Shown here piece after piece: positions 1 to 64,000 of a stretch of DNA of 64,000 nt. This DNA is from Variovorax sp. V93. GTDB taxonomy: Bacteria; Pseudomonadota; Gammaproteobacteria; Burkholderiales; Burkholderiaceae_C. The notes beneath the pieces are model-generated. The model was given only the letters and a program-made list of their open reading frames with translations, made no database searches and was not told the origin of the DNA. The translations under genes and the position numbers were made by a program. The stretch lies in NCBI RefSeq assembly GCF_041154485.1, contig NZ_AP028670.1, forward strand, positions 992,001 to 1,056,000, written 5' to 3'. How positions within the stretch are numbered: the stretch's first letter is position 1; every line of letters starts with the position of its first letter.

Positions 1-378
1 GTCGCCACCACGGTGGCAGCCCGCGACAACCCCGTGGACCCCGTGAGCAACCCCGACAAGCTGAGCTATCGTGACGTCGAGGCGCGCCGCCCGGACTTCA
101 AGGAACCCTTTCTGCGCGACGGCGTGGTGTCGCGGCCCGAGCGTTTTCGCGAGATCAAGCCCGGCATCAGCCAGGCCCAGGTGCTCGCCGTGCTCGGCCA
201 GGCCCTGAAGGAGCAGCGCGGTGCGCTCGGCACCGAGTGGGACTACCACTTCAAGTTCCAGATGCCCCAGTCGGCCAACTACCTCGTGTGCCAGTACAAG
301 GTCGTGTTCGACGACAGCCAGGCCGTGCGCAGCGCCGTGTGGCGCCGCCGCCAATGCCTGGACCTGATTCCTCGTTAG
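1..378 (+). CDS. BamE/SmpA-like domain protein, 5' end outside window
   Basis: The frame is open from the first base of the window, so the N-terminus is probably missing; the first in-window start (GTG at 13) is unlikely to be the true one. The visible 120 or so residues contain a segment (REIKPGISQAQVLAVLG, followed by a WDYHFKF stretch) that resembles the SmpA/OmlA (BamE) fold of small outer-membrane lipoproteins. By family knowledge such domains act in envelope assembly; whether this protein is BamE itself or a fusion such as an OmpA-type protein cannot be decided here. It ends 95 bases before the next gene start. Confidence 0.5.
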   Translation, partial: VATTVAARDNPVDPVSNPDKLSYRDVEARRPDFKEPFLRDGVVSRPERFREIKPGISQAQVLAVLGQALKEQRGALGTEWDYHFKFQMPQSANYLVCQYKVVFDDSQAVRSAVWRRRQCLDLIPR

Positions 379-473
379 GCCCTGCTTCGATCCCACGAAC
401 GCCGGGCCCCAGGGGGGCCGCATTCGAGCGGAACGGTGCACGCGGAGAATGCGGGCTGTTCCAGGAGAAAGCG

Positions 474-1418
474 ATGGACGAAGAAGGTGGTGTCGCGGAA
501 GACTTGATGCTGCTCGTCGCGGTGATCGAGGCGGGCGGTTTCAGTGCGGCGAGCCAGCGGGTGGGTATCCCCGTGTCGCGCCTGAGTCGCCGCATTGCTG
601 CGCTCGAGAAGCGGCTGAACGTCCGCCTGATCGCGCGCAGCTCGCGCAGCTTCAAGGTGACGGACATCGGCCAGCGCATGTACGAGCATGGCGTAAGCAT
701 CCGGGCCGCGACCCAGCGCGCGGTGTCTGCGGCGCATGACAGCCTCGGCGAGCCATCGGGGCCGCTGCGCATCTCCTGCCCCATGGCACTGAGCGCATTT
801 CTCGTCGGCCCTCTCGCCATCGGTTTCAGTGCGCGCCATCCCGCCGTGGCGATCACGCTCGACGCGACCGATGGCCGGGCGTCGGTGTTCAGCGAGCCCG
901 TGGACCTGTGGATCCGCCCCAGCGACCAGTCGCTGCGGGATTCGAGCTGGGTGATGCGCAAGCTGATGGACGTCCCCTACATGCTGGCCGCATCGCCCCG
1001 GGTCCGCGACGCCTTGCCCGATGCCGCGACGGCCGCCGGCCTGCGCGGGTGCCCCGCGATCGGCTGGACCTTCAAGCCGCGGCCCGCCGCCTGGCTGCTG
1101 CGTCATGCGCGCGACGGCGAACTGGAGATCGATGTGCGCGTGCAGTTCACCAGCGACAGCCTGATGCAGATCAAGGAGGCCGCCATCGCCGGCCTCGGCG
1201 TGGCGCAACTGCCGGCGATGATGTGTGTCGCGGACCTCGAGGCGCACCGCCTGGTCGCCGTTGCACCGGGATGGGCGCCGCCGTTGATGTCGCTCTATGC
1301 GCTGTACCCCTCGCGGCGCGACCTGACCATCGCGGGGCGCATGTTCCTGGACGAACTCTGCAAGGCCGCGGCCGGCATCGCAGGCCCGCCGGCGCCGCCG
1401 CAAGCCTCGCATTCATAG
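474..1418 (+). CDS. LysR-family transcriptional regulator
   Basis: A 314-residue protein with the N-terminal winged HTH of LysR regulators (residues about 10-65, including GGFSAASQRVGIPVSRLSRR) followed by a substrate-binding domain. The ATG at 474 is chosen because an AGGAGA site lies just upstream and the HTH begins right after it; the same frame is open back to 237, but that stretch has no family similarity. The family usually binds an aromatic or organic acid effector and controls neighbouring catabolic genes. Its neighbour is the esterase at 1520, 101 bases downstream, so control of that gene is a reasonable inference. Confidence 0.88.
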   Translation: MDEEGGVAEDLMLLVAVIEAGGFSAASQRVGIPVSRLSRRIAALEKRLNVRLIARSSRSFKVTDIGQRMYEHGVSIRAATQRAVSAAHDSLGEPSGPLRISCPMALSAFLVGPLAIGFSARHPAVAITLDATDGRASVFSEPVDLWIRPSDQSLRDSSWVMRKLMDVPYMLAASPRVRDALPDAATAAGLRGCPAIGWTFKPRPAAWLLRHARDGELEIDVRVQFTSDSLMQIKEAAIAGLGVAQLPAMMCVADLEAHRLVAVAPGWAPPLMSLYALYPSRRDLTIAGRMFLDELCKAAAGIAGPPAPPQASHS

Positions 1419-1519
1419 AAAGCTGCGTTGCACGGATGGCGCTGTCGTCCGCGGGCCATCGTTCATAGACTCGCCTGCGTTTCGGGCCTCTTCAGGCCCG
1501 GCGATCAGAGGATGCGGCC

Positions 1520-3283
1520 ATGAACCCGAGCGCTTCACGCGAACCCCTGGCGGCCGACCGGCGCCGCTTCGTCCTGGCAGCCGGCGCGCTGGCGGCGCTG
1601 CCGCTGGCAGGATGCGGCGGTGGTGGTGGCGGCAGCGGCGGCTTCCCCGCGGTCGCGGTGCCGCCCCCTGCACCGGCACCCGCACCGGCACCCGCACCGG
1701 CCCCGGCGCCCGACACGCGGCCCGTGGCGGACACGAGCTCCGGAAAGCTCCGGGGGCAGCGCAGCGCCGACGGCAGCATCGTGTCCTTCCTCGGGGTGCC
1801 GTATGCGCAGCCTCCCGTCGGCGCACTGCGCTTCCGATCGCCGCAGGCCTACCGGGCGGCGGCCGGCACTTTCGAGGCCACGGCCTTCGGGGCCGCGGCC
1901 CTCCAGACGCTGCCTCCCTATGTCACATGGATCTATCCGCGGCCGGACCGCCAGGACGAGGACTGCCTGAGCCTGAACGTCTGGGCACCCAGCCAGGACG
2001 GCCGGCTGCCCGTGGTGGTGTGGCTGCACGGCGGCGCATGGCGCACCGGCGCGACGAGCATGCCGCTGATGCATGGCGAGGCATTGGCCCGCAAGGGCGT
2101 GGTGGTGGTCACGGCCAACTTCAGGCTGGGCGTCCTCGGCACCCTCTCGCACCCCGATCTCGCCGATCCCGACACCGGCATGCAGGCCAACTGGCAGCTG
2201 CAGGACCAGATCGCCGTGCTGCAATGGGTCCGGGAGAATGCGCAAGCCTTCGGCGGCGATCCTGGCAACGTCACGCTGATCGGACAGTCGGCCGGCGGCA
2301 CGAGCGGCGCCATCCTGGCGCAGAACCCCGTGGCCCGGGCGTGCTTCCACAAGGCCCTCCTGATGAGCCCGGCAGGCGTCCCGCCGCCCACCGCCTTCAC
2401 GCTGGCCGACGCGGCCACCTATGCCCAAGCGCTGGCGGCGCGCCTGGACACCACCCCCGCGGGCCTGCGCAACATCCCGGCGCAGACCCTGCACAACGCC
2501 GAGCTGGCGCTCAATGCGTTGCCGCTGCCTGCCGGCATCACCTCGGGCCGGGGCTTGCGCGCCGCACCCGTCATCGACGGGAGGACCTGCCTTGGCGACT
2601 GGACGCGCACGGCATGGCCGGCCGACATGCCGCTGATGCTGACCAACACGCTGACCGAGGGCTCGTTCTTCCTCGATGCGTACGACCCGGCCACCCAGGC
2701 CATGTTGACGCCGCCGCTGCCGGCAAGCCGCTCGGAGCTGCTCGCGCTCGTCACGCCCCAGGCGGGCGGCTCCCAGGCGAATGCCGATGCCGTGATCGAC
2801 GCCTACGCGTCAGCCGCGGCGAGCGACAACCGCTCGTCCACGCCGGGCGACCTCTGGATCGAGATCTACGGCGACCGGGTGCTGCGCAACTTCGGCGTCA
2901 GGTACGCCGCCCGGGTCGCCCAGGCCGGCGGCAACGTCCGCTACGCCACCTATGCCCACGAGATCGTGGCACCGGGCCGCGGCGTGCCGCACTGCGCGGA
3001 GCTTCCGATGCTGTTCGGCAGCTACGGGCTCGACCACTACCGCGACAAGGTCGGGGCCGGACCGGCCGAAGCGCAGCTCGCGGACATGCTCATGAACGCG
3101 GTGGTGTCGTTCGCGCGCGGCGGCAACGCGCAGCTCGGTGCCGGCGCGGCCTGGCCGGGCCTGGCCGACCTCGCCACCAGCGCCGTATCGCTGGGCGCAG
3201 CCGGCGATGCGGCGGGCTTCAGCATCGGCGCGGTGCCGAAGCTCGCGCAGCTGGGCATCTGGGATTCCATCCTGGGCTACTGA
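1520..3283 (+). CDS. Exported type-B carboxylesterase lipoprotein
   Basis: A 587-residue type-B carboxylesterase. The N-terminus carries an RRRF Tat-like motif (14-17) and a lipobox LAGC with Cys32, then a Gly-rich stretch and an Ala-Pro repeat linker (about 48-64). The core shows the family signatures EDCLSLNVWAP, the oxyanion HGGAW and the nucleophile elbow GQSAGG with Ser257; a His in VPHCAELPMLFG is the likely catalytic base. It probably acts outside the cytoplasm, anchored to a membrane, hydrolysing esters. It sits between two LysR genes next to a hydroquinone operon, so release of a phenol or hydroquinone from an ester is possible, but that is only inferred from position. Confidence 0.88.
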   Translation: MNPSASREPLAADRRRFVLAAGALAALPLAGCGGGGGGSGGFPAVAVPPPAPAPAPAPAPAPAPDTRPVADTSSGKLRGQRSADGSIVSFLGVPYAQPPVGALRFRSPQAYRAAAGTFEATAFGAAALQTLPPYVTWIYPRPDRQDEDCLSLNVWAPSQDGRLPVVVWLHGGAWRTGATSMPLMHGEALARKGVVVVTANFRLGVLGTLSHPDLADPDTGMQANWQLQDQIAVLQWVRENAQAFGGDPGNVTLIGQSAGGTSGAILAQNPVARACFHKALLMSPAGVPPPTAFTLADAATYAQALAARLDTTPAGLRNIPAQTLHNAELALNALPLPAGITSGRGLRAAPVIDGRTCLGDWTRTAWPADMPLMLTNTLTEGSFFLDAYDPATQAMLTPPLPASRSELLALVTPQAGGSQANADAVIDAYASAAASDNRSSTPGDLWIEIYGDRVLRNFGVRYAARVAQAGGNVRYATYAHEIVAPGRGVPHCAELPMLFGSYGLDHYRDKVGAGPAEAQLADMLMNAVVSFARGGNAQLGAGAAWPGLADLATSAVSLGAAGDAAGFSIGAVPKLAQLGIWDSILGY

Positions 3284-3332
3284 AGCGGCATGGGGCCCGC
3301 GGGCGCTGCAGAAGCGCTACATTGCATGCGCC

Positions 3333-4283
3333 ATGGACCGCCTCGAAAACATTGAGACCTTCGTACGGGTCGCGCAGACCCAGAGCTTCGCGGAGGCCGC
3401 ACGCCAGCTGCGGGTCTCCAAGTCCGTGGTGACCAGCCGCGTGAAGCAGCTCGAAGACCATGTCGGCGCGCCGCTGTTCCACCGCAGCACGCGCGTGGTG
3501 CGCCTCAGCGACGTGGGGCAGGCCTTCCTGCGCGACTGCGTCGAGCTGGTCGGTCGGGCCAACGACATCATGGACCAGATGCGCGACGCCAGGGACGGGC
3601 CCACCGGCACCTTGCGCGTGCATGCGCTCACCGGCTTCGTGCTCGGGCATTTCGCCACGCTGCTGCGGGCCTTCCAGTCGAGCTTTCCCGACATCCATCT
3701 CGAACTCATCGTGAGCGATGCGGTGGTCGATCCGGTGAAGGCGGGCGTGGACTGCGCGCTGCAGATCTTTCCGGCGGCGTCGACCGAGCTGGTGTCGCGC
3801 TCGCTGTTTCCGGTGCGGCGGGTGTTCTGTGCCACGCCCGAGTACCTGCGCGCGCACGGCCGGCCCGCGAGCCCGCGCGAGCTGCACAAGCACACGCTCG
3901 GCCTGTACTCGGGCTATCCGACGCGCGACCGCTGGACCTTCCACCACGGCGGCGAGCAGGTGACGATGTACATGAGCGCCGTACTGCTCACCAACAGCGT
4001 CCACCTGCTGCGCGAATACGCGATGGAACATGCCGGCATCGTCTGCCTGCCGACGCTGGTGGCCGGCGAGGCGATCCTGCGCGGCGAGCTGGAAGTGGTG
4101 CTGCCGTCGCACCAGCTGTCGTCGTTCTCGCTGAGCGCGGTGTATGCGGGCACCTCGCGCAATGCGTTCAAGCTGCGGCTCTTCATCGAGCACCTGACCC
4201 AGGCCTTCTCGAAGATGCCGCCATGGGATGCGGCCATGATCGAACGGGGCCTGCTGCCGCCGGGCCTGATCTGGGACGCTTGA
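3333..4283 (+). CDS. LysR-family regulator, probable activator of the hydroquinone operon
   Basis: A 316-residue LysR protein: HTH at residues 1-60 (FAEAARQLRVSKSVVTSRVK) and an effector domain to the C-terminus. The ATG at 3333 fits the conserved MDRLENIETFVRV start; the frame is open further upstream into the esterase gene but without similarity. It lies on the same strand as, and 156 bases before, the hydroquinone dioxygenase genes. The spacer contains an inverted repeat (4316-4344) of the size LysR proteins use. Regulation of the downstream operon is inferred from position. Confidence 0.88.
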   Translation: MDRLENIETFVRVAQTQSFAEAARQLRVSKSVVTSRVKQLEDHVGAPLFHRSTRVVRLSDVGQAFLRDCVELVGRANDIMDQMRDARDGPTGTLRVHALTGFVLGHFATLLRAFQSSFPDIHLELIVSDAVVDPVKAGVDCALQIFPAASTELVSRSLFPVRRVFCATPEYLRAHGRPASPRELHKHTLGLYSGYPTRDRWTFHHGGEQVTMYMSAVLLTNSVHLLREYAMEHAGIVCLPTLVAGEAILRGELEVVLPSHQLSSFSLSAVYAGTSRNAFKLRLFIEHLTQAFSKMPPWDAAMIERGLLPPGLIWDA

Positions 4284-4315
4284 GCCGGACACGGGTCGTT
4301 CGCGGGTAAACCCTG

Positions 4316-4344
4316 CGCATTGGACGGAATTGCCGAACAATGCG
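4316..4344. promoter_or_regulatory. Inverted repeat before hydroquinone operon, possible LysR box
   Basis: CGCATTG (4316-4322) and CAATGCG (4338-4344) are exact 7-base inverted arms separated by 15 bases, about 95 bases upstream of the first dioxygenase gene and just after the LysR gene ends. Size and place suit a LysR recognition site, but no binding data are available. Confidence 0.4.
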
Positions 4345-4439
4345 GACCGCGTTTCGGGCCTACCGCCCGTGCCGCGCGTTTCCTACAGTGCGTACATCGC
4401 AGCGCCACGCTGCATCGTCCAGCACCTCAGGAGACATCC

Positions 4440-4949
4440 ATGACCGTTGCCTACCAGACCCGCTTCGGGTCGCTCAAGCACTTCGAGAAGGGGCACGTCG
4501 AGCCGATCGACGACGACGTGCGCCACTACGCGTTCTCCAACTGCTTCGAGATCGCCAGCATCAGCCGCCCGTACGAGAAGGTCGTGTTCGGCCAGAACCA
4601 GATCTACGTGCTGGAAACCCTGCGCGCCGAAGGCACCTCGCCCTGGTACACCAGCGCGCACGACGAGTTCGCGCTGGTGATGGATGGCGAGGTGGAAGTG
4701 CACCTCGTGCAGCTCGATGCCGCCCAGGCCGTGGCCGACAAGGACAAGAACGGCGCCGTGCTCGTGGAGGGCGAGCCCAAGGGCAGGAAGATGGGCTGGA
4801 TGAAACTCTCGCGCGGCCACCAGGGCCTGCTGCCGAAGAACGCGGCCTACCAGTTTCGCGTCGCCGGCGACCCGGGCGTGATCGTGCTGCAGACCTGCAA
4901 GGGCGACCTCTCCGTGGAGAAGTGGGCCGACATCTGCCAGACGCAATGA
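4440..4949 (+). CDS. pnpC: Hydroquinone 1,2-dioxygenase small subunit (HapC/PnpC type)
   Basis: A 169-residue cupin-like protein matching the small (about 18-19 kDa) subunit of the two-subunit Fe(II) hydroquinone 1,2-dioxygenases known as HapCD or PnpCD. The call rests on its size, a DEFALVMDGEVEVHLVQ cupin strand region, and the gene directly downstream, which is the matching large subunit. The complex opens hydroquinone to 4-hydroxymuconic semialdehyde in the cytoplasm. The ATG at 4440 is preceded by CAGGAG. The stop TGA overlaps an ATG at 4946, but the large subunit more likely starts at 4970. First gene of an operon running to 15146. Confidence 0.82.
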   Translation: MTVAYQTRFGSLKHFEKGHVEPIDDDVRHYAFSNCFEIASISRPYEKVVFGQNQIYVLETLRAEGTSPWYTSAHDEFALVMDGEVEVHLVQLDAAQAVADKDKNGAVLVEGEPKGRKMGWMKLSRGHQGLLPKNAAYQFRVAGDPGVIVLQTCKGDLSVEKWADICQTQ

Positions 4950-4969
4950 ACGCATCCAGGAGCCACACC

Positions 4970-5977
4970 ATGAACGCACCCGCAGAACTCGCCAAGGTCC
5001 TCGCCTCGCAGCCCGACGCCACGCTCGGCTACAAGGACTTCTCGCTCGGCAGCTTCGGCTTCCGCCGCGACGAGTATTTCGCCCACATCACCTGGAAGAC
5101 CCGCGACGGCCGTCCCATGAGCCACACCATGGACGCCGGCAGCTACCTGCGCGCGCTGATGCGCGACGTGGCCTGGGGCTTCTTCTACGGCTGGGTCAAC
5201 TTCGACGACGTGTTCGGCACCATCAACCACTACGACTCGGTCGACCTGTATGCCGGCAGCTTCAACGGCACGATGAAGGACGCGGGCATCGACCTGCTGG
5301 AGAACTTCCCCACGGCGCAGATCCGCGCCACCTTCGAGGCCATGCTCGACGACTGGACCAACGAGAGCTTCGACCCCTTCGCCGCGCCGCAGGAAACCGG
5401 CTCGCCCTACGGCCGCAAGAGCGGCAACAACACCGCCAAGATCACCCGGGCGCGCGAGCTGGCCAAGCGCTGCGTGGGCCTGAAGGGCGACCTCGACCTG
5501 CGCAGCGACGAGCGCGGCGCGCCGGTCAACCGCGCCTTCGCGGACGTGCCGCAAGGCCAGCCCGAACTGCACCCCGAGCCCGGCTTCGAGAACGAGGTGC
5601 ACGGCTTCAACCTCTTCGGCTTCCTGAGCCGTTCGCAGGTCACGTGGAACCCTAGCTTCACCTCAGTGGTGAAGCACAGCTTCATGTGCCCGACGACCGA
5701 GGAGCACATCCTGCCGATCATCCACGGCAACGACCGCGTCGAGTGGTTCTTCCAGATGACCGACGAGATCCACTGGGACTGCGGCGACAAGAACACCGGC
5801 CGTCCCATGGCCCGCGTGATCATGAAGGCGGGCGACATGGCCGCCATGCCCGCCTACTGCCGCCACCAGGGCTTCAGCCCCAAGCGCTCGATGCTGCTGG
5901 TGTGGGAGAACGGCTCGCCGAGCCTGGTGTACGAGATCCAGAAGGGCGAGAGCCCCGAGATCCCGGTGCAGTTCTGA
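4970..5977 (+). CDS. pnpD: Hydroquinone 1,2-dioxygenase large subunit (HapD/PnpD type)
   Basis: A 335-residue protein of the large-subunit family of two-component hydroquinone dioxygenases (usual size about 38 kDa). The iron-binding pattern is visible as His252-x-Asn254-x3-Glu258, plus His299 in YCRHQG; the spacing H/N/E and a His 47 residues later matches the ligand set I recall for PnpD. The ATG at 4970 is chosen over one at 4946 because an AGGAG site lies 7 bases before it. Together with the small subunit it cleaves hydroquinone beside a hydroxyl group to 4-hydroxymuconic semialdehyde, the substrate of the next gene product. Confidence 0.87.
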   Translation: MNAPAELAKVLASQPDATLGYKDFSLGSFGFRRDEYFAHITWKTRDGRPMSHTMDAGSYLRALMRDVAWGFFYGWVNFDDVFGTINHYDSVDLYAGSFNGTMKDAGIDLLENFPTAQIRATFEAMLDDWTNESFDPFAAPQETGSPYGRKSGNNTAKITRARELAKRCVGLKGDLDLRSDERGAPVNRAFADVPQGQPELHPEPGFENEVHGFNLFGFLSRSQVTWNPSFTSVVKHSFMCPTTEEHILPIIHGNDRVEWFFQMTDEIHWDCGDKNTGRPMARVIMKAGDMAAMPAYCRHQGFSPKRSMLLVWENGSPSLVYEIQKGESPEIPVQF

Positions 5978-5986
5978 ACTGACTTG

Positions 5987-6086
5987 CTCCCTCCCCCGCT
6001 GGGGGAGGGCAGGGGTGGGGGCCCTCCGAGCCCGCGCCCTCCTTGATGAAGCCCCCACCCCAACCCTCCCCCAGCGGGGGAGGGAG
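5987..6086. repeat. Large imperfect palindrome, 36-bp arms
   Basis: Arms 5987-6022 and 6051-6086 are inverted copies with only two mismatched positions, separated by 28 bases. The arms contain CTCCCTCCCCCGCTGGGGG, itself partly self-complementary. It fills the gap between the dioxygenase and dehydrogenase genes, and the right arm ends inside the GAGAGGA that serves as ribosome-binding site of the next gene. It could form a strong RNA hairpin that protects or attenuates the transcript; the composition suggests a dispersed intergenic repeat. Confidence 0.85.
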
Positions 6087-6096
6087 AGGAACGCCC

Positions 6097-7575
6097 ATGC
6101 CTATTTCTTCCATCCGCCACCAGCTCTTCATCGACGGCCGCTTCGTCGACGCCGAATCCGGCGAGACCCTGGCCACGCTCAATCCGCACGACAACACGCC
6201 CATCGCCCATGTCGCGCTGGCCGGCAGGGCCGATGTCGACAAGGCCGTGGCGGCCGCCAAGCGCGCGTTCCCGAAGTGGAGCCGCATGGCCGCCGCCGAC
6301 CGCGGGCGCATCCTGCTGAAGCTCGCCGACCTGATCGAGGCCAACGCCGAAGAACTGGCGCGGCTCGAGTCGCTCGACACCGGCCATCCGATCCGCGACT
6401 CGCGCCGGCTCGACGTGCCGCGCACCGCTGCGTGCTTCCGCTACTTCGGCGGCATGGCCGACAAGTTCCAGGGCGAGACCATTCCGGTCGAAGAGGGCTT
6501 TCTCAACTACACGCTGCGCGAGCCCGTCGGCATCGTCGGGCAGGTGGTGCCGTGGAACTTTCCGCTGATGTTCACGAGCTGGAAGATGGCGCCCGCGCTC
6601 GCGGCCGGCAACTGCATCGTGATGAAGCCGGCCGAGATCACGCCGCTCAGTTCGCTGCGCATCGCCGAGCTGATGGCCGAGGCGGGCGTTCCGCCCGGCG
6701 TGGTCAACATGCTGCCGGGCCTGGGCAGCGTGGCAGGCCAGTCCATCGCCGAGCATCCGGAGATCGCCAAGATCGCTTTCACCGGCAGCACCGCCACCGG
6801 CCGGCGCATCGTGCAGGCCAGCGCGGGCAATCTCAAGAAGGTCCAGCTCGAACTCGGCGGCAAGGGCCCCAACATCGTGTTCGAGGATGCGAACCTGCAG
6901 GCCGCCGTGAACGGCAGCGCCTGGGCCATCTTCCACAACCAGGGACAGGCCTGCATCGCGGGCTCGCGGCTGATGCTGCACGAGAAGATCGCCGACGCCT
7001 TCCTCGAGCAGTTCATTCCGCTCGCGCAGTCGATCCGCCTGGGCAACCCGCTCGACGAGGCCACCGAGATGGGCCCGCTCACCAGCGCCCAGCACCGCGA
7101 CCGCGTGCTGGCCTATGTCGAGGTCGCGCAGGGCCAGGGCGGCGAGGTGCTCGCGGGCGGCACCTCGCCCGGCGGCGATCTTGCGCAGGGCTGCTACGTG
7201 GCGCCGACCGTGGTGCGTGCGAAGTCCTACCAGGACCGCGTCGCGCAGGAAGAGGTGTTCGGCCCCTTCGTCACCGTGCTCACCTTCAAGAGCGACGAGG
7301 AGGCGATGCAGATCGCCAACGGCACCGACTACGGCCTGGGCAGCGGCCTGTGGACGCGCGACCTGCAGCGCGCCCACAAGGTGGCGCGCGACCTGCACGC
7401 CGGCATGGTCTGGATCAACAGCTACAAGCGCGTGAACCCCGGCTCGCCCTTCGGCGGCGTGGGCCAGAGCGGCTACGGCCGCGAGATGGGCTTCGACGCG
7501 ATGCGCGAGTACACGCAGGTCAAGAGCGTGTGGGTCAACGTCGACGCGCAGATTCCGCCGCACTTCGCGCGCTGA
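6097..7575 (+). CDS. 4-Hydroxymuconic semialdehyde dehydrogenase (aldehyde dehydrogenase family)
   Basis: A 492-residue NAD(P)-dependent aldehyde dehydrogenase. Key features: VVPWNFP in the cofactor region, FTGSTATGRRI, general base Glu252 in ELGGKGP and catalytic Cys286 in NQGQACIAGS. The ATG at 6097 is preferred over 6043 because the longer form would translate the palindromic repeat (Pro/Gly/Ser-rich residues without family similarity) and a GAGAGGA site precedes 6097. Placed between hydroquinone dioxygenase and maleylacetate reductase, it almost certainly oxidises 4-hydroxymuconic semialdehyde to maleylacetate. Family members acting on other aldehydes look alike, so the substrate comes from context. 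Confidence 0.85.
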   Translation: MPISSIRHQLFIDGRFVDAESGETLATLNPHDNTPIAHVALAGRADVDKAVAAAKRAFPKWSRMAAADRGRILLKLADLIEANAEELARLESLDTGHPIRDSRRLDVPRTAACFRYFGGMADKFQGETIPVEEGFLNYTLREPVGIVGQVVPWNFPLMFTSWKMAPALAAGNCIVMKPAEITPLSSLRIAELMAEAGVPPGVVNMLPGLGSVAGQSIAEHPEIAKIAFTGSTATGRRIVQASAGNLKKVQLELGGKGPNIVFEDANLQAAVNGSAWAIFHNQGQACIAGSRLMLHEKIADAFLEQFIPLAQSIRLGNPLDEATEMGPLTSAQHRDRVLAYVEVAQGQGGEVLAGGTSPGGDLAQGCYVAPTVVRAKSYQDRVAQEEVFGPFVTVLTFKSDEEAMQIANGTDYGLGSGLWTRDLQRAHKVARDLHAGMVWINSYKRVNPGSPFGGVGQSGYGREMGFDAMREYTQVKSVWVNVDAQIPPHFAR

Positions 7576-7607
7576 GTTTCTTTCTTTCAATCCACCGGGC
7601 ACACACG

Positions 7608-8534
7608 ATGTCTTTTCCGATCCTTTCCCGGGCGCTGGCCGCCTGCATGCTGTTGCTGCTCGGCGCCGCGGCCCAGGCCCAGGTGCCGGCCTGGCCCGCC
7701 AAGCCCGTGCGGCTGGTCGTCGGCTTTCCGCCGGGCGGCATCGTCGACACGGTCGCGCGCCAGCTGCAGCCGCGCCTGCAGGCCGCGCTCGGCCAGACCG
7801 TGATCGTCGACAACCGCAGCGGCGCCGGCGGCACCCTGGCGGCGGCCGAGGTGGCGCGCGCGGCGCCCGACGGCCACACGCTGCTGATGGTGTTCGACAG
7901 CTATGCCACCTATCCGCTGGTCTATCCGAAGCTGAGCTTCGACATCGCGAAAGACCTGCAGCCCGTGACCCAGGTCGCGAGCAATCCGCTGGTGCTGGTG
8001 GTCAACCCGAAGGTGCAGGCCAAGGACTTCCAGCGCTTCGTCGGCCTGCTCAAGGCGCAGCCGGGCGGCCTCAACTACGCGAGCGTCGGCCCGGGGTCGA
8101 GCAACCATCTCACGGCCGAATACTTCAAGGCCGTGAGCGGCACCTTCGTCACGCACATCCCCTACCGCGGCGGCGGCCCGGCCCAGCAGGACCTGCTGGG
8201 TGGGCAGGTCGAGATGATGTTCCTCTCGGCCGTGCTGGCCCAGCCGCATGTCAACGCGGGCCGGTTGCGCGCCCTGGCCCAGACCGGCTATCCCGGCTTC
8301 GAGGTGAGTTCCTGGGTCGGCCTGCTCGCCCCGGCCGGCACGCCGCGCGCCGTGGTCGACCGGCTGCAGGCCGAAGTGCGCAAGGCGGTGACCGAGCCGG
8401 CCTTCCAGCAGCGGCTGCGCGAACAGGGCCTGACGGGCATCGCCAACACGTCCGAGCAGTTTGCCGCCGTGCTGCGCACCGAGCGGGACAAGTGGACCCG
8501 CCTGGTGCGCGAACGCCGCCTGAGCCTGGAATAG
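7608..8534 (+). CDS. Bug/TctC-family periplasmic solute receptor
   Basis: A 308-residue receptor with a Sec signal peptide (cut after AQAQ, about residue 25) and the Bug-family start WPAKPVRLVVGFPPGG, then IPYRGGGPAQQDLLGGQVE. Bug proteins bind organic acids or aromatics in the periplasm and normally feed a tripartite TctAB transporter; no tctAB genes are in this window, which is usual for orphan Bug genes in Burkholderiales. It lies inside the hydroquinone operon between the dehydrogenase and maleylacetate reductase, so a phenolic or carboxylated ligand is likely. Translation starts at ATG 7608. Confidence 0.87.
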   Translation: MSFPILSRALAACMLLLLGAAAQAQVPAWPAKPVRLVVGFPPGGIVDTVARQLQPRLQAALGQTVIVDNRSGAGGTLAAAEVARAAPDGHTLLMVFDSYATYPLVYPKLSFDIAKDLQPVTQVASNPLVLVVNPKVQAKDFQRFVGLLKAQPGGLNYASVGPGSSNHLTAEYFKAVSGTFVTHIPYRGGGPAQQDLLGGQVEMMFLSAVLAQPHVNAGRLRALAQTGYPGFEVSSWVGLLAPAGTPRAVVDRLQAEVRKAVTEPAFQQRLREQGLTGIANTSEQFAAVLRTERDKWTRLVRERRLSLE

Positions 8535-8554
8535 GCAGACCGAAGGAACGCGCC

Positions 8555-9622
8555 ATGCACGACTTCATCCACACCACCCATCCGCAGCGCGTGGTGTTCG
8601 GCGCCGGCTCGCTGCGCCACCTGGCGCGCGAAATCGACGCGCTAGGCGCGAAGAGGGCGCTGGTGCTCTGCACACCCGAGCAGCGCCCGCAGGCCGAGCG
8701 CGTGGCGGCTTCGCTCGGCGCGCAGGCGGCCGGCCTGTTCGACCGCGCCGTGATGCACGTGCCCGTCGAGACCGCGCGCGAGGCGCGCGAGCTGGCGCGC
8801 CGGCTCGGCGCCGACTGCGCCGTGGCGCTCGGCGGCGGCTCCACCACGGGGCTGGGCAAGGCCATTGCGCTGGAAGGGGGGCTGCCGATCGTCGCCATTC
8901 CCACCACCTACGCAGGCAGCGAGATGACGCCAATCTACGGCCTCACCGAGAACGGCCTGAAGAAGACCGGCAAGGACCCGCGCGTGCTGCCGCGCACGGT
9001 GATCTACGACCCCGAGCTGTCGCGCACGCTGCCCGTGGGCCTGAGCGTGACCAGCGGCATCAACGCCATCGCCCATGCGGCCGAAGGCCTCTATGCGCAG
9101 GACAGCAATCCGGTGATGGACCTGATGGCCGAGGAGGGCATCGCCGCGCTCGCACGCGCGCTGCCGGCGATCCGCGCGCAGCCCGGCGAGCTCGCGGCGC
9201 GCTCGGACGCGCTCTACGGCGCCTGGCTCTGCGGCAGCGTGCTCGGCGCGGTGGGCATGGCGCTGCACCACAAGCTGTGCCACACGCTCGGCGGCAGCTT
9301 CAACCTGCCGCATGCCGAAGTGCACACGGTGGTGCTGCCGCATGCGCTCGCATTCAACGCCGAGGCCGCGCCGCGTGCCATGGCGCGCATCGCGCGCGCG
9401 CTCGGCGGCGTGTCTGCGCAGGCGGCGGTCTTTGCGCTGGCGCAGGGCAACGGCGCACCGGTGGCGCTCAAGGACATCGGCATGCGCGCCGCCGACCTCG
9501 ACCGCGCGGCCGACATCGCCGTCGCCAACCCGTACTGGAATCCGCGGCCCTTCGGCCCGGCCGAGCGCGTCGAGATCCGCGCGCTGCTGCAACGCGCCTT
9601 CGACGGCGAGCCGCCGGGCTAG
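8555..9622 (+). CDS. Maleylacetate reductase
   Basis: A 355-residue member of the iron-alcohol-dehydrogenase superfamily in its maleylacetate-reductase branch. Visible features are the N-terminal RVVFGAGSLRHL, the nucleotide-binding GGGSTTGLGKA, PTTYAGSEMTPIYG and the C-terminal HHKLCHTLGG. It reduces maleylacetate with NAD(P)H to 3-oxoadipate, the common exit of both the hydroquinone and hydroxyquinol branches encoded here. The ATG at 8555 has an AAGGA site upstream; it follows the Bug gene by 20 bases in the same operon. Confidence 0.9.
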   Translation: MHDFIHTTHPQRVVFGAGSLRHLAREIDALGAKRALVLCTPEQRPQAERVAASLGAQAAGLFDRAVMHVPVETAREARELARRLGADCAVALGGGSTTGLGKAIALEGGLPIVAIPTTYAGSEMTPIYGLTENGLKKTGKDPRVLPRTVIYDPELSRTLPVGLSVTSGINAIAHAAEGLYAQDSNPVMDLMAEEGIAALARALPAIRAQPGELAARSDALYGAWLCGSVLGAVGMALHHKLCHTLGGSFNLPHAEVHTVVLPHALAFNAEAAPRAMARIARALGGVSAQAAVFALAQGNGAPVALKDIGMRAADLDRAADIAVANPYWNPRPFGPAERVEIRALLQRAFDGEPPG

Positions 9623-9672
9623 GCGCGGCGCAAGCATCGAAGACACACACACGAACAACGAAGGAGACAGCC

Positions 9673-10926
9673 ATGACATTCAACCGCAGACAGTTCACGC
9701 AGGCCGCCGCCGCACTCGCCGCTACGGGCGCCGCGCCGCGGGTGTTCGCCGCCGACACGCTCAAGATCGGCTACGTGTCGCCCCAGACCGGGCCGCTCGC
9801 GCCCTTCGGCGAGGCCGACAAGTGGGTGATCGAGCAGATGAAGGCCGCCTTCAAGGACGGCATCGCCGTCAACGGCAGGAAGTACGCCGTGCAGATCGTG
9901 CTCAAGGACAGCCAGTCGAACCCCAACCGCGCGGGCGAGGTCGCGAACGACCTGATCCTCAAGGACAAGGTCGCCCTGGTACTCACCGCTGGCACGCCCG
10001 AGACCGCCAACCCGGTGAGTGACGCCTGCGAACTCAACGAGGTGCCGTGCATCTCCAGCGTGGTGCCGTGGCAGCCCTGGTTCTTCGGCCGCAAGGGCGA
10101 CCCGGCCAAGGGCTTCAACTGGACCTACCACCTGTTCTGGGGGCTGGAAGACGTCATCGCCAACTTCACCAACGGTTGGAAGACCGTGGCCACCAACAGG
10201 AAGGTCGGCGGCCTGTTTCCCAACGACGGCGACGGCAATGCCTGGGGCGACAAGGAACTGGGCTTTCCCAAGCCGCTCGCGCAGATGGGTTTCACGCTCA
10301 CCGATCCCGGCCGCTTCCAGAACGGCACGCAGGACTTCAGCGCGCAGATCGCGGCCTTCAAGCGCGACAACGTCGAGATCGTCACCGGCGTGGTGATCCC
10401 GCCCGATGCCAAGACCTTCCTCACGCAAGCGCGGCAGCAGGGCTTCAAGCCGAAGGTCATCACGCTGGGCAAGGCACTGTTGTTCCCGGGCGCGATCGAG
10501 GCGCTGGGCGATCTGGGCGACGGGCTGTCGACCGAGGTGTGGTGGAGTCCCTCGCATCCGTTCACGTCGAGCCTCACGCAGCAAAGCGCGAAGGCGCTGG
10601 CCGAGGCCTACGAGACCGGTGCGAAGAAGCAGTGGACGCAGCCCATCGGCTTCGCGCATGCGCTGTTCGAAGTGGCGGCCCATGCCCTGTCGCGGTCGAA
10701 GTCGTTGAAGGCGGCCGACGTGCGCGATGCGGTCGCATCGACCTCCATCGACTCCGTGGTCGGCCCGGTGAAGTGGGGCGGGCAGGGCCCCTTCAAGAAC
10801 GTCAGCAAGACGCCGCTGGTGCTCGGCCAGTGGGGCAAGGGCAAGAAATACAAGTACGAGCTCGGCATCGTGAACAACGAAGCGGCCAAGGGCATTCCGG
10901 CCGGCGGCGCGCTGCGGCTGCTCTGA
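9673..10926 (+). CDS. Branched-chain-type ABC transporter substrate-binding protein
   Basis: A 417-residue periplasmic binding protein of the Peripla_BP_6/Leu-Ile-Val type. The N-terminus has RRQF followed by a hydrophobic stretch ending AFA/VFAA, a probable Tat or Sec signal. The mature part begins DTLKIGYVSPQTGPLAPFGE, typical of the family. It heads a complete ABC import set (ATPases at 10935 and 11651, permeases at 12360 and 13229). In this operon the ligand is probably an aromatic compound rather than an amino acid; that is inferred. A clear AAGGAGA site precedes ATG 9673. Confidence 0.88.
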   Translation: MTFNRRQFTQAAAALAATGAAPRVFAADTLKIGYVSPQTGPLAPFGEADKWVIEQMKAAFKDGIAVNGRKYAVQIVLKDSQSNPNRAGEVANDLILKDKVALVLTAGTPETANPVSDACELNEVPCISSVVPWQPWFFGRKGDPAKGFNWTYHLFWGLEDVIANFTNGWKTVATNRKVGGLFPNDGDGNAWGDKELGFPKPLAQMGFTLTDPGRFQNGTQDFSAQIAAFKRDNVEIVTGVVIPPDAKTFLTQARQQGFKPKVITLGKALLFPGAIEALGDLGDGLSTEVWWSPSHPFTSSLTQQSAKALAEAYETGAKKQWTQPIGFAHALFEVAAHALSRSKSLKAADVRDAVASTSIDSVVGPVKWGGQGPFKNVSKTPLVLGQWGKGKKYKYELGIVNNEAAKGIPAGGALRLL

Positions 10927-10934
10927 AGAACGCC

Positions 10935-11654
10935 ATGGCACTGCTGTCATTGCATGCGGTGAGCAAGTCGTACGGCGCGCTGCGGGTCACCGACGACATC
11001 TCGCTCGAAGTGGCCGAGGGCGAGACGCTCGGCATCCTCGGGCCCAACGGGGCAGGAAAGACCACGCTGTTCAACCTGATCTCGGGCGACGCGCGCGTCG
11101 ATGCGGGGCGCGTGGAGTACGCGGGGCGCGACGTGACGCGGCTGCGGCCGCACCAGCGCTGCCATGCCGGCATCGGGCGCAGCTACCAGGTGCCGCAGCC
11201 CTTCGGAAACATGAGCGTGTTCGAGAACCTGGTGACCGCGGCCTGCTTCGGCGGGCAGCAGACCGAGCGCGAGGCGTGGCGGACGGCGCACGAGGTGCTC
11301 GCGCAGACGGGGCTGATGCCGCATGCGAACAAGCCGGCGGGCGGGCTCACGCTGCTCGATCGCAAGCGGCTGGAACTCGCGCGCGCGCTCGCGACGAAGC
11401 CGCGCCTGCTGCTGCTCGACGAGATCGCGGGCGGGCTCACGGAGCCCGAGGCCGCGGTGCTGGTGGCGGAGCTCCAGCGCATCAAGGCGCGCGGCGTGAC
11501 CATGATCTGGATCGAGCACGTGGTGCATGCGCTGCTGTCGCTCGCCGACCGGCTGTTCGTCATCAACTTCGGGCAGAAGCTGGCGGAAGGCGCGCCGCTG
11601 GAGGTGATGAACGATTCCGACGTGCGTCGGGTGTACATGGGGATGGAAGCATGA
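10935..11654 (+). CDS. livG: ABC transporter ATPase, LivG type
   Basis: A 239-residue ATP-binding subunit. The Walker A is GPNGAGKTT near residues 38-46, and the Walker B is LLLLDEIAGGL. The signature region reads GGLTLLDRKRLELARAL in place of a classical LSGGQ, as is common in LivG proteins. It powers import with LivF at the inner membrane. It starts 9 bases after the binding protein ends and overlaps the next gene by four bases (ATGA), indicating translational coupling. Confidence 0.9.
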   Translation: MALLSLHAVSKSYGALRVTDDISLEVAEGETLGILGPNGAGKTTLFNLISGDARVDAGRVEYAGRDVTRLRPHQRCHAGIGRSYQVPQPFGNMSVFENLVTAACFGGQQTEREAWRTAHEVLAQTGLMPHANKPAGGLTLLDRKRLELARALATKPRLLLLDEIAGGLTEPEAAVLVAELQRIKARGVTMIWIEHVVHALLSLADRLFVINFGQKLAEGAPLEVMNDSDVRRVYMGMEA

Positions 11655-12367
11655 ACGCTCTGCTCGGAACCCGCGGCCTCCAGGCCTTCTACGGCGACGC
11701 CCAGGCCCTGTTCGGCATCGACTTCTCCCTGGCCGCCGGCGAGCTCGTCGCCATCATCGGCGCCAACGGCGCGGGCAAATCCACTTTCCTCAAGAGCCTT
11801 GCCGGCCTGGTACGTACGCCGCGCGACGCCATTCGATTCAAGGGCGAACCCATCGGCGGGCTTCCTCCCGGCGAGATCGTGCGGCGCGGCGTGGCCATGG
11901 TGCCCGAGGGCCGCCGCCTCTTTCCGAGCCTGAGCGTCGAGGAGAACCTGCTCATGGGCGCCACCGCGGCCCGCAAAGGCCCGTGGAGCCTGCAGCGCCT
12001 GTACGCCCTGTTCCCCATCCTCGCCGAGAAGCGCCACGCGCCCGGCACTTCGCTGTCCGGTGGCCAGCAGCAGATGGTCGCGCTCGGCCGCGCGCTCATG
12101 AGCAATCCGGAAGTGCTGCTGTGCGACGAACTCTCGCTCGGCCTCGCGCCGATCGTCATCCGCGAGATCTATGCGGCCATGCCCACCATCACGGGCGAGG
12201 GCATGACCGTCGTCATCGTCGAGCAGGACGTGACGATGGCGCGGCAGGTCTCGCAGCGCATCTACTGCTTCCAGGAAGGCCGCGTGTCGCTCGAAGGAAA
12301 GTCGGGCGATCTCACGCGCGAACAGATCTCGCAGGCCTACTTCGGCATCGAGGCCGCCCATGCTTGA
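11651..12367 (+). CDS. livF: ABC transporter ATPase, LivF type
   Basis: A 238-residue second ATPase of the importer: Walker A GANGAGKST, the LivF marker MVPEGRRLFPSLSVEENL, signature LSGGQQQM and Walker B LLCDELSLGLAP. Its start overlaps the LivG stop and its end overlaps the LivH start by eight bases. The pair drives uptake of the ligand delivered by the 9673 binding protein. Confidence 0.9.
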   Translation: MNALLGTRGLQAFYGDAQALFGIDFSLAAGELVAIIGANGAGKSTFLKSLAGLVRTPRDAIRFKGEPIGGLPPGEIVRRGVAMVPEGRRLFPSLSVEENLLMGATAARKGPWSLQRLYALFPILAEKRHAPGTSLSGGQQQMVALGRALMSNPEVLLCDELSLGLAPIVIREIYAAMPTITGEGMTVVIVEQDVTMARQVSQRIYCFQEGRVSLEGKSGDLTREQISQAYFGIEAAHA

Positions 12368-13232
12368 AACGGTCATCCAGGGCGTGCTGCTCGGCGGCCT
12401 CTACACGCTGTTCGCGCTCGGCCAGTCGCTGATGTTCGGCGTCATGCGGCTCACCAACACGGCCCAGGGCGACTTCATCATCCTCGGCGCCTTCGCCGTC
12501 ATCGCGGGCGTGTCGGCGGCGGGCGACGCCGCGCCGGGGCTTGTTGCCATGGTCGCGCTCGCGGTGCTGCCGGTGGCCTTCGCGTTCGGCTACGCGCTGC
12601 AGCGCTGCGTGCTCAACGGCACGCTCGGCAAGGACCCGCTGCCTTCGCTCGTCGTCACCTTCGGCTTGTCGGTCGTCATCCAGAACCTGCTGCTCGAACT
12701 GTTCTCGGCCGACCCGCGCGCCATCGAGACCGGCGGGCTCAGCACGCAGGGCGTGGCGCTGGGCGACACGCTTTCGCTCGGTGTGCTGCCGCTTGTCGTG
12801 CTCGCCGTCGCGCTGGTTGCAACGGCCGCGCTGCAATGGCTCTTCGCGCGCACGGCGCTGGGCCGCTCGTTCCGCGCGGTGTCCGACGACCGCGAGATCG
12901 CCGAACTCATGGGCCTGGACGCGAAGAAGGTCTATGCCTTCGCGACCGCCATCGCCTTCGTGCTGATCGCCATCGCCGGTGCGCTGCAGGGCATGCGCAC
13001 CACGGTGTCGCCGTCGGACGGCCCGATGCTGCTGCTGTTCGCCTTCGAGGCCGTGATCATCGGCGGCATGGGCTCGTTCTGGGGCACGCTGGCCGGCGCG
13101 ATGATCCTGGGCATCACGCAGCAGGTCGGTTTCCGGCTCGATCCGGGCTGGGGCATCTGGTTCGGCCACATCGTGTTCCTGGTCGTTCTGGTGCTGCGGC
13201 CACAGGGCCTCTTTCCGAAGACACGTGGATGA
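12360..13232 (+). CDS. livH: ABC transporter permease, LivH type
   Basis: A 290-residue, very hydrophobic membrane protein with about eight predicted membrane segments. LivH landmarks are GGLYTLFALGQSLMFGVMRLTN near the start and EAVIIGGMGSFWGTLAGA near the end, the latter being the ATPase-coupling region. It forms the channel with the next gene product, with which it shares a four-base overlap (ATGA at 13229). Confidence 0.9.
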   Translation: MLETVIQGVLLGGLYTLFALGQSLMFGVMRLTNTAQGDFIILGAFAVIAGVSAAGDAAPGLVAMVALAVLPVAFAFGYALQRCVLNGTLGKDPLPSLVVTFGLSVVIQNLLLELFSADPRAIETGGLSTQGVALGDTLSLGVLPLVVLAVALVATAALQWLFARTALGRSFRAVSDDREIAELMGLDAKKVYAFATAIAFVLIAIAGALQGMRTTVSPSDGPMLLLFAFEAVIIGGMGSFWGTLAGAMILGITQQVGFRLDPGWGIWFGHIVFLVVLVLRPQGLFPKTRG

Positions 13233-14296
13233 AGCGGATGACGAACATGCCCCCACCCCTCATCGCCGTCGAGCGTGCCACCGCCGCGAGCCGCGTCGCG
13301 CTTGCCGCCGGCATCGCAGTCGTGCTGATCGCCGCCAGCCTGCCCTTCTGGGGCGAGCCGAGCTGGATGCGCGAGTTCGTCGAGATCGCCTGCTACTTCA
13401 TCTTCGCGATGATGTGGAACCTGCTCGCCGGCTACGGCGGCATGGTGAGCATCGGGCAGCAGGCCTTCTTCGGCTTCGGCGGCTACGTGATGCTGATGCT
13501 CGGCGACTTCGCGGACATCAACCCCTTCGTGGCGGTGCCGCTGGGCGCGCTGGCGGCGGGGCTCATCGCCGCGCCCGTATCTTTTGTCGCGTTCCGGCTG
13601 TCGGGCGGCTACTTCGCCATCGGCACCTGGGTGATCGCCGAGGTGTTCCGCCTCAGCTTCGCCAACGTGTCGGCGGTGGGCGGCGGCTCGGGCACCACGC
13701 TCACGGCGCTGCGCGGCATCGAGCGCGCCACGCGCGAAAGAACCACCTACTGGATGGCACTGGCCTGCGTGGTCGCGGCCGTTGCGCTGGTCTACCTGTT
13801 CCTGCGCAGCAAGCACGGGCTCGCGCTGCTGGCCATCCGCGACAACGAGGTGGCCGCGGAGTCGCAGGGCATTCCGGTGGCGCGCATGAAGCTCGCGGTG
13901 TATGTGGTGGCGGCCTTCGGTGCAGGGCTCGCGGGCGCGCTCTACTTTGTCGGCAACCTGCGCATCAGCCCCGACGCAGCCTTCAGCGTCAACTGGACGG
14001 CGTTCGCCATCTTCATGGTGGTGATCGGCGGCATCGGCCGCATCGAGGGGCCGCTGGTGGGCGCGCTCGTCTTCTGGGCGTTGAACAAGTTCCTCAGCGA
14101 CTACGGCACCTGGTACCTGCTCGGGCTCGGGCTGCTGGCCATTGGTGTCACGCTCTTCTTCAAGCAGGGGCTGTGGGGCTGGGCGCAGCAGCGCTGGGCC
14201 TGGTCCCTGTTCCCGACTCAGCGGCGGCTCTTGCCGCCCGCGCTTTCTTCTTCTTCTTCCGACCTGGAGCGGGGCTTCCATGCGAAACATCGATGA
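13229..14296 (+). CDS. livM: ABC transporter permease, LivM type
   Basis: A 355-residue permease with about nine hydrophobic segments. It shows NLLAGYGGMVSIGQQAFFG, a LivM hallmark, and GGIGRIEGPLVGALVFW near the C-terminus. The last 30 residues or so form a polar tail with a run of serines encoded by a TTC repeat. The end overlaps the hydroxyquinol dioxygenase start by 17 bases, tying the transporter to the catabolic operon. Confidence 0.9.
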   Translation: MKRMTNMPPPLIAVERATAASRVALAAGIAVVLIAASLPFWGEPSWMREFVEIACYFIFAMMWNLLAGYGGMVSIGQQAFFGFGGYVMLMLGDFADINPFVAVPLGALAAGLIAAPVSFVAFRLSGGYFAIGTWVIAEVFRLSFANVSAVGGGSGTTLTALRGIERATRERTTYWMALACVVAAVALVYLFLRSKHGLALLAIRDNEVAAESQGIPVARMKLAVYVVAAFGAGLAGALYFVGNLRISPDAAFSVNWTAFAIFMVVIGGIGRIEGPLVGALVFWALNKFLSDYGTWYLLGLGLLAIGVTLFFKQGLWGWAQQRWAWSLFPTQRRLLPPALSSSSSDLERGFHAKHR

Positions 14297-15146
14297 ACAC
14301 ACCATCACCGCCGCCGTGCTCGAACGCATGGCCGGCTGCGAGGACGCGCGCCTGAAGGAAGTGATGTCGGCGCTCGTGCGCCATCTGCACGACTTCGCGC
14401 GCGAGGTGAAGCTGACCGAAGCCGAATGGAGCGCCGGCATCGAGTTCCTGACCGCGACCGGCCAGAAGTGCGATGCGCAGCGCCAGGAGTTCATCCTGCT
14501 GTCGGACACGCTGGGCCTGTCGATGCTGACCGTGGCGATGAACCACGCGAAGAGCCCGCAGGCCACCGAGGCCACCGTGTTCGGCCCCTTCCACGTGGCG
14601 GGCGCGCCGCAGCTGCCGCTGGGCAGCGACATCTCGGGCGGCGCGGCGGGGGAGCCGCTGTTCGTGCAGGCCAGCGTGCGCGGCCGCGGCGGCGAGCCGG
14701 TCGCCGACGCGGTGGTCGATGTCTGGGAGGCCGACACCGAAGGCTTCTACGACGTGCAGCGGCCCGTCGCGCAGCCGCAGGGGCGGGCGGTGCTGCGCAC
14801 CAACGCCGAGGGCCGGCTGTGGTTTCGCGGCGTGGCGCCGGTGGCTTATCCGATCCCGACCGACGGCCCCGTGGGCGCGATGCTGCGCGCGACCCGGCGC
14901 CATCCATGGCGCCCCGCACACGTGCACTTCATGATCCAGGCGCCGGGCTACGAGACGCTGATCACGCACGTCTTCCGCGAGGGCGATCCCTACCTCGACA
15001 GCGACGCGGTGTTCGGCGTGCGCAGTTCGCTGATCGGCGACTTCGTGCCCCATCCCGCGGGCCGTGCGCCCGACGGCAGCCTGCAGGAGGGACCGTTCCA
15101 CACGCTGGAGTTCGCGTTCGTGCTCGAGCCCGCCGGAAGAGGCTGA
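14280..15146 (+). CDS. Hydroxyquinol 1,2-dioxygenase (intradiol)
   Basis: A 288-residue intradiol ring-cleavage enzyme. The N-terminal helical dimerisation domain (TGQKCDAQRQEFILLSDTLGL) is followed by a beta-sandwich. The Fe(III) ligands are visible as Tyr157 (GFYDVQ), Tyr190 (VAYPIP), His214 and His216 (RPAHVHF). The IPTDGPVG stretch after the second tyrosine favours hydroxyquinol over catechol as substrate. It converts 1,2,4-trihydroxybenzene to maleylacetate, the substrate of the reductase at 8555. Last gene of the operon; the ATG at 14280 lies inside the livM end. Confidence 0.88.
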   Translation: MRNIDEHTITAAVLERMAGCEDARLKEVMSALVRHLHDFAREVKLTEAEWSAGIEFLTATGQKCDAQRQEFILLSDTLGLSMLTVAMNHAKSPQATEATVFGPFHVAGAPQLPLGSDISGGAAGEPLFVQASVRGRGGEPVADAVVDVWEADTEGFYDVQRPVAQPQGRAVLRTNAEGRLWFRGVAPVAYPIPTDGPVGAMLRATRRHPWRPAHVHFMIQAPGYETLITHVFREGDPYLDSDAVFGVRSSLIGDFVPHPAGRAPDGSLQEGPFHTLEFAFVLEPAGRG

Positions 15147-15550
15147 GCGGCTGCGGGTGGCTGTCGAGTTTGACTGCCAGGCCAAACACGAAGTCCTTCG
15201 AGATCACCCACTTGCGCGCGAGTCGATCATTGGCGTTGGCAGCGGCGTTTCACCTGGAGTGGAATTTCTCGGGGTTTGCGTCACTAATTTTGGAATTGAG
15301 CGGCTAATTTGCGGACTCGGCACCAGCGTCACAGGTCGTTGTGGTGATGCGATGCCCAACAAGAGGATTGCAATCGGCCAAGAGTCGGCCGTTCATCACA
15401 AATTCTCTGTTTCGCTGTCAACAAGCTTGGCGACGTGCGACCTCATGGTTAAAGTGAGCCGGACGCAAGACATCCATATTGCTGTGCGTGGGGCAGAGGT
15501 TCACGCGGCCTTTGTCATTACATATTTTCCGGCCCAAGGAGAGCCGACCG
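15147..15550. other. Intergenic stretch at operon/island border
   Basis: About 400 bases with no convincing gene. One frame is open through most of it, but it has no recognisable domain and overlaps the well-supported gene at 15551. Base composition drops here from the GC-rich operon to the lower-GC island, so this is the likely left boundary of the accessory region. A weak copy of the GTCGGCC repeat core lies near 15385. Confidence 0.5.
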
Positions 15551-15829
15551 ATGAAACAACAAATTGAACGATTTTCCCCTCACCAGAATGCCAAGGTCTT
15601 CGGCGTCCTGATGGCTGTGAGTTCGCTGATCATCATGCTGCCGTTCTCGCTCCTGCTCTTCGCCGCGGCTCCCACACAAGCTAGACCACCAGCCTTTTTT
15701 CTTCTGCTTGCACCGCTGATGTACTTAGTTATGGGCTACGTCATGGTCGCGGTGGGATGTGCAATCTACAACTTCATGTTCAAGTACATCGGCGGCATCG
15801 AGTTTCAAGCCAAGACCGACGGCGCTTGA
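15551..15829 (+). CDS. Small two-span membrane protein
   Basis: A 92-residue protein with a polar N-terminus (MKQQIERFSPHQNAKVF), two hydrophobic segments (about 17-40 and 47-70) and a C-terminal NFMFKYIGGIEFQ. Layout and the YN-x4-YIGGIE ending resemble small DUF3566-like membrane proteins, but this is a loose match. The ATG at 15551 has a strong AAGGAGA site; an in-frame ATG at 15479 lacks one. Function unknown. Confidence 0.7.
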   Translation: MKQQIERFSPHQNAKVFGVLMAVSSLIIMLPFSLLLFAAAPTQARPPAFFLLLAPLMYLVMGYVMVAVGCAIYNFMFKYIGGIEFQAKTDGA

Positions 15830-16219
15830 GCGCCGTCGGCTACGCAGTCGGCCAAGACCGGCTCGGACAGCAATCGGCCAGAAGCTGCCGCTCGACCGCG
15901 CGGTCCAGTTGGCTAGGAAGCAGACAGTCGGTGCGCTTGCAGATCATGCATTTCACTGAAATAAGACATGCCCGATCGTGACGATGCATGGCCCTTCGAG
16001 GACGCGCCGAGCCGCGTGAATTCTGGCCGCAAAGCTCTGCCCGACGCGTGTCACTGCGGCCGGTAGAGGTCAACATGACATGCCTGTCCGCTTACGAGAT
16101 TCGTCGTCGATGCTTCATGGCGGGGACGGGGGAGCTTTTTTTGCTAGAACCAGCGTTGCTGATTCAGCGCGTGCCAAAAACCAGCGGCGGCCTAGTTTGC
16201 AGTTTTGCTGTTCTTAAAG
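15830..16219. other. Intergenic stretch with repeat copy
   Basis: About 390 bases. It opens with a repeat copy (15832-15860) and a second partial one, then has no gene I can support; short frames here lack a start site or family resemblance. Confidence 0.45.
15832..15860 (+). repeat. Island repeat copy 1
   Basis: GGCTACGCAGTCGGCCA at 15838-15853 is a variant of the island core GGCTACAGTCGGCCA with two extra bases. It follows the stop of the small membrane protein gene, about 360 bases from the next gene. Confidence 0.6.
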
Positions 16220-16993
16220 ATGAAATTCAACCCTGTTAGAACCCGTGAAGTGACTCCAGGCGCTGTGGCGCGAGCACTGCGAACCGAGTACGCATTTGGA
16301 CGACCGATGGGAAATGTTGCGGCATGCGAGCTTAGTGAGTGCATTCGTGCATGGATGGTAGGTTTTCATTCTGAAGTCGCATCTATAGTTCGTCGGAGCA
16401 ATGAATGGCTGGATCGTGCGATCAAAGAAGATGAAAAGTTCGGAGTAAATCCTGATCTTCATCGTGTGACCCTCTATCAGGCCAGGGCACTGGGGGAGTG
16501 GATGGAGACCGGAAGCAATGAGGAGCTCATGTGGAATCGAGCTCACGTCCATGAAGAATCAGCTTGGCGCTACGTGCCAAGCCCCTGGTCGAACAAGGAA
16601 ATTCTGCAGAACGGCTTGGATGATTTCATGGCGTTTGCTTGCCAGAGCGGGAAGCAAAGCGACACGATCGAGGCAGCGATTGCCACATATGAGCGCAGGA
16701 CAGGAAGAAACGAGATTTCACTTAAGAAGTCCCTCAAGCCTCGTGATTTTGGATATGCCAGATGCTTGCACCTCGCGCGGCGGCAGTTTGATCCAGGCGA
16801 CCTGTTCGAGGCCGGTCGGAAGATGCTGCAAGCCCATCTTGAAGAGAAGTGGCTTGGCGGAGGGCAATTCATCAGGGCGGCGACTTGGTTGATGATCGTC
16901 TACTGTGACGATTCAAGTCTAAGTCCGCTTCGGAAAATCCTTTGCGCCTATGACAACATGCCCAGCGTGCACCGTCCTGATTGGTTGGCATAG
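16220..16993 (+). CDS. Uncharacterised protein, possibly Imm49-like immunity protein
   Basis: A 257-residue soluble protein rich in helices and tryptophan. Stretches such as KSLKPRDFGYARCLHLARR and LEEKWLGGGQFIRAATWLMIVY recall Imm49-type immunity proteins of polymorphic toxin systems; this is from memory and tentative. The ATG at 16220 is used; a TTG at 16205 is possible. No clear ribosome-binding site is seen. GC is low: one 60-base line (16381-16440) counts 42% against 72% for a line in the core region (46741-46800). Confidence 0.65.
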   Translation: MKFNPVRTREVTPGAVARALRTEYAFGRPMGNVAACELSECIRAWMVGFHSEVASIVRRSNEWLDRAIKEDEKFGVNPDLHRVTLYQARALGEWMETGSNEELMWNRAHVHEESAWRYVPSPWSNKEILQNGLDDFMAFACQSGKQSDTIEAAIATYERRTGRNEISLKKSLKPRDFGYARCLHLARRQFDPGDLFEAGRKMLQAHLEEKWLGGGQFIRAATWLMIVYCDDSSLSPLRKILCAYDNMPSVHRPDWLA

Positions 16994-17271
16994 CGATTAT
17001 GCGGACTACTACCTGCGCCAAGTGGAGAACAGCGGCTTTTCACAGTTCATTTACAACTAACAGCGGACGACACCTGTCACGCCGCTTCTGCGTGAAGATC
17101 TGGGCTCGATTGGTGCGTATCCCTGCGCCATTCACAAACGACCGCTATTGAGCAAACGAGAGGGCTGCTTAGGTCCCGATGCCGCGGCACAATGATCAGG
17201 ATCAGAAGGCCGAACTCGGCCAGGAGCTGTCCCCGGGCAATCCCGCCTAAACGCATAAATCAGAGGATCAA
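16994..17271. other. Intergenic stretch before unknown gene
   Basis: About 280 bases without a supported gene. A degenerate repeat (GGCCGAACTCGGCCAGGAGC, near 17208-17228) lies about 45 bases before the next start, as at other gene boundaries of the island. Confidence 0.4.
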
Positions 17272-17841
17272 TTGAGCTTTGAACGGCATTGGGAGCGAAG
17301 CAGCCTGTGGGCTGAAGTAAAGGCGTCATTCGAGGTCGCCGCCTTCGGTTTCGACGGTGAGTTGATCGGGACCGGGACGCGGCGACTCGATCAGCTATCG
17401 CCACGGTGGCTGTCTGCCTGCGACGTAATGCTCCGGGAAAATGGGGACGTCTTCCGTAGGTCGCTAGGGACACAACTCAGTCACATAGAGATCCAACTGA
17501 CATCTGCTGATGGCACGGCACTCGGCATGTTCTTTGTGAACGGCACGCTCGCTTTGTCGACCGCGTACTTCCGTGGGGAAAGCGCGTCTACAGAGTCCTC
17601 CGTCATGAGCCTGTTCGTCGACTCTTTGCGCAATATTCCCAGAGTGCAGGAAGCGGCGGAATCGCCGCTTCCCTTTGAGGCCTTGCTGTCCGTCAAAACT
17701 CGACCGCTTGCCGCGCTTGTCTTCTGGGCGCCGAGTGATGTGGACGAAGGTGACCATGAACTTGTGCGGGAGCTTTCGACGCATTTTGCTGGTGCGTATC
17801 TCTGCCGGACGACCAATTCTTCGGGCGCGAAGAAGTCATAG
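17272..17841 (+). CDS. Unknown 189-residue protein
   Basis: I do not recognise this family. The protein is soluble, with mixed strand and helix character (for example FEVAAFGFDGELIGTGTRRLDQL) and no signal peptide or membrane segment. It would start at TTG 17272, supported by AGAGGA four bases upstream; the first in-frame ATG is far inside. It lies in the repeat-separated island, so an accessory role is likely. Confidence 0.6.
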   Translation: MSFERHWERSSLWAEVKASFEVAAFGFDGELIGTGTRRLDQLSPRWLSACDVMLRENGDVFRRSLGTQLSHIEIQLTSADGTALGMFFVNGTLALSTAYFRGESASTESSVMSLFVDSLRNIPRVQEAAESPLPFEALLSVKTRPLAALVFWAPSDVDEGDHELVRELSTHFAGAYLCRTTNSSGAKKS

Positions 17842-17886
17842 AGCACCGTTCGCGAGTCCACTTGGGAACGTCGCGAACGGTCGCTC

Positions 17887-17935
17887 GGGCCCTTTGCTCC
17901 GACCGTGCGCGGGGCTCCAGTCGGCCAATAGCAGC
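17887..17935 (+). repeat. Island repeat copy 2
   Basis: GGGCCCTTTGCTCCGACC (17887-17904) followed by GGCTCCAGTCGGCCA (17913-17927). In the phase of the next start codon it reads GPFAPTVRGAPVGQ and then meets a TAG. It lies 40 bases before the zinc-ribbon gene. Confidence 0.8.
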
Positions 17936-17967
17936 CTCTCGCCGTCATCAACCAAACTGAGAGTTTT

Positions 17968-18234
17968 ATGCCTTCTTCGCCGCCAGCAGCGAACACATGC
18001 CCTCGATGTCACAGCGATGCGCAAGTCAAGGCGAAGCTTGTTCTCATCGGAAGAGCTAGTCCACGCCTGCTGTTTCCCGATGAGGAGCGAGCCGGCTATA
18101 GGCGGCGTGACCAGTTGGCCATCGACGAGTGCAGCACCGAGAACCTGCAGAAGGCGCCCTTGCAGCAGTTCGTGCCTGGGTTCTACTGCCATGCCTGCGG
18201 TGTCGGCTTTGTTGCCAACAGCATATTGAAGTGA
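17968..18234 (+). CDS. Small zinc-ribbon protein
   Basis: An 88-residue protein with two CxxC knuckles, Cys11/Cys14 (TCPRCHSD) and Cys74/Cys77 (YCHACGVG), the arrangement of a zinc ribbon. The middle is basic and polar. Function unknown; such proteins often bind nucleic acid or act as small adaptors. Start at ATG 17968, 40 bases after a repeat copy. Confidence 0.72.
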   Translation: MPSSPPAANTCPRCHSDAQVKAKLVLIGRASPRLLFPDEERAGYRRRDQLAIDECSTENLQKAPLQQFVPGFYCHACGVGFVANSILK

Positions 18235-18260
18235 GGCAAAGGCAGTCATGAGCTGCACGA

Positions 18261-18296
18261 TTCGGCCGACTACAGTCGGCCATAACGAGACTTTCC
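18261..18296 (+). repeat. Island repeat copy 3
   Basis: GACTACAGTCGGCCA at 18268-18282; with its left flank it forms the hairpin GCCGACT-AC-AGTCGGC. It ends next to the start codon at 18299 and is in phase with it, reading RPTTVGHNETF. Confidence 0.85.
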
Positions 18297-18298
18297 CG

Positions 18299-18634
18299 AT
18301 GACCATTCAACTGCCAGACGTCTACCGAGTCGTCATCGACACAAATGGATTGTTCGAGGGCTTTGCCGGGACGGCTGACGATGAACAGTACGTCATCCTC
18401 TGGGGCGAAGACGAGGTAGCTACCGCCAACGCCGAGATGGAAGTCGACGTGTACGCTCCGGGCTTCGTGGCGTTCGCCGGGAACGGTGGCGGCGAAATCT
18501 ATGCCTTCAACGAAGTTGGCGCCGTCTTCATGCTGCCGATGATTGGAATGGAGCCAGGCGCGGCAATCAAATTGGCTGCTGACTTTCTCGAATTTGCGCG
18601 GGGTTTTCAGCGGGAACCCGCACCCGGCAAGTGA
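18299..18634 (+). CDS. SMI1/KNR4 (SUKH)-like protein
   Basis: A 111-residue protein whose body matches the C-terminal half of SMI1/KNR4 domains: YAPGFVAFAGNGGGEIYAFN, then PMIGMEPGAAIKLAADFLEF. SUKH-superfamily proteins are often immunity proteins for contact-dependent or type VI toxins (family knowledge). The domain is shorter than usual, lacking much of the N-terminal part. The start at 18299 is preferred over 18248 because the extra 17 residues are translated repeat. No toxin gene is adjacent. Confidence 0.75.
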   Translation: MTIQLPDVYRVVIDTNGLFEGFAGTADDEQYVILWGEDEVATANAEMEVDVYAPGFVAFAGNGGGEIYAFNEVGAVFMLPMIGMEPGAAIKLAADFLEFARGFQREPAPGK

Positions 18635-18664
18635 CCGCTTCGGAGCAAAGCGTATTGCCGCAAC

Positions 18665-18720
18665 GGGCCCAAAGCTTCGAGGCTGCGACCGGCTACAGTC
18701 GGCCAGAAGCAGCCGGACAC
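18665..18720 (+). repeat. Island repeat copy 4
   Basis: Contains GGGCCCAAAGC near 18665 and the exact core GGCTACAGTCGGCCA at 18691-18705, then GAAGCAGCCGGAC. It is in phase with the start at 18770 with no stop between (RPATVGQKQ...). Confidence 0.85.
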
Positions 18721-18769
18721 CGGCGATGCAGAATCGCGTCACACCTCACACCGTAGAACGATAGGCATC

Positions 18770-19411
18770 ATGGGAAAGATTGTTTCAATTCCAAATTGGG
18801 CCGCGCCTGCCCTTCAAGGTCTTGCGTATTGGCTGGGATCGCAACACTCCCTTGGCCTCGCTAGCAACATCAGCGAAGGCGCAATCACTTGGGAGCTGAT
18901 GCGCCAGTTGTTTACACACCGAATGCCGGAGCGTCATCTGGAAGCAGAAGTCTTTTATCGCCACATTCCTGAGTTCCGATCAGCAGAAGTGCAAGACAGA
19001 TCTCGCGAGCGCGCCGATCTAATAATTGCTCGCAAGGCTCGCGCAAATCGGGCAACGCCGTACGCTACGGGTGATGTGGAGGCAGTCGTTGAAGTGAAGC
19101 ACAGCCGCTCACGCAAAGATCTAGTTTGGCAAGACATTGACTACCTGGCCGAACGACGAAAAAAGGATCCGGCAGTGCGTGCGTTCTTGATCTACGCAAC
19201 CATTAACGAACGTCCGCCTGACTTCACGAATTCGGACGGTGCTGCAATTACTCCTCGCAGCCGCGAAACACCGAAGGGCAACAAGTACCGGGTGCGGCGA
19301 GTCTGCCGCGCCAGCAAAATCATTCCCGCCAATAACAAAAGTGCGAGTGGGCACTACGCTGTGCTGATCGAGGTAGCCCCGCCCAAGAGTGCTGCGGAAA
19401 ATGACGCCTAA
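18770..19411 (+). CDS. Putative PD-(D/E)XK nuclease-like protein
   Basis: A 213-residue protein. The segment ERADLIIARK (Asp83) followed about 25 residues later by EAVVEVKHSR (Glu108, Lys110) has the D-x(n)-E-x-K spacing of PD-(D/E)XK nucleases, and the helix WQDIDYLAERRKKDP follows as in restriction-like folds. It may be a nuclease or an inactive relative; there is no partner methylase. The Ser/Arg/Lys-rich C-terminus could contact DNA. It lies between two repeat copies. Confidence 0.62.
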   Translation: MGKIVSIPNWAAPALQGLAYWLGSQHSLGLASNISEGAITWELMRQLFTHRMPERHLEAEVFYRHIPEFRSAEVQDRSRERADLIIARKARANRATPYATGDVEAVVEVKHSRSRKDLVWQDIDYLAERRKKDPAVRAFLIYATINERPPDFTNSDGAAITPRSRETPKGNKYRVRRVCRASKIIPANNKSASGHYAVLIEVAPPKSAAENDA

Positions 19412-19472
19412 CCGCCCCAAGCTCATGTGAAAGATCGAGCGTCTGCTATTAGGTCTGAGCTACTTCCGCTTG

Positions 19473-19528
19473 GGGCCCGCTCATGACAGCGTCGCGACCG
19501 GCTACAGGTCGGACAAAGCTCTGCTTTC
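19473..19528 (+). repeat. Island repeat copy 5
   Basis: GGGGCCCGCTC then GCGACCGGCTACAGGTCGGAC; the core (19500-19514) has one inserted G. It precedes the lipoprotein gene at 19559 but, unlike most copies, is out of phase with it. Confidence 0.75.
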
Positions 19529-19558
19529 GTTGAAGTCAAAAAATTAACGCTTGCCCCA

Positions 19559-20188
19559 ATGAACTTCCGAATTTCCTCTTCAAAGCGCAGAACTCTATTC
19601 GGTTTCTTCCTTTTAATCACCATTTTGGCACTCGATGCGTGCACTACTCAAATTTCCGCGTTGAAGGCAACTACGGAACATTCAGCAATGTTTCCGAAGG
19701 CTCCGTATGTCTATGGTGATGCGGGCACTACCCTACGGGTCGCGACAAGAACGACGCTTTTGCCTGGCACCTACAGACCACTTGGTTCGAACGAGCAGGG
19801 GCTTTGGTATGTCGGCGCGGAAAGCAACGTGCGCGTCTTCTATACCGAGAAGAAGAGAAGTGATGGGAAAAGGCTCCTTGCAAGCTATACAGGGGGCATT
19901 CTTGTACCTCCTAAGCTCGATAGCCTTCCCGCCGTTTTTATCATTCCTTCCACCGAGAGACTGGCGCTTGTTTCAGATTCGGCGGAAATCGAGGCCATGG
20001 AGTCTGGGAACATAACTGAGGGTCAGATGCATGCAGAGGCTGCTACCAACGTGGGGGTAAATCCTATTGGAGCGACCGTGGGTGGCATCATTGCGGACGG
20101 CCTCCTCGCTTACGACGCGAAAGGTCTGAGGGTGATTCCTCAGACAGCGGGTGCGCCAGGACTTGTGGCCTGGTTGGAAGGACGCTAG
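19559..20188 (+). CDS. Predicted lipoprotein of unknown function
   Basis: A 209-residue protein with a type II signal peptide: basic start (SSSKRR), hydrophobic core, lipobox LDAC with Cys28. The mature part is mostly beta-type, without a family I recognise; GATVGGIIADGLL near the end is glycine-rich and could insert in or pack against a membrane. Probably membrane-anchored on the periplasmic side. Start ATG 19559. Confidence 0.65.
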   Translation: MNFRISSSKRRTLFGFFLLITILALDACTTQISALKATTEHSAMFPKAPYVYGDAGTTLRVATRTTLLPGTYRPLGSNEQGLWYVGAESNVRVFYTEKKRSDGKRLLASYTGGILVPPKLDSLPAVFIIPSTERLALVSDSAEIEAMESGNITEGQMHAEAATNVGVNPIGATVGGIIADGLLAYDAKGLRVIPQTAGAPGLVAWLEGR

Positions 20189-20335
20189 ATCATCGGTCAG
20201 GTCGCGCGCGGAGGTACTGGCACTTGATGCCGACGAGTCACGGTGATTTGTGCACGTAGGGCGGCTTGGCTTCTAGTCGGCTCCTCCACAGGTGGTTGAA
20301 GAAGGTCTGCTTTCGAGCAGCGGCAACGACGCCTT

Positions 20336-20388
20336 CGGGCCCTTTGCACCGACAGCCCGTCCGGCTACAGTCGGCCACAACCAGACAC
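20336..20388 (+). repeat. Island repeat copy 6
   Basis: CGGGCCCTTTGCACCG, then the exact core GGCTACAGTCGGCCA (20363-20377). In phase with the downstream gene it reads GPFAPTARPATVGHNQTL. Confidence 0.87.
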
Positions 20389-20402
20389 TGGGGGACACGT
20401 TC

Positions 20403-21026
20403 GTGCGTTCATTGAATGAATTGCTGGAGATCCGAGAGCCAGCAATGGCGCTTGTTGAGCAATGGGCTCGGGAGGCCGAACTCCCCGTTGAGATACTGCC
20501 TCCTTCCACAAGCAGCGGCGATGTCCTCGTTGAACTTCAGGTGACCACCCGGTCGGTGCTCGGAGCCGTGGCATACGGGACGGGTGGCATATTGATAGAC
20601 GGGGGATGGTTACGGATGCTTGGCTCGGGACACCCCAGGTTGACTCGCAACATTGCGGCTTGGAACGCAGAGCGGTCGAACGGGTTTTGTCTTGTGGCAG
20701 ATGATGCGGTCGGCGGCTTCTTCGCGCTCAATGGCGGCGCTTTCGGTGACGACCAAGGGGTTGTTTACTACCTCGCACCGGACACGCTCAAGTGGGAGAG
20801 CCTGGGAATTGGTCATGCTGCTTTCACACAATGGGCGTTTACCAAACGCCTCCACACCTTTTACGATCAGATGCGCTGGGTCGGATGGGAGCGTGAGGTG
20901 AGCAACCTACCTGGGGACCAGTGCTTCAACTTCTACCCTTTCCTCCATACGGAGCAGGGCTCGACGCAGAGTAGCTCACGGCGTCCAGTCCCGATCTCCG
21001 AGCAATACGCACTCAACACCGAATAA
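20403..21026 (+). CDS. DUF2625-family protein
   Basis: A 207-residue protein with the DUF2625 pattern: LQVTTRSVLGAVAYGTGGILIDGGWLR is the centre, followed by LVADDAVGGFFALNGGAFG and YYLAPDTLKWESLG. The function of the family is not established. The GTG at 20403 is chosen because it fits the family N-terminus (VRSLNELLE) and follows a GGGGG stretch; the frame is open to 20292, but that extra part is translated repeat. Length agrees with the family. Confidence 0.78.
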   Translation: MRSLNELLEIREPAMALVEQWAREAELPVEILPPSTSSGDVLVELQVTTRSVLGAVAYGTGGILIDGGWLRMLGSGHPRLTRNIAAWNAERSNGFCLVADDAVGGFFALNGGAFGDDQGVVYYLAPDTLKWESLGIGHAAFTQWAFTKRLHTFYDQMRWVGWEREVSNLPGDQCFNFYPFLHTEQGSTQSSSRRPVPISEQYALNTE

Positions 21027-21030
21027 ATTG

Positions 21031-21070
21031 TCGCGACCGGCTACAGTCGGCCAGCACCGGTCTTTCGCCC
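21031..21070 (+). repeat. Island repeat copy 7
   Basis: GCGACCGGCTACAGTCGGCCAG; exact core at 21039-21053. It is in phase with the gene at 21124 and reads RPATVGQHRSF. It begins within 10 bases of the previous stop codon. Confidence 0.87.
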
Positions 21071-21123
21071 GACGGGCACAACTCAGCCAGAACCGGACGC
21101 TCAACTCATTGACTCACCAGCCT

Positions 21124-21468
21124 ATGAATGATGACCTGATAGAACAACTGGTCCAGTGGCAGCGAAGGCTTAGTGAGGCGCTGCTGCAGCGTTACCCCGA
21201 GGTGCAAGGCAATAGATGGCTCCTCGGCGTTCAGATAGCTGAGGATCTCGAAGTTCAGGGTGAGCGTTGGGCAGCCCAGAAGCACGGATCTGGCGTGGTC
21301 TTCACCCGGCAAGCTCCAGCGCCCCACTTGGTCGTCGATATGCACACGGCGGTCAGCGACCCGGAGGTAACCGATCCTTGGCGAGTACAGCAATTCGCCG
21401 AATCGAAGGGTCAGCCTTTGAGTTATGACGAAGCCGAATCGCTACTTCGCCGATCATCAGTGGGCTGA
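21124..21468 (+). CDS. Unknown small protein, possibly DUF6896-like
   Basis: A 114-residue acidic protein with an N-terminal helical part (LVQWQRRLSEALLQRYPEV) and a segment LVVDMHTAVSDPEVTDPWRVQQF reminiscent of DUF6896 proteins; this is a weak call from memory. The ATG at 21124 is preferred over 21028, whose extra residues come from the repeat. The stop lies inside the next, degenerate repeat copy. Confidence 0.55.
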   Translation: MNDDLIEQLVQWQRRLSEALLQRYPEVQGNRWLLGVQIAEDLEVQGERWAAQKHGSGVVFTRQAPAPHLVVDMHTAVSDPEVTDPWRVQQFAESKGQPLSYDEAESLLRRSSVG

Positions 21469-21490
21469 CAGCCCTCGGCCACAAGCAGAC
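21463..21490 (+). repeat. Island repeat copy 8 (degenerate)
   Basis: GGCTGACAGCCCTCGGCCACAAGCAGAC; the left half is diverged. It is in phase with the start at 21504 (TALGHKQ, compare ATVGHNQ) and overlaps the previous stop codon. Confidence 0.6.
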
Positions 21491-21503
21491 CTACTACCGA
21501 CAC

Positions 21504-22214
21504 ATGCACCTCGACGGAAAACTGAATCGCATCAGTCGCGACGGATACGAACGCACTCTCGAAGTCGTCGTCGATGGTTGGGCCGTTTATTGGATTGGGG
21601 CCATCGAGTTCGAAGAGAACAATCGAGAAGTTGAGCGTTTCGTGGAGGGAGGTGAATTTTCCTCTCAGATCAAGGTTCAATTTGCCACCGAGATCCGTCC
21701 GCAAGTTGCTTCAGTGCGCCACTCGTTTGCGCAACCTATCGCTTCGTCGCCCCACTGCCAGATCGCTACCACCGTTCTCGATAGTCCCGACGCCTACAGC
21801 TTCCGTTGTTCAATCTCAGAAGGCGGGCCGGCTATCCTTGTCGAAACGGAAAAGGCTCACTCCTTAAAAATGGGGGAAGTCATCGAGTTTGCCGGTGAAC
21901 TCGCGCTACTTGAAATCGACGACCGAACGTCTGCTTTGGAGAATGACCGAGGACTGCTTTGGGCCCTAAGCTGTCCTACGGTTTTCTCAGAAGCCGTCGT
22001 TCCAGTGACGGGACCTACGCCAGCTTCAGCGCGACTCGATTGGCTTGCTCCAAGGCCAGCGCCTCAGGGTCTTTGTCGCGCCACCTTTGATGCAACTGTG
22101 AATACGTGGAATGCCAGTCGCGATTCGGAAGATTGGCCAAGAGGCCAAGGAGCTTCTCCACTTCTGAGATGGCATCGAGCTTGGCCAACTCATGTGACCG
22201 GAGAACCTCGATAA
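21504..22214 (+). CDS. Unknown protein, 3' end probably lost
   Basis: The first 170 residues or so look like a real soluble protein (EVVVDGWAVYWIGAIEFEENNREV and similar strands). From about 22015 the frame runs antisense through the DUF4304-like gene, and the last 66 residues have a different, Trp/Arg/Pro-rich composition. This suggests the true end was deleted when two oppositely oriented island segments were joined. No family recognised. Confidence 0.45.
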   Translation: MHLDGKLNRISRDGYERTLEVVVDGWAVYWIGAIEFEENNREVERFVEGGEFSSQIKVQFATEIRPQVASVRHSFAQPIASSPHCQIATTVLDSPDAYSFRCSISEGGPAILVETEKAHSLKMGEVIEFAGELALLEIDDRTSALENDRGLLWALSCPTVFSEAVVPVTGPTPASARLDWLAPRPAPQGLCRATFDATVNTWNASRDSEDWPRGQGASPLLRWHRAWPTHVTGEPR

Positions 22215-22509
22215 CCTGCTGCATGCCGTTCGCCGCGCTCTCGGGCGTCGCCATGTTCCATGCTCGCCCGTTGGCTATTCGGGACCCATGCGGGTCCATG
22301 TAGCCGTCGACGGGCCCGAAGGGTAACGATGCACAAAGGACGACGCATGTTCTCTTGCTCCCTCCAGAGCCATTGGCATCAACCCACAGTTGCTGAAACA
22401 CGTCGCTCCGTTGCCGCACGAACTTGCGAGGCGTCACCTTTTGAAAGCCCTCGTTCTTCAAGAATGGCCATAGAGTCGTCGTTATCGCGTGGGTGAGTGC
22501 GTCTGCCAT
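22015..22509 (-). CDS. DUF4304-like protein
   Basis: A 164-residue protein beginning MADALTHAITTTLWPFLKNEGFQKV, followed by RKFVRQRSDVFQQLWVDA. This is the layout of DUF4304-type proteins (helix, then GFxK and an F-x-R strand). Function unknown. It is the first left-facing gene of the island; a reversed repeat copy lies just upstream of its start, on its own strand. Confidence 0.6.
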   Translation of the reverse strand: MADALTHAITTTLWPFLKNEGFQKVTPRKFVRQRSDVFQQLWVDANGSGGSKRTCVVLCASLPFGPVDGYMDPHGSRIANGRAWNMATPESAANGMQQVIEVLRSHELAKLDAISEVEKLLGLLANLPNRDWHSTYSQLHQRWRDKDPEALALEQANRVALKLA

Positions 22510-22536
22510 TTCAGATTTTTTGGTCAGGCTTCAAGG

Positions 22537-22580
22537 AACTGCAGAAGTCCGCTGTTGACCGACTGTAGCCTCTACGATCG
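22537..22580 (-). repeat. Island repeat copy 9 (reversed)
   Basis: On the minus strand this reads GGCTACAGTCGGTCAACAGC, core 22555-22569. It is upstream of, and in phase with, the DUF4304-like start (ATVGQQRT, then a TGA before the ATG). Confidence 0.82.
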
Positions 22581-22657
22581 AGATAGCCGCCAACGGTCTT
22601 CTGGCCGCTACCGGCGACAGAAAACAACGCCTCGTCCTGTCTGGCATCCCTTACTCG

Positions 22658-22912
22658 TCATTTGTCGCTGCTCCTTCCTGCCAACCACATAGCAGCTGTG
22701 GCAATACAGGTAACGCCAAGGACGGCGAAAAGGAGGTTGCGAAGCTCAGAAGAGCTAACAGGAAAATGGAGCACCCCGTGGACTGCCCAGCGTATCAAAG
22801 GCATGGCAACCAGCGCGCTCAAGGAAAACCCAACGCCAATCATGAAAAGGAAGGTCAGGAACAAAGTACCCAACCTTCTAAGGCCTGATTTACTTGGTTC
22901 AATCATCCACAA
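22658..22912 (-). CDS. Small two-span membrane protein
   Basis: An 84-residue protein with two hydrophobic segments (about 14-38 and 56-78) and short polar ends (MWMIEPSKSGLRR; GRSSDK). No family recognised. A short inverted repeat, GGCGGC-TTTTG-GCCGCC (22954-22970), lies upstream on its strand and belongs to the same GC-rich repeat surroundings. Confidence 0.5.
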   Translation of the reverse strand: MWMIEPSKSGLRRLGTLFLTFLFMIGVGFSLSALVAMPLIRWAVHGVLHFPVSSSELRNLLFAVLGVTCIATAAMWLAGRSSDK

Positions 22913-23068
22913 TCTCTAGTTCGGATCTGCTTGGTGGGCTGGCGATTCAGAAGGCGGCTTTTGGCCGCCTGTCGAACTTGCGGAGCAGGACGGTCGAGCA
23001 GCTTGCCAGCATCACCGGTAGAGATTCGCCTCAACTGAGGAGGGTCAGCCGCGATCGAACGCAACTCG

Positions 23069-23734
23069 CTAGGACGACCTCACGGGCCCAAAGATTTGGC
23101 CGCCGACGAGGGGACCCCAAGCATAGGCATATTGGTCCGCGGCTGCCTCAACTTCCTTGGAGTTCGCCTTGCTCCACATACGGGTGTACCAATCCACGTG
23201 GTGCCCGACCTCGTGGCATAGCAGGTGCTCAAGATAGAAGCGACGCAGTCCTGCCATTTCGAAAGAAATCGACCAAGAGTCCCGCATTGGCCGCAGCACA
23301 CCTCCGTATCGAATGAAGTGTGCAACGTCGCCTCGTGGGGGCTGTCGTTTTCCCAAGGGTAAGACGCCATCTGCAGGCCAAGCGTACAGAACAACTACGC
23401 GCACGCCACTGCCACAAATGAACTCCGCGAGCGATTCATCTGGCCCTCCATGGCGACGCGCACGCTTCCGCAGCCAGATATGAGTGATGCCCTCGCGGTG
23501 CTGTGCCGGCAGACGCTCCAGCGCCGCTGCTACTTCTTCTACGCTGACTGGAAACACATAGTCGCGCGAAGGATTGTCCTGCAAGAGCACGGGCAGGCGT
23601 TGCCCGTCGACAGGGCGTTGCAGCGAGTGCGCGCGAGCAAAGATGTTGTCAGTCAACCTCCGGCGAGTTCGGCCGCCGTACAGGTCGTCATAGGTTCGAC
23701 TCTTCTTCCAAGGAGTTGTGGAACGCCGCGTCAT
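23069..23734 (-). CDS. Putative zinc metallopeptidase-like protein (HExxH)
   Basis: A 221-residue protein with HEVGHHVDWY (HExxH at residues 174-178), followed by KEVEAAADQYAYAWG, where a Glu about 18-20 residues later could be the third zinc ligand as in gluzincin-like enzymes. No signal peptide. The family is unknown to me; a peptidase or toxin domain role is possible. Start ATG 23734 has no strong ribosome-binding site; a reversed repeat copy lies upstream. Confidence 0.6.
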   Translation of the reverse strand: MTRRSTTPWKKSRTYDDLYGGRTRRRLTDNIFARAHSLQRPVDGQRLPVLLQDNPSRDYVFPVSVEEVAAALERLPAQHREGITHIWLRKRARRHGGPDESLAEFICGSGVRVVVLYAWPADGVLPLGKRQPPRGDVAHFIRYGGVLRPMRDSWSISFEMAGLRRFYLEHLLCHEVGHHVDWYTRMWSKANSKEVEAAADQYAYAWGPLVGGQIFGPVRSS

Positions 23735-23758
23735 GTGGCCTATCGCCTGAGTTCAAGT

Positions 23759-23838
23759 GGCCGAATTCTGCCGCAACTGCGAAAGTCCGGTCTTGGCCGA
23801 CTGTAGCCTCACGCCGGGCCGGAGCAAAGGGCCCAAAG
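23759..23838 (-). repeat. Island repeat copy 10 (reversed, longest)
   Basis: On the minus strand: GGGCCCTTTGCTCCGGCC, then GGCTACAGTCGGCCA (23794-23808), then GACTTTCGCAGTTGCGG and GAATTCGGCC. It reads GPFAPARREATVGQDRTF but is out of phase with the metallopeptidase start. This copy shows the full extent of the element, about 80 bases. Confidence 0.85.
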
Positions 23839-23953
23839 CCGTCGCCCACGCGATGTTCCTCACACCCGCGCGGAGTACAGGCCAGAGCGCTGCAGGAAGC
23901 GCCAACGAAACCGTACTTGCGCCCGACCGCCCGGAGCCCAGACGTGCTCCGGC

Positions 23954-24409
23954 CTACTTGGGCTGTGCGGCCTGGGGAGTGTTCCGAAAGCTGATCGCCA
24001 TCCGGTTGTAGGTGTTCATCACGCCGATCGCGATGGTGAGGTCCACCAGTTCGCGCTCGTCGAAGACCCTCCTTGCGGCTTGGAAGTCCGCATCGGGCAC
24101 GCCCGAATCGGCAACGCGCGTCACCGACTCCGCCCAAGCCAGGCCTGCCTGCTCACGAGGATCGAACAGGTCGCCGGCCTCGCGCCAGGCCTGCAGCAGC
24201 GCAAGCTTTTCCACGGGCACGCCCTTCTTCAAAAGGTCCCGCGTGTGCATGTCAAGGCAGTATGCGCAGTTGTTGATCTGCGAGACACGCAGGTACACGA
24301 GATCGACGAGGACGGGTGAAAGGCTGCTCTGGGCGACGTAGCCGTAGACGGCGCCGAGCGCCTTGATGCCAGCGGGGGCGAATTGGTTGTAGTCGAGACG
24401 TTGGCTCAT
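23954..24409 (-). CDS. AhpD-like carboxymuconolactone decarboxylase-family protein
   Basis: A 151-residue protein of the alkylhydroperoxidase D core type, with the redox motif Cys48-AY-Cys51 and His55 (NCAYCLDMH). It probably reduces peroxides or disulfides in the cytoplasm. The ATG at 24409 overlaps the end of the cupin gene, so the two are co-translated. The frame is open further upstream, but that part is antisense or out of frame to the cupin. Confidence 0.82.
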   Translation of the reverse strand: MSQRLDYNQFAPAGIKALGAVYGYVAQSSLSPVLVDLVYLRVSQINNCAYCLDMHTRDLLKKGVPVEKLALLQAWREAGDLFDPREQAGLAWAESVTRVADSGVPDADFQAARRVFDERELVDLTIAIGVMNTYNRMAISFRNTPQAAQPK

Positions 24410-24857
24410 TGCTTCTTCTCCATGGATTCGGATTCGGCTGCAGGGGTGGTCAGCGGAGAGTCCCCGGTGTCCGTCACAAAGACCGCCAGCAGCTTCGCGG
24501 GCTTCATCCTGCTGGCATTGCGGCTGACGGTGTGCCGCGCGCCAGGTGGCTCGTAGAAACTCTCGCCGGCGCGCAGGAACTGCTTCGGCCCGTCGTTCAC
24601 CTGCGACTCGATGGAACCCGAAACCACATAGGCGTAGATGAATGCGGACTTCGCATGCATGTGGGCGGGCGAGGCGGCCCCCGGCGGATAGTCGACCACG
24701 ACCGCGGTCAGCGACTTGCCGGGAATATTGGGGATGGCCTGTTGAAGCGCGGGGGTGACTTTCTCGCTCTGCTCGTGCGCCGCCGCGGCAGCACACAAGA
24801 GGCCGGCCGAGGCTGCTGCAACCAGGCTGGCAGCGAGCCGTGAGTTGTTGTGTTCAT
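24406..24857 (-). pseudogene. Secreted cupin protein with frameshift at its start
   Basis: The cupin domain is clear (PPGAASPAHMHAKSAFIYAYVVSGSIESQ, then EPPGARHTV) and lies in one frame from about 24846 down to 24406. That frame begins with a good signal peptide core (SRLAASLVAAASAGLL, then an Ala run) but has no ATG, GTG or TTG before it. The only well-placed start, ATG 24857 with AAGGAGA before it, is one base out of frame. A one-base loss near 24843-24855, or a sequencing error, would explain this. The frame from TTG 24798 gives 130 residues without a full signal. Function unknown. Confidence 0.6.
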
Positions 24858-24998
24858 GTGGGTTCTCCTTGGTGAAACGGTGAAGGTGCCCCTATAGGGA
24901 TGGCCTTGCCACCGAATGATGGTTGCTCCGCAGCTCCAAGGGAACTGATGTCTTTTCAGCCACGAAATGCACGCCGTGCACTTCGGCGGCGGCGCTTA

Positions 24999-25979
24999 CT
25001 AGCCGAGCGATTCCTCGGCGGCACGGGCCATCTTTGCCACCATGTCGAGCAACCACACGTGCGCGGCCTCGTGCTCGTCGCGGCGATGCCAGACCGTGCG
25101 AATGGTGGAAGTTCCGGCCTGATAAGGCGGTTGCCGACGCAGCAGATCGCGGTCCTTCACGAGCGCCACTGCAAGCGAGGCGGGGACGATGGACAGCATG
25201 TCAGTGTCACGAAGGAGTTCGGGTATCGCCAGGGAGTGCGGCACTGTGACGCGCGCATGTGGCGCTTCCTGTTCCGCCTGGAGCGCCTCTTCGAGCGCTT
25301 GCCGGTCGAACATTTCCGACTGGCGTGCGAGGCCGCGCTCCAGAATGAATCCGCCGACGGCGCCTTCTTCCTGGCCGCCGACGGAAACGGTCACAAGCGG
25401 GTACTTGGCCATGTCACGCAGCGTGAGCTTCCGGCGTGACGCGGGATGACCGCGCCGCATCAAAATGGCCTCGCCTTGCGACATCAGCGTGCGCGAGTTC
25501 AATCGGTCGGGCACATGCGCGAAGATGCCGATAGCGAGATCGATCCGCCCCAGGTCGATCTGCTCCGCAAGGTCAAGCCGCGTGGAGGGCCGAATCACCA
25601 GCTCCACGCGGGGGGCGACGTGCTGAAGCTCGCGCGAGAGCGGTGCAATGATCACCGAGGTCAGATGATCGTTCGCGGCAATGACAAAGCGACGGGACGA
25701 CTCTGCCGGAGCGAAGGGCTCGACACCGAGGGTTGTCTCGATTCGACGCAGGGCATCGCGCAGAGCCGGGGCCATGGCTGCAGCCCGCCCGGTAGGAACC
25801 ATTCCCTTGCCCGTTCGCATGAACAATTCGTCGCCGACCAGCTCGCGCAGCCTTCCGAGCGCGTGGCTTACCGCAGATTGGGTGAGATTGAGCCGCTTGC
25901 CCGCGAGGACCAGATTGCGCTCCTCGTAGACGGCATCGAACACCTTCAGCAGGTTCAGGTCCATTCGGCCAATGCTCAT
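24999..25979 (-). CDS. LysR-family regulator of the nitroaromatic-like cluster
   Basis: A 326-residue LysR protein of the NodD/LinR-like group: HTH in residues 6-65 (RNLVLAGKRLNLTQSAVSHALGRLRE) and an effector domain. The ATG at 25979 fits the family start MDLNLLKVFDAVYEE; longer frames are unsupported. It is divergent from the hydroxylaminobenzoate-lyase-like gene, 112 bases away, and so probably controls it. Confidence 0.88.
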   Translation of the reverse strand: MSIGRMDLNLLKVFDAVYEERNLVLAGKRLNLTQSAVSHALGRLRELVGDELFMRTGKGMVPTGRAAAMAPALRDALRRIETTLGVEPFAPAESSRRFVIAANDHLTSVIIAPLSRELQHVAPRVELVIRPSTRLDLAEQIDLGRIDLAIGIFAHVPDRLNSRTLMSQGEAILMRRGHPASRRKLTLRDMAKYPLVTVSVGGQEEGAVGGFILERGLARQSEMFDRQALEEALQAEQEAPHARVTVPHSLAIPELLRDTDMLSIVPASLAVALVKDRDLLRRQPPYQAGTSTIRTVWHRRDEHEAAHVWLLDMVAKMARAAEESLG

Positions 25980-25993
25980 GCTTGCCCTTCTGC

Positions 25994-26010
25994 AATGAAT
26001 GGCGTGCATT
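25994..26010. promoter_or_regulatory. Possible LysR T-N11-A site
   Basis: AATGAATGGCGTGCATT carries AATG/CATT arms and a T-N11-A spacing in the divergent intergenic region between the LysR gene and the lyase-like gene. Short and common by chance. Confidence 0.25.
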
Positions 26011-26091
26011 ATGAGCTTGCAAAAGCAGCAGTTCCCTTCAGTTCGGTCAGCGCCCATGATTGCCCTCAAGTTAACCGCCGGAGCACTGAAG

Positions 26092-26640
26092 ATGACCACC
26101 GAGACACCCCTCTGCGCACGCGAGGCGCTCATCGAGCGCTGCATTCCCTTCCTCGAAGAAGTGAAGTACATGACCGCCGGCCCGCTGGTGGAGCGCTGGC
26201 TGAACGAGAAGTACGGACCAGAAAGCGAGCTGTATCAGACCCTCTACCGACTCGTGAAGTCGGGCGTCAAGCAGGGTTGGGCGGCGAACGTGGAGATCGA
26301 CGGCCCCAGCTACCGCCGAAGCCGCGTCGCCGAACCGTCGGACCGCACCTTGCACTTCAGTATCACCGCGGTGTACATGAACAGCACCGGCAACCACCAA
26401 GGGCATCCCGACCACCGGTTCCGCGGCCAATACCACGGGCATCCATACGGCGAGTTCAACATGGTCGTGCCCGTCACCCTCGGCGCGGCGCTATGCGGCC
26501 CGAGTGGATGGTGCTACGGCGGCTGGACCGCGCCTGCACCCGGCAGCAAGCACTACCCGGAAGCCAAGGGAGGGGCGGTCATCGCGCTGTTCTTCCTTCC
26601 TTCGGGGCGGATCTCCTACCACTCTGCACCGCAGGAGTAG
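26092..26640 (+). CDS. pnbB: 4-Hydroxylaminobenzoate lyase-like protein (DUF4863/PnbB)
   Basis: A 182-residue protein that resembles DUF4863, the family of 4-hydroxylaminobenzoate lyase PnbB: KSGVKQGWAANVEIDGPSYRRSR, SITAVYMNSTGNHQGHP, YHGHPYGEFNMVVPV and CYGGWTAPAPGS. By family knowledge the enzyme turns 4-hydroxylaminobenzoate into protocatechuate and ammonia. The nitroreductase three bases downstream supports this. The ATG at 26092 has GGAG upstream; an ATG at 25999 would add residues without similarity. Confidence 0.75.
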   Translation: MTTETPLCAREALIERCIPFLEEVKYMTAGPLVERWLNEKYGPESELYQTLYRLVKSGVKQGWAANVEIDGPSYRRSRVAEPSDRTLHFSITAVYMNSTGNHQGHPDHRFRGQYHGHPYGEFNMVVPVTLGAALCGPSGWCYGGWTAPAPGSKHYPEAKGGAVIALFFLPSGRISYHSAPQE

Positions 26641-26643
26641 ACG

Positions 26644-27369
26644 ATGGACAACTCAGTACGTGATTTGGGCCAAAAGGCCATTGCCCAATGCGTCTCGGCC
26701 GTCATGCGCTCGCGGCACGCGGTTCGTGCGTTCAAGCCGCAGCCACTCGACCGTAAGCTGGTGGAGGACATCCTGGAGGACGCTGTCACGGCGCCGAGCG
26801 GCGCGAACATCCAGCCCTGGCGCGTCTACGTCATCACTGGTACGGTGAAGGATGATCTCGCCGATGCGCTGCTCGCGGCTTCGCGGGCCGGCGCTGTTCC
26901 GGCGCCGGCACACTTTCCCGACCCATTGCCGGATGTGTTTCGCGCGAGGCTGCAGGACTTCGGAGCGCGCTACTACGAATCCCTCGGAATCGATCGGACC
27001 GATGCTGCCGCGCGGGCGCGCCAGTCCGAGCAGAACCTGTCTTTCTTCGGTGCACCGGTGGGACTCTTGTTCACCATCGATCGCAGGCTGAGGCCGCACA
27101 GCTGGATCGACCTCGGCCTGTTCGCCCAGAACGTGATGATCGCGGCGAAGGCCCGCGGCATCGACACCTGTCCGCAGGTCTCCTTTGCACCCTTTCATGA
27201 CGTGATCGCCACACACCTGCAGATGGAGCTCTGCGAGGTGACAGCCTTCGGCATGTCGATGGGACATGGCGACCCGCATGCCCCGGTAAACCAGATTGTC
27301 ACGCCACGCGAGCACCTCCGCGACTTCGCGCGGATCGTCGGCTTTCCCGAAGAGCACTCCGCGCGGTGA
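26644..27369 (+). CDS. pnbA: Nitroreductase-family protein, probably nitrobenzoate reductase
   Basis: A 241-residue FMN-dependent nitroreductase: MRSRHAVRAFKPQPL (FMN contact), SGANIQPWRVYVITG, LGLFAQNVMIAAKARGIDT and a C-terminal REHLRDFARIVGFPEE. It would reduce a nitroarene to the hydroxylamine. Placed directly after a PnbB-like gene and under a divergent LysR, it is likely the PnbA partner converting a nitrobenzoate to hydroxylaminobenzoate. Start ATG 26644, with CAGGAG upstream. Confidence 0.78.
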   Translation: MDNSVRDLGQKAIAQCVSAVMRSRHAVRAFKPQPLDRKLVEDILEDAVTAPSGANIQPWRVYVITGTVKDDLADALLAASRAGAVPAPAHFPDPLPDVFRARLQDFGARYYESLGIDRTDAAARARQSEQNLSFFGAPVGLLFTIDRRLRPHSWIDLGLFAQNVMIAAKARGIDTCPQVSFAPFHDVIATHLQMELCEVTAFGMSMGHGDPHAPVNQIVTPREHLRDFARIVGFPEEHSAR

Positions 27370-27404
27370 CGCCCGCGTCATTTCATCAACCGCGAGAGAT
27401 CATC

Positions 27405-28049
27405 ATGACACCTCAAGAAGTCTCCGGAATCCGCATTCCGGACAGCCAGGTCGCCCGTGAGCTGACGCAGCTCATTCGCGACACCGAAAGCGACCTGCTC
27501 TACCACCACTCCTTGCGCGTCTATTGCTGGGGCGCGCTCGCGGGCCGCCGGGCAGGGTTGAAGTTCGATCCCGAACTGCTCTACGCAGCATCCATGTTCC
27601 ATGACGTCGGGTTGACCGCGCGCTACGGGAACAGCCAGCTTCGTTTTGAAGTCGATGGTGCCAATGCGGCGCGCGATTTTCTTCGGAACCACGGCATTTC
27701 CGAAAGTGGAGTCGAGACGGTCTGGAACGCCGTGGCTCTCCACACGACGCCCGGAATTCCGCAGTTCATGCGGGCGGAGATCGCATTGGTGCAAGCGGGC
27801 GCCGGCATGGACGTTGCCGGCCGCAGCTACGACCAGTTCACTGCTGCGGAGCGCCAAGCCGTGCTCGCTGCGTTTCCGCGGGAATGCGATTTCAAGAGCG
27901 GGATCGTTGACGCCTTTTACCAAGGCTTGAAGCACCGTCCCGACAGCACCGTGGGCACGTTCAACGACGACTTCCTCGCATGCAAGGATCCGCACTTTCA
28001 CCGCGTCGACATGTGCGCTGTCATTCATGCGTCGAAGTGGCATGGGTGA
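27405..28049 (+). CDS. HD-domain protein (cyanamide-hydratase-like)
   Basis: A 214-residue metal-dependent HD-domain protein: YHHSLRVYCWG (His34/35), the HD pair His66-Asp67 in MFHDVGLT, and a later VALHTTPG. The overall pattern is that of cyanamide-hydratase/HD phosphohydrolase relatives; the substrate is unknown. It follows the nitroreductase by 35 bases and is probably the third gene of that operon. The ATG at 27405 is preceded by GAGAGA. Confidence 0.72.
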   Translation: MTPQEVSGIRIPDSQVARELTQLIRDTESDLLYHHSLRVYCWGALAGRRAGLKFDPELLYAASMFHDVGLTARYGNSQLRFEVDGANAARDFLRNHGISESGVETVWNAVALHTTPGIPQFMRAEIALVQAGAGMDVAGRSYDQFTAAERQAVLAAFPRECDFKSGIVDAFYQGLKHRPDSTVGTFNDDFLACKDPHFHRVDMCAVIHASKWHG

Positions 28050-28306
28050 ACTGCCGGTCGAGAGCTAGCGCCTTCTACGGCCGCTGCTCAACTCAGGCTC
28101 CAGCCATAGTCCGTCAAGAGCTCGAGGCCAAGGACATCTTGGTAGAACGCCCGGGCCCTACCTGGGCGGAGCGCCTCGAAATTGGCGACTATCCGTAAAC
28201 TTGCAACATCGTTCTTCTTTCTGCTGTCGAGGATGGTGCTGCTTTGCTTCAACCGGAGGGGTGACCCCAACGGCGGCTTCTGGCCGAATTCTGCCTCCGC
28301 CTACAC
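28050..28306. other. Junction region with gene remnant and repeat piece
   Basis: Holds a truncated VOC gene on the minus strand (28088-28270) and, next to it, GGCGGCTTCTGGCCGAATTCTG (28272-28293), a piece of the island repeat family in reverse orientation. No intact gene. Confidence 0.6.
28088..28270 (-). pseudogene. Truncated glyoxalase/VOC-family gene
   Basis: Only the first beta-alpha unit of a VOC (glyoxalase/bleomycin-resistance) protein remains: VANFEALRPGRARAFYQDVLGLELL, then a stop after about 60 residues. Normal family members have 115-150 residues. It lies at the border between the nitroaromatic cluster and a second stretch of island-like genes and was probably cut by recombination. 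Confidence 0.6.
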
Positions 28307-28633
28307 ATGTCCCAAGTCATCAAGCCGGCGAAGCTCCTCGGCCTCCTCCTCGGACGCTTGGAAGATGTTTCGCAGAATCTGCGGAGTGATAGGCCGGCCA
28401 GCCTCACTGACAAGAGGCTGATGCCCGCCGTACTCCAGCGCCGAAAGCAGCGCCCGCGCTTTCGCAAAGACGTCTTCTGTTCGGTTGCCAAAAAGCTCCT
28501 GGTCGAACAAGGGTTCCCCGGCGGAAAGACGGTCACGCACGTCGAGAACACCTAGCTTTGTAATGCGGCGAACGTCACTCACCAGCGAGGCCGAAGGGTC
28601 GCACGGCGCTGTCGAAATGGTCACACGGCTCAT
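28301..28633 (-). CDS. Unknown 110-residue protein
   Basis: A small acidic, helix-rich protein (SDVRRITKLGVLDVRDRLSAGEPLFDQELFGNRTED; ends with a Glu-rich ASEEEAEELRRLDDL). No family recognised. Size and location agree with island genes such as immunity-like proteins, but there is no direct evidence for that role. Confidence 0.5.
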   Translation of the reverse strand: MSRVTISTAPCDPSASLVSDVRRITKLGVLDVRDRLSAGEPLFDQELFGNRTEDVFAKARALLSALEYGGHQPLVSEAGRPITPQILRNIFQASEEEAEELRRLDDLGHV

Positions 28634-28665
28634 CTTCGCTGGGAGGTGATAGTGGATGACTGGTC

Positions 28666-29412
28666 TTAGCCGGAAGCGCTATAGACATCGAGGGCTCGCT
28701 GCCTGCGGATCTGACGTTTCTGCTCGGCACTGGGCGGCTTGTAAGCGCCGGAAAGGCGGCGTCGGAGCGACTTTAACGCGGCGGCTTTTGCGCGCCTCAC
28801 GCCCGGGTCGGTCACCGTCTGCGCCTCCGCCCACTCCAGTGATCCTTCGATTGGAGCCCCTCTCAAGGCACATAGGCAAAGTGTCTGCTGATGCGATGTG
28901 GTGGCACTGGCGAACGTCTCGATCACCAGGTCTCTCAACTTCTCCTGCTGATCTTGCGGTGGCACGAGACCGTCGTCGAAACTCGTCAACGTATTCAGCG
29001 CGCCGAGCGCTCGCCAGAACGGATCGTCTGGTTCGTCCGAAACGGCGATTGTCGACATGCAGTAGTCCAACAGCGCCGTTACGCAAGACTCGGTGCGAAC
29101 TTCCTCAAGAACCGCAATGGCAAACGTCGCGAGCGTCCGATCGGTCAGCAAGTGCTGCAAAGAAGCAACGCCGCCGCGGCCGTAGGCGACGCAGGCCGCA
29201 GCCCAGCGCGCGAGCGGCACCACCCTTGTGCCCTCCTCAAGCAGACCGTCTTCGTGCCATCCGTGCTGCTCGCAGAGCCGTTCAATCTCATCAGCGCCGA
29301 CAGCGCCATACGCCAGCGAAAACCGAATCAAGTCTTCCGGATGAACCGAGCCACCGTAGGACAGCAGTCCGGAGCCCTTGGCGGCCTTGCGGGCAAGATC
29401 ATTGAATTTCAT
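28666..29412 (-). CDS. Unknown 248-residue protein
   Basis: A helical soluble protein with repeating hydrophobic patterns (ARWAAACVAYGRGGVASLQHLL; ALLDYCMSTIAVSDEPDDPFW), which could be a HEAT-like repeat fold, and a very basic C-terminus (RRLSGAYKPPSAEQKRQIRRQR). No family recognised. It is the last gene of the accessory stretch before the gluconate cluster. Confidence 0.6.
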   Translation of the reverse strand: MKFNDLARKAAKGSGLLSYGGSVHPEDLIRFSLAYGAVGADEIERLCEQHGWHEDGLLEEGTRVVPLARWAAACVAYGRGGVASLQHLLTDRTLATFAIAVLEEVRTESCVTALLDYCMSTIAVSDEPDDPFWRALGALNTLTSFDDGLVPPQDQQEKLRDLVIETFASATTSHQQTLCLCALRGAPIEGSLEWAEAQTVTDPGVRRAKAAALKSLRRRLSGAYKPPSAEQKRQIRRQRALDVYSASG

Positions 29413-29465
29413 CGGAATTCGGTACGCATGCTTTTGCAGCCGTCATAGCGCATTCTGCCGTGCCA

Positions 29466-30497
29466 TCAGCTGCTCTCCCGCACCACCAGCTCGAACCCCA
29501 AGTCCACCGTGCGTTCCGCCACGGTCTCCGCGCGCATCAGCGCGAGCAGCATGCCGGCCGCGCGCTCGCCCATCTCGTGCCGCGGGGTGCGCACGGTGGT
29601 CAGCGGCGGCAGCATCTGGTCGCTGCCGCCCAGGTCGTTGAAGCCGGCGATCGCCACGCGCTGCGGCACCGGCACGCCGTTGCGCAGCGCGGCGAGCAGC
29701 CCGCCCTGGGCGAGGTCGTCGTTGCAGTAGAAGATGGCGTCCAGGTCCGGGTGGCGCGCGAGCAGGTCCTCGAACTGGCGGCCGCCCAGCGCCATCGAGG
29801 TCGGGCCCGGCACCAGCAGTTCGAGCGCGGGATCGTGGCAGCCCGCCTCGCGCAGCGCCTCGCGGTAGCCCTCCAGGCGCAGCAGCACGCGCGGATCGAG
29901 CTGGCCGGCGGCATAGGCAATGCGCCGGCGGCCGCGCTGCAGCAGGTGCCGGGTGATGGCGCGGCCCGCGTCCCGCTGCGAAAACCCCACGCTGTGGATG
30001 CCGGGCGCGGCCGAGGTTTCCATCATGTACACGCAGGGCGCATGGCTGCGCTCGAGCATCTGCGCGGCTGCGGCGCTGCGGTCGAAGCCCGTCAGCAGCA
30101 GGCCCGCCGGGCGCTGCGAGAGGTAGCTGCGCAGCAGCGCTTCTTCCTGCGCGGGGTCGTAGTGGGTCACGCCGATGAGCGACTGATAGCCGTGCGGCGC
30201 GAGCGCGTCCTGCACCGCCTCGAGCAGTTCCACGAAGAGCTGGTTGGTCAGCGAGGGGATCAGCACCGCCACGTGGGAGCTGCGCGCCGAAGCCAGCGCG
30301 CGGGCCGCCACGTTGGGCACGTAGCCCAGTTGGTCGACCGCCGCCTGGACGCGGGCCTTCAGCTCGGGCGCCACGTTGCGCGCGCCCCGCAGTGCGCGCG
30401 ACACGGTGATCGGGCTCACGCCCGAGACGCGGGCCACGTCGTCCAGCGTGACCTGGCTCGAGGAACGGGGACGGGGGCGGTCGGTTGCGTCGGCCAT
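29466..30497 (-). CDS. gntR: LacI-family regulator of gluconate use
   Basis: A 343-residue LacI/GalR protein with an N-terminal HTH (VTLDDVARVSGVSPITVSRALRG, residues about 16-38) and a periplasmic-binding-like effector domain. It is divergent from the gluconate permease and kinase; three palindromic operators lie in the spacer. It most likely represses both directions and is released by gluconate or its phosphate. Start ATG 30497. Confidence 0.88.
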   Translation of the reverse strand: MADATDRPRPRSSSQVTLDDVARVSGVSPITVSRALRGARNVAPELKARVQAAVDQLGYVPNVAARALASARSSHVAVLIPSLTNQLFVELLEAVQDALAPHGYQSLIGVTHYDPAQEEALLRSYLSQRPAGLLLTGFDRSAAAAQMLERSHAPCVYMMETSAAPGIHSVGFSQRDAGRAITRHLLQRGRRRIAYAAGQLDPRVLLRLEGYREALREAGCHDPALELLVPGPTSMALGGRQFEDLLARHPDLDAIFYCNDDLAQGGLLAALRNGVPVPQRVAIAGFNDLGGSDQMLPPLTTVRTPRHEMGERAAGMLLALMRAETVAERTVDLGFELVVRESS

Positions 30498-30534
30498 GGA
30501 TCGAGGTTCTAAGGGTTAATACCAAGCTGCAATT

Positions 30535-30548
30535 GGACAGCGCTGTCC
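30535..30548. promoter_or_regulatory. GntR operator 1
   Basis: GGACAGCGCTGTCC is a perfect 14-base palindrome 38 bases upstream of the regulator gene, typical of a LacI-family site with a central CG. Confidence 0.75.
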
Positions 30549-30550
30549 TA

Positions 30551-30564
30551 GGATAGCGCTGTCC
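30551..30564. promoter_or_regulatory. GntR operator 2
   Basis: GGATAGCGCTGTCC, the same palindrome with one arm mismatch, starts 16 bases after operator 1. The spacing, about 1.5 helical turns, places the two on different faces of the helix. Confidence 0.7.
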
Positions 30565-30627
30565 CAGCCATTGGTGCTCCGGAAAAACCCGAGAACACCC
30601 CCAGCGCTGGCTTTTTTTGGATTGTGC

Positions 30628-30643
30628 GGGATAGCGCTATCCC
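30628..30643. promoter_or_regulatory. GntR operator 3
   Basis: GGGATAGCGCTATCCC is a perfect 16-base palindrome about 50 bases upstream of the permease start, placed to block its promoter. The AGCGCT centre is common to all three sites. Confidence 0.75.
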
Positions 30644-30691
30644 TGGCACCACCGGCCGCTCCTGAAGCGGCCGGATTCAGGAGACATACAC

Positions 30692-32044
30692 ATGTTCGGA
30701 ATGAGCAAAGAGGTGTTCCTGCTCGTCGACGCCCTGGTGGCGATCCTCGGGCTGATCCTTCTGATCACGCGCTGGCGCGTGCACCCCTTCATCGCGCTGA
30801 CGCTGGCCGCGGGCTTCCTGGGCCTGACCTCGGGCATGCCCGTGGATCTGGTGATGAAGTCCTTCCAGGAGGGCTTCGGCGGGGTGCTGGGCTTCGTGGG
30901 CATCGTGCTGGGCCTGGGCACCATGCTCGGCAAGATGATGGCCGAGTCGGGCGGCGCCGACCGCATCGCGCGCACGCTGATCGACGCCTTCGGCCGCGAG
31001 CGCGTGCACTGGGCGATGATGTTCGCGGCCTTCCTGGTGGGCATCCCGCTGTTCTTCGAGATCGGCTTCGTGCTGCTGATCCCGCTGGTGTTCATCGTGG
31101 CGCGGCGCACCGGCGTGTCGCTGATCCGCATCGGCATCCCGCTGCTGGCCGGCCTGTCGGTGGTGCACGGCCTGGTGCCGCCGCATCCGGGGCCGCTGCT
31201 GGCCATCGGCGTGTTCGGCGCCGACATCGGCAAGACCATCTTCTACGGCCTCCTCGTGGGCCTGCCCACCGCGATGATCGCGGGCCCGATCTTCGGCAAG
31301 TTCATCTCGAAGTACGTGCCGGGCGAGGCCTCGCCCGAGCTGATGGAGCAGCTGGCGCACGAACCCGAGGCGCGCGATCTGCCCGGCTTCGGCATCACGC
31401 TGCTCACGGTGCTGCTGCCGGTGGGGCTGATGCTGCTGAAGACCTTCGCCGACGTGGCGCTCGACGACAAGAACGTGGTGCGCCACTGGATGGACTTCAT
31501 CGGCCACCCGATCACCGCGCTGCTGGCGGCGCTGCTGCTGTCGCTCTACACCTTCGGCACCGCGCGCGGCTTCACCGCCAAGCAGATCATGAAGTTCGTC
31601 GACGACAGCCTCGCGCCCACCGCGGCGATCGTGCTGATCATCGGCGCGGGCGGCGGCTTCAAGCAGATGCTGGTCGCGAGCGGCGTGGGCAACGCGATCG
31701 GGCAGATGGCGCTGCATGCGCAGGTCTCGCCGGTCCTGCTCGCCTGGCTGGTGGCGGGGCTGATCCGCATCGCCACCGGCTCGGCCACGGTCGCCACCAT
31801 CACGGGCGCGGGCATCGTCGCGCCGCTGGCCACCATGGTGCCGGGCGTGAACCGCGAGCTGCTGGTGCTGGCCACCGGCGCCGGCTCGCTGATCCTCTCG
31901 CACGTCAACGACGCGGGCTTCTGGCTGGTGAAGCAGTACTTCAACATGACGGTGGCCGAGACCTTCAAGACCTGGACCGTGATGGAAACGCTGATCTCGG
32001 TCGTGGCCATTGTGTTCATCATGCTGCTCGGCATGGTCGTGTAA
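30692..32044 (+). CDS. gntP: Gluconate:H+ symporter, GntP family
   Basis: A 450-residue inner-membrane permease with about 12-14 hydrophobic segments and GntP-family landmarks: GGVLGFVGIVLGLGTMLGKMM, HGLVPPHPGPLLAIGV and IATGSATVATITGAGIVAPL. It imports gluconate or a related sugar acid. Start ATG 30692, with CAGGAGA upstream; the kinase gene follows after 14 bases. Confidence 0.92.
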   Translation: MFGMSKEVFLLVDALVAILGLILLITRWRVHPFIALTLAAGFLGLTSGMPVDLVMKSFQEGFGGVLGFVGIVLGLGTMLGKMMAESGGADRIARTLIDAFGRERVHWAMMFAAFLVGIPLFFEIGFVLLIPLVFIVARRTGVSLIRIGIPLLAGLSVVHGLVPPHPGPLLAIGVFGADIGKTIFYGLLVGLPTAMIAGPIFGKFISKYVPGEASPELMEQLAHEPEARDLPGFGITLLTVLLPVGLMLLKTFADVALDDKNVVRHWMDFIGHPITALLAALLLSLYTFGTARGFTAKQIMKFVDDSLAPTAAIVLIIGAGGGFKQMLVASGVGNAIGQMALHAQVSPVLLAWLVAGLIRIATGSATVATITGAGIVAPLATMVPGVNRELLVLATGAGSLILSHVNDAGFWLVKQYFNMTVAETFKTWTVMETLISVVAIVFIMLLGMVV

Positions 32045-32058
32045 GCCAAGGGACAAGC

Positions 32059-33618
32059 ATGGGCCGCATCGTCATCGGGGTCGACATCGGAACCACCAGC
32101 ACCAAGGCGGTGGCCTTCACGCCGGCCGGGCGCGTGCTGGCGCACGACGCAGTCGAGTACCCGCTGCTGCAGCCCGAGGCCGCAGCCGCCGAGCAGGACC
32201 CGGAGCAGATCTTCCAGGCCGTGCTCGCGGCCATTGCCGGCTGCGTGAAGCAGAGCAAGGCCGCGCCCGCCGACGTGCTCGCGGTGTCCTTCAGCGCGGC
32301 GATGCACAGCCTGATCCTGGTCGACGGCGCTGGCGCGCCGCTCACGCGCAGCATCACCTGGGCCGACCACCGCGCCTCGGCCTGGGCCGGGCGCATCCGC
32401 GACCAGTGGGACGGCCTGGCGATCTACCGCCGCACCGGCACGCCGATCCATCCGATGTCGCCGCTGGCCAAGCTGGTGTGGCTGCGCCACGAGCGCGCCG
32501 ACCTGTTCGCGCGGGCTGCGCGCTTCGTCGGCATCAAGGAGTACGTGTTCTTCCGGCTCTTCGGCCAGTGGCAGGTCGACCATTCGATCGCCTCGGCCAC
32601 GGGGCTGTTCGACATCGAGCGGCTCGACTGGGACGAGGGCGCGCTCGCGCTGGCCGGCGTGCGCGCCGACCAGCTGCCGCGCCCGGTGCCGACCACCTGG
32701 CACATCGAGGGCCTGGCGGCGGAGACCGCGGCGCAGCTGGGCCTGGCGCGCGACACCCCGTTCGTGATCGGCGCCAACGACGGCGTGCTCTCCAACCTGG
32801 GCGTGAACGCGATGGCGCCCGGCGAAGTGGCCGTGACCATCGGCACCAGCGGCGCGATGCGCACCGTGGTCGACCACCCGATGACCGATCCCGAGGGCCG
32901 CACCTTCTGCTATGCGCTGGCCGAGCGGCGCTGGGTGGTGGGCGGGCCGGTGAACAACGGCGGCATCATCCTGCGCTGGGTGCGCGACGAGTTCGCCTCG
33001 GCCGAGGCCGAGACCGCCAAGCGCCTGGGCATCGACACCTACGAGGTGCTCACGCGCATCGCCGAGCGGGTCTCGGCGGGCTCCGAAGGGCTGGTGTTCC
33101 ATCCCTTCCTCACCGGCGAACGCGCACCCTACTGGAACGCGGACCTGCGCGGCTCCTTCTTCGGGCTGGGCATCCACCACCGCAAGGAGCACATGATCCG
33201 CGCGGTGCTCGAGGGCGTGATCTTCAATCTGCACAGCATCCTGCCGGCGGTCGAATCGATCGCGGGCCCGAGCGCCCGCATCAAGGCCACCGGCGGCTTC
33301 GCGCGTTCGGGCATGTGGCGCCAGATGATGGCCGACGTGTTCGACCGCGAGGTGGTGGTGCCCGAGAGCTTCGAGAGCTCCTGCCTCGGCGCCGCGGTGC
33401 TCGGGCTCTATGCGCTGGGCCATGTCGATTCGCTGGACGTGGTCGCGGGCATGGTGGGCGCGACCCACCGCCACACGCCCAACGCCAAGAACGCCGCGCT
33501 CTACCGGCAGCTGCTGCCGGTGTTCCTCTCGCTGCCGCGCAAGCTCGGCGAGGAATACCGGCTGCTGGCCGCGTTCCAGCAGCAGACGGCGGTGCCGCCG
33601 CCGGTGCGCAAAGGCTGA
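32059..33618 (+). CDS. gntK: Gluconokinase, FGGY family
   Basis: A 519-residue carbohydrate kinase of the FGGY family: the N-terminal ATPase fold VIGVDIGTTSTKAVAF and the second domain with TIGTSGAMR and KATGGFARSGMWRQMMADVF. It phosphorylates gluconate to 6-phosphogluconate. The frame is open far upstream, through the permease gene in another phase; ATG 32059 gives the expected start. Specificity for gluconate is taken from the GntP neighbour. Confidence 0.88.
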   Translation: MGRIVIGVDIGTTSTKAVAFTPAGRVLAHDAVEYPLLQPEAAAAEQDPEQIFQAVLAAIAGCVKQSKAAPADVLAVSFSAAMHSLILVDGAGAPLTRSITWADHRASAWAGRIRDQWDGLAIYRRTGTPIHPMSPLAKLVWLRHERADLFARAARFVGIKEYVFFRLFGQWQVDHSIASATGLFDIERLDWDEGALALAGVRADQLPRPVPTTWHIEGLAAETAAQLGLARDTPFVIGANDGVLSNLGVNAMAPGEVAVTIGTSGAMRTVVDHPMTDPEGRTFCYALAERRWVVGGPVNNGGIILRWVRDEFASAEAETAKRLGIDTYEVLTRIAERVSAGSEGLVFHPFLTGERAPYWNADLRGSFFGLGIHHRKEHMIRAVLEGVIFNLHSILPAVESIAGPSARIKATGGFARSGMWRQMMADVFDREVVVPESFESSCLGAAVLGLYALGHVDSLDVVAGMVGATHRHTPNAKNAALYRQLLPVFLSLPRKLGEEYRLLAAFQQQTAVPPPVRKG

Positions 33619-33657
33619 CGGCTGCGCTTCGCCCAGCCCCTTTTTGGAGATCCGGCT

Positions 33658-34548
33658 TTGCTGAACACGACGCCGCAGGCCTTCGCTCCCCAGCAGGTGT
33701 TCGATGCCTGCGCCACGGTCCACTGCGAGGGCGCCTGCGCGCCTTCGCCGCGAGAGAGCAATCCGCGCTGCCTGCATGAACACGAGCTGCACCTGATCGG
33801 CGCGAGGCCTGCGCGCCTGCGCATCGGCGGCGGCACGGACCAGGAGACGCACAGCTTCGCGCCCGGCACCGTCGTGCTGCTCGGTCCGCGGCTGCCGCGC
33901 AGCCTTGCGTTCGAGCACCGCGCGTCCCCGGGCGGCGACGCCGCTGGCGCGCTGGTGCTGCGCTTCAGCGATGAGCTGCTGCGCCGCGGCATGGCGCTTT
34001 TTCCGGAGCTCGGCGATGCCGGCCCGCTGCTGGCGCGTGCGCGCCAGGGCGTGCAGTTCGTCGGCCTCGGCGCGGACACGCTCGCGCGCCTGCGCCGCAT
34101 CGAGACGCTGCGCGGGCTTGCGCGATTTTCCGAATTCATCGCACTGCTGAACGAGCTCGCGCAATGGCGCGACTACCGCCTGCTGGCCGATGTCTTCCTT
34201 GCCGATGCCGGCTTCGACGAGGACGGCCGGGCGCTGCGCATCCACAAGGCGATCGACTACATCCGCGACAACTATGCCGAGGCGCTGTCGCTGGCCGAGG
34301 TCGGCGCGATCGCAGGCATGCGCGAGAACGCGTTCTCGCGCAGCTTCCGCCGCGCCACCGGCCAGACCTTCACCGACTTCGTCAACGGCCTGCGCGTGGC
34401 CAGGGCCTGCCGCCTGCTGGCGTCGACGCGCCAGCAGGTGAGCAGCATCTGCTACGAGGTGGGCTTCAACAACATCTCGAATTTCAATCGGCACTTCCGC
34501 CGGATCAAGGGCATGACGCCGGGCGAATTCCGCGGCGGCCGGATGTGA
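33658..34548 (+). CDS. AraC-family transcriptional regulator
   Basis: A 296-residue regulator: N-terminal cupin-like sensor (HEHELHLIG, then FAPGTVVLLGPRLPRSL) and a C-terminal double HTH (about 200-296; SLAEVGAIAGMRENAFSRSFR and VSSICYEVGFNNISNFNRHFRR). The start is TTG 33658, supported by GGAGA seven bases before it. It lies 39 bases after the gluconokinase, but whether it acts on those genes is unknown. Confidence 0.85.
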   Translation: MLNTTPQAFAPQQVFDACATVHCEGACAPSPRESNPRCLHEHELHLIGARPARLRIGGGTDQETHSFAPGTVVLLGPRLPRSLAFEHRASPGGDAAGALVLRFSDELLRRGMALFPELGDAGPLLARARQGVQFVGLGADTLARLRRIETLRGLARFSEFIALLNELAQWRDYRLLADVFLADAGFDEDGRALRIHKAIDYIRDNYAEALSLAEVGAIAGMRENAFSRSFRRATGQTFTDFVNGLRVARACRLLASTRQQVSSICYEVGFNNISNFNRHFRRIKGMTPGEFRGGRM

Positions 34549-34677
34549 ACGCGGGCCGCGCCGGGCATCGGGGCACGCCGGTCCTCGCGTGCCTGGTACT
34601 TCGTCTCGCCATCGGCCAGGTGGTGGGGGTTCTCGAAGGCCGCGGCGTTGCGCTCGGACGTGGCCGCGCGAAGAAGC

Positions 34678-35193
34678 TCAGGACGCGGCCGCCGCCCGGC
34701 GAAACATGGTCCGCCGCGTGTTGCGGAAAGCCGGCCGCACGCGCGAACTCCAGGGCGTCGCGCGCACCGCCAGCCACGCGGGGCTGCCCAGGGCCCCGGG
34801 GTCCGCAAGGTCGTAGCAGGCGTAGTAGCGCGGCGAGCCCGCCAGGTCGATGTAGCGTGCGGCCCGGACGGTCCCGGGCACGGCGGCGAGGCCGGGCAGG
34901 TGCTCCTGCGCATACCAGGCATTGAGTTCGTCCTCGAGTTCGGGCAGCACGTCCGTCTCCACGACGTAGTGGTGCGTGGCGACGCGGCCGGCCGAGGCAC
35001 CCGGCACTTCCTGCAGGCAGGCGAGCCGCCGCCACCCGCCCACGCCGCCTTCCGCGGGCGGCTTGGGGCTCGAAACATAGAAATAGGCCAGGTGCCCGTC
35101 CACGGCCTGCCACGGTCGCGCTTCGCGCAGCCACGAACCTGCCAGCGGCCCCGCCACCGATGCGTCATGCCTGAGAAGCCAGAGGTCCTGCAT
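34678..35193 (-). CDS. Dimeric alpha/beta-barrel-like protein (DUF4286-like)
   Basis: A 171-residue protein with a segment LEDELNAWYAQEHLPGLAAVPGTVRAARY, the D/E-x-x-x-W-x-x-EHLP pattern of EthD/DUF4286-type ferredoxin-like folds. Its role is unknown; such proteins often assist small-molecule degradation. The ATG at 35193 has GAGG upstream; a TTG at 35211 overlapping the previous stop is an alternative. Last gene of the left-facing catabolic operon 38365-34678. Confidence 0.65.
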   Translation of the reverse strand: MQDLWLLRHDASVAGPLAGSWLREARPWQAVDGHLAYFYVSSPKPPAEGGVGGWRRLACLQEVPGASAGRVATHHYVVETDVLPELEDELNAWYAQEHLPGLAAVPGTVRAARYIDLAGSPRYYACYDLADPGALGSPAWLAVRATPWSSRVRPAFRNTRRTMFRRAAAAS

Positions 35194-35207
35194 TCGAATG
35201 GCCTCGT

Positions 35208-35741
35208 TCAATGCGCCACATTCAGCGCGACAAGCAGGCGCGACACCATGTTGTAGGCCGCCACGGTCGCCACGACTTCCACCACGCCCTTGGCGTCGAA
35301 GTGCTGCTGCACGCGGCCCATGAGTTCGTCCGGCACCACGACCTGCCGGGTCATGGCATCGGTCAGCTCCAGCACCAGGCGCTCGAGCGGCGCGAACACG
35401 CCGGACAGCACGTCCTGGCGCACCGCGTCGATCTTCTCGGCGCTCACGCCCGCCTTCTGCGCATGGGGCACGTGCGCGTCGTACTCGAAGCTTGCGCCGT
35501 TGAGCACCGCGACCCGCAGGATCATCAGCTCGCGAAGGTCGGCCGGCACGCCGGTCTGGTTGCGCACCGCCGTGAGCATGCGTTCCCAGCCCGAGGCGAT
35601 CGGCCCGCTGTTCAGCAGCACCTGGTAGAGCAGCGACACGCGGCCGCGCTCGGCCATGATGCGGGCTTCGACCTCGGCCAGTTTCGGATGGGTGCCGGGC
35701 TGCACGAGGGGTACGCGGATGGATGTGCTCGTCGTCATCAT
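35208..35741 (-). CDS. Carboxymuconolactone decarboxylase-family protein
   Basis: A 177-residue helical protein of the CMD family: ELMILRVAVLNGASFEYDAHVPHAQKAGVSAEKIDAV. The redox CxxC of AhpD members is replaced here (SFEYDAH), which points to a hydrolase/decarboxylase-like or unknown activity rather than peroxidase. The start overlaps the stop of the Bug gene (ATGA), showing coupling. A second cluster (52296) contains a similar protein, Cys-Asn-Ser-Pro-Phe in the same position. Confidence 0.82.
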   Translation of the reverse strand: MMTTSTSIRVPLVQPGTHPKLAEVEARIMAERGRVSLLYQVLLNSGPIASGWERMLTAVRNQTGVPADLRELMILRVAVLNGASFEYDAHVPHAQKAGVSAEKIDAVRQDVLSGVFAPLERLVLELTDAMTRQVVVPDELMGRVQQHFDAKGVVEVVATVAAYNMVSRLLVALNVAH

Positions 35742-36694
35742 TCGGCCCTGATGTTCTTGGCGCGGATCAGCTTGGCCCACTTCTCGGTGTCGCGCTTCTG
35801 GATGGCCGCGAGTTCCTGCGGGGTGGAGCCCACCGGCTCGGTGCCGGTCTTCAGCAGTTTCTCGCGCACCGCCGGGTCGGCCAGCGTGCGGCGCACCGCC
35901 TTGTTGACGGCCGCGACGATTTCCGGCGGCGTCTTCGCAGGCGCGAACAGCGCATACCAGTTGTTGGTGTCGACGCCCTGGATGCCTTGCTCTTCCAGCG
36001 TCTTCACCTCGGGCAGCGAAGGATGCCGCTTGCCCGACGCCACGCCGAGCGCCTTGAGCCGCCCGCCCTGCAGGTGTCCGAGCAGCCCCGGCACGTCGCC
36101 GAAGAAGCCGCTGATCTGGCCGCCCATCAGGTCCGTGATGGCGGGAGCGGCGCCCTTGTAGGGCACATGAAGCAGCTTCGCGCCGCTCGCATCGGCGAGC
36201 TGCTCGATCGCCAGGTGCGGAATGCTTCCGGTGCCGGAGGAGCCCATCGGCGTGGGATCGGCGCGCTTCTTCGTCGCGACCACGAACTCGGCCGCGTCCC
36301 GGGCCGGGTTGGCCTGCTGCGCCACCAGCAGCTCGACGTTGTTGACCACCAGCGAGACCGGCACGAAGTCGCGCTGCATGTCGTAGGGAAGCTTCTCGTA
36401 GAGCGAAGAATTGATGGCCGCCGCGCCCACGCTGGTGAACCACAGCGTGCTGCCGTCCGGCGCCGATTTCATGACATCGACGGCGCCGATCGCGCCATTG
36501 GCGCCCGGCTTGTTGTCGATGAGGACCGTGCGGCCCAGCTCCTTGCCGAGCCGTTCGGACAGGGTCCGCGCGACCGCGTCGACAGGGCCGCCCGATGTAA
36601 AGGAAACGACGATCCGCGTCGTCTTCGGCTGCGCGTGCACGGCGGGCATCGGCAGCGCGGCGAATGCCGCCGCGAGCAGGTAGCGCTTGATCAT
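35738..36694 (-). CDS. Bug/TctC-family solute receptor
   Basis: A 318-residue periplasmic receptor: signal peptide to VHAQ (about residue 22), then TTRIVVSFTSGGPVDAVARTL, LIDNKPGANGAIG and HVPYKGAAPAITDLMGGQ. It would bind the carboxylated substrate of the surrounding operon (amidohydrolase, SDR, CMD protein) for uptake. No TctAB membrane genes are nearby. Confidence 0.88.
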   Translation of the reverse strand: MIKRYLLAAAFAALPMPAVHAQPKTTRIVVSFTSGGPVDAVARTLSERLGKELGRTVLIDNKPGANGAIGAVDVMKSAPDGSTLWFTSVGAAAINSSLYEKLPYDMQRDFVPVSLVVNNVELLVAQQANPARDAAEFVVATKKRADPTPMGSSGTGSIPHLAIEQLADASGAKLLHVPYKGAAPAITDLMGGQISGFFGDVPGLLGHLQGGRLKALGVASGKRHPSLPEVKTLEEQGIQGVDTNNWYALFAPAKTPPEIVAAVNKAVRRTLADPAVREKLLKTGTEPVGSTPQELAAIQKRDTEKWAKLIRAKNIRAE

Positions 36695-36728
36695 GGATGT
36701 CTCCGTCTTTCTTGCAGGGGCTCGAGCC

Positions 36729-37529
36729 TCAGTCGCAGCGCGCGGTCATGCCGCCGTCGACGATCAGTTCGGTGCCGGTGATGAACCGGGCCTCGTCGCT
36801 CGCCAGGAACAGCACCGCGCTCGCGGTGTCGCGGCCGTCGCCCATGAAACCGAGCGGAATGCGCTTCTGGCGCTGGGCCAGCAGGGCATCGACGTTGCCG
36901 CCGGCGCGCTGTTTTGCCAGCCGCGTCTCGACCATCGGCGTGTGCAGCTGGCCCGGCACCACGCTGTTGACCCGCACGCCCTGCGCCGCGTGCTGGACCG
37001 CGATCACGCGCGACATCTGGATCACGCCGGCCTTGGTCGCGGCGTACGCGACCTGCGCACTGCCGGTCCAGCGCAGGCCCGAGGTGGAGGAAATGTTGAC
37101 GATCGATCCCGCACCCTTCGCAAGCATCGTGGGAAGCACGTGCTTGCAGGTGAGGAACACGCTCTTGAGGTTCACGTCGACCTGCAGGTTCCATGTTTCC
37201 TCGGCCAGTTCCACCGGCCCGCCTGCGGCCGAGCCGCCCACGTTGTTGACGAGGATGTCGATGGTGCCGTAGCTGTCCAGGCAGGCGGCCGCCATGGCCG
37301 CGACGCTCTCGTTGCTCGTGACGTCGCACAGCCATGGCGTGATCGATGCACGGGCCTCGCCGGCCAGCTCGAGCGTTTCTTCGAGCCGTGCGCGGTCGCG
37401 GTCCACCGCCAGCACCTTGGCGCCTTCCTCGGCCAGGCGCACGGCAATCGCGCGGCCATTTCCCCAGCCGGCGCCGACGCAGCCGGCGCCGGTCACGATG
37501 GCCACCTTGTTCTCGAAGCGCGGGCTCAT
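36729..37529 (-). CDS. Short-chain dehydrogenase/reductase
   Basis: A 266-residue classical SDR. The cofactor loop VAIVTGAGCVGAGWGNG has an extended glycine region. Further motifs are NNVGGSAAG, the catalytic Ser in NISSTSGL, Tyr-x3-Lys in YAATK and a C-terminal GTELIVDGGMT. It oxidises or reduces a hydroxyl or keto group with NAD(P). The start overlaps the amidohydrolase stop by four bases (ATGA), so they act together. Confidence 0.9.
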   Translation of the reverse strand: MSPRFENKVAIVTGAGCVGAGWGNGRAIAVRLAEEGAKVLAVDRDRARLEETLELAGEARASITPWLCDVTSNESVAAMAAACLDSYGTIDILVNNVGGSAAGGPVELAEETWNLQVDVNLKSVFLTCKHVLPTMLAKGAGSIVNISSTSGLRWTGSAQVAYAATKAGVIQMSRVIAVQHAAQGVRVNSVVPGQLHTPMVETRLAKQRAGGNVDALLAQRQKRIPLGFMGDGRDTASAVLFLASDEARFITGTELIVDGGMTARCD

Positions 37530-38365
37530 GGCTGGTCTCCAAATCGGTAGAGGCGTTGCGGGTTGTCGACCAGCAGCGCATGGCGCGCGGATTCGCTCGG
37601 CGCCATCTCGGCAATGAGGTCGACGAGCTGCTGTTCGTCGGGCACGGGGCCCGCGTGGTTGGGATGCGGCCAGTCGTTGCCCCACACCACCCGGTCGCCG
37701 AATTCCGCGACCAGCTTCCGCGCGAAGGGCAGGGCGTCGGCATAGGGCGGACCCTGCCGCGTGATGCGGTCCATGCCGCTCACCTTGACCCAGAAGTGTT
37801 CGTGGGCCATCAGCCCGAGCAGCGCGCGGAAGTCGGGCTGGTCCAGGCCCCGCGACGCATCGATGCGCCCGATGTGGTCGATCACCACCGGCGTCGGCGA
37901 ACGGCGCAGCGCCGGCGCCAGGTCCGTGAGCAGGGCCGGATCGCCGTGGATCTGCAGATGCCAGCCGAGCGGCGCAAAGCGGCCCGCGAGCGACAGCACC
38001 TCCTCGATGGGGGTGTGGCGGCCCAGGTGGCCCATGAAGTTGAAACGGACGCCGCGAAAACCCGCTGCGTCCAGGCGCCGGAGCTCCGCATCGCCGACGT
38101 GGGTCGGCAGCAGCGCGATGCCGCGGTAACTCGAAGGCCGCGCGGCGACCGCGTCTTCGGTGGCCCGGTTGTCGAAGCCATGGCAGGCCGACTGCACGAC
38201 CACGCAGCGCTGCAGCCCGAGCCGGTCGTTCAGCGCGTAGAGGGCTTCCTTCGGCGCATCGGCCCCGGGAACGAAGCTGGCGTCCTCGGCGTAGGGAAAT
38301 CGCGTGCGGGGCCCGAACACATGGCAATGGGCATTGCAGGCCCCGGAGGGGAGGGTGGAGGTCAT
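37526..38365 (-). CDS. LigI-like amidohydrolase (TIM-barrel lactonase type)
   Basis: A 279-residue amidohydrolase-2 family protein with the metal/active-site HxH (His13, His15 in NAHCHVFGP), HIGR near 164 and the catalytic Asp231 in WGNDWPHPN. This layout is that of 2-pyrone-4,6-dicarboxylate hydrolase (LigI) and related lactonases, so a lactone is a likely substrate; the exact compound is unknown. First gene of the left-facing operon, divergent from the LysR at 38436, which probably controls it. Confidence 0.85.
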   Translation of the reverse strand: MTSTLPSGACNAHCHVFGPRTRFPYAEDASFVPGADAPKEALYALNDRLGLQRCVVVQSACHGFDNRATEDAVAARPSSYRGIALLPTHVGDAELRRLDAAGFRGVRFNFMGHLGRHTPIEEVLSLAGRFAPLGWHLQIHGDPALLTDLAPALRRSPTPVVIDHIGRIDASRGLDQPDFRALLGLMAHEHFWVKVSGMDRITRQGPPYADALPFARKLVAEFGDRVVWGNDWPHPNHAGPVPDEQQLVDLIAEMAPSESARHALLVDNPQRLYRFGDQP

Positions 38366-38435
38366 GCATGCAGTTTCCCGGCTGCGGGCGGTATGCGTAA
38401 GGACGGCATCTCTATATCAGCTATGCTGCCTGGCT

Positions 38436-39329
38436 ATGGAACTGCGCCAGCTTCAGTATTTCGTCGCCGTGGTCGATGCGGGGAGCTTCAGCCGTGCGGC
38501 CGTGGTGCTCGACCTGGCGCAGCCCAGCTTGAGCAGGCAGATCGCGCTGCTGGAAGCGGACCTCGGGCAGCGGCTGCTGGTCAGAACCGGGCGCGGCGTG
38601 ACCCCCACGGATGCGGGCGAAGCCTTGCTGGTTCACGCGCGCGCCATGCTCGAGATCTCGCGCCGCGCGCGCGACGAGCTCGGCGAGATGGAGGAAAGCC
38701 CGGGCGGCCGGATCGTGGTCGGCATGCCGCCGCGGGTGGCCCTGGGCTTGAGCGCGCCCCTGATCCGGCGCTTCAGGCAGAGGTTCCCGCGCGCCGTCAT
38801 CACCGTGCTCGAAGGCCTGAGCGTGGCGCTGCGCGAATCGCTCGTCGCAGGGCGGCTGGACCTGGCGCTGCTCTTCGATCCCGCGCCCTCGGCCCAGCTT
38901 TCGTTCCAGCCGCTGATGCGCGAGAAGCTTTTGCTGGTGGCGCCGCCCAAAAGCAAGCTGCCGGCCCGCGTCGGCTTGCCGGCGCTCGCCAACTATCCCA
39001 TGGTGCTGCCCAGCGCGCCGAACGCGATCCGGCACTTGCTCGACTCGGTGCTGGGCCCGCGCGGTGTCGAGCTCCAGGTGCTCGCGGAGGTGGGTGCGGT
39101 GCGCACCGTTCTCGCGCTCGTCGCGACCGGCGTCGGATGCACGATCCTTCCGGAGAGCGCCTTGAGTGCCGCCGACGACGAGGCCCTGCCGCGCGCGCCG
39201 ATCGGGCCGCCCGCCATCTGGAATGCGCTGGTCCTCGCGACGCCGACGGCGCGCCCGGCCACCCGGCTCGTGCGTGGCACGGCGCAGCTGCTCCAGGAAC
39301 TGGATTTCCGGCGCCCCCAGGTCGAATAG
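38436..39329 (+). CDS. LysR-family transcriptional regulator
   Basis: A 297-residue LysR protein starting MELRQLQYFVAVVDAGSFSRAA, with a complete HTH and effector domain. It lies between a divergent amidohydrolase operon and a co-directional hydrolase/Bug pair, so it may control both. CAGCTATGC lies within 20 bases of its start; GGCATAGC occurs after its end (39337-39344), before the hydrolase gene. Confidence 0.9.
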   Translation: MELRQLQYFVAVVDAGSFSRAAVVLDLAQPSLSRQIALLEADLGQRLLVRTGRGVTPTDAGEALLVHARAMLEISRRARDELGEMEESPGGRIVVGMPPRVALGLSAPLIRRFRQRFPRAVITVLEGLSVALRESLVAGRLDLALLFDPAPSAQLSFQPLMREKLLLVAPPKSKLPARVGLPALANYPMVLPSAPNAIRHLLDSVLGPRGVELQVLAEVGAVRTVLALVATGVGCTILPESALSAADDEALPRAPIGPPAIWNALVLATPTARPATRLVRGTAQLLQELDFRRPQVE

Positions 39330-39398
39330 CCAACAGGCATAGCTGGTATAGGGCAAGATTGCTTACGGGCTGCGGCGGGCCCGCCGAGACTGCCGGTC

Positions 39399-40247
39399 AT
39401 GCCCACCGATACCCCACTCCATCCCGCCAGGCGCGAGCCGCCGGCGAGCAAGCTGCTCTCCTACCGGCCCCGGAATTCGAACGGAACAACGGTCGAGATC
39501 GAATTCCACGACCAGGGCGCCGGCCCGGTCATCTGCATCCTGCCTTCGCTCGCGCGCTCGGGGCGGGACTACGACGTGGTCGCGGACCTGCTGTGCGACG
39601 CCGGCTTCCGCGTGCTGCGGCCCGAGCCCAGAGGCGTCGGCCGCAGCCGCGGGCCGATGGAGAACCTGGACATGCACGATTTCGCGGGCGACGTGGCCGC
39701 GGTTCTCGACCATGCGCAAACCGGGCCGGTGGTCATCGTCGGCCATGCCTGGGGCAGCCAGCCGGCGCGTGCGCTGGCGGCCGATCGTCCGGACCTGGTG
39801 CGCGGCATCGTCATGGCAGCGGCGTCGGCGGGCAAGCTGCCGCCGGGCTCGACCGAGAGGCCGTACAGCCGCCTGCGCGACGCGATCGACGGCGCCGGGG
39901 ATCCGTCCCTCTCGCAGGCCGAACGCCTCGCCTGCCTGCGCAAGGCCTTCTTCGCACCCGGGCACGACCCGAGCGTGTGGCTCGACGGCTGGTTTCCGGC
40001 CGCGCACGAAGCGCAGGGCCGCGCGCGCGAGAACACGCCGATCGACGACTACTTCTCGGGTGGAAAGACGGCGCCGATCCTGGACCTGCAGGCCGAGCAC
40101 GACGCGGTCGTCATTCCCGATGTCATGCAGCCCCTGTTGGGCGAGCGGGTCACGGTCCGGGTCATCCGCGACGCGGGGCATGCGATGGCGCCCGAGCAGC
40201 CGCACGCCATGAGCGCGGCGATCGCCGAGTTCGCGCGCGGCATCTAG
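39399..40247 (+). CDS. Alpha/beta-hydrolase-fold protein with Ala at nucleophile position
   Basis: A 282-residue alpha/beta hydrolase. The fold markers are present (RPEPRGVGRSRGP; C-terminal DAGHAMAPEQP with the His), but the nucleophile elbow reads Gly115-His116-Ala117-Trp118-Gly119, so the usual Ser/Asp/Cys is missing. RutD-type proteins show a similar GHAxG elbow as I recall, so the protein need not be inactive. A close counterpart at 51388 has GHAYG. Co-directional with the Bug gene 24 bases downstream. Confidence 0.82.
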   Translation: MPTDTPLHPARREPPASKLLSYRPRNSNGTTVEIEFHDQGAGPVICILPSLARSGRDYDVVADLLCDAGFRVLRPEPRGVGRSRGPMENLDMHDFAGDVAAVLDHAQTGPVVIVGHAWGSQPARALAADRPDLVRGIVMAAASAGKLPPGSTERPYSRLRDAIDGAGDPSLSQAERLACLRKAFFAPGHDPSVWLDGWFPAAHEAQGRARENTPIDDYFSGGKTAPILDLQAEHDAVVIPDVMQPLLGERVTVRVIRDAGHAMAPEQPHAMSAAIAEFARGI

Positions 40248-40271
40248 AAATCCAAGAGAAGGAGACACAGC

Positions 40272-41252
40272 ATGCTGAAAAAGATCATTTCGCTGTCCAG
40301 GTTCGCGCTGCTGGGAGCTGCCGTCGCGGGCGCCCAGGTCTGCAGTGCGGACGACTATCCGAGCAAGCCCATCCGGATGGTCATTCCCTACACGCCCGGA
40401 GGCTCCATCGACACCGTGGGCCGCATGGTGGCCGACCAGCTGCAGCGGCAGCTGGGCCAGCCGATCGTCATCGAGAACACGCCGGGCGCCTCCGGGGTGC
40501 TCGGGTCGCTGAATGTCAGGAAGGCCAAGGCCGATGGCTACACCCTGCTGTTCAATGCATCGAGCCAGGTGTACCTGCCGCTCGTCCTCGCCAAGAAGAG
40601 CTATGACGCGGAGAAGGACTTCACCCCCGTGGGACAGATCGGCTACGTGCCGTTGATCGTGGCGGTCAACAACGATGTTCCGGCCAAGAACCTCGCCGAA
40701 TTCGCGGCGCTGGCCAGGGCGAACCCCGACAAGTACACCTGGGCGACCTCGGGCCTCGGGACCACGAGCCACCTCAGCGAGGAAATGATCAATCGCGCGC
40801 TGAAGCTCAGGATGGCGATCATTGCGTACAAGGGCGCGGTGCCGCAGCTGACCGACGTCATCGGGGGGCACGTCTCGGCGGCGGTGTCTCCGATGCCCGG
40901 CGTCCACTCTTTCGTGCAGGCCGGCCGCCTGCGCGCACTGGCTGTCACGAGCAAGACGCGGGTGCCGAGCATGCCCGAGGTTCCGACGGTCGCGGAAAGC
41001 GGCATCCCGGGCTTCGAGCTCCTCTCGTGGTACGGCATCTGGGGGCCGGCCCACATGCCGGCAGCGGTGGTCGACCGCCTGAACGCGGAAATTGCCAAGG
41101 CGGTCGACACGCCCGCGCTCAAGGCCAAATTTGCCGAGCTGTCCTTCATTGCGGCCAGGTCGAATCCCGCGCAGTTCCGCGAGCTGATCCGCGAGGACCT
41201 GTCGAAGATCGGCCAGGCGGTCAAGGAAGCCAACATCCGGATCGACTTCTAG
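40272..41252 (+). CDS. Bug/TctC-family solute receptor
   Basis: A 326-residue receptor: signal peptide (MLKKIISLSRFALLGAA, cut near VCSAD), then YPSKPIRMVIPYTPGGSID, VIENTPGASGVLG and IIAYKGAVPQLTDVIGG. Strong ribosome-binding site AGAAGGAGA before ATG 40272. Its stop overlaps the stop of the IclR gene by four bases (convergent). Confidence 0.88.
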   Translation: MLKKIISLSRFALLGAAVAGAQVCSADDYPSKPIRMVIPYTPGGSIDTVGRMVADQLQRQLGQPIVIENTPGASGVLGSLNVRKAKADGYTLLFNASSQVYLPLVLAKKSYDAEKDFTPVGQIGYVPLIVAVNNDVPAKNLAEFAALARANPDKYTWATSGLGTTSHLSEEMINRALKLRMAIIAYKGAVPQLTDVIGGHVSAAVSPMPGVHSFVQAGRLRALAVTSKTRVPSMPEVPTVAESGIPGFELLSWYGIWGPAHMPAAVVDRLNAEIAKAVDTPALKAKFAELSFIAARSNPAQFRELIREDLSKIGQAVKEANIRIDF

Positions 41253-42067
41253 CGGGCGCGCGAGGGCGGCGGCTCGGCCGCGAGCAGGACCGCCCTTGCC
41301 CGGTCGCGCAGGGCCAGCAACGGCCCCTTCAATTCCGCTTCGGTCTCCTGCATGCTGCCTGCCGTGGTGACGCTGACATTGAAGACATAGATGGGCCGCT
41401 GCGCCATGACGAGCGGCGCCGCCATGGCGACGACTTCCGGCTGCCAAGACGCCACGCAGTAGCCGCGCTCTTCGACACTCGCGATCGCGGCCTTGATCTC
41501 GTCGCGTAGGCGGCCCCATTCGGAGCGCCGCCCCGCCTTGAACCTTGCCATCAGCGCGCGGCGCTCGTCCTGCGGCGCCACGGCCAGGTAGGCCCTGCCG
41601 AGCGAGGTGAGCTCCATCGGCACGCGCTGGCCCGCAACCACGTTGCGCAGTGCGACTTTCCGGTTGTAGCGCACGGACTCCAGGTAGACCATCTCGTCCC
41701 GGTCGGGCGCGGCCAGGCCGACGTTGATGCGCATCTTTTCCGCCAGCGTCCGCATCAGCGGCGCCACCGCGTTCAGCACGGGCGAACCCGAGCGCATGGC
41801 GTGGCCCAGGCTCAGCACCGGCGCGGCCAGCCGGTAGGCCCGGCGGCTGCGGTCGTGCTCGAGCAGGCCGGTCTCGACCAGCGTTTGCGCGAGGCGGCTG
41901 ACCGTCGCGCGCGAGAGGCCGGTGCGCTCCGCGATCTCGCCGTTGCCCAGCAGGTCGGCGCCGGGGCGGAAGGCCCTCAGGATCTCGATGCCCCGCACCA
42001 GGGAGCGGTTCAGCAGCGGGTCTTCGTGGTGCTGGCGCCGGGGCGCGGGGTCTGCAGGAGCATGCAT
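41249..42067 (-). CDS. IclR-family transcriptional regulator
   Basis: A 272-residue IclR protein: winged HTH (LGNGEIAERTGLSRATVSRLAQTL, about 40-65), then an effector domain with NVGLAAPDRDEMVYLESVR. Divergent from a Bug/enoyl-CoA hydratase/acyl-CoA synthetase operon, which it probably controls; a palindrome lies in the spacer. Confidence 0.9.
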   Translation of the reverse strand: MHAPADPAPRRQHHEDPLLNRSLVRGIEILRAFRPGADLLGNGEIAERTGLSRATVSRLAQTLVETGLLEHDRSRRAYRLAAPVLSLGHAMRSGSPVLNAVAPLMRTLAEKMRINVGLAAPDRDEMVYLESVRYNRKVALRNVVAGQRVPMELTSLGRAYLAVAPQDERRALMARFKAGRRSEWGRLRDEIKAAIASVEERGYCVASWQPEVVAMAAPLVMAQRPIYVFNVSVTTAGSMQETEAELKGPLLALRDRARAVLLAAEPPPSRAR

Positions 42068-42107
42068 GGCAAGGTGGGAGAGGTGTGCCGGCGGAGCCTA
42101 TCTCAAA

Positions 42108-42122
42108 TTCCATGCAATGGAA
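42108..42122. promoter_or_regulatory. Palindrome, probable IclR operator
   Basis: TTCCATGCAATGGAA: 6-base arms around GCA, 41 bases upstream of the IclR start and about 115 before the divergent Bug gene. Size and symmetry suit IclR-family operators. Confidence 0.5.
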
Positions 42123-42236
42123 ATGTGGGGATGCGCGGCGGCGCCCGCGTCCCTAAGCTTGGACCCGTCGATGAGAAGAGCCGCAGCGCCGCCCTCGATG
42201 CCTGCCTTCTCACATTTCTTTTGACGGAGACAAACC

Positions 42237-43235
42237 ATGCAGAACCCGATGACGCTGGCACGCGCCAGGCATGCCATCCTTCTTTCGCTGGCCTGCGCGG
42301 TCGGCGGCCTCGTCGCGATGCCGGCGCGCGCGGCCTTTCCCGACAAGCCGATCAAGCTCGTGGTGCCGTTCGCACCCGGCGGCGGCACCGACCTGGTGGC
42401 CCGCACCATGGCCATCGCGATGGGGCAGGAGCTGGGGCAGCCCGTGATCATCGACAACAAGCCCGGCGCGGGCACGATCATCGGCACGGACGCGGTGGCC
42501 AAGAGCGCACCCGATGGCTACACGATGGTGATGGCAACCGTGGCGCACGTCGTGAACCCGAGCCTCCAGCCCAAGCTCCCGTACAACCACGAGAAAGCCT
42601 TTGCGCCGGTCATGCTGGTAGGCATCTCGCCGAACGTGCTGGTGGTTCGCGCCGACAGCCCGCTCAAGTCGGTGAAGGACCTGATCGATGCGGCCAGGGC
42701 CCATCCGGGCAAGCTGTCCTTTGCGTCGCAGGGCGCGGGCACCTCGGCCCACCTGGCCGGCGAACTCTTCAAGAATCTCACCAAGACCGACATCACCCAC
42801 ATCCCGTACCGCGGTGCCGGCCCCGCCATCACCGACCTGCTAGGCGGACAGGTCGACGTGATGTTCGCGACCGCCGCGGCGGTGGGCAGCTTCGTCGAGA
42901 GCGGCAAGCTGCGCGCGCTGGCCGTGACGACCGCCGCGCGATCCGCGGCCCACTCGCTCGCAAAGGTGCCGACGATCGCGGAGAGCGGCGTGCCGGGCTA
43001 TGTCGCAGACAGCTGGTACGGCCTGTACGCGCCCGCCGGCACCCCGGCCGACGTGATTGCGCGCCTGAATGCCGCGGCGAAGAAGGCCGTGCAGACGGAC
43101 GCCTTCCGCAAGCGGGTGGAGTCCGAGGGCCTCGTCATCAACGGCGGCTCGCCGCAGGACTTCGACAGGTACGCCAAGGGCGAGGAAGCGCGCTGGCGCA
43201 AGGTGGTCAAAGAAAACAACATCACGGCCGAATGA
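42237..43235 (+). CDS. Bug/TctC-family solute receptor
   Basis: A 332-residue receptor with a Sec signal (cut after ARAA, about residue 33), FPDKPIKLVVPFAPGGGTD, VIIDNKPGAGTIIG and HIPYRGAGPAITDLLGGQVD. It leads an operon with enoyl-CoA hydratase, acyl-CoA synthetase and MmgE/PrpD, so its ligand is probably an organic acid that is activated to a CoA ester. Confidence 0.88.
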   Translation: MQNPMTLARARHAILLSLACAVGGLVAMPARAAFPDKPIKLVVPFAPGGGTDLVARTMAIAMGQELGQPVIIDNKPGAGTIIGTDAVAKSAPDGYTMVMATVAHVVNPSLQPKLPYNHEKAFAPVMLVGISPNVLVVRADSPLKSVKDLIDAARAHPGKLSFASQGAGTSAHLAGELFKNLTKTDITHIPYRGAGPAITDLLGGQVDVMFATAAAVGSFVESGKLRALAVTTAARSAAHSLAKVPTIAESGVPGYVADSWYGLYAPAGTPADVIARLNAAAKKAVQTDAFRKRVESEGLVINGGSPQDFDRYAKGEEARWRKVVKENNITAE

Positions 43236-43248
43236 ACGGAGAAATCGA

Positions 43249-44055
43249 ATGAACAGCAGCAGCCTGATCGAACTGGAAGTCGCGGACGGCATCGCCACCC
43301 TGTGGCTGAACCGCCCCGAAAAGCGCAACGCGATGAGCGACGACATGCGCACTGAATTCATCGCCGCACTCGAGCACGTGGCCGGCGACAAGGCGATCCG
43401 CGCCCTGGTGCTCACGGGACGCGGCAAGGGCTTCTGCGCCGGCGGGGATGTCGCCGGCATGGAGCGGCGGATGCAGGCACCCGCGGGCGAGGTCGGCTTC
43501 AACGGCTGGAGCCGCCAGCAGCGCGTGCACCACACCCAGTCGCTGCTGCACACCATGCCCAAGCCGACGATCGCTGCCGTCAACGGCGCGGCCTCGGGCC
43601 TCGGGGCCGACACGGCACTGGCCTGCGACTTCATCATCGCTTCGGATGCCGCGAGCTTCACCTGGTCCTACATCCATCGCGGCATCGTTCCCGATGGCGG
43701 CGGCATGTACTTCCTGCCGCGCCGGGTCGGACTCTCCAGGGCCAAGGAACTGATCTTCAGCGGCCGGAAGGTCGAGCTCGAAGAGGCCCTGCGCCTGGGC
43801 ATTGCCGATCGCCGGTCGCAGGCCGAGCACCTGGTTGCCGATGCGCAGCGCTGGGCGGCCGAGATGAGCCAGGGGTCGGCCACCGCATTGGCCCTTGGCA
43901 AGACGATCCTCAACCAGAGCTTCGAGCTGTCCGCGCACCAGGTGTTCGCCCAGGGCAGCCAGGCGCAGGGCATCTGCTACACCAGCACCGAGCATCGCGA
44001 ATCGGTGATGGCCTTCCTGGCCCAGAGCAGCGCGAAGAACGGGACGACGAAATGA
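43249..44055 (+). CDS. Enoyl-CoA hydratase/isomerase family protein
   Basis: A 268-residue crotonase-fold protein: WLNRPEKRNAMSDDM, oxyanion region GRGKGFCAGGDVAGM and NGAASGLGADTALACDF. Asp in the catalytic loop (GIVPDGGGMYFLPRRVG) replaces a Glu, which suggests isomerase or another crotonase activity rather than plain hydratase. The ATG at 43249 has a CGGAGA site. The stop overlaps the next start (ATGA). Confidence 0.88.
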   Translation: MNSSSLIELEVADGIATLWLNRPEKRNAMSDDMRTEFIAALEHVAGDKAIRALVLTGRGKGFCAGGDVAGMERRMQAPAGEVGFNGWSRQQRVHHTQSLLHTMPKPTIAAVNGAASGLGADTALACDFIIASDAASFTWSYIHRGIVPDGGGMYFLPRRVGLSRAKELIFSGRKVELEEALRLGIADRRSQAEHLVADAQRWAAEMSQGSATALALGKTILNQSFELSAHQVFAQGSQAQGICYTSTEHRESVMAFLAQSSAKNGTTK

Positions 44056-46148
44056 CCGAACTGAACGCCATCGCCAGGCTTCTGAAGCCGCGCAGCGTCG
44101 CCGTGATCGGCGCCTCGGCCGATGCGGCCAAGACGGCCGGCCGGCCCGTGGCCTACCTGCGCAAGCACGGATTCACGGGCGAGATCTACCCGGTCAATCC
44201 GCGTGCCGATGCCATCGGCGGCCTGGCCTGCTATCCGGACATCGCCTCGATCCCCGGCACGCCCGATGTGGGCATCGTGCTGCTGGGCGCCGAGCGCGCG
44301 CACCAGGCCGTGCGCGAACTCGCGGCCAAGGGAACGGCCGCGGCGATCGTGCTTGCGAGCGGCTACACGGAAACCGGGGAGGAAGGCGCGCGCCGCCAGC
44401 AGCAGCTCATCGAAGCGGCCGGCCGCATGCGGATCCTCGGCCCCAACACGATCGGACTGGTCAACCTGACCGACAACATCGTGCTCTCCGCCAGCGGTGC
44501 ACTCGAGATGGAGCACTTCCCGGTCGGCGGGATCGGCGTGGTCTCGCAGAGCGGGGGCATCCTCGGCGCGCTGCTCTCGCGTGCCGCCGCGCGCGGCATC
44601 GGCCTGTCGAAGCTGATTTCGACCAGCAACGAAGTGGACCTGGACCTGGCGGATTTTGTCGACCATCTGGCCGACGACGCCGACACCAAGGTCATCGCCC
44701 TCTATGTGGAGAGCGTGCGCAACCCGGAGAAGTTTCGTGCCGCTGCACTGAAGGCCGCGCGCGCGGGCAAGCCGGTGGTCGCGTTCAAGATCGGCCGCTC
44801 CGAAGCGGGCGCGAAAGCCGCCGTGTCGCACACCGGCGCGCTGGCGGGCGCCGACCGCATGTACGACGCGCTGTTCAGGCAGGTCGGCGTGATCCGCGCC
44901 CAGACCTTCGGCGACCTGCTCGACATTCCCGTCGCGCTGGCCACGGGCCGGAAGCTCCGCGGCAGGCGCGTGGCCATCCTGACCTCGACGGGCGGCGCCG
45001 GAACGCTGGTGTCGGACGACCTGGGCATGCAGGGCTTCGAGACGCCGGCGCCGGATGCTGCAACCGCCGCGGCCTTGCGCGCGCTGCAGAGCGGCGATCA
45101 TGCGGTGCTCGACCGCAACCCCATCGACGTCACCCTGGCCGGCCTGCAGCCGGACCTGCTGCGCGGCGCCATCGACATCCTGCTCGAGAGCCCCAGCTAC
45201 GACGCGCTGGCGATCATCGTCGGCTCCTCCAGCCTGGCCATGCCGGAACTGATGGCGGGCGCCATCCAGGACTGCCTGCCGCATTCGGACAAGCCCGTGA
45301 TCGCCTACGTGAGCCCGCATGCGCCCGAAGTCGCGGCCTTGCTCACGCAGCGCGGTGTGCCCGCCTTTGCCGCGGCCGAGAGCTGCACCCGTGCGCTCGC
45401 TGCCATGCTGAATGCCGGCAGCTGGCGCGAGCCGGATCCATCCCGTGCGCCTGCCGCCGCCGTGCCCATCGACGACCTGCCCACCGGCTCGCTGGATGAG
45501 GCCCAGGCCAAGCAGCTGTTCACCCGCTTCGGCATCGCGTGTGCGCGCGAGGTGGTGGTGACCACGCCGGCAGAGGCCGAGGCTGCGGCGCGCGAACTGG
45601 GCGGACGCGTCGTGCTCAAGATCCTGTCGGCCGAGATCACGCACAAGAGCGATGTCGGCGGCGTCGCGGTGAACCTGACGGCCGAGACGGTGGGCGCGCG
45701 CCTGCAGGCGATGGCCGCCGAGGTTGAGGCCAAGGCCGGCGTGCGGCCCCGGCGCTTCCTGGTGCAGGAAATGGTGGGCGGCGGCACCGAGCTGATCCTG
45801 GGCATGCACCGCGACCCGCTGGGAACCGCCATCCTGCTGGGCATGGGCGGCATCACCGCCGAACTGTTCAAGGACACCACGATGCGGCTGCTGCCGCTCC
45901 AGGGCGGCCTGAGCCGCGAGGATGCGCTCTCCATGGCGCACGAGCTCAAGACCTGGCCCTTGCTGGATGGTTTCCGCGGCCGGCCCAAGGCCGACGTCGA
46001 GGCGCTGGTCGATGCCATCGTCGCCTTCTCGGACATGGCGGCGCGGCTCGGCGAGCGCCTGCTCGAAGCCGAGATCAACCCGGTCTTCGTGCTGCCGCAA
46101 GGGCAGGGCGTGCGCGCGGCCGATGGCGTGGTCGTGCTGGCCGGCTGA
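44052..46148 (+). CDS. NDP-forming acyl-CoA synthetase (ADP-type, fused subunits)
   Basis: A 698-residue protein: a CoA-binding domain (about 10-105; PRSVAVIGASADAAK), a succinyl-CoA-synthetase-like part with the phosphohistidine region KAAVSHTGALAGAD (about 255-268) and a C-terminal ATP-grasp domain (about 480-698; VVLKILSAEITHKSDVGGV). It should activate an organic acid to its CoA ester with ATP, giving ADP. Translationally coupled to the crotonase gene, so both act on the same substrate. Confidence 0.9.
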   Translation: MTELNAIARLLKPRSVAVIGASADAAKTAGRPVAYLRKHGFTGEIYPVNPRADAIGGLACYPDIASIPGTPDVGIVLLGAERAHQAVRELAAKGTAAAIVLASGYTETGEEGARRQQQLIEAAGRMRILGPNTIGLVNLTDNIVLSASGALEMEHFPVGGIGVVSQSGGILGALLSRAAARGIGLSKLISTSNEVDLDLADFVDHLADDADTKVIALYVESVRNPEKFRAAALKAARAGKPVVAFKIGRSEAGAKAAVSHTGALAGADRMYDALFRQVGVIRAQTFGDLLDIPVALATGRKLRGRRVAILTSTGGAGTLVSDDLGMQGFETPAPDAATAAALRALQSGDHAVLDRNPIDVTLAGLQPDLLRGAIDILLESPSYDALAIIVGSSSLAMPELMAGAIQDCLPHSDKPVIAYVSPHAPEVAALLTQRGVPAFAAAESCTRALAAMLNAGSWREPDPSRAPAAAVPIDDLPTGSLDEAQAKQLFTRFGIACAREVVVTTPAEAEAAARELGGRVVLKILSAEITHKSDVGGVAVNLTAETVGARLQAMAAEVEAKAGVRPRRFLVQEMVGGGTELILGMHRDPLGTAILLGMGGITAELFKDTTMRLLPLQGGLSREDALSMAHELKTWPLLDGFRGRPKADVEALVDAIVAFSDMAARLGERLLEAEINPVFVLPQGQGVRAADGVVVLAG

Positions 46149-46184
46149 ACGAGGCAAGGCAAGCCACTCTCAGGAGCCATCGAG

Positions 46185-47513
46185 ATGCACGTCACCCAAG
46201 TATTCGCGCGCTACGCCGCCGACTTCCGGCGGCAGGATCTGCCGGCCGAAGTCCTCCACCACGCCAAGCGGGCCGTGATCGACTGGTATGCCTCGCTGTT
46301 CCCCGGCCTCGGCGCGGCGCCGGTGCGCCAGCTCGAGGCCGCCCTCAACGAGGACCTGGACCGCGGACGCGCCTTTCTCGCGCGCGGCCGGTCGGCCACC
46401 GCGCGCGCCGCTGCGCTGATCAACGGCACGGCCGCCCATGCGGCGGAGGTGGACGACAGTTTTCGCGAAGCCATGTACCACCCGGGCGCGGCCACCATTG
46501 CCGCCGCCCTGGCCGCAAGCCATGACACCGGCGCAAGCGGGCTGCAGTTCCTGCGCGGCGTGGTGCTGGGCTATGAAGTGTCGACGCGCATCGGCGTCGT
46601 GATGGGGCGCGCGCACTACCGGTTCTGGCACAGCACGGGCACGGTGGGCAGCTTCGGCGCCGCGGCCGCCGCAGGCGTTCTCATGAACCTCGACGAAGCC
46701 GCCTTCGCGCACGCGCTGGCCACGGCCGCCACCTTCGCGGCCGGCCTGCAGCAGGCCTTCCGCATGGACTCCATGTCCAAGCCGCTGCATGCGGGCCGCG
46801 CGGCCGAGGCCGGCGTGCTCGCCGCCCAGCTTGCGCGCAACGGTGTCACGGGTTCGCTCGACGTGCTCGAAGGAGAGGCGGGGCTGGGCCGGGCCATGAG
46901 CGACGGGCCGGACTGGTCGCAGATCGGCGCGACGCTGGGGCGGGACTTCCACATCGCCCGCCTGACGTTCAAGAACCACATCGGGTGCGGCCATGCCTTC
47001 GCGGCCATCGACGGCGCGCTGGCGCTGAAGCGGCGGCATGGCATCGAAGCCGGCGAGATCGCGCATGTGCATGTGGCAACCTACCGCCCGGCGCTCGACA
47101 TTGCCTGCCACACGCAGCCGGCCACGGCCAACGAAGCGCGCTTCAGCCTGCGCTACGTGGTGGCGACCGCGCTGGCGCACGGCAGCGTGCGGCTGGCGGC
47201 GTACGAGCCGGCGCGGCTGCAGGATCCGGCCACGCGTTCGTTGATGGAGCGCACCAGCGTCGCGGTGGACCCGGAGCTCGATGCCGCCTTTCCGGGCCGG
47301 CGCGCCGCGCGCGTGGTGATCACGATGCGCGACGGCCGCCGCTTCGATCACCTGCAGCCCAACCGCAAGGGCGATCCGGAAGAACCGCTGAGCGATGCCG
47401 AGCTCGAAGACAAGTTCATGGAACTGTCCTCGCCCGTGATCGGCAGTGCACCCGCGCGGGCGCTGCTGGACCGCCTCTGGACGCTGGAGCGCAGCGCGGC
47501 GGTGCCGAACTGA
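46185..47513 (+). CDS. MmgE/PrpD-family protein
   Basis: A 442-residue MmgE/PrpD protein: ARSATARAALINGTAAHAAEVDDSF, YHPGAATIAAALAASH and FKNHIGCGHAFAAIDGAL. Known members dehydrate 2-methylcitrate or isomerise itaconate-type acids. Here it follows a CoA-activation pair and a Bug receptor, so it likely handles a branched or hydroxy dicarboxylic acid. The exact reaction is not fixed by sequence. Confidence 0.87.
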   Translation: MHVTQVFARYAADFRRQDLPAEVLHHAKRAVIDWYASLFPGLGAAPVRQLEAALNEDLDRGRAFLARGRSATARAAALINGTAAHAAEVDDSFREAMYHPGAATIAAALAASHDTGASGLQFLRGVVLGYEVSTRIGVVMGRAHYRFWHSTGTVGSFGAAAAAGVLMNLDEAAFAHALATAATFAAGLQQAFRMDSMSKPLHAGRAAEAGVLAAQLARNGVTGSLDVLEGEAGLGRAMSDGPDWSQIGATLGRDFHIARLTFKNHIGCGHAFAAIDGALALKRRHGIEAGEIAHVHVATYRPALDIACHTQPATANEARFSLRYVVATALAHGSVRLAAYEPARLQDPATRSLMERTSVAVDPELDAAFPGRRAARVVITMRDGRRFDHLQPNRKGDPEEPLSDAELEDKFMELSSPVIGSAPARALLDRLWTLERSAAVPN

Positions 47514-47555
47514 TCCGCGTCTGCGTCCGAGGGCGGGCGGCGCCAGAGCCGCAAC

Positions 47556-49199
47556 TCAGGAACTGCAGCTGTAGTTGGCGGCCAGCTTCGCCGCCGCCGC
47601 ATCGTTGGCCGGGCCGGTGTAGCGCGGGTATTGCGGGTACTGGCACAGCGGCCGGCTCAGCAGCACCGCCCCTTGCGCATCGCGCTTCTCCGCGAGCAGC
47701 GTGGAGGGGGCCGCGCTCTTGGTCACCCACTGGTCCAGGGCCGTCAGCAGATCCGATGAATCGGCACCCGGTCCTCCGGCGCAGTGGTTCACGCCCGGTG
47801 CGACATAGAAGCGCGTCGATGCGTCGGCGGTTGCGGCGCCGATGGCGCTTCGCATGTTCCCGTAGTACTCGACGGTCGACCGCACGCTGAGCGCGGAATC
47901 ATTCCCGCCGTGCCACAGTATCAGCTTGCCGCCGCTGTTGATGAACGGGCGGATGTCCGCATTGGTCGCGTCGTTGAGCGCGGCCATGGCATAGAGGGCA
48001 TTCTGGTTCTGATCCCAGGGCGTGTAGGCCAGCGAGTCCGCGCTCCGGTCGCGGGCCAGGTAGTTCTTGACCGTCGTGTCCTGGAACAGGAACTGCAGCG
48101 CCATGGTGACATTGCCGTCGCCCGTGAGCCAGGTCCGCCAGGCGCCGGGGTCGTCCTCGTTGCCCGTCAGGTTCCAGCCTGCATTGCGGAAGGTGGGGCT
48201 GCCCGTGAATGCGGCCTGCGTGGTCCAGGACGTGACCACGTCGAGCTGCGCGTCCGACAGGCAGGTGTCGCCAGTGTCGGCTCCGCCGGTGCAGCGCAGG
48301 GCGGCCACGTTGGCGAGCGCCGGCGTGCAGGCGGCCTGGTTCGACACCACGCCGTCGACAAGCCCGTCGAGCCCGTCGCAGGCGTCCCGCACATGCTTGC
48401 TCAGGAGCGCGGTCTTCGCGGCGCTGAATGCACCGCCGGGCGCGGCCAGTGCCCTGGAGTTCCGGTTGAAGGCGCCCATGAACCCGACCCAGTTGTAGGC
48501 CGGTGCGCGCGCAATGACGCCATCGAAGAGGTTCGGCGCGCGCTGCACCGCCATCAAGGCTTCGCGGCCGCCGTTCGAGCAGCCTTCGAAGTACGACTTG
48601 GCCGGCAGGGTTCCATAAGCCGCCGCCAGGGTCTCGGTGGCCGTCGACATCACGGTGGGCACCGAGAGGCTGCCGAACAGCTGCGCGGCAAAGGTGTCGG
48701 TCAATGCGAAGTCCGCGCTCAGGACATTGCCCTGGTGCCCCGAGTCGCTCGCGACCACGGCGTAGCCCAGGCCCAGCGCCGGCACCGAGGGCGGCGTGAT
48801 CGCGCCGTTGTAGCCGCCGCCGCCCTGGTAGTAGAGCTTGCCGTTCCATGACTGCGGCAGGGAGATCTGGAAGTTCAGCGCCGGCGCGATCGTGCCGGTG
48901 ACCTTGCAGTAGACGGGCACGCCCGCGGCCGCCTCCTGCATGGCGGCCGTCAGCGCGGCGCCCGCCACGATTTTTCCGTTCAGCTCGCCGCAGGCCTTCT
49001 GGGCCGTCACGGCCGGTGCAGGTGGCGGGCTTGCGGGTTGCGCAGCAGGCGGGACCGGAAGCAGCACGGGGACCGCGCCGCGGTGATCGGAGCCGCCGCC
49101 GCAAGCGGCCAGCATCGCAGCGCCGGCAGCAGCAGCGGCAACGGCGTGGAGCTTCGTGCGGGCCCGTGATTCCTTGGAGAAGGAGGAGAAGAAGTGCAT
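47556..49199 (-). CDS. Tannase/feruloyl esterase family lipoprotein
   Basis: A 547-residue secreted protein: signal peptide with lipobox LAAC (Cys33), a Gly-Ser and Pro-Ala linker, then the tannase/feruloyl esterase domain with GYAVVASDSGHQG, the nucleophile elbow GCSNGGREAL (Ser208), an Asp/Cys-rich middle (DACDGLDGLVDG) and APGVNHCAGG with the catalytic His. It would hydrolyse esters of hydroxybenzoic or hydroxycinnamic acids outside the cytoplasm. Start ATG 49199; longer frames lack a signal. Confidence 0.87.
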   Translation of the reverse strand: MHFFSSFSKESRARTKLHAVAAAAAGAAMLAACGGGSDHRGAVPVLLPVPPAAQPASPPPAPAVTAQKACGELNGKIVAGAALTAAMQEAAAGVPVYCKVTGTIAPALNFQISLPQSWNGKLYYQGGGGYNGAITPPSVPALGLGYAVVASDSGHQGNVLSADFALTDTFAAQLFGSLSVPTVMSTATETLAAAYGTLPAKSYFEGCSNGGREALMAVQRAPNLFDGVIARAPAYNWVGFMGAFNRNSRALAAPGGAFSAAKTALLSKHVRDACDGLDGLVDGVVSNQAACTPALANVAALRCTGGADTGDTCLSDAQLDVVTSWTTQAAFTGSPTFRNAGWNLTGNEDDPGAWRTWLTGDGNVTMALQFLFQDTTVKNYLARDRSADSLAYTPWDQNQNALYAMAALNDATNADIRPFINSGGKLILWHGGNDSALSVRSTVEYYGNMRSAIGAATADASTRFYVAPGVNHCAGGPGADSSDLLTALDQWVTKSAAPSTLLAEKRDAQGAVLLSRPLCQYPQYPRYTGPANDAAAAKLAANYSCSS

Positions 49200-49365
49200 G
49201 TCTCGATTCCTTTGTCGGTTGTCAGCCTGTGCACCGCAACGACATGGAGCGATGCCTGCGTGATTCTGAAAGGCGAGACCCCGGGCAACTGTTCCGGGAC
49301 GGACATTCGGGCCACTGATTTCTAAGGAAAAACCCTTCGGTTTCCCACGATGCACCGCCGGCCGG

Positions 49366-50046
49366 TCAGGGGTACCTGGCAAGCGCCTGCCGGTCCATCA
49401 CCGTGATGTAGCCGTAGCCGCGCCGGATGAGGCCGGCGGCTTCCAGTTCGGTCAGCGCGGCGTTGACGCGCTGGCGCGAGATGCCGACGAGCGAACCGAT
49501 CTCCTCCTGGTTGATCCGCAGCGTGGAGTCGGTGTTCGGATAGAGCACCGGATGGAACAGGCTCGAGATCCCCCGCGCCACGCGCGCCGTCGGTTCGAGC
49601 AGCCGGTCGAACTTCACCATCGCGATGAACTGTCCGAGGCGCTCGTTCAGATGGGAGAGCATGAAGTGGTTGAACGGAATGCTTCGATCGAGCAGCCAGG
49701 AGAACGTGGCCCTCGGCAGATGCACGGTGACGGTCGGCCGCGTCGCCATGACCTCGTACTTGCGCTGCTCCGGCTTCAGCAGCGATCCCTCGCCGATCCA
49801 TCCGCTCGATGCGACCCCGGTGAACATGATCAGGCGGCCGTCCACCGTGGTGTCCTGGACGCGCAGAAAACCCTCCAGCACGCCGATCCAGCTGTCGGCG
49901 GTCTCGTCGCGCCGGCACACATAGGAGTGCGCTTCATGGCGGCGAACGTACAGGGCTTCGAAGGCTTTCGTCCGCTCGGCCTGCGTCAGCGCGCGCGGCC
50001 AGATGCAGCGCTCGAAGAAGGCGTGGAGATCCTTCAGAGGCAGCAT
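49366..50046 (-). CDS. Crp/Fnr-family transcriptional regulator
   Basis: A 226-residue regulator with a cyclic-nucleotide-binding-like domain (about 30-130) and a C-terminal winged HTH with INQEEIGSLVGISRQRVNAALTEL. No cysteine cluster of the Fnr type is seen. It lies 167 bases upstream of the tannase gene on the same strand and may control it. Confidence 0.87.
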   Translation of the reverse strand: MLPLKDLHAFFERCIWPRALTQAERTKAFEALYVRRHEAHSYVCRRDETADSWIGVLEGFLRVQDTTVDGRLIMFTGVASSGWIGEGSLLKPEQRKYEVMATRPTVTVHLPRATFSWLLDRSIPFNHFMLSHLNERLGQFIAMVKFDRLLEPTARVARGISSLFHPVLYPNTDSTLRINQEEIGSLVGISRQRVNAALTELEAAGLIRRGYGYITVMDRQALARYP

Positions 50047-50232
50047 GCGTCACCACCGTGCCGGGCGGAGGCCCTCGGCGCGGGCGAAGAACAAACCGGA
50101 TCGAACGCGCATGGCGAATTTCCTTGGGCTGGCGAATCCTAGGGCACACCGGCTTGCGGAGTTTGTAGCGCGGACGACATTTGCGTCCTTGCATCGTCGG
50201 GACAAACCCTGGGGCGGGCAGGCAAAGGCAGA

Positions 50233-51240
50233 ATGCGGCCCATCTCCCTCGTTCCCTCCTCCGCCGAGATGCAGCCCAGCAAAGCCACGAACATCCAGCT
50301 CGACATTGCCTCGGACCTGCAGAAGTGGCGCGCTTTCCTCGCGATTGCCGAACTGGGAAGCCTGACGCGCGCCGCGCTGTTCCTGGACAGCAGCCAGTCG
50401 CTGCTGAGCCGCCACCTCAACGCGCTCGAGCGCGAATGCAACGCGCGCCTGTTCAATCGCACGGGCCGCGGCGTGCAGCTGTCGGAGGTGGGGCAGCGGC
50501 TCTTTCCGCATGTGAAGGCGCTGCTCTCGGACGCCGAGCAGCTCCAGCTGGAGATTCGCGGCGAGGCCCGCGAGCCGGCCGGCCGCGTCACCATCGGCTC
50601 GCTGCCTTCGGTCACCAATCCGATCGTCGGCAAGCTGTTCAATCGGCTGCAGGCGCGCCATCCCGGCATCCAGCTCAAGATTCTCGAGGGATCGAGCGGG
50701 CAGGTGGAAGAGTGGCTGGCGGACGCGCGCGTGGACATCGCGATCCTCTACCGCTACGGCGCCGTGCTGCCGGAGCAGGAGCAGGCGCTCGCCACGGTGG
50801 ACAGCTACCTGATCGGCCCTGCCGGCGACCGCCTGACCGCCAAGCCGGAGCTGCCGTTCAGCGCACTCGACGGGCTCCCGTTCATCCTTCCGAGCGCCCC
50901 CAACGGTCTGCGCAGCGCGCTCGATGCGCTCGCCCGCCAGCAGCACATTTCCCTGTCGCCCGTGCTCGAAGCCGACTCGCTGCCGCTGATGCGCTCGGTC
51001 GTGGCGCAGGAGCGGCTCTACACGGTGCTGCCGCTGCATGCGGTCTGGGCGGAGGTGGAGGAGGGCCGCCTGCAGGCTTCGAAGATCGTCTCGCCCGGCC
51101 TGCAGCGCATCGTCTCGATGATCATGGCGCGCAGCAAGGGGCCGGGCAAGGCGGTCCTGTCCGTGGCCGCGCAGATCGTGCAGGCCGTCGAAGAAAGCAC
51201 GCGGCAGGGGCTCTGGCGCCCGGGCGCGGAAAGCGCCTGA
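50233..51240 (+). CDS. LysR-family transcriptional regulator
   Basis: A 335-residue LysR protein: HTH KWRAFLAIAELGSLTRAALFLDSSQ, then RTGRGVQLSEVG and an effector domain. An inner ATG at 50269 is a possible start, as the first 24 residues precede the HTH. It is co-directional with the hydrolase/CMD/amidohydrolase cluster 148 bases downstream, which it probably controls. Confidence 0.88.
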   Translation: MRPISLVPSSAEMQPSKATNIQLDIASDLQKWRAFLAIAELGSLTRAALFLDSSQSLLSRHLNALERECNARLFNRTGRGVQLSEVGQRLFPHVKALLSDAEQLQLEIRGEAREPAGRVTIGSLPSVTNPIVGKLFNRLQARHPGIQLKILEGSSGQVEEWLADARVDIAILYRYGAVLPEQEQALATVDSYLIGPAGDRLTAKPELPFSALDGLPFILPSAPNGLRSALDALARQQHISLSPVLEADSLPLMRSVVAQERLYTVLPLHAVWAEVEEGRLQASKIVSPGLQRIVSMIMARSKGPGKAVLSVAAQIVQAVEESTRQGLWRPGAESA

Positions 51241-51263
51241 AGAACCGCTGGCCGTGCGCCGGC

Positions 51264-51294
51264 GTGCATAGCAGCCTTCCTCGCCGGTGCATAG
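51264..51294. promoter_or_regulatory. Direct repeat GTGCATAG before hydrolase cluster
   Basis: GTGCATAG occurs at 51264-51271 and again at 51287-51294, 23 bases apart (about two helical turns), between the LysR gene and the hydrolase gene. The GCATAG half-site recurs near other LysR genes in the window (39337, 55653). Possible regulator site. Confidence 0.4.
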
Positions 51295-51387
51295 GTTGCA
51301 CGCGCATCCTGGCCTACCCTCCACGCACAGGCCGCGCCGCAGTCCTGCCTGGGGGCTGGAGGCGAGCGGCCAAGGAGACCACAGGCC

Positions 51388-52269
51388 ATGCCATTCGATT
51401 TCCCCGCATCACGCCGGCGCCGCACCGCCCTGGGCGCGCTGGCCGGCGCCTTCGCGGTGGGCGCCTGCGCGCCTTTCGTGCCGGCGCGGGCCGTCCGCCA
51501 GCGCGTGCTGCTGAGCGAAGGCGCCGTTCGCATCGATGTCATCGTCGAGGGCCAGGGGCCTGCCGTGGTGCTGCTGCCGTCCTCGCAGCGCGACTCCGAA
51601 GATTTCGGCGGCCTTGCAGAACGCCTGGCCGCCTCCGGCTTCAAGCTGCTGCGTCCGCAGCCGCGCGGCATGGGAGCATCGGCCGGGCCGATGAACGATC
51701 TCACCTTGCATGTGCTCGCGGGCGATGTCGCGACCACCGTGCGGCAACTGGGCGGCGGCCGCGCCGTGCTGGTTGGCCACGCCTATGGCCACTTCGTGGC
51801 GCGGGTCGCGGACCTCGACCATCCCGGCCTCGTGCGCGGCGTGGTTGTCGCGGCGGGCGCGGCGCGCACCTTCCCGCCCGGCATGGCCCGGTCGCTCGCG
51901 GTCGCCAGCGATCCGGCCCAATCGCGCGACGCGCGGCTGCGCGGCCTGCGCGAGGCCTTCTTCGCGCCCGGCAACGATCCCACGCCCTGGCTCGAGGGCT
52001 GGCACCCGGCCTTGCGCGAGGCCTACAGCCGCGCCGGCCGCACGCCGGCCAAGGAGGTATGGTGGCCGGTGAGCCACGCGCCCATCCTCGACCTGCAAGG
52101 CGCCGAAGACCCCTGGCGCCCGCCGGCCACGCGCAACGAACTCAAGGACGTGCTGGGCGACAAGGTGCAGGTGAAGATCGTTCCACGCGCCAGCCATGCA
52201 CTGATCCCCGAACAGCCGGAGGCGGTGGCCCAGGCGATTGCCGATTGGATCGGCACGCTGCCGCCCTGA
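51388..52269 (+). CDS. Exported alpha/beta-hydrolase-fold protein with Ala at nucleophile position
   Basis: A 293-residue counterpart of the protein at 39399. The N-terminus has RRRR then a hydrophobic stretch and GAC (Cys27), so it may be Tat-exported and lipid-anchored. The elbow is Gly130-His131-Ala132-Tyr133-Gly134, again without Ser. Shared patterns are LLRPQPRGMGASAGPM, LVRGVVVAAGAARTFPPG and LREAFFAPGNDPTPWLEGW. It begins a three-gene set with the CMD protein and amidohydrolase. Confidence 0.82.
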   Translation: MPFDFPASRRRRTALGALAGAFAVGACAPFVPARAVRQRVLLSEGAVRIDVIVEGQGPAVVLLPSSQRDSEDFGGLAERLAASGFKLLRPQPRGMGASAGPMNDLTLHVLAGDVATTVRQLGGGRAVLVGHAYGHFVARVADLDHPGLVRGVVVAAGAARTFPPGMARSLAVASDPAQSRDARLRGLREAFFAPGNDPTPWLEGWHPALREAYSRAGRTPAKEVWWPVSHAPILDLQGAEDPWRPPATRNELKDVLGDKVQVKIVPRASHALIPEQPEAVAQAIADWIGTLPP

Positions 52270-52295
52270 CCCGGACACTTTGAAGGAAGCACCTC

Positions 52296-52871
52296 ATGCC
52301 ACGCATACCCCTTTTTCCGACCGACTCCATGAGCCCCGAACAGCGCGCGGTCCACGACAGGATCGTTTCCGGCCCGCGCGGCAGGATCCAGGGTCCGCTG
52401 CGGGCCGCGCTGCACAACCCGGAGCTGGCCGACAAGTGGCAGGCGCTCGGCGCGCTGCTGCGCTACGGCACAGGCTTGCCGCCGCGGCTGTCGGAGCTCG
52501 CGATCCTGGTCACGGGCCGTGCCTGCAACTCGCCCTTCGAGTGGTATGCGCACCGCGCGGAGGCCGAGAAGGCGGGCATCGAGCAGCCCGTGATCGAAGC
52601 CATCCTGGCCGGCGCCGAGCCGCCCGGCCTGTCGGCGGACGATGCCGCCGTCTACCGCTACGCCGTCGAGCTCAACCGCCACAACTCGGTCTCGGATGCC
52701 ACGTACCACATGGCGATGGCGCGCCTGGGCGCGCGCACCGTGGTGGAGCTCACGGCGCTGGTCGGCTACTACACCATGGTCGCGATGACGCTCAACTGCC
52801 ACGAGATTCCGCTGCCCGAAGGCGTGGCGCCGGCCTTTGCCCTGCCGCAGCACGCGGCGCTTGCCGAATGA
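52296..52871 (+). CDS. Carboxymuconolactone decarboxylase-family protein
   Basis: A 191-residue CMD-family helical protein: RLSELAILVTGRACNSPFEWYAHRAEAEKAGIEQPVIEAI. The CxxC redox pair is absent (ACNSPFEWYAH), as in the relative at 35208. It starts 26 bases after the hydrolase and overlaps the amidohydrolase start by four bases (ATGA), so it belongs to the same pathway. Confidence 0.85.
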   Translation: MPRIPLFPTDSMSPEQRAVHDRIVSGPRGRIQGPLRAALHNPELADKWQALGALLRYGTGLPPRLSELAILVTGRACNSPFEWYAHRAEAEKAGIEQPVIEAILAGAEPPGLSADDAAVYRYAVELNRHNSVSDATYHMAMARLGARTVVELTALVGYYTMVAMTLNCHEIPLPEGVAPAFALPQHAALAE

Positions 52872-53692
52872 ACGGCGCGCCGCATGCGCCGGCCGGATGG
52901 GACTGCCACGCCCACCTGTTCGGCCCCTACGACCGCTTTCCGCTGGCGTCCGAGCGCAGCTACACGCCGCCCGAGGCCGTGGCGCCGCAATACCTGGCGC
53001 TGCTGGCGCGCCTCGGCTTGGGCCACGGCGTGCTGGTGCATCCGAGCGCCTATGGCGAAGACCACGCGCTGCTGCTGCATGCACTGGCGGCCCATGTGAA
53101 CCTGCGCGGCGTGGTGGTCGTGCACCCCGGCAGCCGATTGGCGCTGAACGGCCTGCACGGCAAGGGCGTGCGCGGTGCGCGCTTCAGCCACCGCAGCGGC
53201 GCCGGCAGCAACTTTGCGGGCAGCGCCTCCTTCGACGACCTGCGGGCACTGGCCCCGGCACTGGCCGATGCCGGCCTGCACGCCGAGCTGTGGACCGACG
53301 GCCAGGCCTTGCCCGGCATCGCCGCCGAACTGAAGGCGCTGCCGGTGCCGGTCGTGATCGACCACATGGGCGGCTTCGACGTGGAAGCGGGCGTCGACGC
53401 GCCCGGTTTCCGCGTGCTGCTCGAGCTGATGGCCTCGGGCCGCACATGGGTCAAGCTGTGCGCCTACCGCAATCTGCTGGGCGCGCCCGACTGGCAGGCC
53501 GGCCGCGCGTTCCAGCAGAAGCTGGTCGAGGCCAATCCGGAGCGCCTCGTGTGGGGCAGCGACTGGCCGCACCTGCGCGTGGCGCCGGCCCCGGACACGG
53601 CCGCGCTGCTCGCGATGTTCAAGGACTGGGCCGGCAACGACGACGTCGTCCGGCAGGTGCTCCAGGACAATCCGGCGGTGCTCTACCGCTGA
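52868..53692 (+). CDS. LigI-like amidohydrolase
   Basis: A 274-residue TIM-barrel amidohydrolase: HxH at His14/His16 (DCHAHLFGP), HMGG near 166 and catalytic Asp232 in WGSDWPHLR. It resembles the protein at 37526 and the LigI family of dicarboxylate-lactone hydrolases. Probable lactonase in an uncharacterised aromatic or dicarboxylate route; substrate unknown. Confidence 0.85.
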   Translation: MNGAPHAPAGWDCHAHLFGPYDRFPLASERSYTPPEAVAPQYLALLARLGLGHGVLVHPSAYGEDHALLLHALAAHVNLRGVVVVHPGSRLALNGLHGKGVRGARFSHRSGAGSNFAGSASFDDLRALAPALADAGLHAELWTDGQALPGIAAELKALPVPVVIDHMGGFDVEAGVDAPGFRVLLELMASGRTWVKLCAYRNLLGAPDWQAGRAFQQKLVEANPERLVWGSDWPHLRVAPAPDTAALLAMFKDWAGNDDVVRQVLQDNPAVLYR

Positions 53693-53702
53693 GCTGAAGT
53701 GC

Positions 53703-54320
53703 TCAGCCTTCCGCCGGCTCGGTCGCGGCGAAGGAGGGCCGCGCACGCAGCGTCTCGAACCAGTCCGCGAGCGCCGGCGCCGCGCTGCGCCATCCGAGCG
53801 TGCCGAAACGGTAGTCGAGGTAGCCGAGCGCGCAGCCGAGCGTCAGCTGGCCGATCGAGAACGGTGCCTGGCGCAGGGCCGCCGCTTCGCGGTCGAGCCT
53901 CTGCAGCGAGGCGCGGGTCTTGAGCTCGAACGCATCGAGCAGCGCCTGCAGCGGCACCTCGCGTTCGCGCTCGTTGCGCCAGAGGATCAGCGCGTCGAGC
54001 AACCCGTCGCCGAAAGCGTGCCAGCGCAGCGCCTGCCAGCGCGCCTCGCCCTGCGGCGGGAACAACGATCCGCCGGCCAGCTCGTTGAGGTATTCGCAGA
54101 TCACGACCGAGTCGAACAGCGTCGAGCCGTCCTCGCGCACCAGGGTCGGGATCTTCGACAGCGGGTTGTCCGCCATGAGGGCCGGATTGGGCGTGCGCAT
54201 CGCAGCGACCGAGCGCACCAGCTCGAGCCGGGGCAGCAGGCCGAGCTCGTGGGCGCAGATCATCACCTTGCGCACATAGGGCGACTTGGGCGACCAGTGC
54301 AGCTTCATCGCGGCGGCCAT
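53703..54320 (-). CDS. Glutathione S-transferase-family protein
   Basis: A 205-residue GST: thioredoxin-like N-terminal domain (MKLHWSPKSPYVRKVMICAHELGL, then NPLSKIPTLVREDGSTLFDSVVICEYL) and an all-helical C-terminal domain. The active-site Ser/Tyr lies in SPKSPYVRKV. It overlaps the CoA-transferase stop by one base (TGATG) and probably acts in the same pathway or in protection. An inner Met four residues later is an alternative start. Confidence 0.87.
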   Translation of the reverse strand: MAAAMKLHWSPKSPYVRKVMICAHELGLLPRLELVRSVAAMRTPNPALMADNPLSKIPTLVREDGSTLFDSVVICEYLNELAGGSLFPPQGEARWQALRWHAFGDGLLDALILWRNEREREVPLQALLDAFELKTRASLQRLDREAAALRQAPFSIGQLTLGCALGYLDYRFGTLGWRSAAPALADWFETLRARPSFAATEPAEG

Positions 54321-55549
54321 CAGATCGCTCCGGCCTCGCGCAGCGCATGGATGCCGGCCGCGCTGTAGCCCAGCTCGGACAGGATGTCGTCGCTGTGCTG
54401 GCCCAGCAGCGGCGGTGCGGCCGGCGTTTGCAGCGCCGCGTGCGCAAAGCGCATCGGGCTCGCGACCTGCGGTGCGTCGACGCCGCTGGGATGCGGCACA
54501 TGGCGCAGCATTCCGCGCGCCTTGACCTGCGGCTCCTCGAACACCTCGGCGACCGTGTGGATCGGACCGCAGGGCACGCCGGCCTTGTCGAGCGCCGCAA
54601 TCAGTTGCCCGCGCTCCCACTTTGCGAACGCGTCGCGCAGCATCGCGGACAACGCGCCGATGTTGCGGACCCGCTGCGCATTGGTCGCAAAGCGCTCGTC
54701 CGCGGCCCAGTCGCTTCGCCCGAAGACTTCGCAGAGCCGGGCGAACTGGGCGTCGTTGCCGACCACGAGGATCACGTCGCCGTCGGCGCAGCCGTACACG
54801 TCCTGCGGCTGGATGTTCGGATGCGCGTTGCCGTTGCGCTGCGGCACCTGGCCCGACACCAGGTAGTTCATCGCCTGGTTGGAAAGCGCCGCCACCTGCA
54901 CGTCGAGCATCGCGATGTCGATGGCGTCGCCCACGCCGCTTTCATTGCGGCGCGCGAGGGCGGCAAGCACGGCGACGGCGGTGTACATGCCGGTCATCAG
55001 GTCGACGATCGGGATGCCGACCTTCTGCGGGCCGCCGCCGGGGCGGCCGTCCTTCTCGCCGGTGACGCTCATCAGGCCGCCCATCGCCTGGATCAGGAAG
55101 TCGTAGGCCGGCTGGTCGCGCCGGGGGCCCGTCTGGCCGAAGCCCGTGACCGAGCAGTAGATGAGGCGCGGGTTGATCCTGCGCAGCGAGGCCTCGTCCA
55201 GGCCATGGCGCGCCAGCGTGCCGGCCTTGTAGTTCTCGAGCACGATGTCGGCCCGCATGGCGAGTTCCTTGATGATCTTCTGGCCTTCCGGCTTGTCGAG
55301 GCTCACGGTGATCGAGCGCTTGCCGCGGTTGACGGCCAGATAGTAGCCCGCCTCTTTCGTATCCTGGCCTTCGGCATCCTTCAGGAACGGGGGCCCCCAG
55401 GTCCGCGTGTCGTCGCCCGCGCCGGGCCGCTCGACCTTGATCACTTCGGCCCCCAGGTCCGCGAGGATCTGGCTGGCCCAGGGTGCGGCGAGGATGCGGC
55501 TGAGGTCCAGCACCTTGACGTGCGACAGCGGCCCCTTGGTCATGCTCAT
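54320..55549 (-). CDS. CaiB/BaiF-family CoA transferase
   Basis: A 409-residue class III CoA transferase: VLDLSRILAAPWASQILADLGAEVIKVERP, NRGKRSITVSL, SVTGFGQTGP and the catalytic Asp183 in PIVDLMTGMY. It moves CoA between carboxylic acids without ATP. ATG 55549 has AAGGAGA. Divergent from a Bug receptor gene whose ligand may be its acid substrate. Confidence 0.9.
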   Translation of the reverse strand: MSMTKGPLSHVKVLDLSRILAAPWASQILADLGAEVIKVERPGAGDDTRTWGPPFLKDAEGQDTKEAGYYLAVNRGKRSITVSLDKPEGQKIIKELAMRADIVLENYKAGTLARHGLDEASLRRINPRLIYCSVTGFGQTGPRRDQPAYDFLIQAMGGLMSVTGEKDGRPGGGPQKVGIPIVDLMTGMYTAVAVLAALARRNESGVGDAIDIAMLDVQVAALSNQAMNYLVSGQVPQRNGNAHPNIQPQDVYGCADGDVILVVGNDAQFARLCEVFGRSDWAADERFATNAQRVRNIGALSAMLRDAFAKWERGQLIAALDKAGVPCGPIHTVAEVFEEPQVKARGMLRHVPHPSGVDAPQVASPMRFAHAALQTPAAPPLLGQHSDDILSELGYSAAGIHALREAGAI

Positions 55550-55652
55550 TCGGATTCTCCTTGTGTTGGATGAATTCTGGAATCCGGTCCGGCCGCGGGC
55601 TAGAGGCGGGCTCGCAAGGCTGTGATGCGCGGCGGCGCATAACGGCCCGCAT

Positions 55653-55669
55653 CGCATAGCAGCTATGCG
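55653..55669. promoter_or_regulatory. Perfect palindrome CGCATAGC-A-GCTATGCG
   Basis: Eight-base inverted arms around a single A in the divergent region between the CoA-transferase gene and the Bug gene, 76 bases before the latter. The half-site GCATAGC recurs near 39337 and 51264. No regulator gene is adjacent, so a distant LysR or GntR protein may use it. Confidence 0.5.
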
Positions 55670-55744
55670 CCCGGATGCGGTGGCACGGCCCGGTGCCATG
55701 CCTAAAGTCCGGGCACGACATTCGAAGACATCGGAGACATCGAC

Positions 55745-56713
55745 ATGAACGGACTTTTCAAATCCGCAGCCGCGCTCGCCCTCGCATTGGCCGCCGCCTC
55801 GGGCTGGGCGCAGGCCTATCCCGCCAAGCCGATCCGCGTGGTCGTTCCCTTTCCGGCCGGCGGGCCGGTGGACCAGACGGCCCGCGCACTCGGCGCCAGG
55901 ATGAGCGCCTCCCTGGGCCAATCCATCATCATCGACAACAAGGGCGGCGCCGGCGGCCTGCTCGGTGCCGACGCGGTCGCCAAGTCGGCGGCCGATGGCT
56001 ACACGCTGCTGTTCTCCTCGGCCGGTGCGCTGGCCATCGTGCCGCACATCGCGCCCTCGATGCCCTACGATCCGCAGAAGGACCTGGTCGCGGTGACCCA
56101 GGCACTGAAGGTGCCGGCGGTGCTGGTGGTGGCCGCCGACTCAAGATTCAAGACCTTCGCGGACCTGAAGGCCGCCGCCACCGGCGACGCCAGCAAGGTC
56201 AACTACGCCTCGGCCGGCAGCGGGACCACGCCGCACCTGCAGGCGGAGCTGCTCAAGCGCGAGGCCCGGTTGAACATCACCCACATTCCCTACCGCGGCG
56301 CCGCGCCGGCGCTGACCGACCTGATGGGCGGCCAGGTGGACATGATGATGGTCGACATTCCCGTGGCCCTGCCGTTCATCCAGTCAGGCAAGGTCCGCGC
56401 GCTGGCGGTGACCAGCGCCGTGCGCATTCCGGTCCTCAAGGAGGTGCCGACGGTCGGCGAGCTCGGCCTGCCGAAGGTGGAGGCTTACAACTGGTACGGA
56501 ATGCTCGCCCCGGCACGCACGCCGGCCGAAGTCATCGACAAGATGCATGGTGCCGTGGGCGCCGCATTGCGCTCGCCCGACCTGAAGCAGCAGTTCGAGC
56601 AGCAGGGCGTGCAGGTCGTCGGCAGCAAGCCCGCGGAGTTCGGACGGTTCATTTCAGCGGAGTCGGAACGCTGGGGCTCGCTGGCCAAGGCGGTGGGCGC
56701 CAAGCTCGATTGA
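55745..56713 (+). CDS. Bug/TctC-family solute receptor
   Basis: A 322-residue receptor: Sec signal (cut near WAQAYP), YPAKPIRVVVPFPAGGPVD, SIIIDNKGGAGGLLG and HIPYRGAAPALTDLMGG. It is divergent from the CoA-transferase/GST pair and convergent with the acyl-CoA dehydrogenase gene. Its likely ligand is an organic acid then handled by CoA chemistry. Confidence 0.88.
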   Translation: MNGLFKSAAALALALAAASGWAQAYPAKPIRVVVPFPAGGPVDQTARALGARMSASLGQSIIIDNKGGAGGLLGADAVAKSAADGYTLLFSSAGALAIVPHIAPSMPYDPQKDLVAVTQALKVPAVLVVAADSRFKTFADLKAAATGDASKVNYASAGSGTTPHLQAELLKREARLNITHIPYRGAAPALTDLMGGQVDMMMVDIPVALPFIQSGKVRALAVTSAVRIPVLKEVPTVGELGLPKVEAYNWYGMLAPARTPAEVIDKMHGAVGAALRSPDLKQQFEQQGVQVVGSKPAEFGRFISAESERWGSLAKAVGAKLD

Positions 56714-56740
56714 GCCCGGGCGCGCTGCGCCTCGGCGGGT

Positions 56741-57973
56741 TCAGGCGCGCGCCGGCGCGGCGCGCTTGGCCAGCTCCAGCTTGGCGATGGCGTTGCGGTG
56801 CACTTCGTCGGGTCCGTCGACGATGCGCACCGTGCGCTGGTGCGCATAGGCCTCGGCCAGCCAGAAGTCCTGGCTGACGCCGGCGGCGCCGTGCGCCTGG
56901 ATCGCCCAGTCGACCACCTTGCACGACATGTTGGGCGCCACCACCTTGATCATCGCGATCTCGGCGCGGGCTTCCTTGTTGCCCACGGTGTCCATCTTGT
57001 AGGCGGCATTGAGCGTGAGCAGGCGGGCCTGGTCGATGAGGCAGCGCGATTCGGCGATGCGCTCGTGCCAGATCGACTGCTCCGCGAGCGGACGGCCGAA
57101 GGCCACGCGGCTGCGCAGGCGGTCGCACATGAGTTCGAGCGCACGCTCGGCGGCGCCGATGGAGCGCATGCAATGGTGGATGCGCCCCGGGCCGAGCCGC
57201 CCCTGCGCAATCTCGAAGCCGCGTCCTTCGCCCAGCAGGATGTTCGACACGGGAACGCGCACGTCTTCCAGCAGCACTTCCATGTGGCCGTGCGGCGCAT
57301 CGTCGTAGCCGAACACCGACAGGTGGCGCAGCACCGTGATGCCCTTGGTGTCGCGCGGCACCAGCACCATCGACTGCTGCGCATGGCGCGGCGCATCGGG
57401 GTCGGTCTTGCCCATCACGATGAAGATCTTGCAGCGCGGGCTGCCCGCGCCCGAAGAGAACCACTTGCGGCCGTTGATCACGTACTCGTCGCCTTCGCGG
57501 CGGATCGTGCACTGGATGTTGGTGGCGTCCGACGATGCGACGGCCGGCTCGGTCATCAGGAAGCCCGAGCGGATCTCGCCCGCGAGCAGCGGCGCCAGCC
57601 ATTCGTCCTTCTGCGCCTCGGTGCCGTAGCGTTCGATGGTCTCCATGTTGCCGGTGTCGGGCGCCGAGCAGTTGAACACCTCGCCCGACCACGACACGCG
57701 GCCCATCACCTCGCACAGCGGCGCATAGTCGAGATTGGAGATGGCCGGCACGTCGCGGTGCGGATGCGGCAGGAACATGTTCCAGAGGCCGGCCGCGCGC
57801 GCCACGGGCTTGAGCTCCTCGATGAGCGGCGACACCTGCCAGGCATTGCCCTGGCGGCGGAAGGCGTCCATCTCGTGGTGGTAGCGCGCTTCGTTCGGAT
57901 AGATGTGCTGGTCGAAGAACTTGTTGAGGCGTTCGAGCAGCTCGCGGGTTTTCGCGGAGGGTTCGGCAAACAT
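56741..57973 (-). CDS. Acyl-CoA dehydrogenase
   Basis: A 410-residue flavin acyl-CoA dehydrogenase: N-terminal helical domain, [21 protein letters not shown] (FAD/substrate loop), [10 protein letters not shown] and the C-terminal [19 protein letters not shown]. It introduces a double bond into an acyl-CoA, passing electrons to ETF. It is longer at the N-terminus than minimal members, resembling the plant-type/eukaryote ACAD10-11 branch. The following gene on this strand, upstream at 58902, encodes an enoyl-CoA hydratase. Confidence 0.9.
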
Positions 57974-58107
57974 GGGGAGCGTCCTTTCTTGATGGCGAGC
58001 AACCCGGCCAGACCGCTCGCATGCAGAAGATTTGAACATCGCAAGCTGGTGGATGCCGTCCCGCAAGCGACGCCCCAGGTGCGCTTCGGCTCCACCGGCC
58101 CGAGGGC

Positions 58108-58902
58108 TCAGCGCCCCGTGAATACCGGCGCGCGTTTCTCGGCAAAGGCGCGCTGGGCTTCCTTCGCATCGTCGGTCTTCGCGATCTGCGCCGTCATGTC
58201 CTGTTCGTAGCGGTAGCCGTCGCGCAGGCTCATGTCCTCGATCACGTTGAGCGTGTGCTTGCCCATGCGGGTGGACACGGGGCTCTTGGATGCAATGGCG
58301 GCGGCGATCTCGCGGGCCGCGGGCATCAGGTCCTCGGGCGCGGTGCAGGCCTCGACGATGCCAAGCCGGTAGAGCTCGGCGCCCGGCACGCGCATGCCCG
58401 TGAGCATCATGCGGCGCAGGCGCGAATGGCCGAACAGGCGCATCGCATGGCGGCAGCCGCCGAGCAGGCCGACGTCGACCTCGGGCAGCCCGAGCGAGGC
58501 CTTTTCCGAGGCAATGAGAATGTCGCTCGAAGCCGCCATGGCAAGGCCGGAACCGAGCGCGGCACCGTTGATGGCGCAGACCACGGGCTTGGCGCATTCG
58601 CGGATCGCGTGGAAGCATTCGCGCGTGCGGCGCGAATGGGCCATCAGGTCGCCCGGTCCCTTGATGACTTCGGCGCGTCCCTTCAGGTCGGCGCCGGCGC
58701 AGAACACCTTGCCTTCGCCGGTCAGGATCACCGCGCGTACCTCGTCCATCTCGGAGATCTGGTCCAGCGCGCGCGTCAGCTCGTCGTTGAGCACGCGCGT
58801 CAGCGCATTGACCGGCGGCGCATTCAGCGTCAGCGTTGCGACGTGATCGGCGATGGCCACTTTGAGCTGCAAGAAGTTGTCCACGATGTCTCCTGATGCC
58901 AT
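58108..58902 (-). CDS. Enoyl-CoA hydratase/isomerase family protein
   Basis: A 264-residue crotonase: [51 protein letters not shown] and [20 protein letters not shown]. It lies 134 bases upstream of the acyl-CoA dehydrogenase on the same strand; together they can perform the oxidation and hydration steps of a beta-oxidation-like route. Start ATG 58902. Confidence 0.88.
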
Positions 58903-59063
58903 GGTTTGAAATGCCGCGGCTCAGTCTACGAGCCGCATTCCATGGCGGCGAGCGTCCCCGGTGTACATCAGCTATTCCGCAGGAGACATAGCGCAGCCCA
59001 TTGCTATCATCGGCAAACGCAGTCCCGAACGACCGGGCCGTCGTGCCCAGCGAAGGAAACCCA

Positions 59064-62000
59064 GTGCGGCTCAAGCTGAGAACGAAGACAGCCTTGCTCA
59101 TCACCTTGCTCGTGCTCGCCCTGGTGGGTGCAACGGGCGGCTGGCAGTACCGGAGCCTCTCCAGCGAGTACGTCAACCTGATGCGCGAACAACAGCAGGC
59201 GCTGACCGAGAGCGCCGCGGCGGATCTCGACTACAAGCTGGGCGTTCATCTGGCTGCGCTGTCGCGGGCCGCCCGGGAACTCGGCGCGGCCGGCATTGCC
59301 GACCCCGTGGCACAGCAGCGCTTCCTTGCGGACAAGGACTTGCGCGCGATGTTCGACAACGCCGCGGTGGCCACGCCGGACGGCGCCATCGTCGCGATCC
59401 ATCCGGCCGCAGGCCAGCCGCCGAACGTGGCCGACCGCGACTATTTCAAGCAGGTGCGCGACCGGCGCCAGCCCGCCATCTCCGCGCCGCTGCTCACCAA
59501 GGGTGGCCGGCAGCCCGCCGTGGTGATGGCGGTTCCCGTCGAAGGAGCGGACGGCCGTCTGGCCGGCGTGCTGGGTGCGGCGCTGAACCTGCAGCGCGCC
59601 AACGTGCTCGGCGATCTCAGCCGCGCCAGCGTCGGCCGGGGCGGCCACTACGAGATCGTCACGCGCGGCGAGTCGCCTCGGATCGTCATGCACCCGGACG
59701 CGAAGCTGCTGCTCAAGCCGGCCGACACGGCCACCGACGCCTTCGCCAGCGATCCCGAGCGCGACCTGGCAACGCACGCCACGGTGCGCAGCGCCGACTG
59801 GGACCTGCGCCTGGTCGTGCCGGCGCACGCCGCCTACGCCCCCCTGGAACGGGCACGGCGCAACCTGCTGATGCAGTTGTTCTGGCTGGGCCTGGGCTGC
59901 GCGCTGCTGGTGTGGCTGGGCACGGCCTGGGTCATGCGCCCGCTCGAAGCGCTGAGCAATGCGATCCGCACCTTGCGCCAATCACCGGACAGCCAGGTCA
60001 AGCTCGACGTCGTCGCCAACGACGAGCGCGGCGACCTGGCGCGCGAATTCGATGCGCTGATGGGCGAGCTGCGCGAACAGCGGCTCGAGGTGGCGGCGGT
60101 CACCGATGCATCGCCGGTCGGGCTGTTCCGCTGCGACAGCGATGGCCGCATGACCTACGTGAACGACGAGTACCTGGCGATCCACGGACTGGCGCGCGCA
60201 GAGGCGCAGGAGGGTTGGCTCACGCTGGTGCGCGAGGAGATCCGCGAGAAGGTCCGCCAGGACTGGGTCCGCATCGTCAGCGCGGCCGAACCGCTGAACG
60301 CCACGCGCCGGCTGCACCGCAAGGATGGCACGCAGGTGCTGGTGGCCTTGCGCAGCCGGCCCGTGCTGGCCGCTGGCCGTGTCATGGGCCATGTCGGAAC
60401 GGTGACCGACATCACGGAGCGCACCCGCGCCGAGCGGGCCCTTCGCACGCTGACGGCCATCTTCGACATGACGACCGACTACATCATCCAGAACGATGCG
60501 AAGGGGCGGCTCATCTACATGAACCCCGCCGCACGGCGCCGCACCGGCGTGGACCTCGATGCCCCGGTCGAGACGCTGAAGGTGTCCGACTTCAATCCGC
60601 CGCAGACGCTGGAGCGGTTCAGGTCGGAGGTGGTGCCCACCACGGTCGCGACCGGTGTCTGGGTGGGCGAGTCGCTGGTGTGGGATGCGCAGAAGCAGCC
60701 ATTCCCGGTCAGCCACATGGTGATCGCGCACCGCGACAAGCACGGCAATCTCGAATATTTCTCGGGGCTGATGCGCGACATCTCGGCGGCCAAGGCCGCG
60801 GAGCAGGCCCTGCGCGAGAGCGAGCAGCGCCTGCGCATGGTGACGGACCACCTGCCGGCACTGATCTCCTACCTGGACCGCGACCTGCGGTTCCGCTTCG
60901 TCAACAAGGCCTACCAGGACTGGTTCGGCATCGAGCCGCAGCAGCTGCTCGGCCGCAGCCTGTGCGAGTTCTACGGCGAGGAGGCGTGGATGCAGATGGA
61001 GCCGTACATCCGCGCGGCCCTGGGCGGACGCCAGGTCACCTACGAGCGGCGGGTGACGGGGGCCGGCGGACGCCGCGACATCCAGGCCACGCTGGTGCCG
61101 GAGCGCAACGAAGCGGGCGAGGTGGTGGGCCTCTACACGCTGGACAGCGACATCACCGCGCATCACGAGGCCGAGGAAGCGCTGCAGGAAAGCGAGGCCC
61201 GCCTGCGCACCGTGGCCGACGCGCTGCCGATGCGCGTGGCCTACATCGATGCCGACGAGCGCTACCGCTTCAACAACCTGGCCTATGAACGCGAGTTCGG
61301 GCTCTCGCGCGACCAGATCCAGGGGCACACCGTGCAGGAGCTGCTGGGCGAGCCGGCCTACGAATCCTTGAAGCCGCACATCCGTGCCGCGCTGGCCGGC
61401 GAGGTTGTCACCTTCCAGAGCGAAGTCAGCCAGAGCGACAGCTACAACTGCTACGAGGCCCAGTACATCCCGCAGCCCGCGGCCAATGCCGATGCGATCG
61501 TCGGCTTCCATGCCGTGATCACCGACATCACGCGGCAGAAGCTCGAGGAGAAGCGCCTGATGAACCTGGCGCAGATCGATCCGCTCACCGGCCTGGCCAA
61601 CCGCGCGGGCTTCGAGGCGCGCCTGCGCGAAGCGATGGACCGCAGCCGCAGCGCGGGCGCGCTGATGGCGCTGATGTACCTGGACATCGACGGCTTCAAG
61701 CAGATCAACGACCAGTTCGGGCACCAGACCGGCGACGAGCTGCTGAAGGCTTTCTCGGGCCGGCTGTCGCAGGGGCTGCGCTCGAGCGACGTCCGCGCGC
61801 GCCTGGGCGGCGACGAGTTCACGGTGATCATGGAGGGGCTGCCCCATGCCGACATCGCGGTATCGGCCGCCGCGAAGCTCGTCGTGGCCATGCAGGCGCC
61901 GTTCGACATCGAGCAACAGCCGACGATCCGTGTCACCGCGAGCATCGGCGTGGCGTTCTACCAGGGTGGCGGAACAACCGCCGCCGCACTGGTGAAGCAG

Positions 62001-62087
62001 GCGGACGAGATGCTCTACCGCGCCAAACGGGCCGGCCGCAACAACGTGCAGGTGGCGCCATTGCCGGTCGATGGCGGCCAGACGTAG
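59064..62087 (+). CDS. Multi-PAS membrane diguanylate cyclase
   Basis: A 1007-residue sensor enzyme. Layout: TM1 (about 8-28), a periplasmic Cache-like domain (to about 265), TM2 (about 270-292), HAMP, four PAS domains (about 343-465, 460-590, 586-710, 710-835) and a GGDEF domain (about 835-1000). The catalytic motif is intact at 915-919 (GGDEF), and an RxxD product-inhibition site (RSSD, 906-909) lies five residues before it. It makes c-di-GMP in response to an external signal. GTG 59064, with AAGGAA upstream, is preferred to a TTG at 59001. Confidence 0.88.
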
Positions 62088-62165
62088 CCGTGGCTGAAGC
62101 GGTGGGGCTGGCCCGGGTCCAGTCCATGCCGTGGCGCTCGGTGCCGCCGCGCAATGCGAGCGCGA

Positions 62166-63512
62166 TCAGGCGGGCTGGCGCAGCGGCCGGAACGCCGCGC
62201 GCAGTTCCTCGCTGAACAGCTGCGGCTGCTCCCAGGCGGCAAAGTGGCCGCCCTTGCCGACTTCGTTGAAGTAGTAGAGCGTTCGATAGGCGCGCCCGGC
62301 CCAGCTTCTTGGCGCGCGGTAGATCTCGCCCGGGAACACGGTGATGGCCACCGGAATCGAGATGTCCTGCGTCTTCTGCGCCGCCGCGCTGAAGTTGTTG
62401 TTGTTGTTCTCCCAATAGAACCGAGAGGAAGAAGCTGCCGTGTCGGTGAGCCAGTAGAGGGTGATGTCGTCGAGCATCTCGTCCCGGCCGAGCACGCGCT
62501 CGGGTTCGCCGCCGCTGTCGGTCCATTGCGCGAACTTCTCGTAGATCCAGCCGGCCAGGCCCGCTGGCGAGTCGGCCAGCGGATAGCCGATCGTCTGGGG
62601 GCGCGTCACCATCATGGCGCCGTAGGCAGCGCCCGTCTTGAAGAAGGCACTGAGCGTGTTGAACGCCGCACGCTCGGGCGCCGACAGCCCGGCCGGCGCG
62701 GGATCGCCGTTGTTGATGGGCTTGACCAGTTCCGCGGGCACGGTGGCGGGCATGTTCAGGTGGATGCCCCGCAGGCCTTGCGGTGCCTGGCGTGCCATCG
62801 CATCCGAGATGACCGAACCATGATCTCCGCCCTGGGACACGTAGTGCGTGTAGCCCAGCCGCTTCATCAGCGTGTCCCACGCGCGGCCCACGCGCTCGGG
62901 GCCCCAGCCCGTCTCCCTGGGCTTGCCGGAGAAGCCGTGGCCGGGGATGGACGGGATCACGACGTGGAAGGCGTCGGCGGCACTGCCTGCGAAGGCGGTC
63001 GGGTCGGTGAGCGGACCGATGGTTTTCAGGAACTCCAGCATCGAGCCGGGCCAGCCATGCGTCAGGATCAGCGGCAATGCGTCCGGATGGCGGGAGCGCA
63101 CGTGGATGAACTGGACGTCGACGCCGTCGATCGCGGTGATGAACTGCGGCAGCGCATTGAGCCTGGCCTCGATCTTGCGCCAGTCATAGCCCGTTTCCCA
63201 GTAGCGAACCAGCGCCTGCAACCTGGCCAGCTGAACGCCTTGCGAGGTGTCGCCGACCGTCTCGCGGTCGGGCCATCGCGTGGCCCTGAGGCGCCGGCGC
63301 AGATCGGTGATCGCCTCCTCGGGAATGTCGATGCGGAAGGGCCGTATCGCGTCGCCTTGCGCTGCGGCGCTCCTGTCCGCGGGTGTGGCCGCGAAGGTCG
63401 CGGCCGCCGAACCTGCGAGAAGGCCCGCAGTGGCCACCAGCGCACCGCGGCGCGTCAGGGTGGGATGGAACGCCGCGCGGCGGCTGGATGCGTCGGAATC
63501 TGTCATGGTCAT
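62166..63512 (-). CDS. Exported epoxide hydrolase-family protein
   Basis: A 448-residue protein with a Tat-type signal (TRRGALVATAGLLAG, residues 20-34), the epoxide-hydrolase N-terminal domain (FRIDIPEEAITDLRRRL, then WRKIEARLN) and an alpha/beta-hydrolase core: oxyanion HGWPG (152-156), nucleophile Asp230 in GGDHGS and a C-terminal GHFAAWEQP. It would open epoxides in the periplasm. Start ATG 63512; an inner Met at residue 3 is equally possible. Confidence 0.87.
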   Translation of the reverse strand: MTMTDSDASSRRAAFHPTLTRRGALVATAGLLAGSAAATFAATPADRSAAAQGDAIRPFRIDIPEEAITDLRRRLRATRWPDRETVGDTSQGVQLARLQALVRYWETGYDWRKIEARLNALPQFITAIDGVDVQFIHVRSRHPDALPLILTHGWPGSMLEFLKTIGPLTDPTAFAGSAADAFHVVIPSIPGHGFSGKPRETGWGPERVGRAWDTLMKRLGYTHYVSQGGDHGSVISDAMARQAPQGLRGIHLNMPATVPAELVKPINNGDPAPAGLSAPERAAFNTLSAFFKTGAAYGAMMVTRPQTIGYPLADSPAGLAGWIYEKFAQWTDSGGEPERVLGRDEMLDDITLYWLTDTAASSSRFYWENNNNNFSAAAQKTQDISIPVAITVFPGEIYRAPRSWAGRAYRTLYYFNEVGKGGHFAAWEQPQLFSEELRAAFRPLRQPA

Positions 63513-63548
63513 TTGCCTTGTGCTGGTGAACGGAAATCTCTGCGTCCT

Positions 63549-64000
63549 CTATCGGCTGGCCGCCTCGTCGATGAGCTTCGCGACCACCTCGGGCCTGGAC
63601 GTCATCACGACGTGCGAGGCGCCCTTGACCACCACCGTCTTCACCGACCTGGCACGCTCTGCCATGAAGGCCTGCGCCGCGGGCGGAATGTTCTTGTCGG
63701 CGTCGCCATAGACGAACCACGAGGGCACCGTCTTCCACGCGGGTGCGCCCGCGGGCTCGCCGAGCGCCGACTCGGCGATGGGGCGCTGGGTCGCGGCCAT
63801 CAGGCGCGCGGCCGCAGCCGGAACGTCGGCGGCGAACTGGTCGTGGAACCTGTTCTTCAGGATGTACAGGTCCTTGCCGCCGTCGGCGAGTGCGACCGGC
63901 GGTGCCAGCGCAGGTCCGAGCGTGCTGCCGGGGAACTTGCCGGCGAGATCGGCTGCCGACTCGCCGGCTTCAGGCGCGAAGGCAGCGACGAAGACAAGTG
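63549..64000 (-). CDS. Alpha/beta hydrolase, N-terminal part outside window
   Basis: The frame is open from the right window edge to a stop at 63549 (about 150 residues visible). The end has SWFVYGDADKNIPPAAQAFMAERA (acid residue) and VKGASHVVMTSRPEVVAKLI (catalytic His), the pattern of salicylate-esterase-like hydrolases. The nucleophile part lies beyond the window. A start at 63800 would cut the domain and is not believable. Confidence 0.8.
   Translation of the reverse strand, partial: LVFVAAFAPEAGESAADLAGKFPGSTLGPALAPPVALADGGKDLYILKNRFHDQFAADVPAAAARLMAATQRPIAESALGEPAGAPAWKTVPSWFVYGDADKNIPPAAQAFMAERARSVKTVVVKGASHVVMTSRPEVVAKLIDEAASR

Follow-up and report, generated by a model that had tools for sequence, protein, structure and literature searches.

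Integrons are the textbook means of gathering and reordering single genes in bacteria. The sites that bound dif modules alternate in orientation (C/D, D/C). In dif modules (pdif), as probably in the array described below, accessory genes are bounded by short duplex tyrosine-recombinase sites and shuffled as modules; their XerC/XerD sites measure 28 bp (11+6+11), and the authors treat the modules as an Acinetobacter feature (PMC6449649). The xerC-mcr-10 region of Enterobacteriaceae plasmids is alike by description, with a tyrosine recombinase gene adjoining an acquired gene as its proposed mobiliser (PMC7067168, PMC9431528); the authors of the first report could not identify the recombination sites (PMC7067168). 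Integron-like elements of Pseudomonas, inserted into rulB, also combine tyrosine recombinases with variable genes. They carry three larger recombinases (385, 525 and 535 aa), and a single-gene array is absent from the part of their description considered (PMC4542609). Among the matches listed in a search of the open literature, with subscription papers mostly outside its scope, we found no description of the cassette system presented here.

The window, i.e. the whole stretch of 64,000 nt from the soil bacterium Variovorax sp. V93 that was analysed, contains an array in which single short genes are separated by a directional site with the consensus GGCTACAG joined to TCGGCCAnnAsCgGACnTTCG. The general pattern TCGGCCANNANCNGNCNTTCG (at most 3 mismatches) matched 25 times in the window, compared with 4.04 (sd 2.01) expected, and none of 100 shuffles reached 25; 13 of these matches lay between 15,874 and 23,800. 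The narrower 15-mer GGCTACAGTCGGCCA (at most 3 mismatches) gave 8 matches versus 2.78 expected; 3 of 100 shuffles gave as many. With a right-half profile (≥12 bits) we detected 12 sites in the stretch, the first nine on the plus strand and the following three on the minus strand, and two further degenerate cores (15,838-15,854 and 19,500-19,515) were seen by eye. The features are, in order:

15551..15829, plus: ORF of 92 aa for a small membrane protein, left of the first site (ORF list), within the left flank common to a same-species genome
15838..15854, plus: entry site, GGCTACGCAG followed by TCGGCCA (junction alignment with same-species locus L315)
15865..15894, plus: second site, GGACAGCAATCGGCCAGAAGC, 26 nt past the first (22 bits, pattern match)
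16205..16993, plus: cassette ORF, 262 aa, without Pfam match (ORF list, Pfam scan)
17216..17236, plus: weak site (15 bits, 3 mismatches)
17272..17841, plus: cassette ORF, 189 aa, without Pfam match (ORF list, Pfam scan)
17885..17944, plus: site with GGGCCC left part (profile)
17968..18234, plus: cassette ORF, 88 aa, two CxxC pairs by eye (ORF list)
18268..18296, plus: site, GACTACAG followed by TCGGCCA (profile, pattern)
18299..18634, plus: cassette ORF, SMI1/KNR4 (SUKH-1) family (Pfam PF09346, E 5.8e-7, over cut-off)
18663..18722, plus: site with GGGCCC left part (profile)
18770..19411, plus: cassette ORF, 213 aa, without Pfam or PADLOC match (both scans)
19500..19515, plus: degenerate site GGCTACAGGTCGGACA (by eye, under profile threshold)
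19559..20188, plus: cassette ORF, 209 aa, lipoprotein-like N-terminus by eye (ORF list)
20335..20394, plus: site with GGGCCC left part (profile)
20403..21026, plus: cassette ORF, DUF2625 (Pfam PF10946, E 4e-72)
21034..21067, plus: site, with a second half-copy at 21,075-21,103 (25 and 22 bits)
21127..21468, plus: cassette ORF, DUF6896 (Pfam PF21837, E 5e-10)
21467..21495, plus: site overlapping the end of the DUF6896 ORF (20 bits)
21504..22214, plus: ORF, 236 aa, overlapping the opposite-strand ORF at 22,015 (ORF list)
22015..22509, minus: cassette ORF, 164 aa, without Pfam match, reverse block (ORF list, Pfam scan)
22542..22570, minus: site, reverse block (profile, pattern)
22658..22912, minus: cassette ORF, 84 aa, membrane-protein-like by eye, no family over cut-off (ORF list)
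22948..22976, minus: weak site (16 bits)
23069..23734, minus: cassette ORF, 221 aa, without Pfam match (ORF list, Pfam scan)
23776..23834, minus: terminal site with GGGCCC left part (28 bits)

The repeat array and its strand switch, both proposed in a preliminary description of this DNA, were thus recovered by pattern, shuffles and profile; its lower GC content was confirmed too (56.8% in the island, 69.4% and 68.5% in the flanks). The repeat itself has to be redrawn: instead of an 80-base element, only the core and right arm, about 28 nt, are constant, while the left half varies. The GGGCCC left part had been called frequent; of 159 sites that belong to the GGCTACAG type or its near variants, 67 carry a GGSCC motif in that place, compared with 4.4% of random positions. 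Copies do not always lie 5' of a short gene but are equally 3' of the preceding one; in a count that the preliminary description had suggested, 316 of 442 site-to-site units had their longest forward ORF starting within 100 nt of the site. A second array lies in the same genome at C2:1,170-1,179 kb.

Related arrays were found widely. The core 24-mer was present in 67 of 100 genomes of the genus, its reversed control in none. Across 1.02 Mb of relatives' array regions, both strands, the profile, which was trained on the same arrays that it counts, detected 643 sites (≥12 bits), where about 26 would be expected by chance, as extrapolated from 19 sites on one strand of 1.5 Mb of Markov sequence. 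As many as 30 sites lay within 19 kb in the largest arrays, and neighbouring sites (≥15 bits, at most 2.5 kb apart) shared their orientation in 446 of 478 cases. Cassettes had a median size of 550 nt, with the longest ORF pointing forward in 380 of the 442 units. From 326 units with long forward ORFs 70 proteins were drawn at random, three of which were removed by hand; the remaining 67 matched 35 Pfam families, none of them hit by more than three proteins, including immunity-type families (SUKH, Imm11), GNAT, glyoxalase and one rifampin ADP-ribosyltransferase family. A defence role for the cassettes was rejected, the PADLOC matches being 15 DrmC models and one MkoB, each in one of the 67 proteins.

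Probably this array consists of mobile cassettes of one gene each, which would be moved by site-specific recombination. A candidate enzyme is a tyrosine recombinase of 207-247 aa, comprising the catalytic domain only, which lies at or in the arrays of some relatives. Its genes match PF00589 (Phage_integrase) over the cut-off. In 12 sequences R58, K86, H155, R158 and Y190 were invariant and H181 nearly so; we take these to be the catalytic residues by role. The predicted structure is of low confidence (mean pLDDT 51.9). Of at least 536 confirmed relatives 80 were kept, and sites were counted on 79 of them (L216 omitted). Among these loci from named genomes, 35 of 79 had an outward-facing site upstream of the integrase, and 35 of 74 had one downstream (short contig ends skipped; controls 3 and 4), counts that are not fully independent, since 13 of the 79 loci are from Variovorax and several near-identical Pseudomonas loci were kept. 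For the 30 Burkholderiales loci the counts were 11/29 upstream and 11/28 downstream (controls 3 and 1), or 10/28 and 10/27 after removal of L328, whose DNA is that of the named locus L226. In distant genera the sites had a near-fixed position relative to the integrase (about -58 to -88, and mostly +44 in Pseudomonas and Stutzerimonas), which recurred in order-level loci. In a subset of arrays (L088, L148 and L139 within the genus), none of them in the window, the integrase is divergent from the first array site in an attI-like layout. From this sequence evidence the small integrase is most likely the recombinase of these sites.

More than half of the integrase loci had no site at threshold, and none was present within 9 kb of a Shigella plasmid integrase (62.8% identical). 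Integrase matches, fragments included, and GGCTACAG-type cores were not associated across 100 genomes (29 with both, 13 with integrase only, 38 with core only, 20 with neither). The family is also absent from the window, as the preliminary description had it for integrases, and from the whole genome. At the C5 copy (L323 7,736-9,814) a gene that we take to be an IS91-type transposase comes after the recombinase gene, for which reason this copy was treated as a hitchhiker.

An unlikely alternative is that another tyrosine recombinase, XerCD or a phage integrase, acts in trans as in dif modules, with the small integrase as frequent cargo. This would account for its absence from the window genome and from 38 of the 67 core-bearing genomes, and for the 99%-identical integrase copies that sit within arrays as cassettes; with the most conserved copies being cassettes, cargo fits as well as driver. 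It does not explain why integrase-bordering sites are near-fixed in distant genera and again at order level. The alternating orientation of dif modules was also not found, as the 446 of 478 co-oriented neighbours illustrate. Our arrays further differ from dif modules in their other site with a constant core, in a dedicated-looking integrase and in their occurrence in Burkholderiales and Pseudomonas genomes rather than Acinetobacter.

Strains were found to vary unit by unit, the outcome by which the preliminary description had proposed to judge its idea, and this supports the cassette reading. The 442 units formed 385 clusters, 43 of which occurred in at least two genomes. Among 70 same-cluster unit pairs, scored only where both units have a neighbour, the upstream neighbour differed in 39 of 40 and the downstream neighbour in 33 of 34. 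Homology of the left flank with the same-species locus L315 extends from 13,000 to 15,859 (97.5% identity), through GGCTACGCAGTCGGCCA including the core TCGGCCA, after which other cassettes follow; the entry site scores 24 bits in L315 and less than 12 bits in the window, the strains diverging directly past it. Right-flank homology within the species starts at 23,824, in the terminal site. For genome pairs with the same entry locus, homology stopped 5-21 nt past the core T in all six cases. The DUF2625 unit (20,371-21,047) is shared at DNA identities of 96% (G080), 95% (G061), 85% (G014) and 77% (G082), with homology to G080 and G061 beginning in the core. In the same-species genome G083, the window unit 17,921-18,282 has a 96% match in a different array, a window unit sits one unit from a unit of the second array, and units adjacent in that second array lie on different contigs. 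These data support gene-by-gene exchange between arrays, as judged from sequence comparison. The idea of single-gene exchange had been put forward in the preliminary description with the repeat as exchange unit; we prefer to see in the repeat a site of recombination that lies between units, and not a tag on the 5' side of every gene.

Overall, 186 of 422 5' ends and 166 of 438 3' ends of shared stretches lay within 20 nt of a site, compared with 5% of random array points (29 ends less than 30 nt from a locus end and 3 without a site in the locus were omitted); more than half of the ends, flank synteny among them, were farther than 20 nt from any site. Of the 186 near-site 5' ends, 102 were at offset 0 or +1, with the T or the C of TCGGCCA as their first base, which indicates that units move between sites with unlike left halves. 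This argues against homologous recombination between dispersed short repeats, an explanation that would dispense with a dedicated recombinase and that we consider improbable. The repeats are many and common to the arrays, and some borders do reach 8-9 nt leftward into the common GGCTACAG, but the 7-28 nt of homology are short for RecA exchange.

Integrons are the closest in appearance. They share the mostly single-gene arrays with one recombination site per gene, a lineage-tied site type, cassette size and gene types, a common cassette orientation, the same cassette in different orders, an integrase gene that in some loci diverges from the first site, and arrays lacking an integrase (integrase-less attC clusters). 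That we are dealing with an ordinary integron, or an integrase-less cluster of degenerate attC sites, is nevertheless highly improbable. The R''/R' signature of attC ends (RYYYAAC / GTTRRRY) was found at 1 of 565 distinct sites versus 12 of 3000 random positions, and classic attC sites were rejected on this result, in line with the preliminary description. The six site copies that were folded as DNA, on one strand, gave z-scores of -1.15 to 0.93, with no excess of structure among them. The integron integrase model IntI (TIGR02249, cut-off 265 bits) was exceeded in none of 16 genomes; the small integrase scored 18.5 bits and partial matches in G020 97 bits. Also unlike integrons, the integrase (~207 aa) lacks an N-terminal domain and has sites on both sides in many loci, arrays can face each other, and a genome can have several entry loci. 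A regulatory role of the repeats, as promoters, terminators or RNAs travelling with the genes, would fit one copy per gene on a fixed side but is highly improbable, given that between-strain homology breaks within the element, that Rfam had no match over the gathering score within 15,000-25,000, and that none of the six folded copies was better than shuffles.

Concerning the architecture of the site, no covariation between left and right arms was found, and coupled palindromic arms were rejected for the Variovorax sites, where pairing did not exceed what column composition predicts, whichever axis was chosen. Near-perfect palindromes do occur among single sites of Pseudomonas (L265). A reading of the ends formed by GAATGGGTACTA and TCGGCCA as transposon inverted repeats was set aside, since syntenic copies hold different DNA past the core.

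From the sites, the unit borders and the unit-wise variation we infer how site-specific recombination, its polarity and its enzyme may operate in the cassette array. A cassette would start with TCGGCCA and the right arm (about gaAsCgGACnTTCG), usually contain one gene read forward, and end with a left half, in the window mostly terminating in CGACCGGCTACAG. The recombination site would be the left half of one cassette joined to the right half of the next, with crossover within the 7-nt core TCGGCCA. Entry would occur at fixed chromosomal sites that provide a left half, which for the window is GGCTACGCAG at 15,838. Arrays run inward and can face each other. In relatives the small recombinase would be encoded divergently from the first, attI-like site of the array or be cassette-borne. 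The window genome may have lost it or never had it, and its array would consequently be stranded or served in trans.

The site differs from that of integrons, and probably so does the recombinase, a very small enzyme. We lean towards the broader reading that this is a second system of gene-cassette capture, widespread in Proteobacteria and independent of integrons in both enzyme and site, in which a tyrosine recombinase reduced to its catalytic domain swaps genes one at a time at a duplex site whose core, TCGGCCA, is constant. The system would have gone unnoticed because annotation gives the integrase no name beyond 'site-specific integrase' and because it is missing from many arrays. Relatives of the recombinase occur on 443 plasmid records from many genera, including Escherichia, Klebsiella and Vibrio; cassettes might possibly move there as well, although the Shigella copy has no nearby site. 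If true, such a parallel system, having a site of its own, would account for variable gene islands that are at present recorded as unknown genes, the site would serve as a search key for cassettes, and the enzyme-site pair would be directly testable.

The genome that carries the window comprises 6.74 Mb on two contigs. At 15,838-23,834 of the window lies an island of short genes with a directional repeat, hereafter the site, between them. The GC content of the island is 56.8%, compared with 69.4% and 68.5% outside. A profile built from 137 copies gave the constant part of the site as GGCTACAG|TCGGCCAnnAsCgGACnTTCG, i.e. a left half, the core TCGGCCA and a right arm. The general site pattern matched 25 times in the window (13 times inside the island) versus 4.04 expected, and none of 100 shuffles equalled this; a weaker signal was obtained with the plain 15-mer (8 matches versus 2.78 expected). 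With the right-half profile at a threshold of at least 12 bits, nine island sites on the + strand precede three on the - strand, so that the strand switch noticed near 22 kb in the preliminary description is real. Of the forward island ORFs scanned, 3 of 10 contained a Pfam family over the cut-off (SUKH, DUF2625 and DUF6896), and none of 3 in the reverse block did. Two isolated sites of 22 bits each, at 28267-28287 and 4588-4608 of the window, lie outside the island; they could be solitary entry sites or due to chance.

Sites of this kind are frequent in the genus: 67 of 100 same-genus genomes contained a 24-base site pattern, and its reversed control matched in none. In 62 loci, taken mostly around these matches (1.02 Mb, both strands), the 21-nt right-half profile detected 643 sites of at least 12 bits. 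The chance level was 19 sites in 1.5 Mb of third-order random sequence on one strand, which corresponds to about 26 when scaled. Neighbouring sites (at least 15 bits, within 2.5 kb) were on the same strand in 446 of 478 pairs, and the 32 strand switches were convergent in 24 and divergent in 8 cases. The array at locus L100 holds 30 sites of at least 12 bits within 19 kb, 17 forward followed by 13 reverse. A looser GGCTACAG pattern matched in 40 of 250 family genomes, mostly with one or two copies; part of these matches is due to chance, since the reversed control matched in 15. The GGCTACAG left half is thus largely of a Variovorax type. Several draft contigs (L083, L085, L086, L096 and L150) start or stop inside or near arrays, such that short-read assemblies may under-count them.

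The 442 site-to-site units have a median length of 550 nt, and their longest ORF is forward in 380. An all-against-all comparison of the loci provided 223 common stretches (at least 80% over at least 150 nt), the borders of which cluster at sites: 186 of 422 5' ends were within 20 nt of a site, 102 of them starting on the T or C of TCGGCCA, and so were 166 of 438 3' ends, including 38 at +6, where TCGGCCA ends. For random array points this fraction was 5%. The remaining ends include flank synteny. Grouping at 80% or more resulted in 385 unit clusters, 43 of them in two or more genomes. The units are shuffled: among 70 same-cluster pairs the upstream neighbour differed in 39 of 40 scorable cases and the downstream neighbour in 33 of 34. 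Near-identical units are also repeated within one genome, e.g. at loci L087 and L088, 3.5 Mb apart.

The preliminary description had proposed that single genes are collected or shuffled with the repeat as exchange unit; the unit-wise strain variation to be looked for was found in G083, a genome labelled as the same species. At the window's locus its left flank is 97.5% identical to that of the island up to GGCTACGCAGTCGGCCA, past which other cassettes follow with five sites, the junction included. The right flank matches from window position 23,824 on with 99.6% identity; beyond this match lie different genes, and the right-flank locus of G083 (L316) has no site of at least 12 bits with the right-half profile. 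The window unit 17,921-18,282 is located elsewhere in G083, on contig L086, one unit from the counterpart of unit 9,632-10,230 of L031, the second array of the window's own genome. In L031 this unit adjoins 10,230-13,030, the counterpart of which is on a different G083 contig (L084). In five other same-genus genomes the left-flank match stops at 15,130-15,136 of the window. Many cores have a GGGCCC palindrome some 26 nt to their left, which may be a second boundary motif. Of 159 type-A sites, 67 have a GGSCC motif in the position of this element, which the preliminary description had included in the repeat; the motif falls on the right border of the island in the comparison with G083 (window 23824-23834; L316 8808).

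The left half GAATGGGTACTA stands at several array starts, with a conserved stretch before it in most cases. Allowing up to 2 mismatches, 35 of 100 genomes contain this 19-mer; some copies have no adjacent array. In six genome pairs with a common chromosomal flank the homology stops 5-21 nt past the core's T, and different DNA follows; the core is degenerate at 2 of these 12 entry loci (G083 and G020). These breaks fit insertion at a fixed place.

A PF00589 search of seven genomes detected short tyrosine recombinases within or beside arrays of G004, G017, G031 and G038. Examples of this type of enzyme are:

L136:2925-3548, small integrase of 207 aa inside an array, 99% identical in G091, G004 and G034
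L088:9985-10713, integrase, divergent from the first site of its array
L148:4361-5104, integrase, divergent from the first site of its array

Catalytic residues are common to 12 sequences of the family, and NCBIfam gave only sub-cut-off matches for the small integrase, mostly Xer-type. Matches, fragments included, occur in 42 of 100 genus genomes, 35 of 300 order genomes and 443 plasmid records. At 79 named integrase loci an outward-facing site was present within 320 nt upstream in 35 of 79 and downstream in 35 of 74 cases (other-strand controls 3 and 4). For 30 order-level loci the numbers were 11 of 29 and 11 of 28 (controls 3 and 1), or 10 of 28 and 10 of 27 without one locus that is the same DNA as a named one. 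In Pseudomonas and Stutzerimonas the distance between site and integrase hardly varies, and 19 of 23 loci have CTAAC|CGGCC-type half-sites on either side of the gene. In these genera the same flanking DNA can also adjoin the integrase on its upstream side in one genome and on its downstream side in another. These stretches (1,251 nt, 99.4% identity; at least 1,509 nt, 99.9%) begin to match 9 nt left of CGGCC; such swapped flanks could alternatively stem from inversion of just the integrase unit. At its start the small integrase gene encodes VGQKxPFK, and this segment is itself scored as a site (GTCGGCCAGAAG...TTTC), at L136 2980 and in further integrase genes; this is either coincidence or an internal site. 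A 290-aa tyrosine recombinase with a partial, below-cut-off match to the integron-integrase model lies inside a Variovorax array (L323 7736-9814), followed by what is presumably an IS91-type transposase gene.

The window's genome has no integrase of the small family. Across 100 genomes integrase and GGCTACAG cores are not associated (29 both, 13 integrase only, 38 core only, 20 neither). Many integrase loci have no site at threshold, and none lies beside the copy on a Shigella plasmid.

By analogy with other tyrosine recombinases, the two arms of the site resemble binding sites that flank a short spacer. Palindromic Pseudomonas sites support this reading, and near-perfect ones at L265 11361-11402 score on both strands; left and right arms of Variovorax sites show no covariation. 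Closest by function are integrons and dif modules. The proposed cassette system fails the integron tests of enzyme and of site, and its sites do not alternate, in contrast to those of dif modules. No description of it was found in the accessible part of the open-access literature (including PMC4542609, PMC8138268, PMC9431528, PMC7067168 and PMC6449649), most subscription journals being outside this scope.

The comparisons above establish the site, the unit borders, the shuffling and where sites lie relative to the integrase. The process that we infer includes catalysis by the candidate recombinase, cassette circles and polarity. A cassette would consist of right arm, gene and left half, such that joining its ends to a circle would make one full site. 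The circle would recombine within TCGGCCA, either with an entry site or with another junction, and so be inserted. Where an integrase has sites on either side, it could serve arrays running both ways; arrays lacking one would correspond to integrase-less attC clusters.
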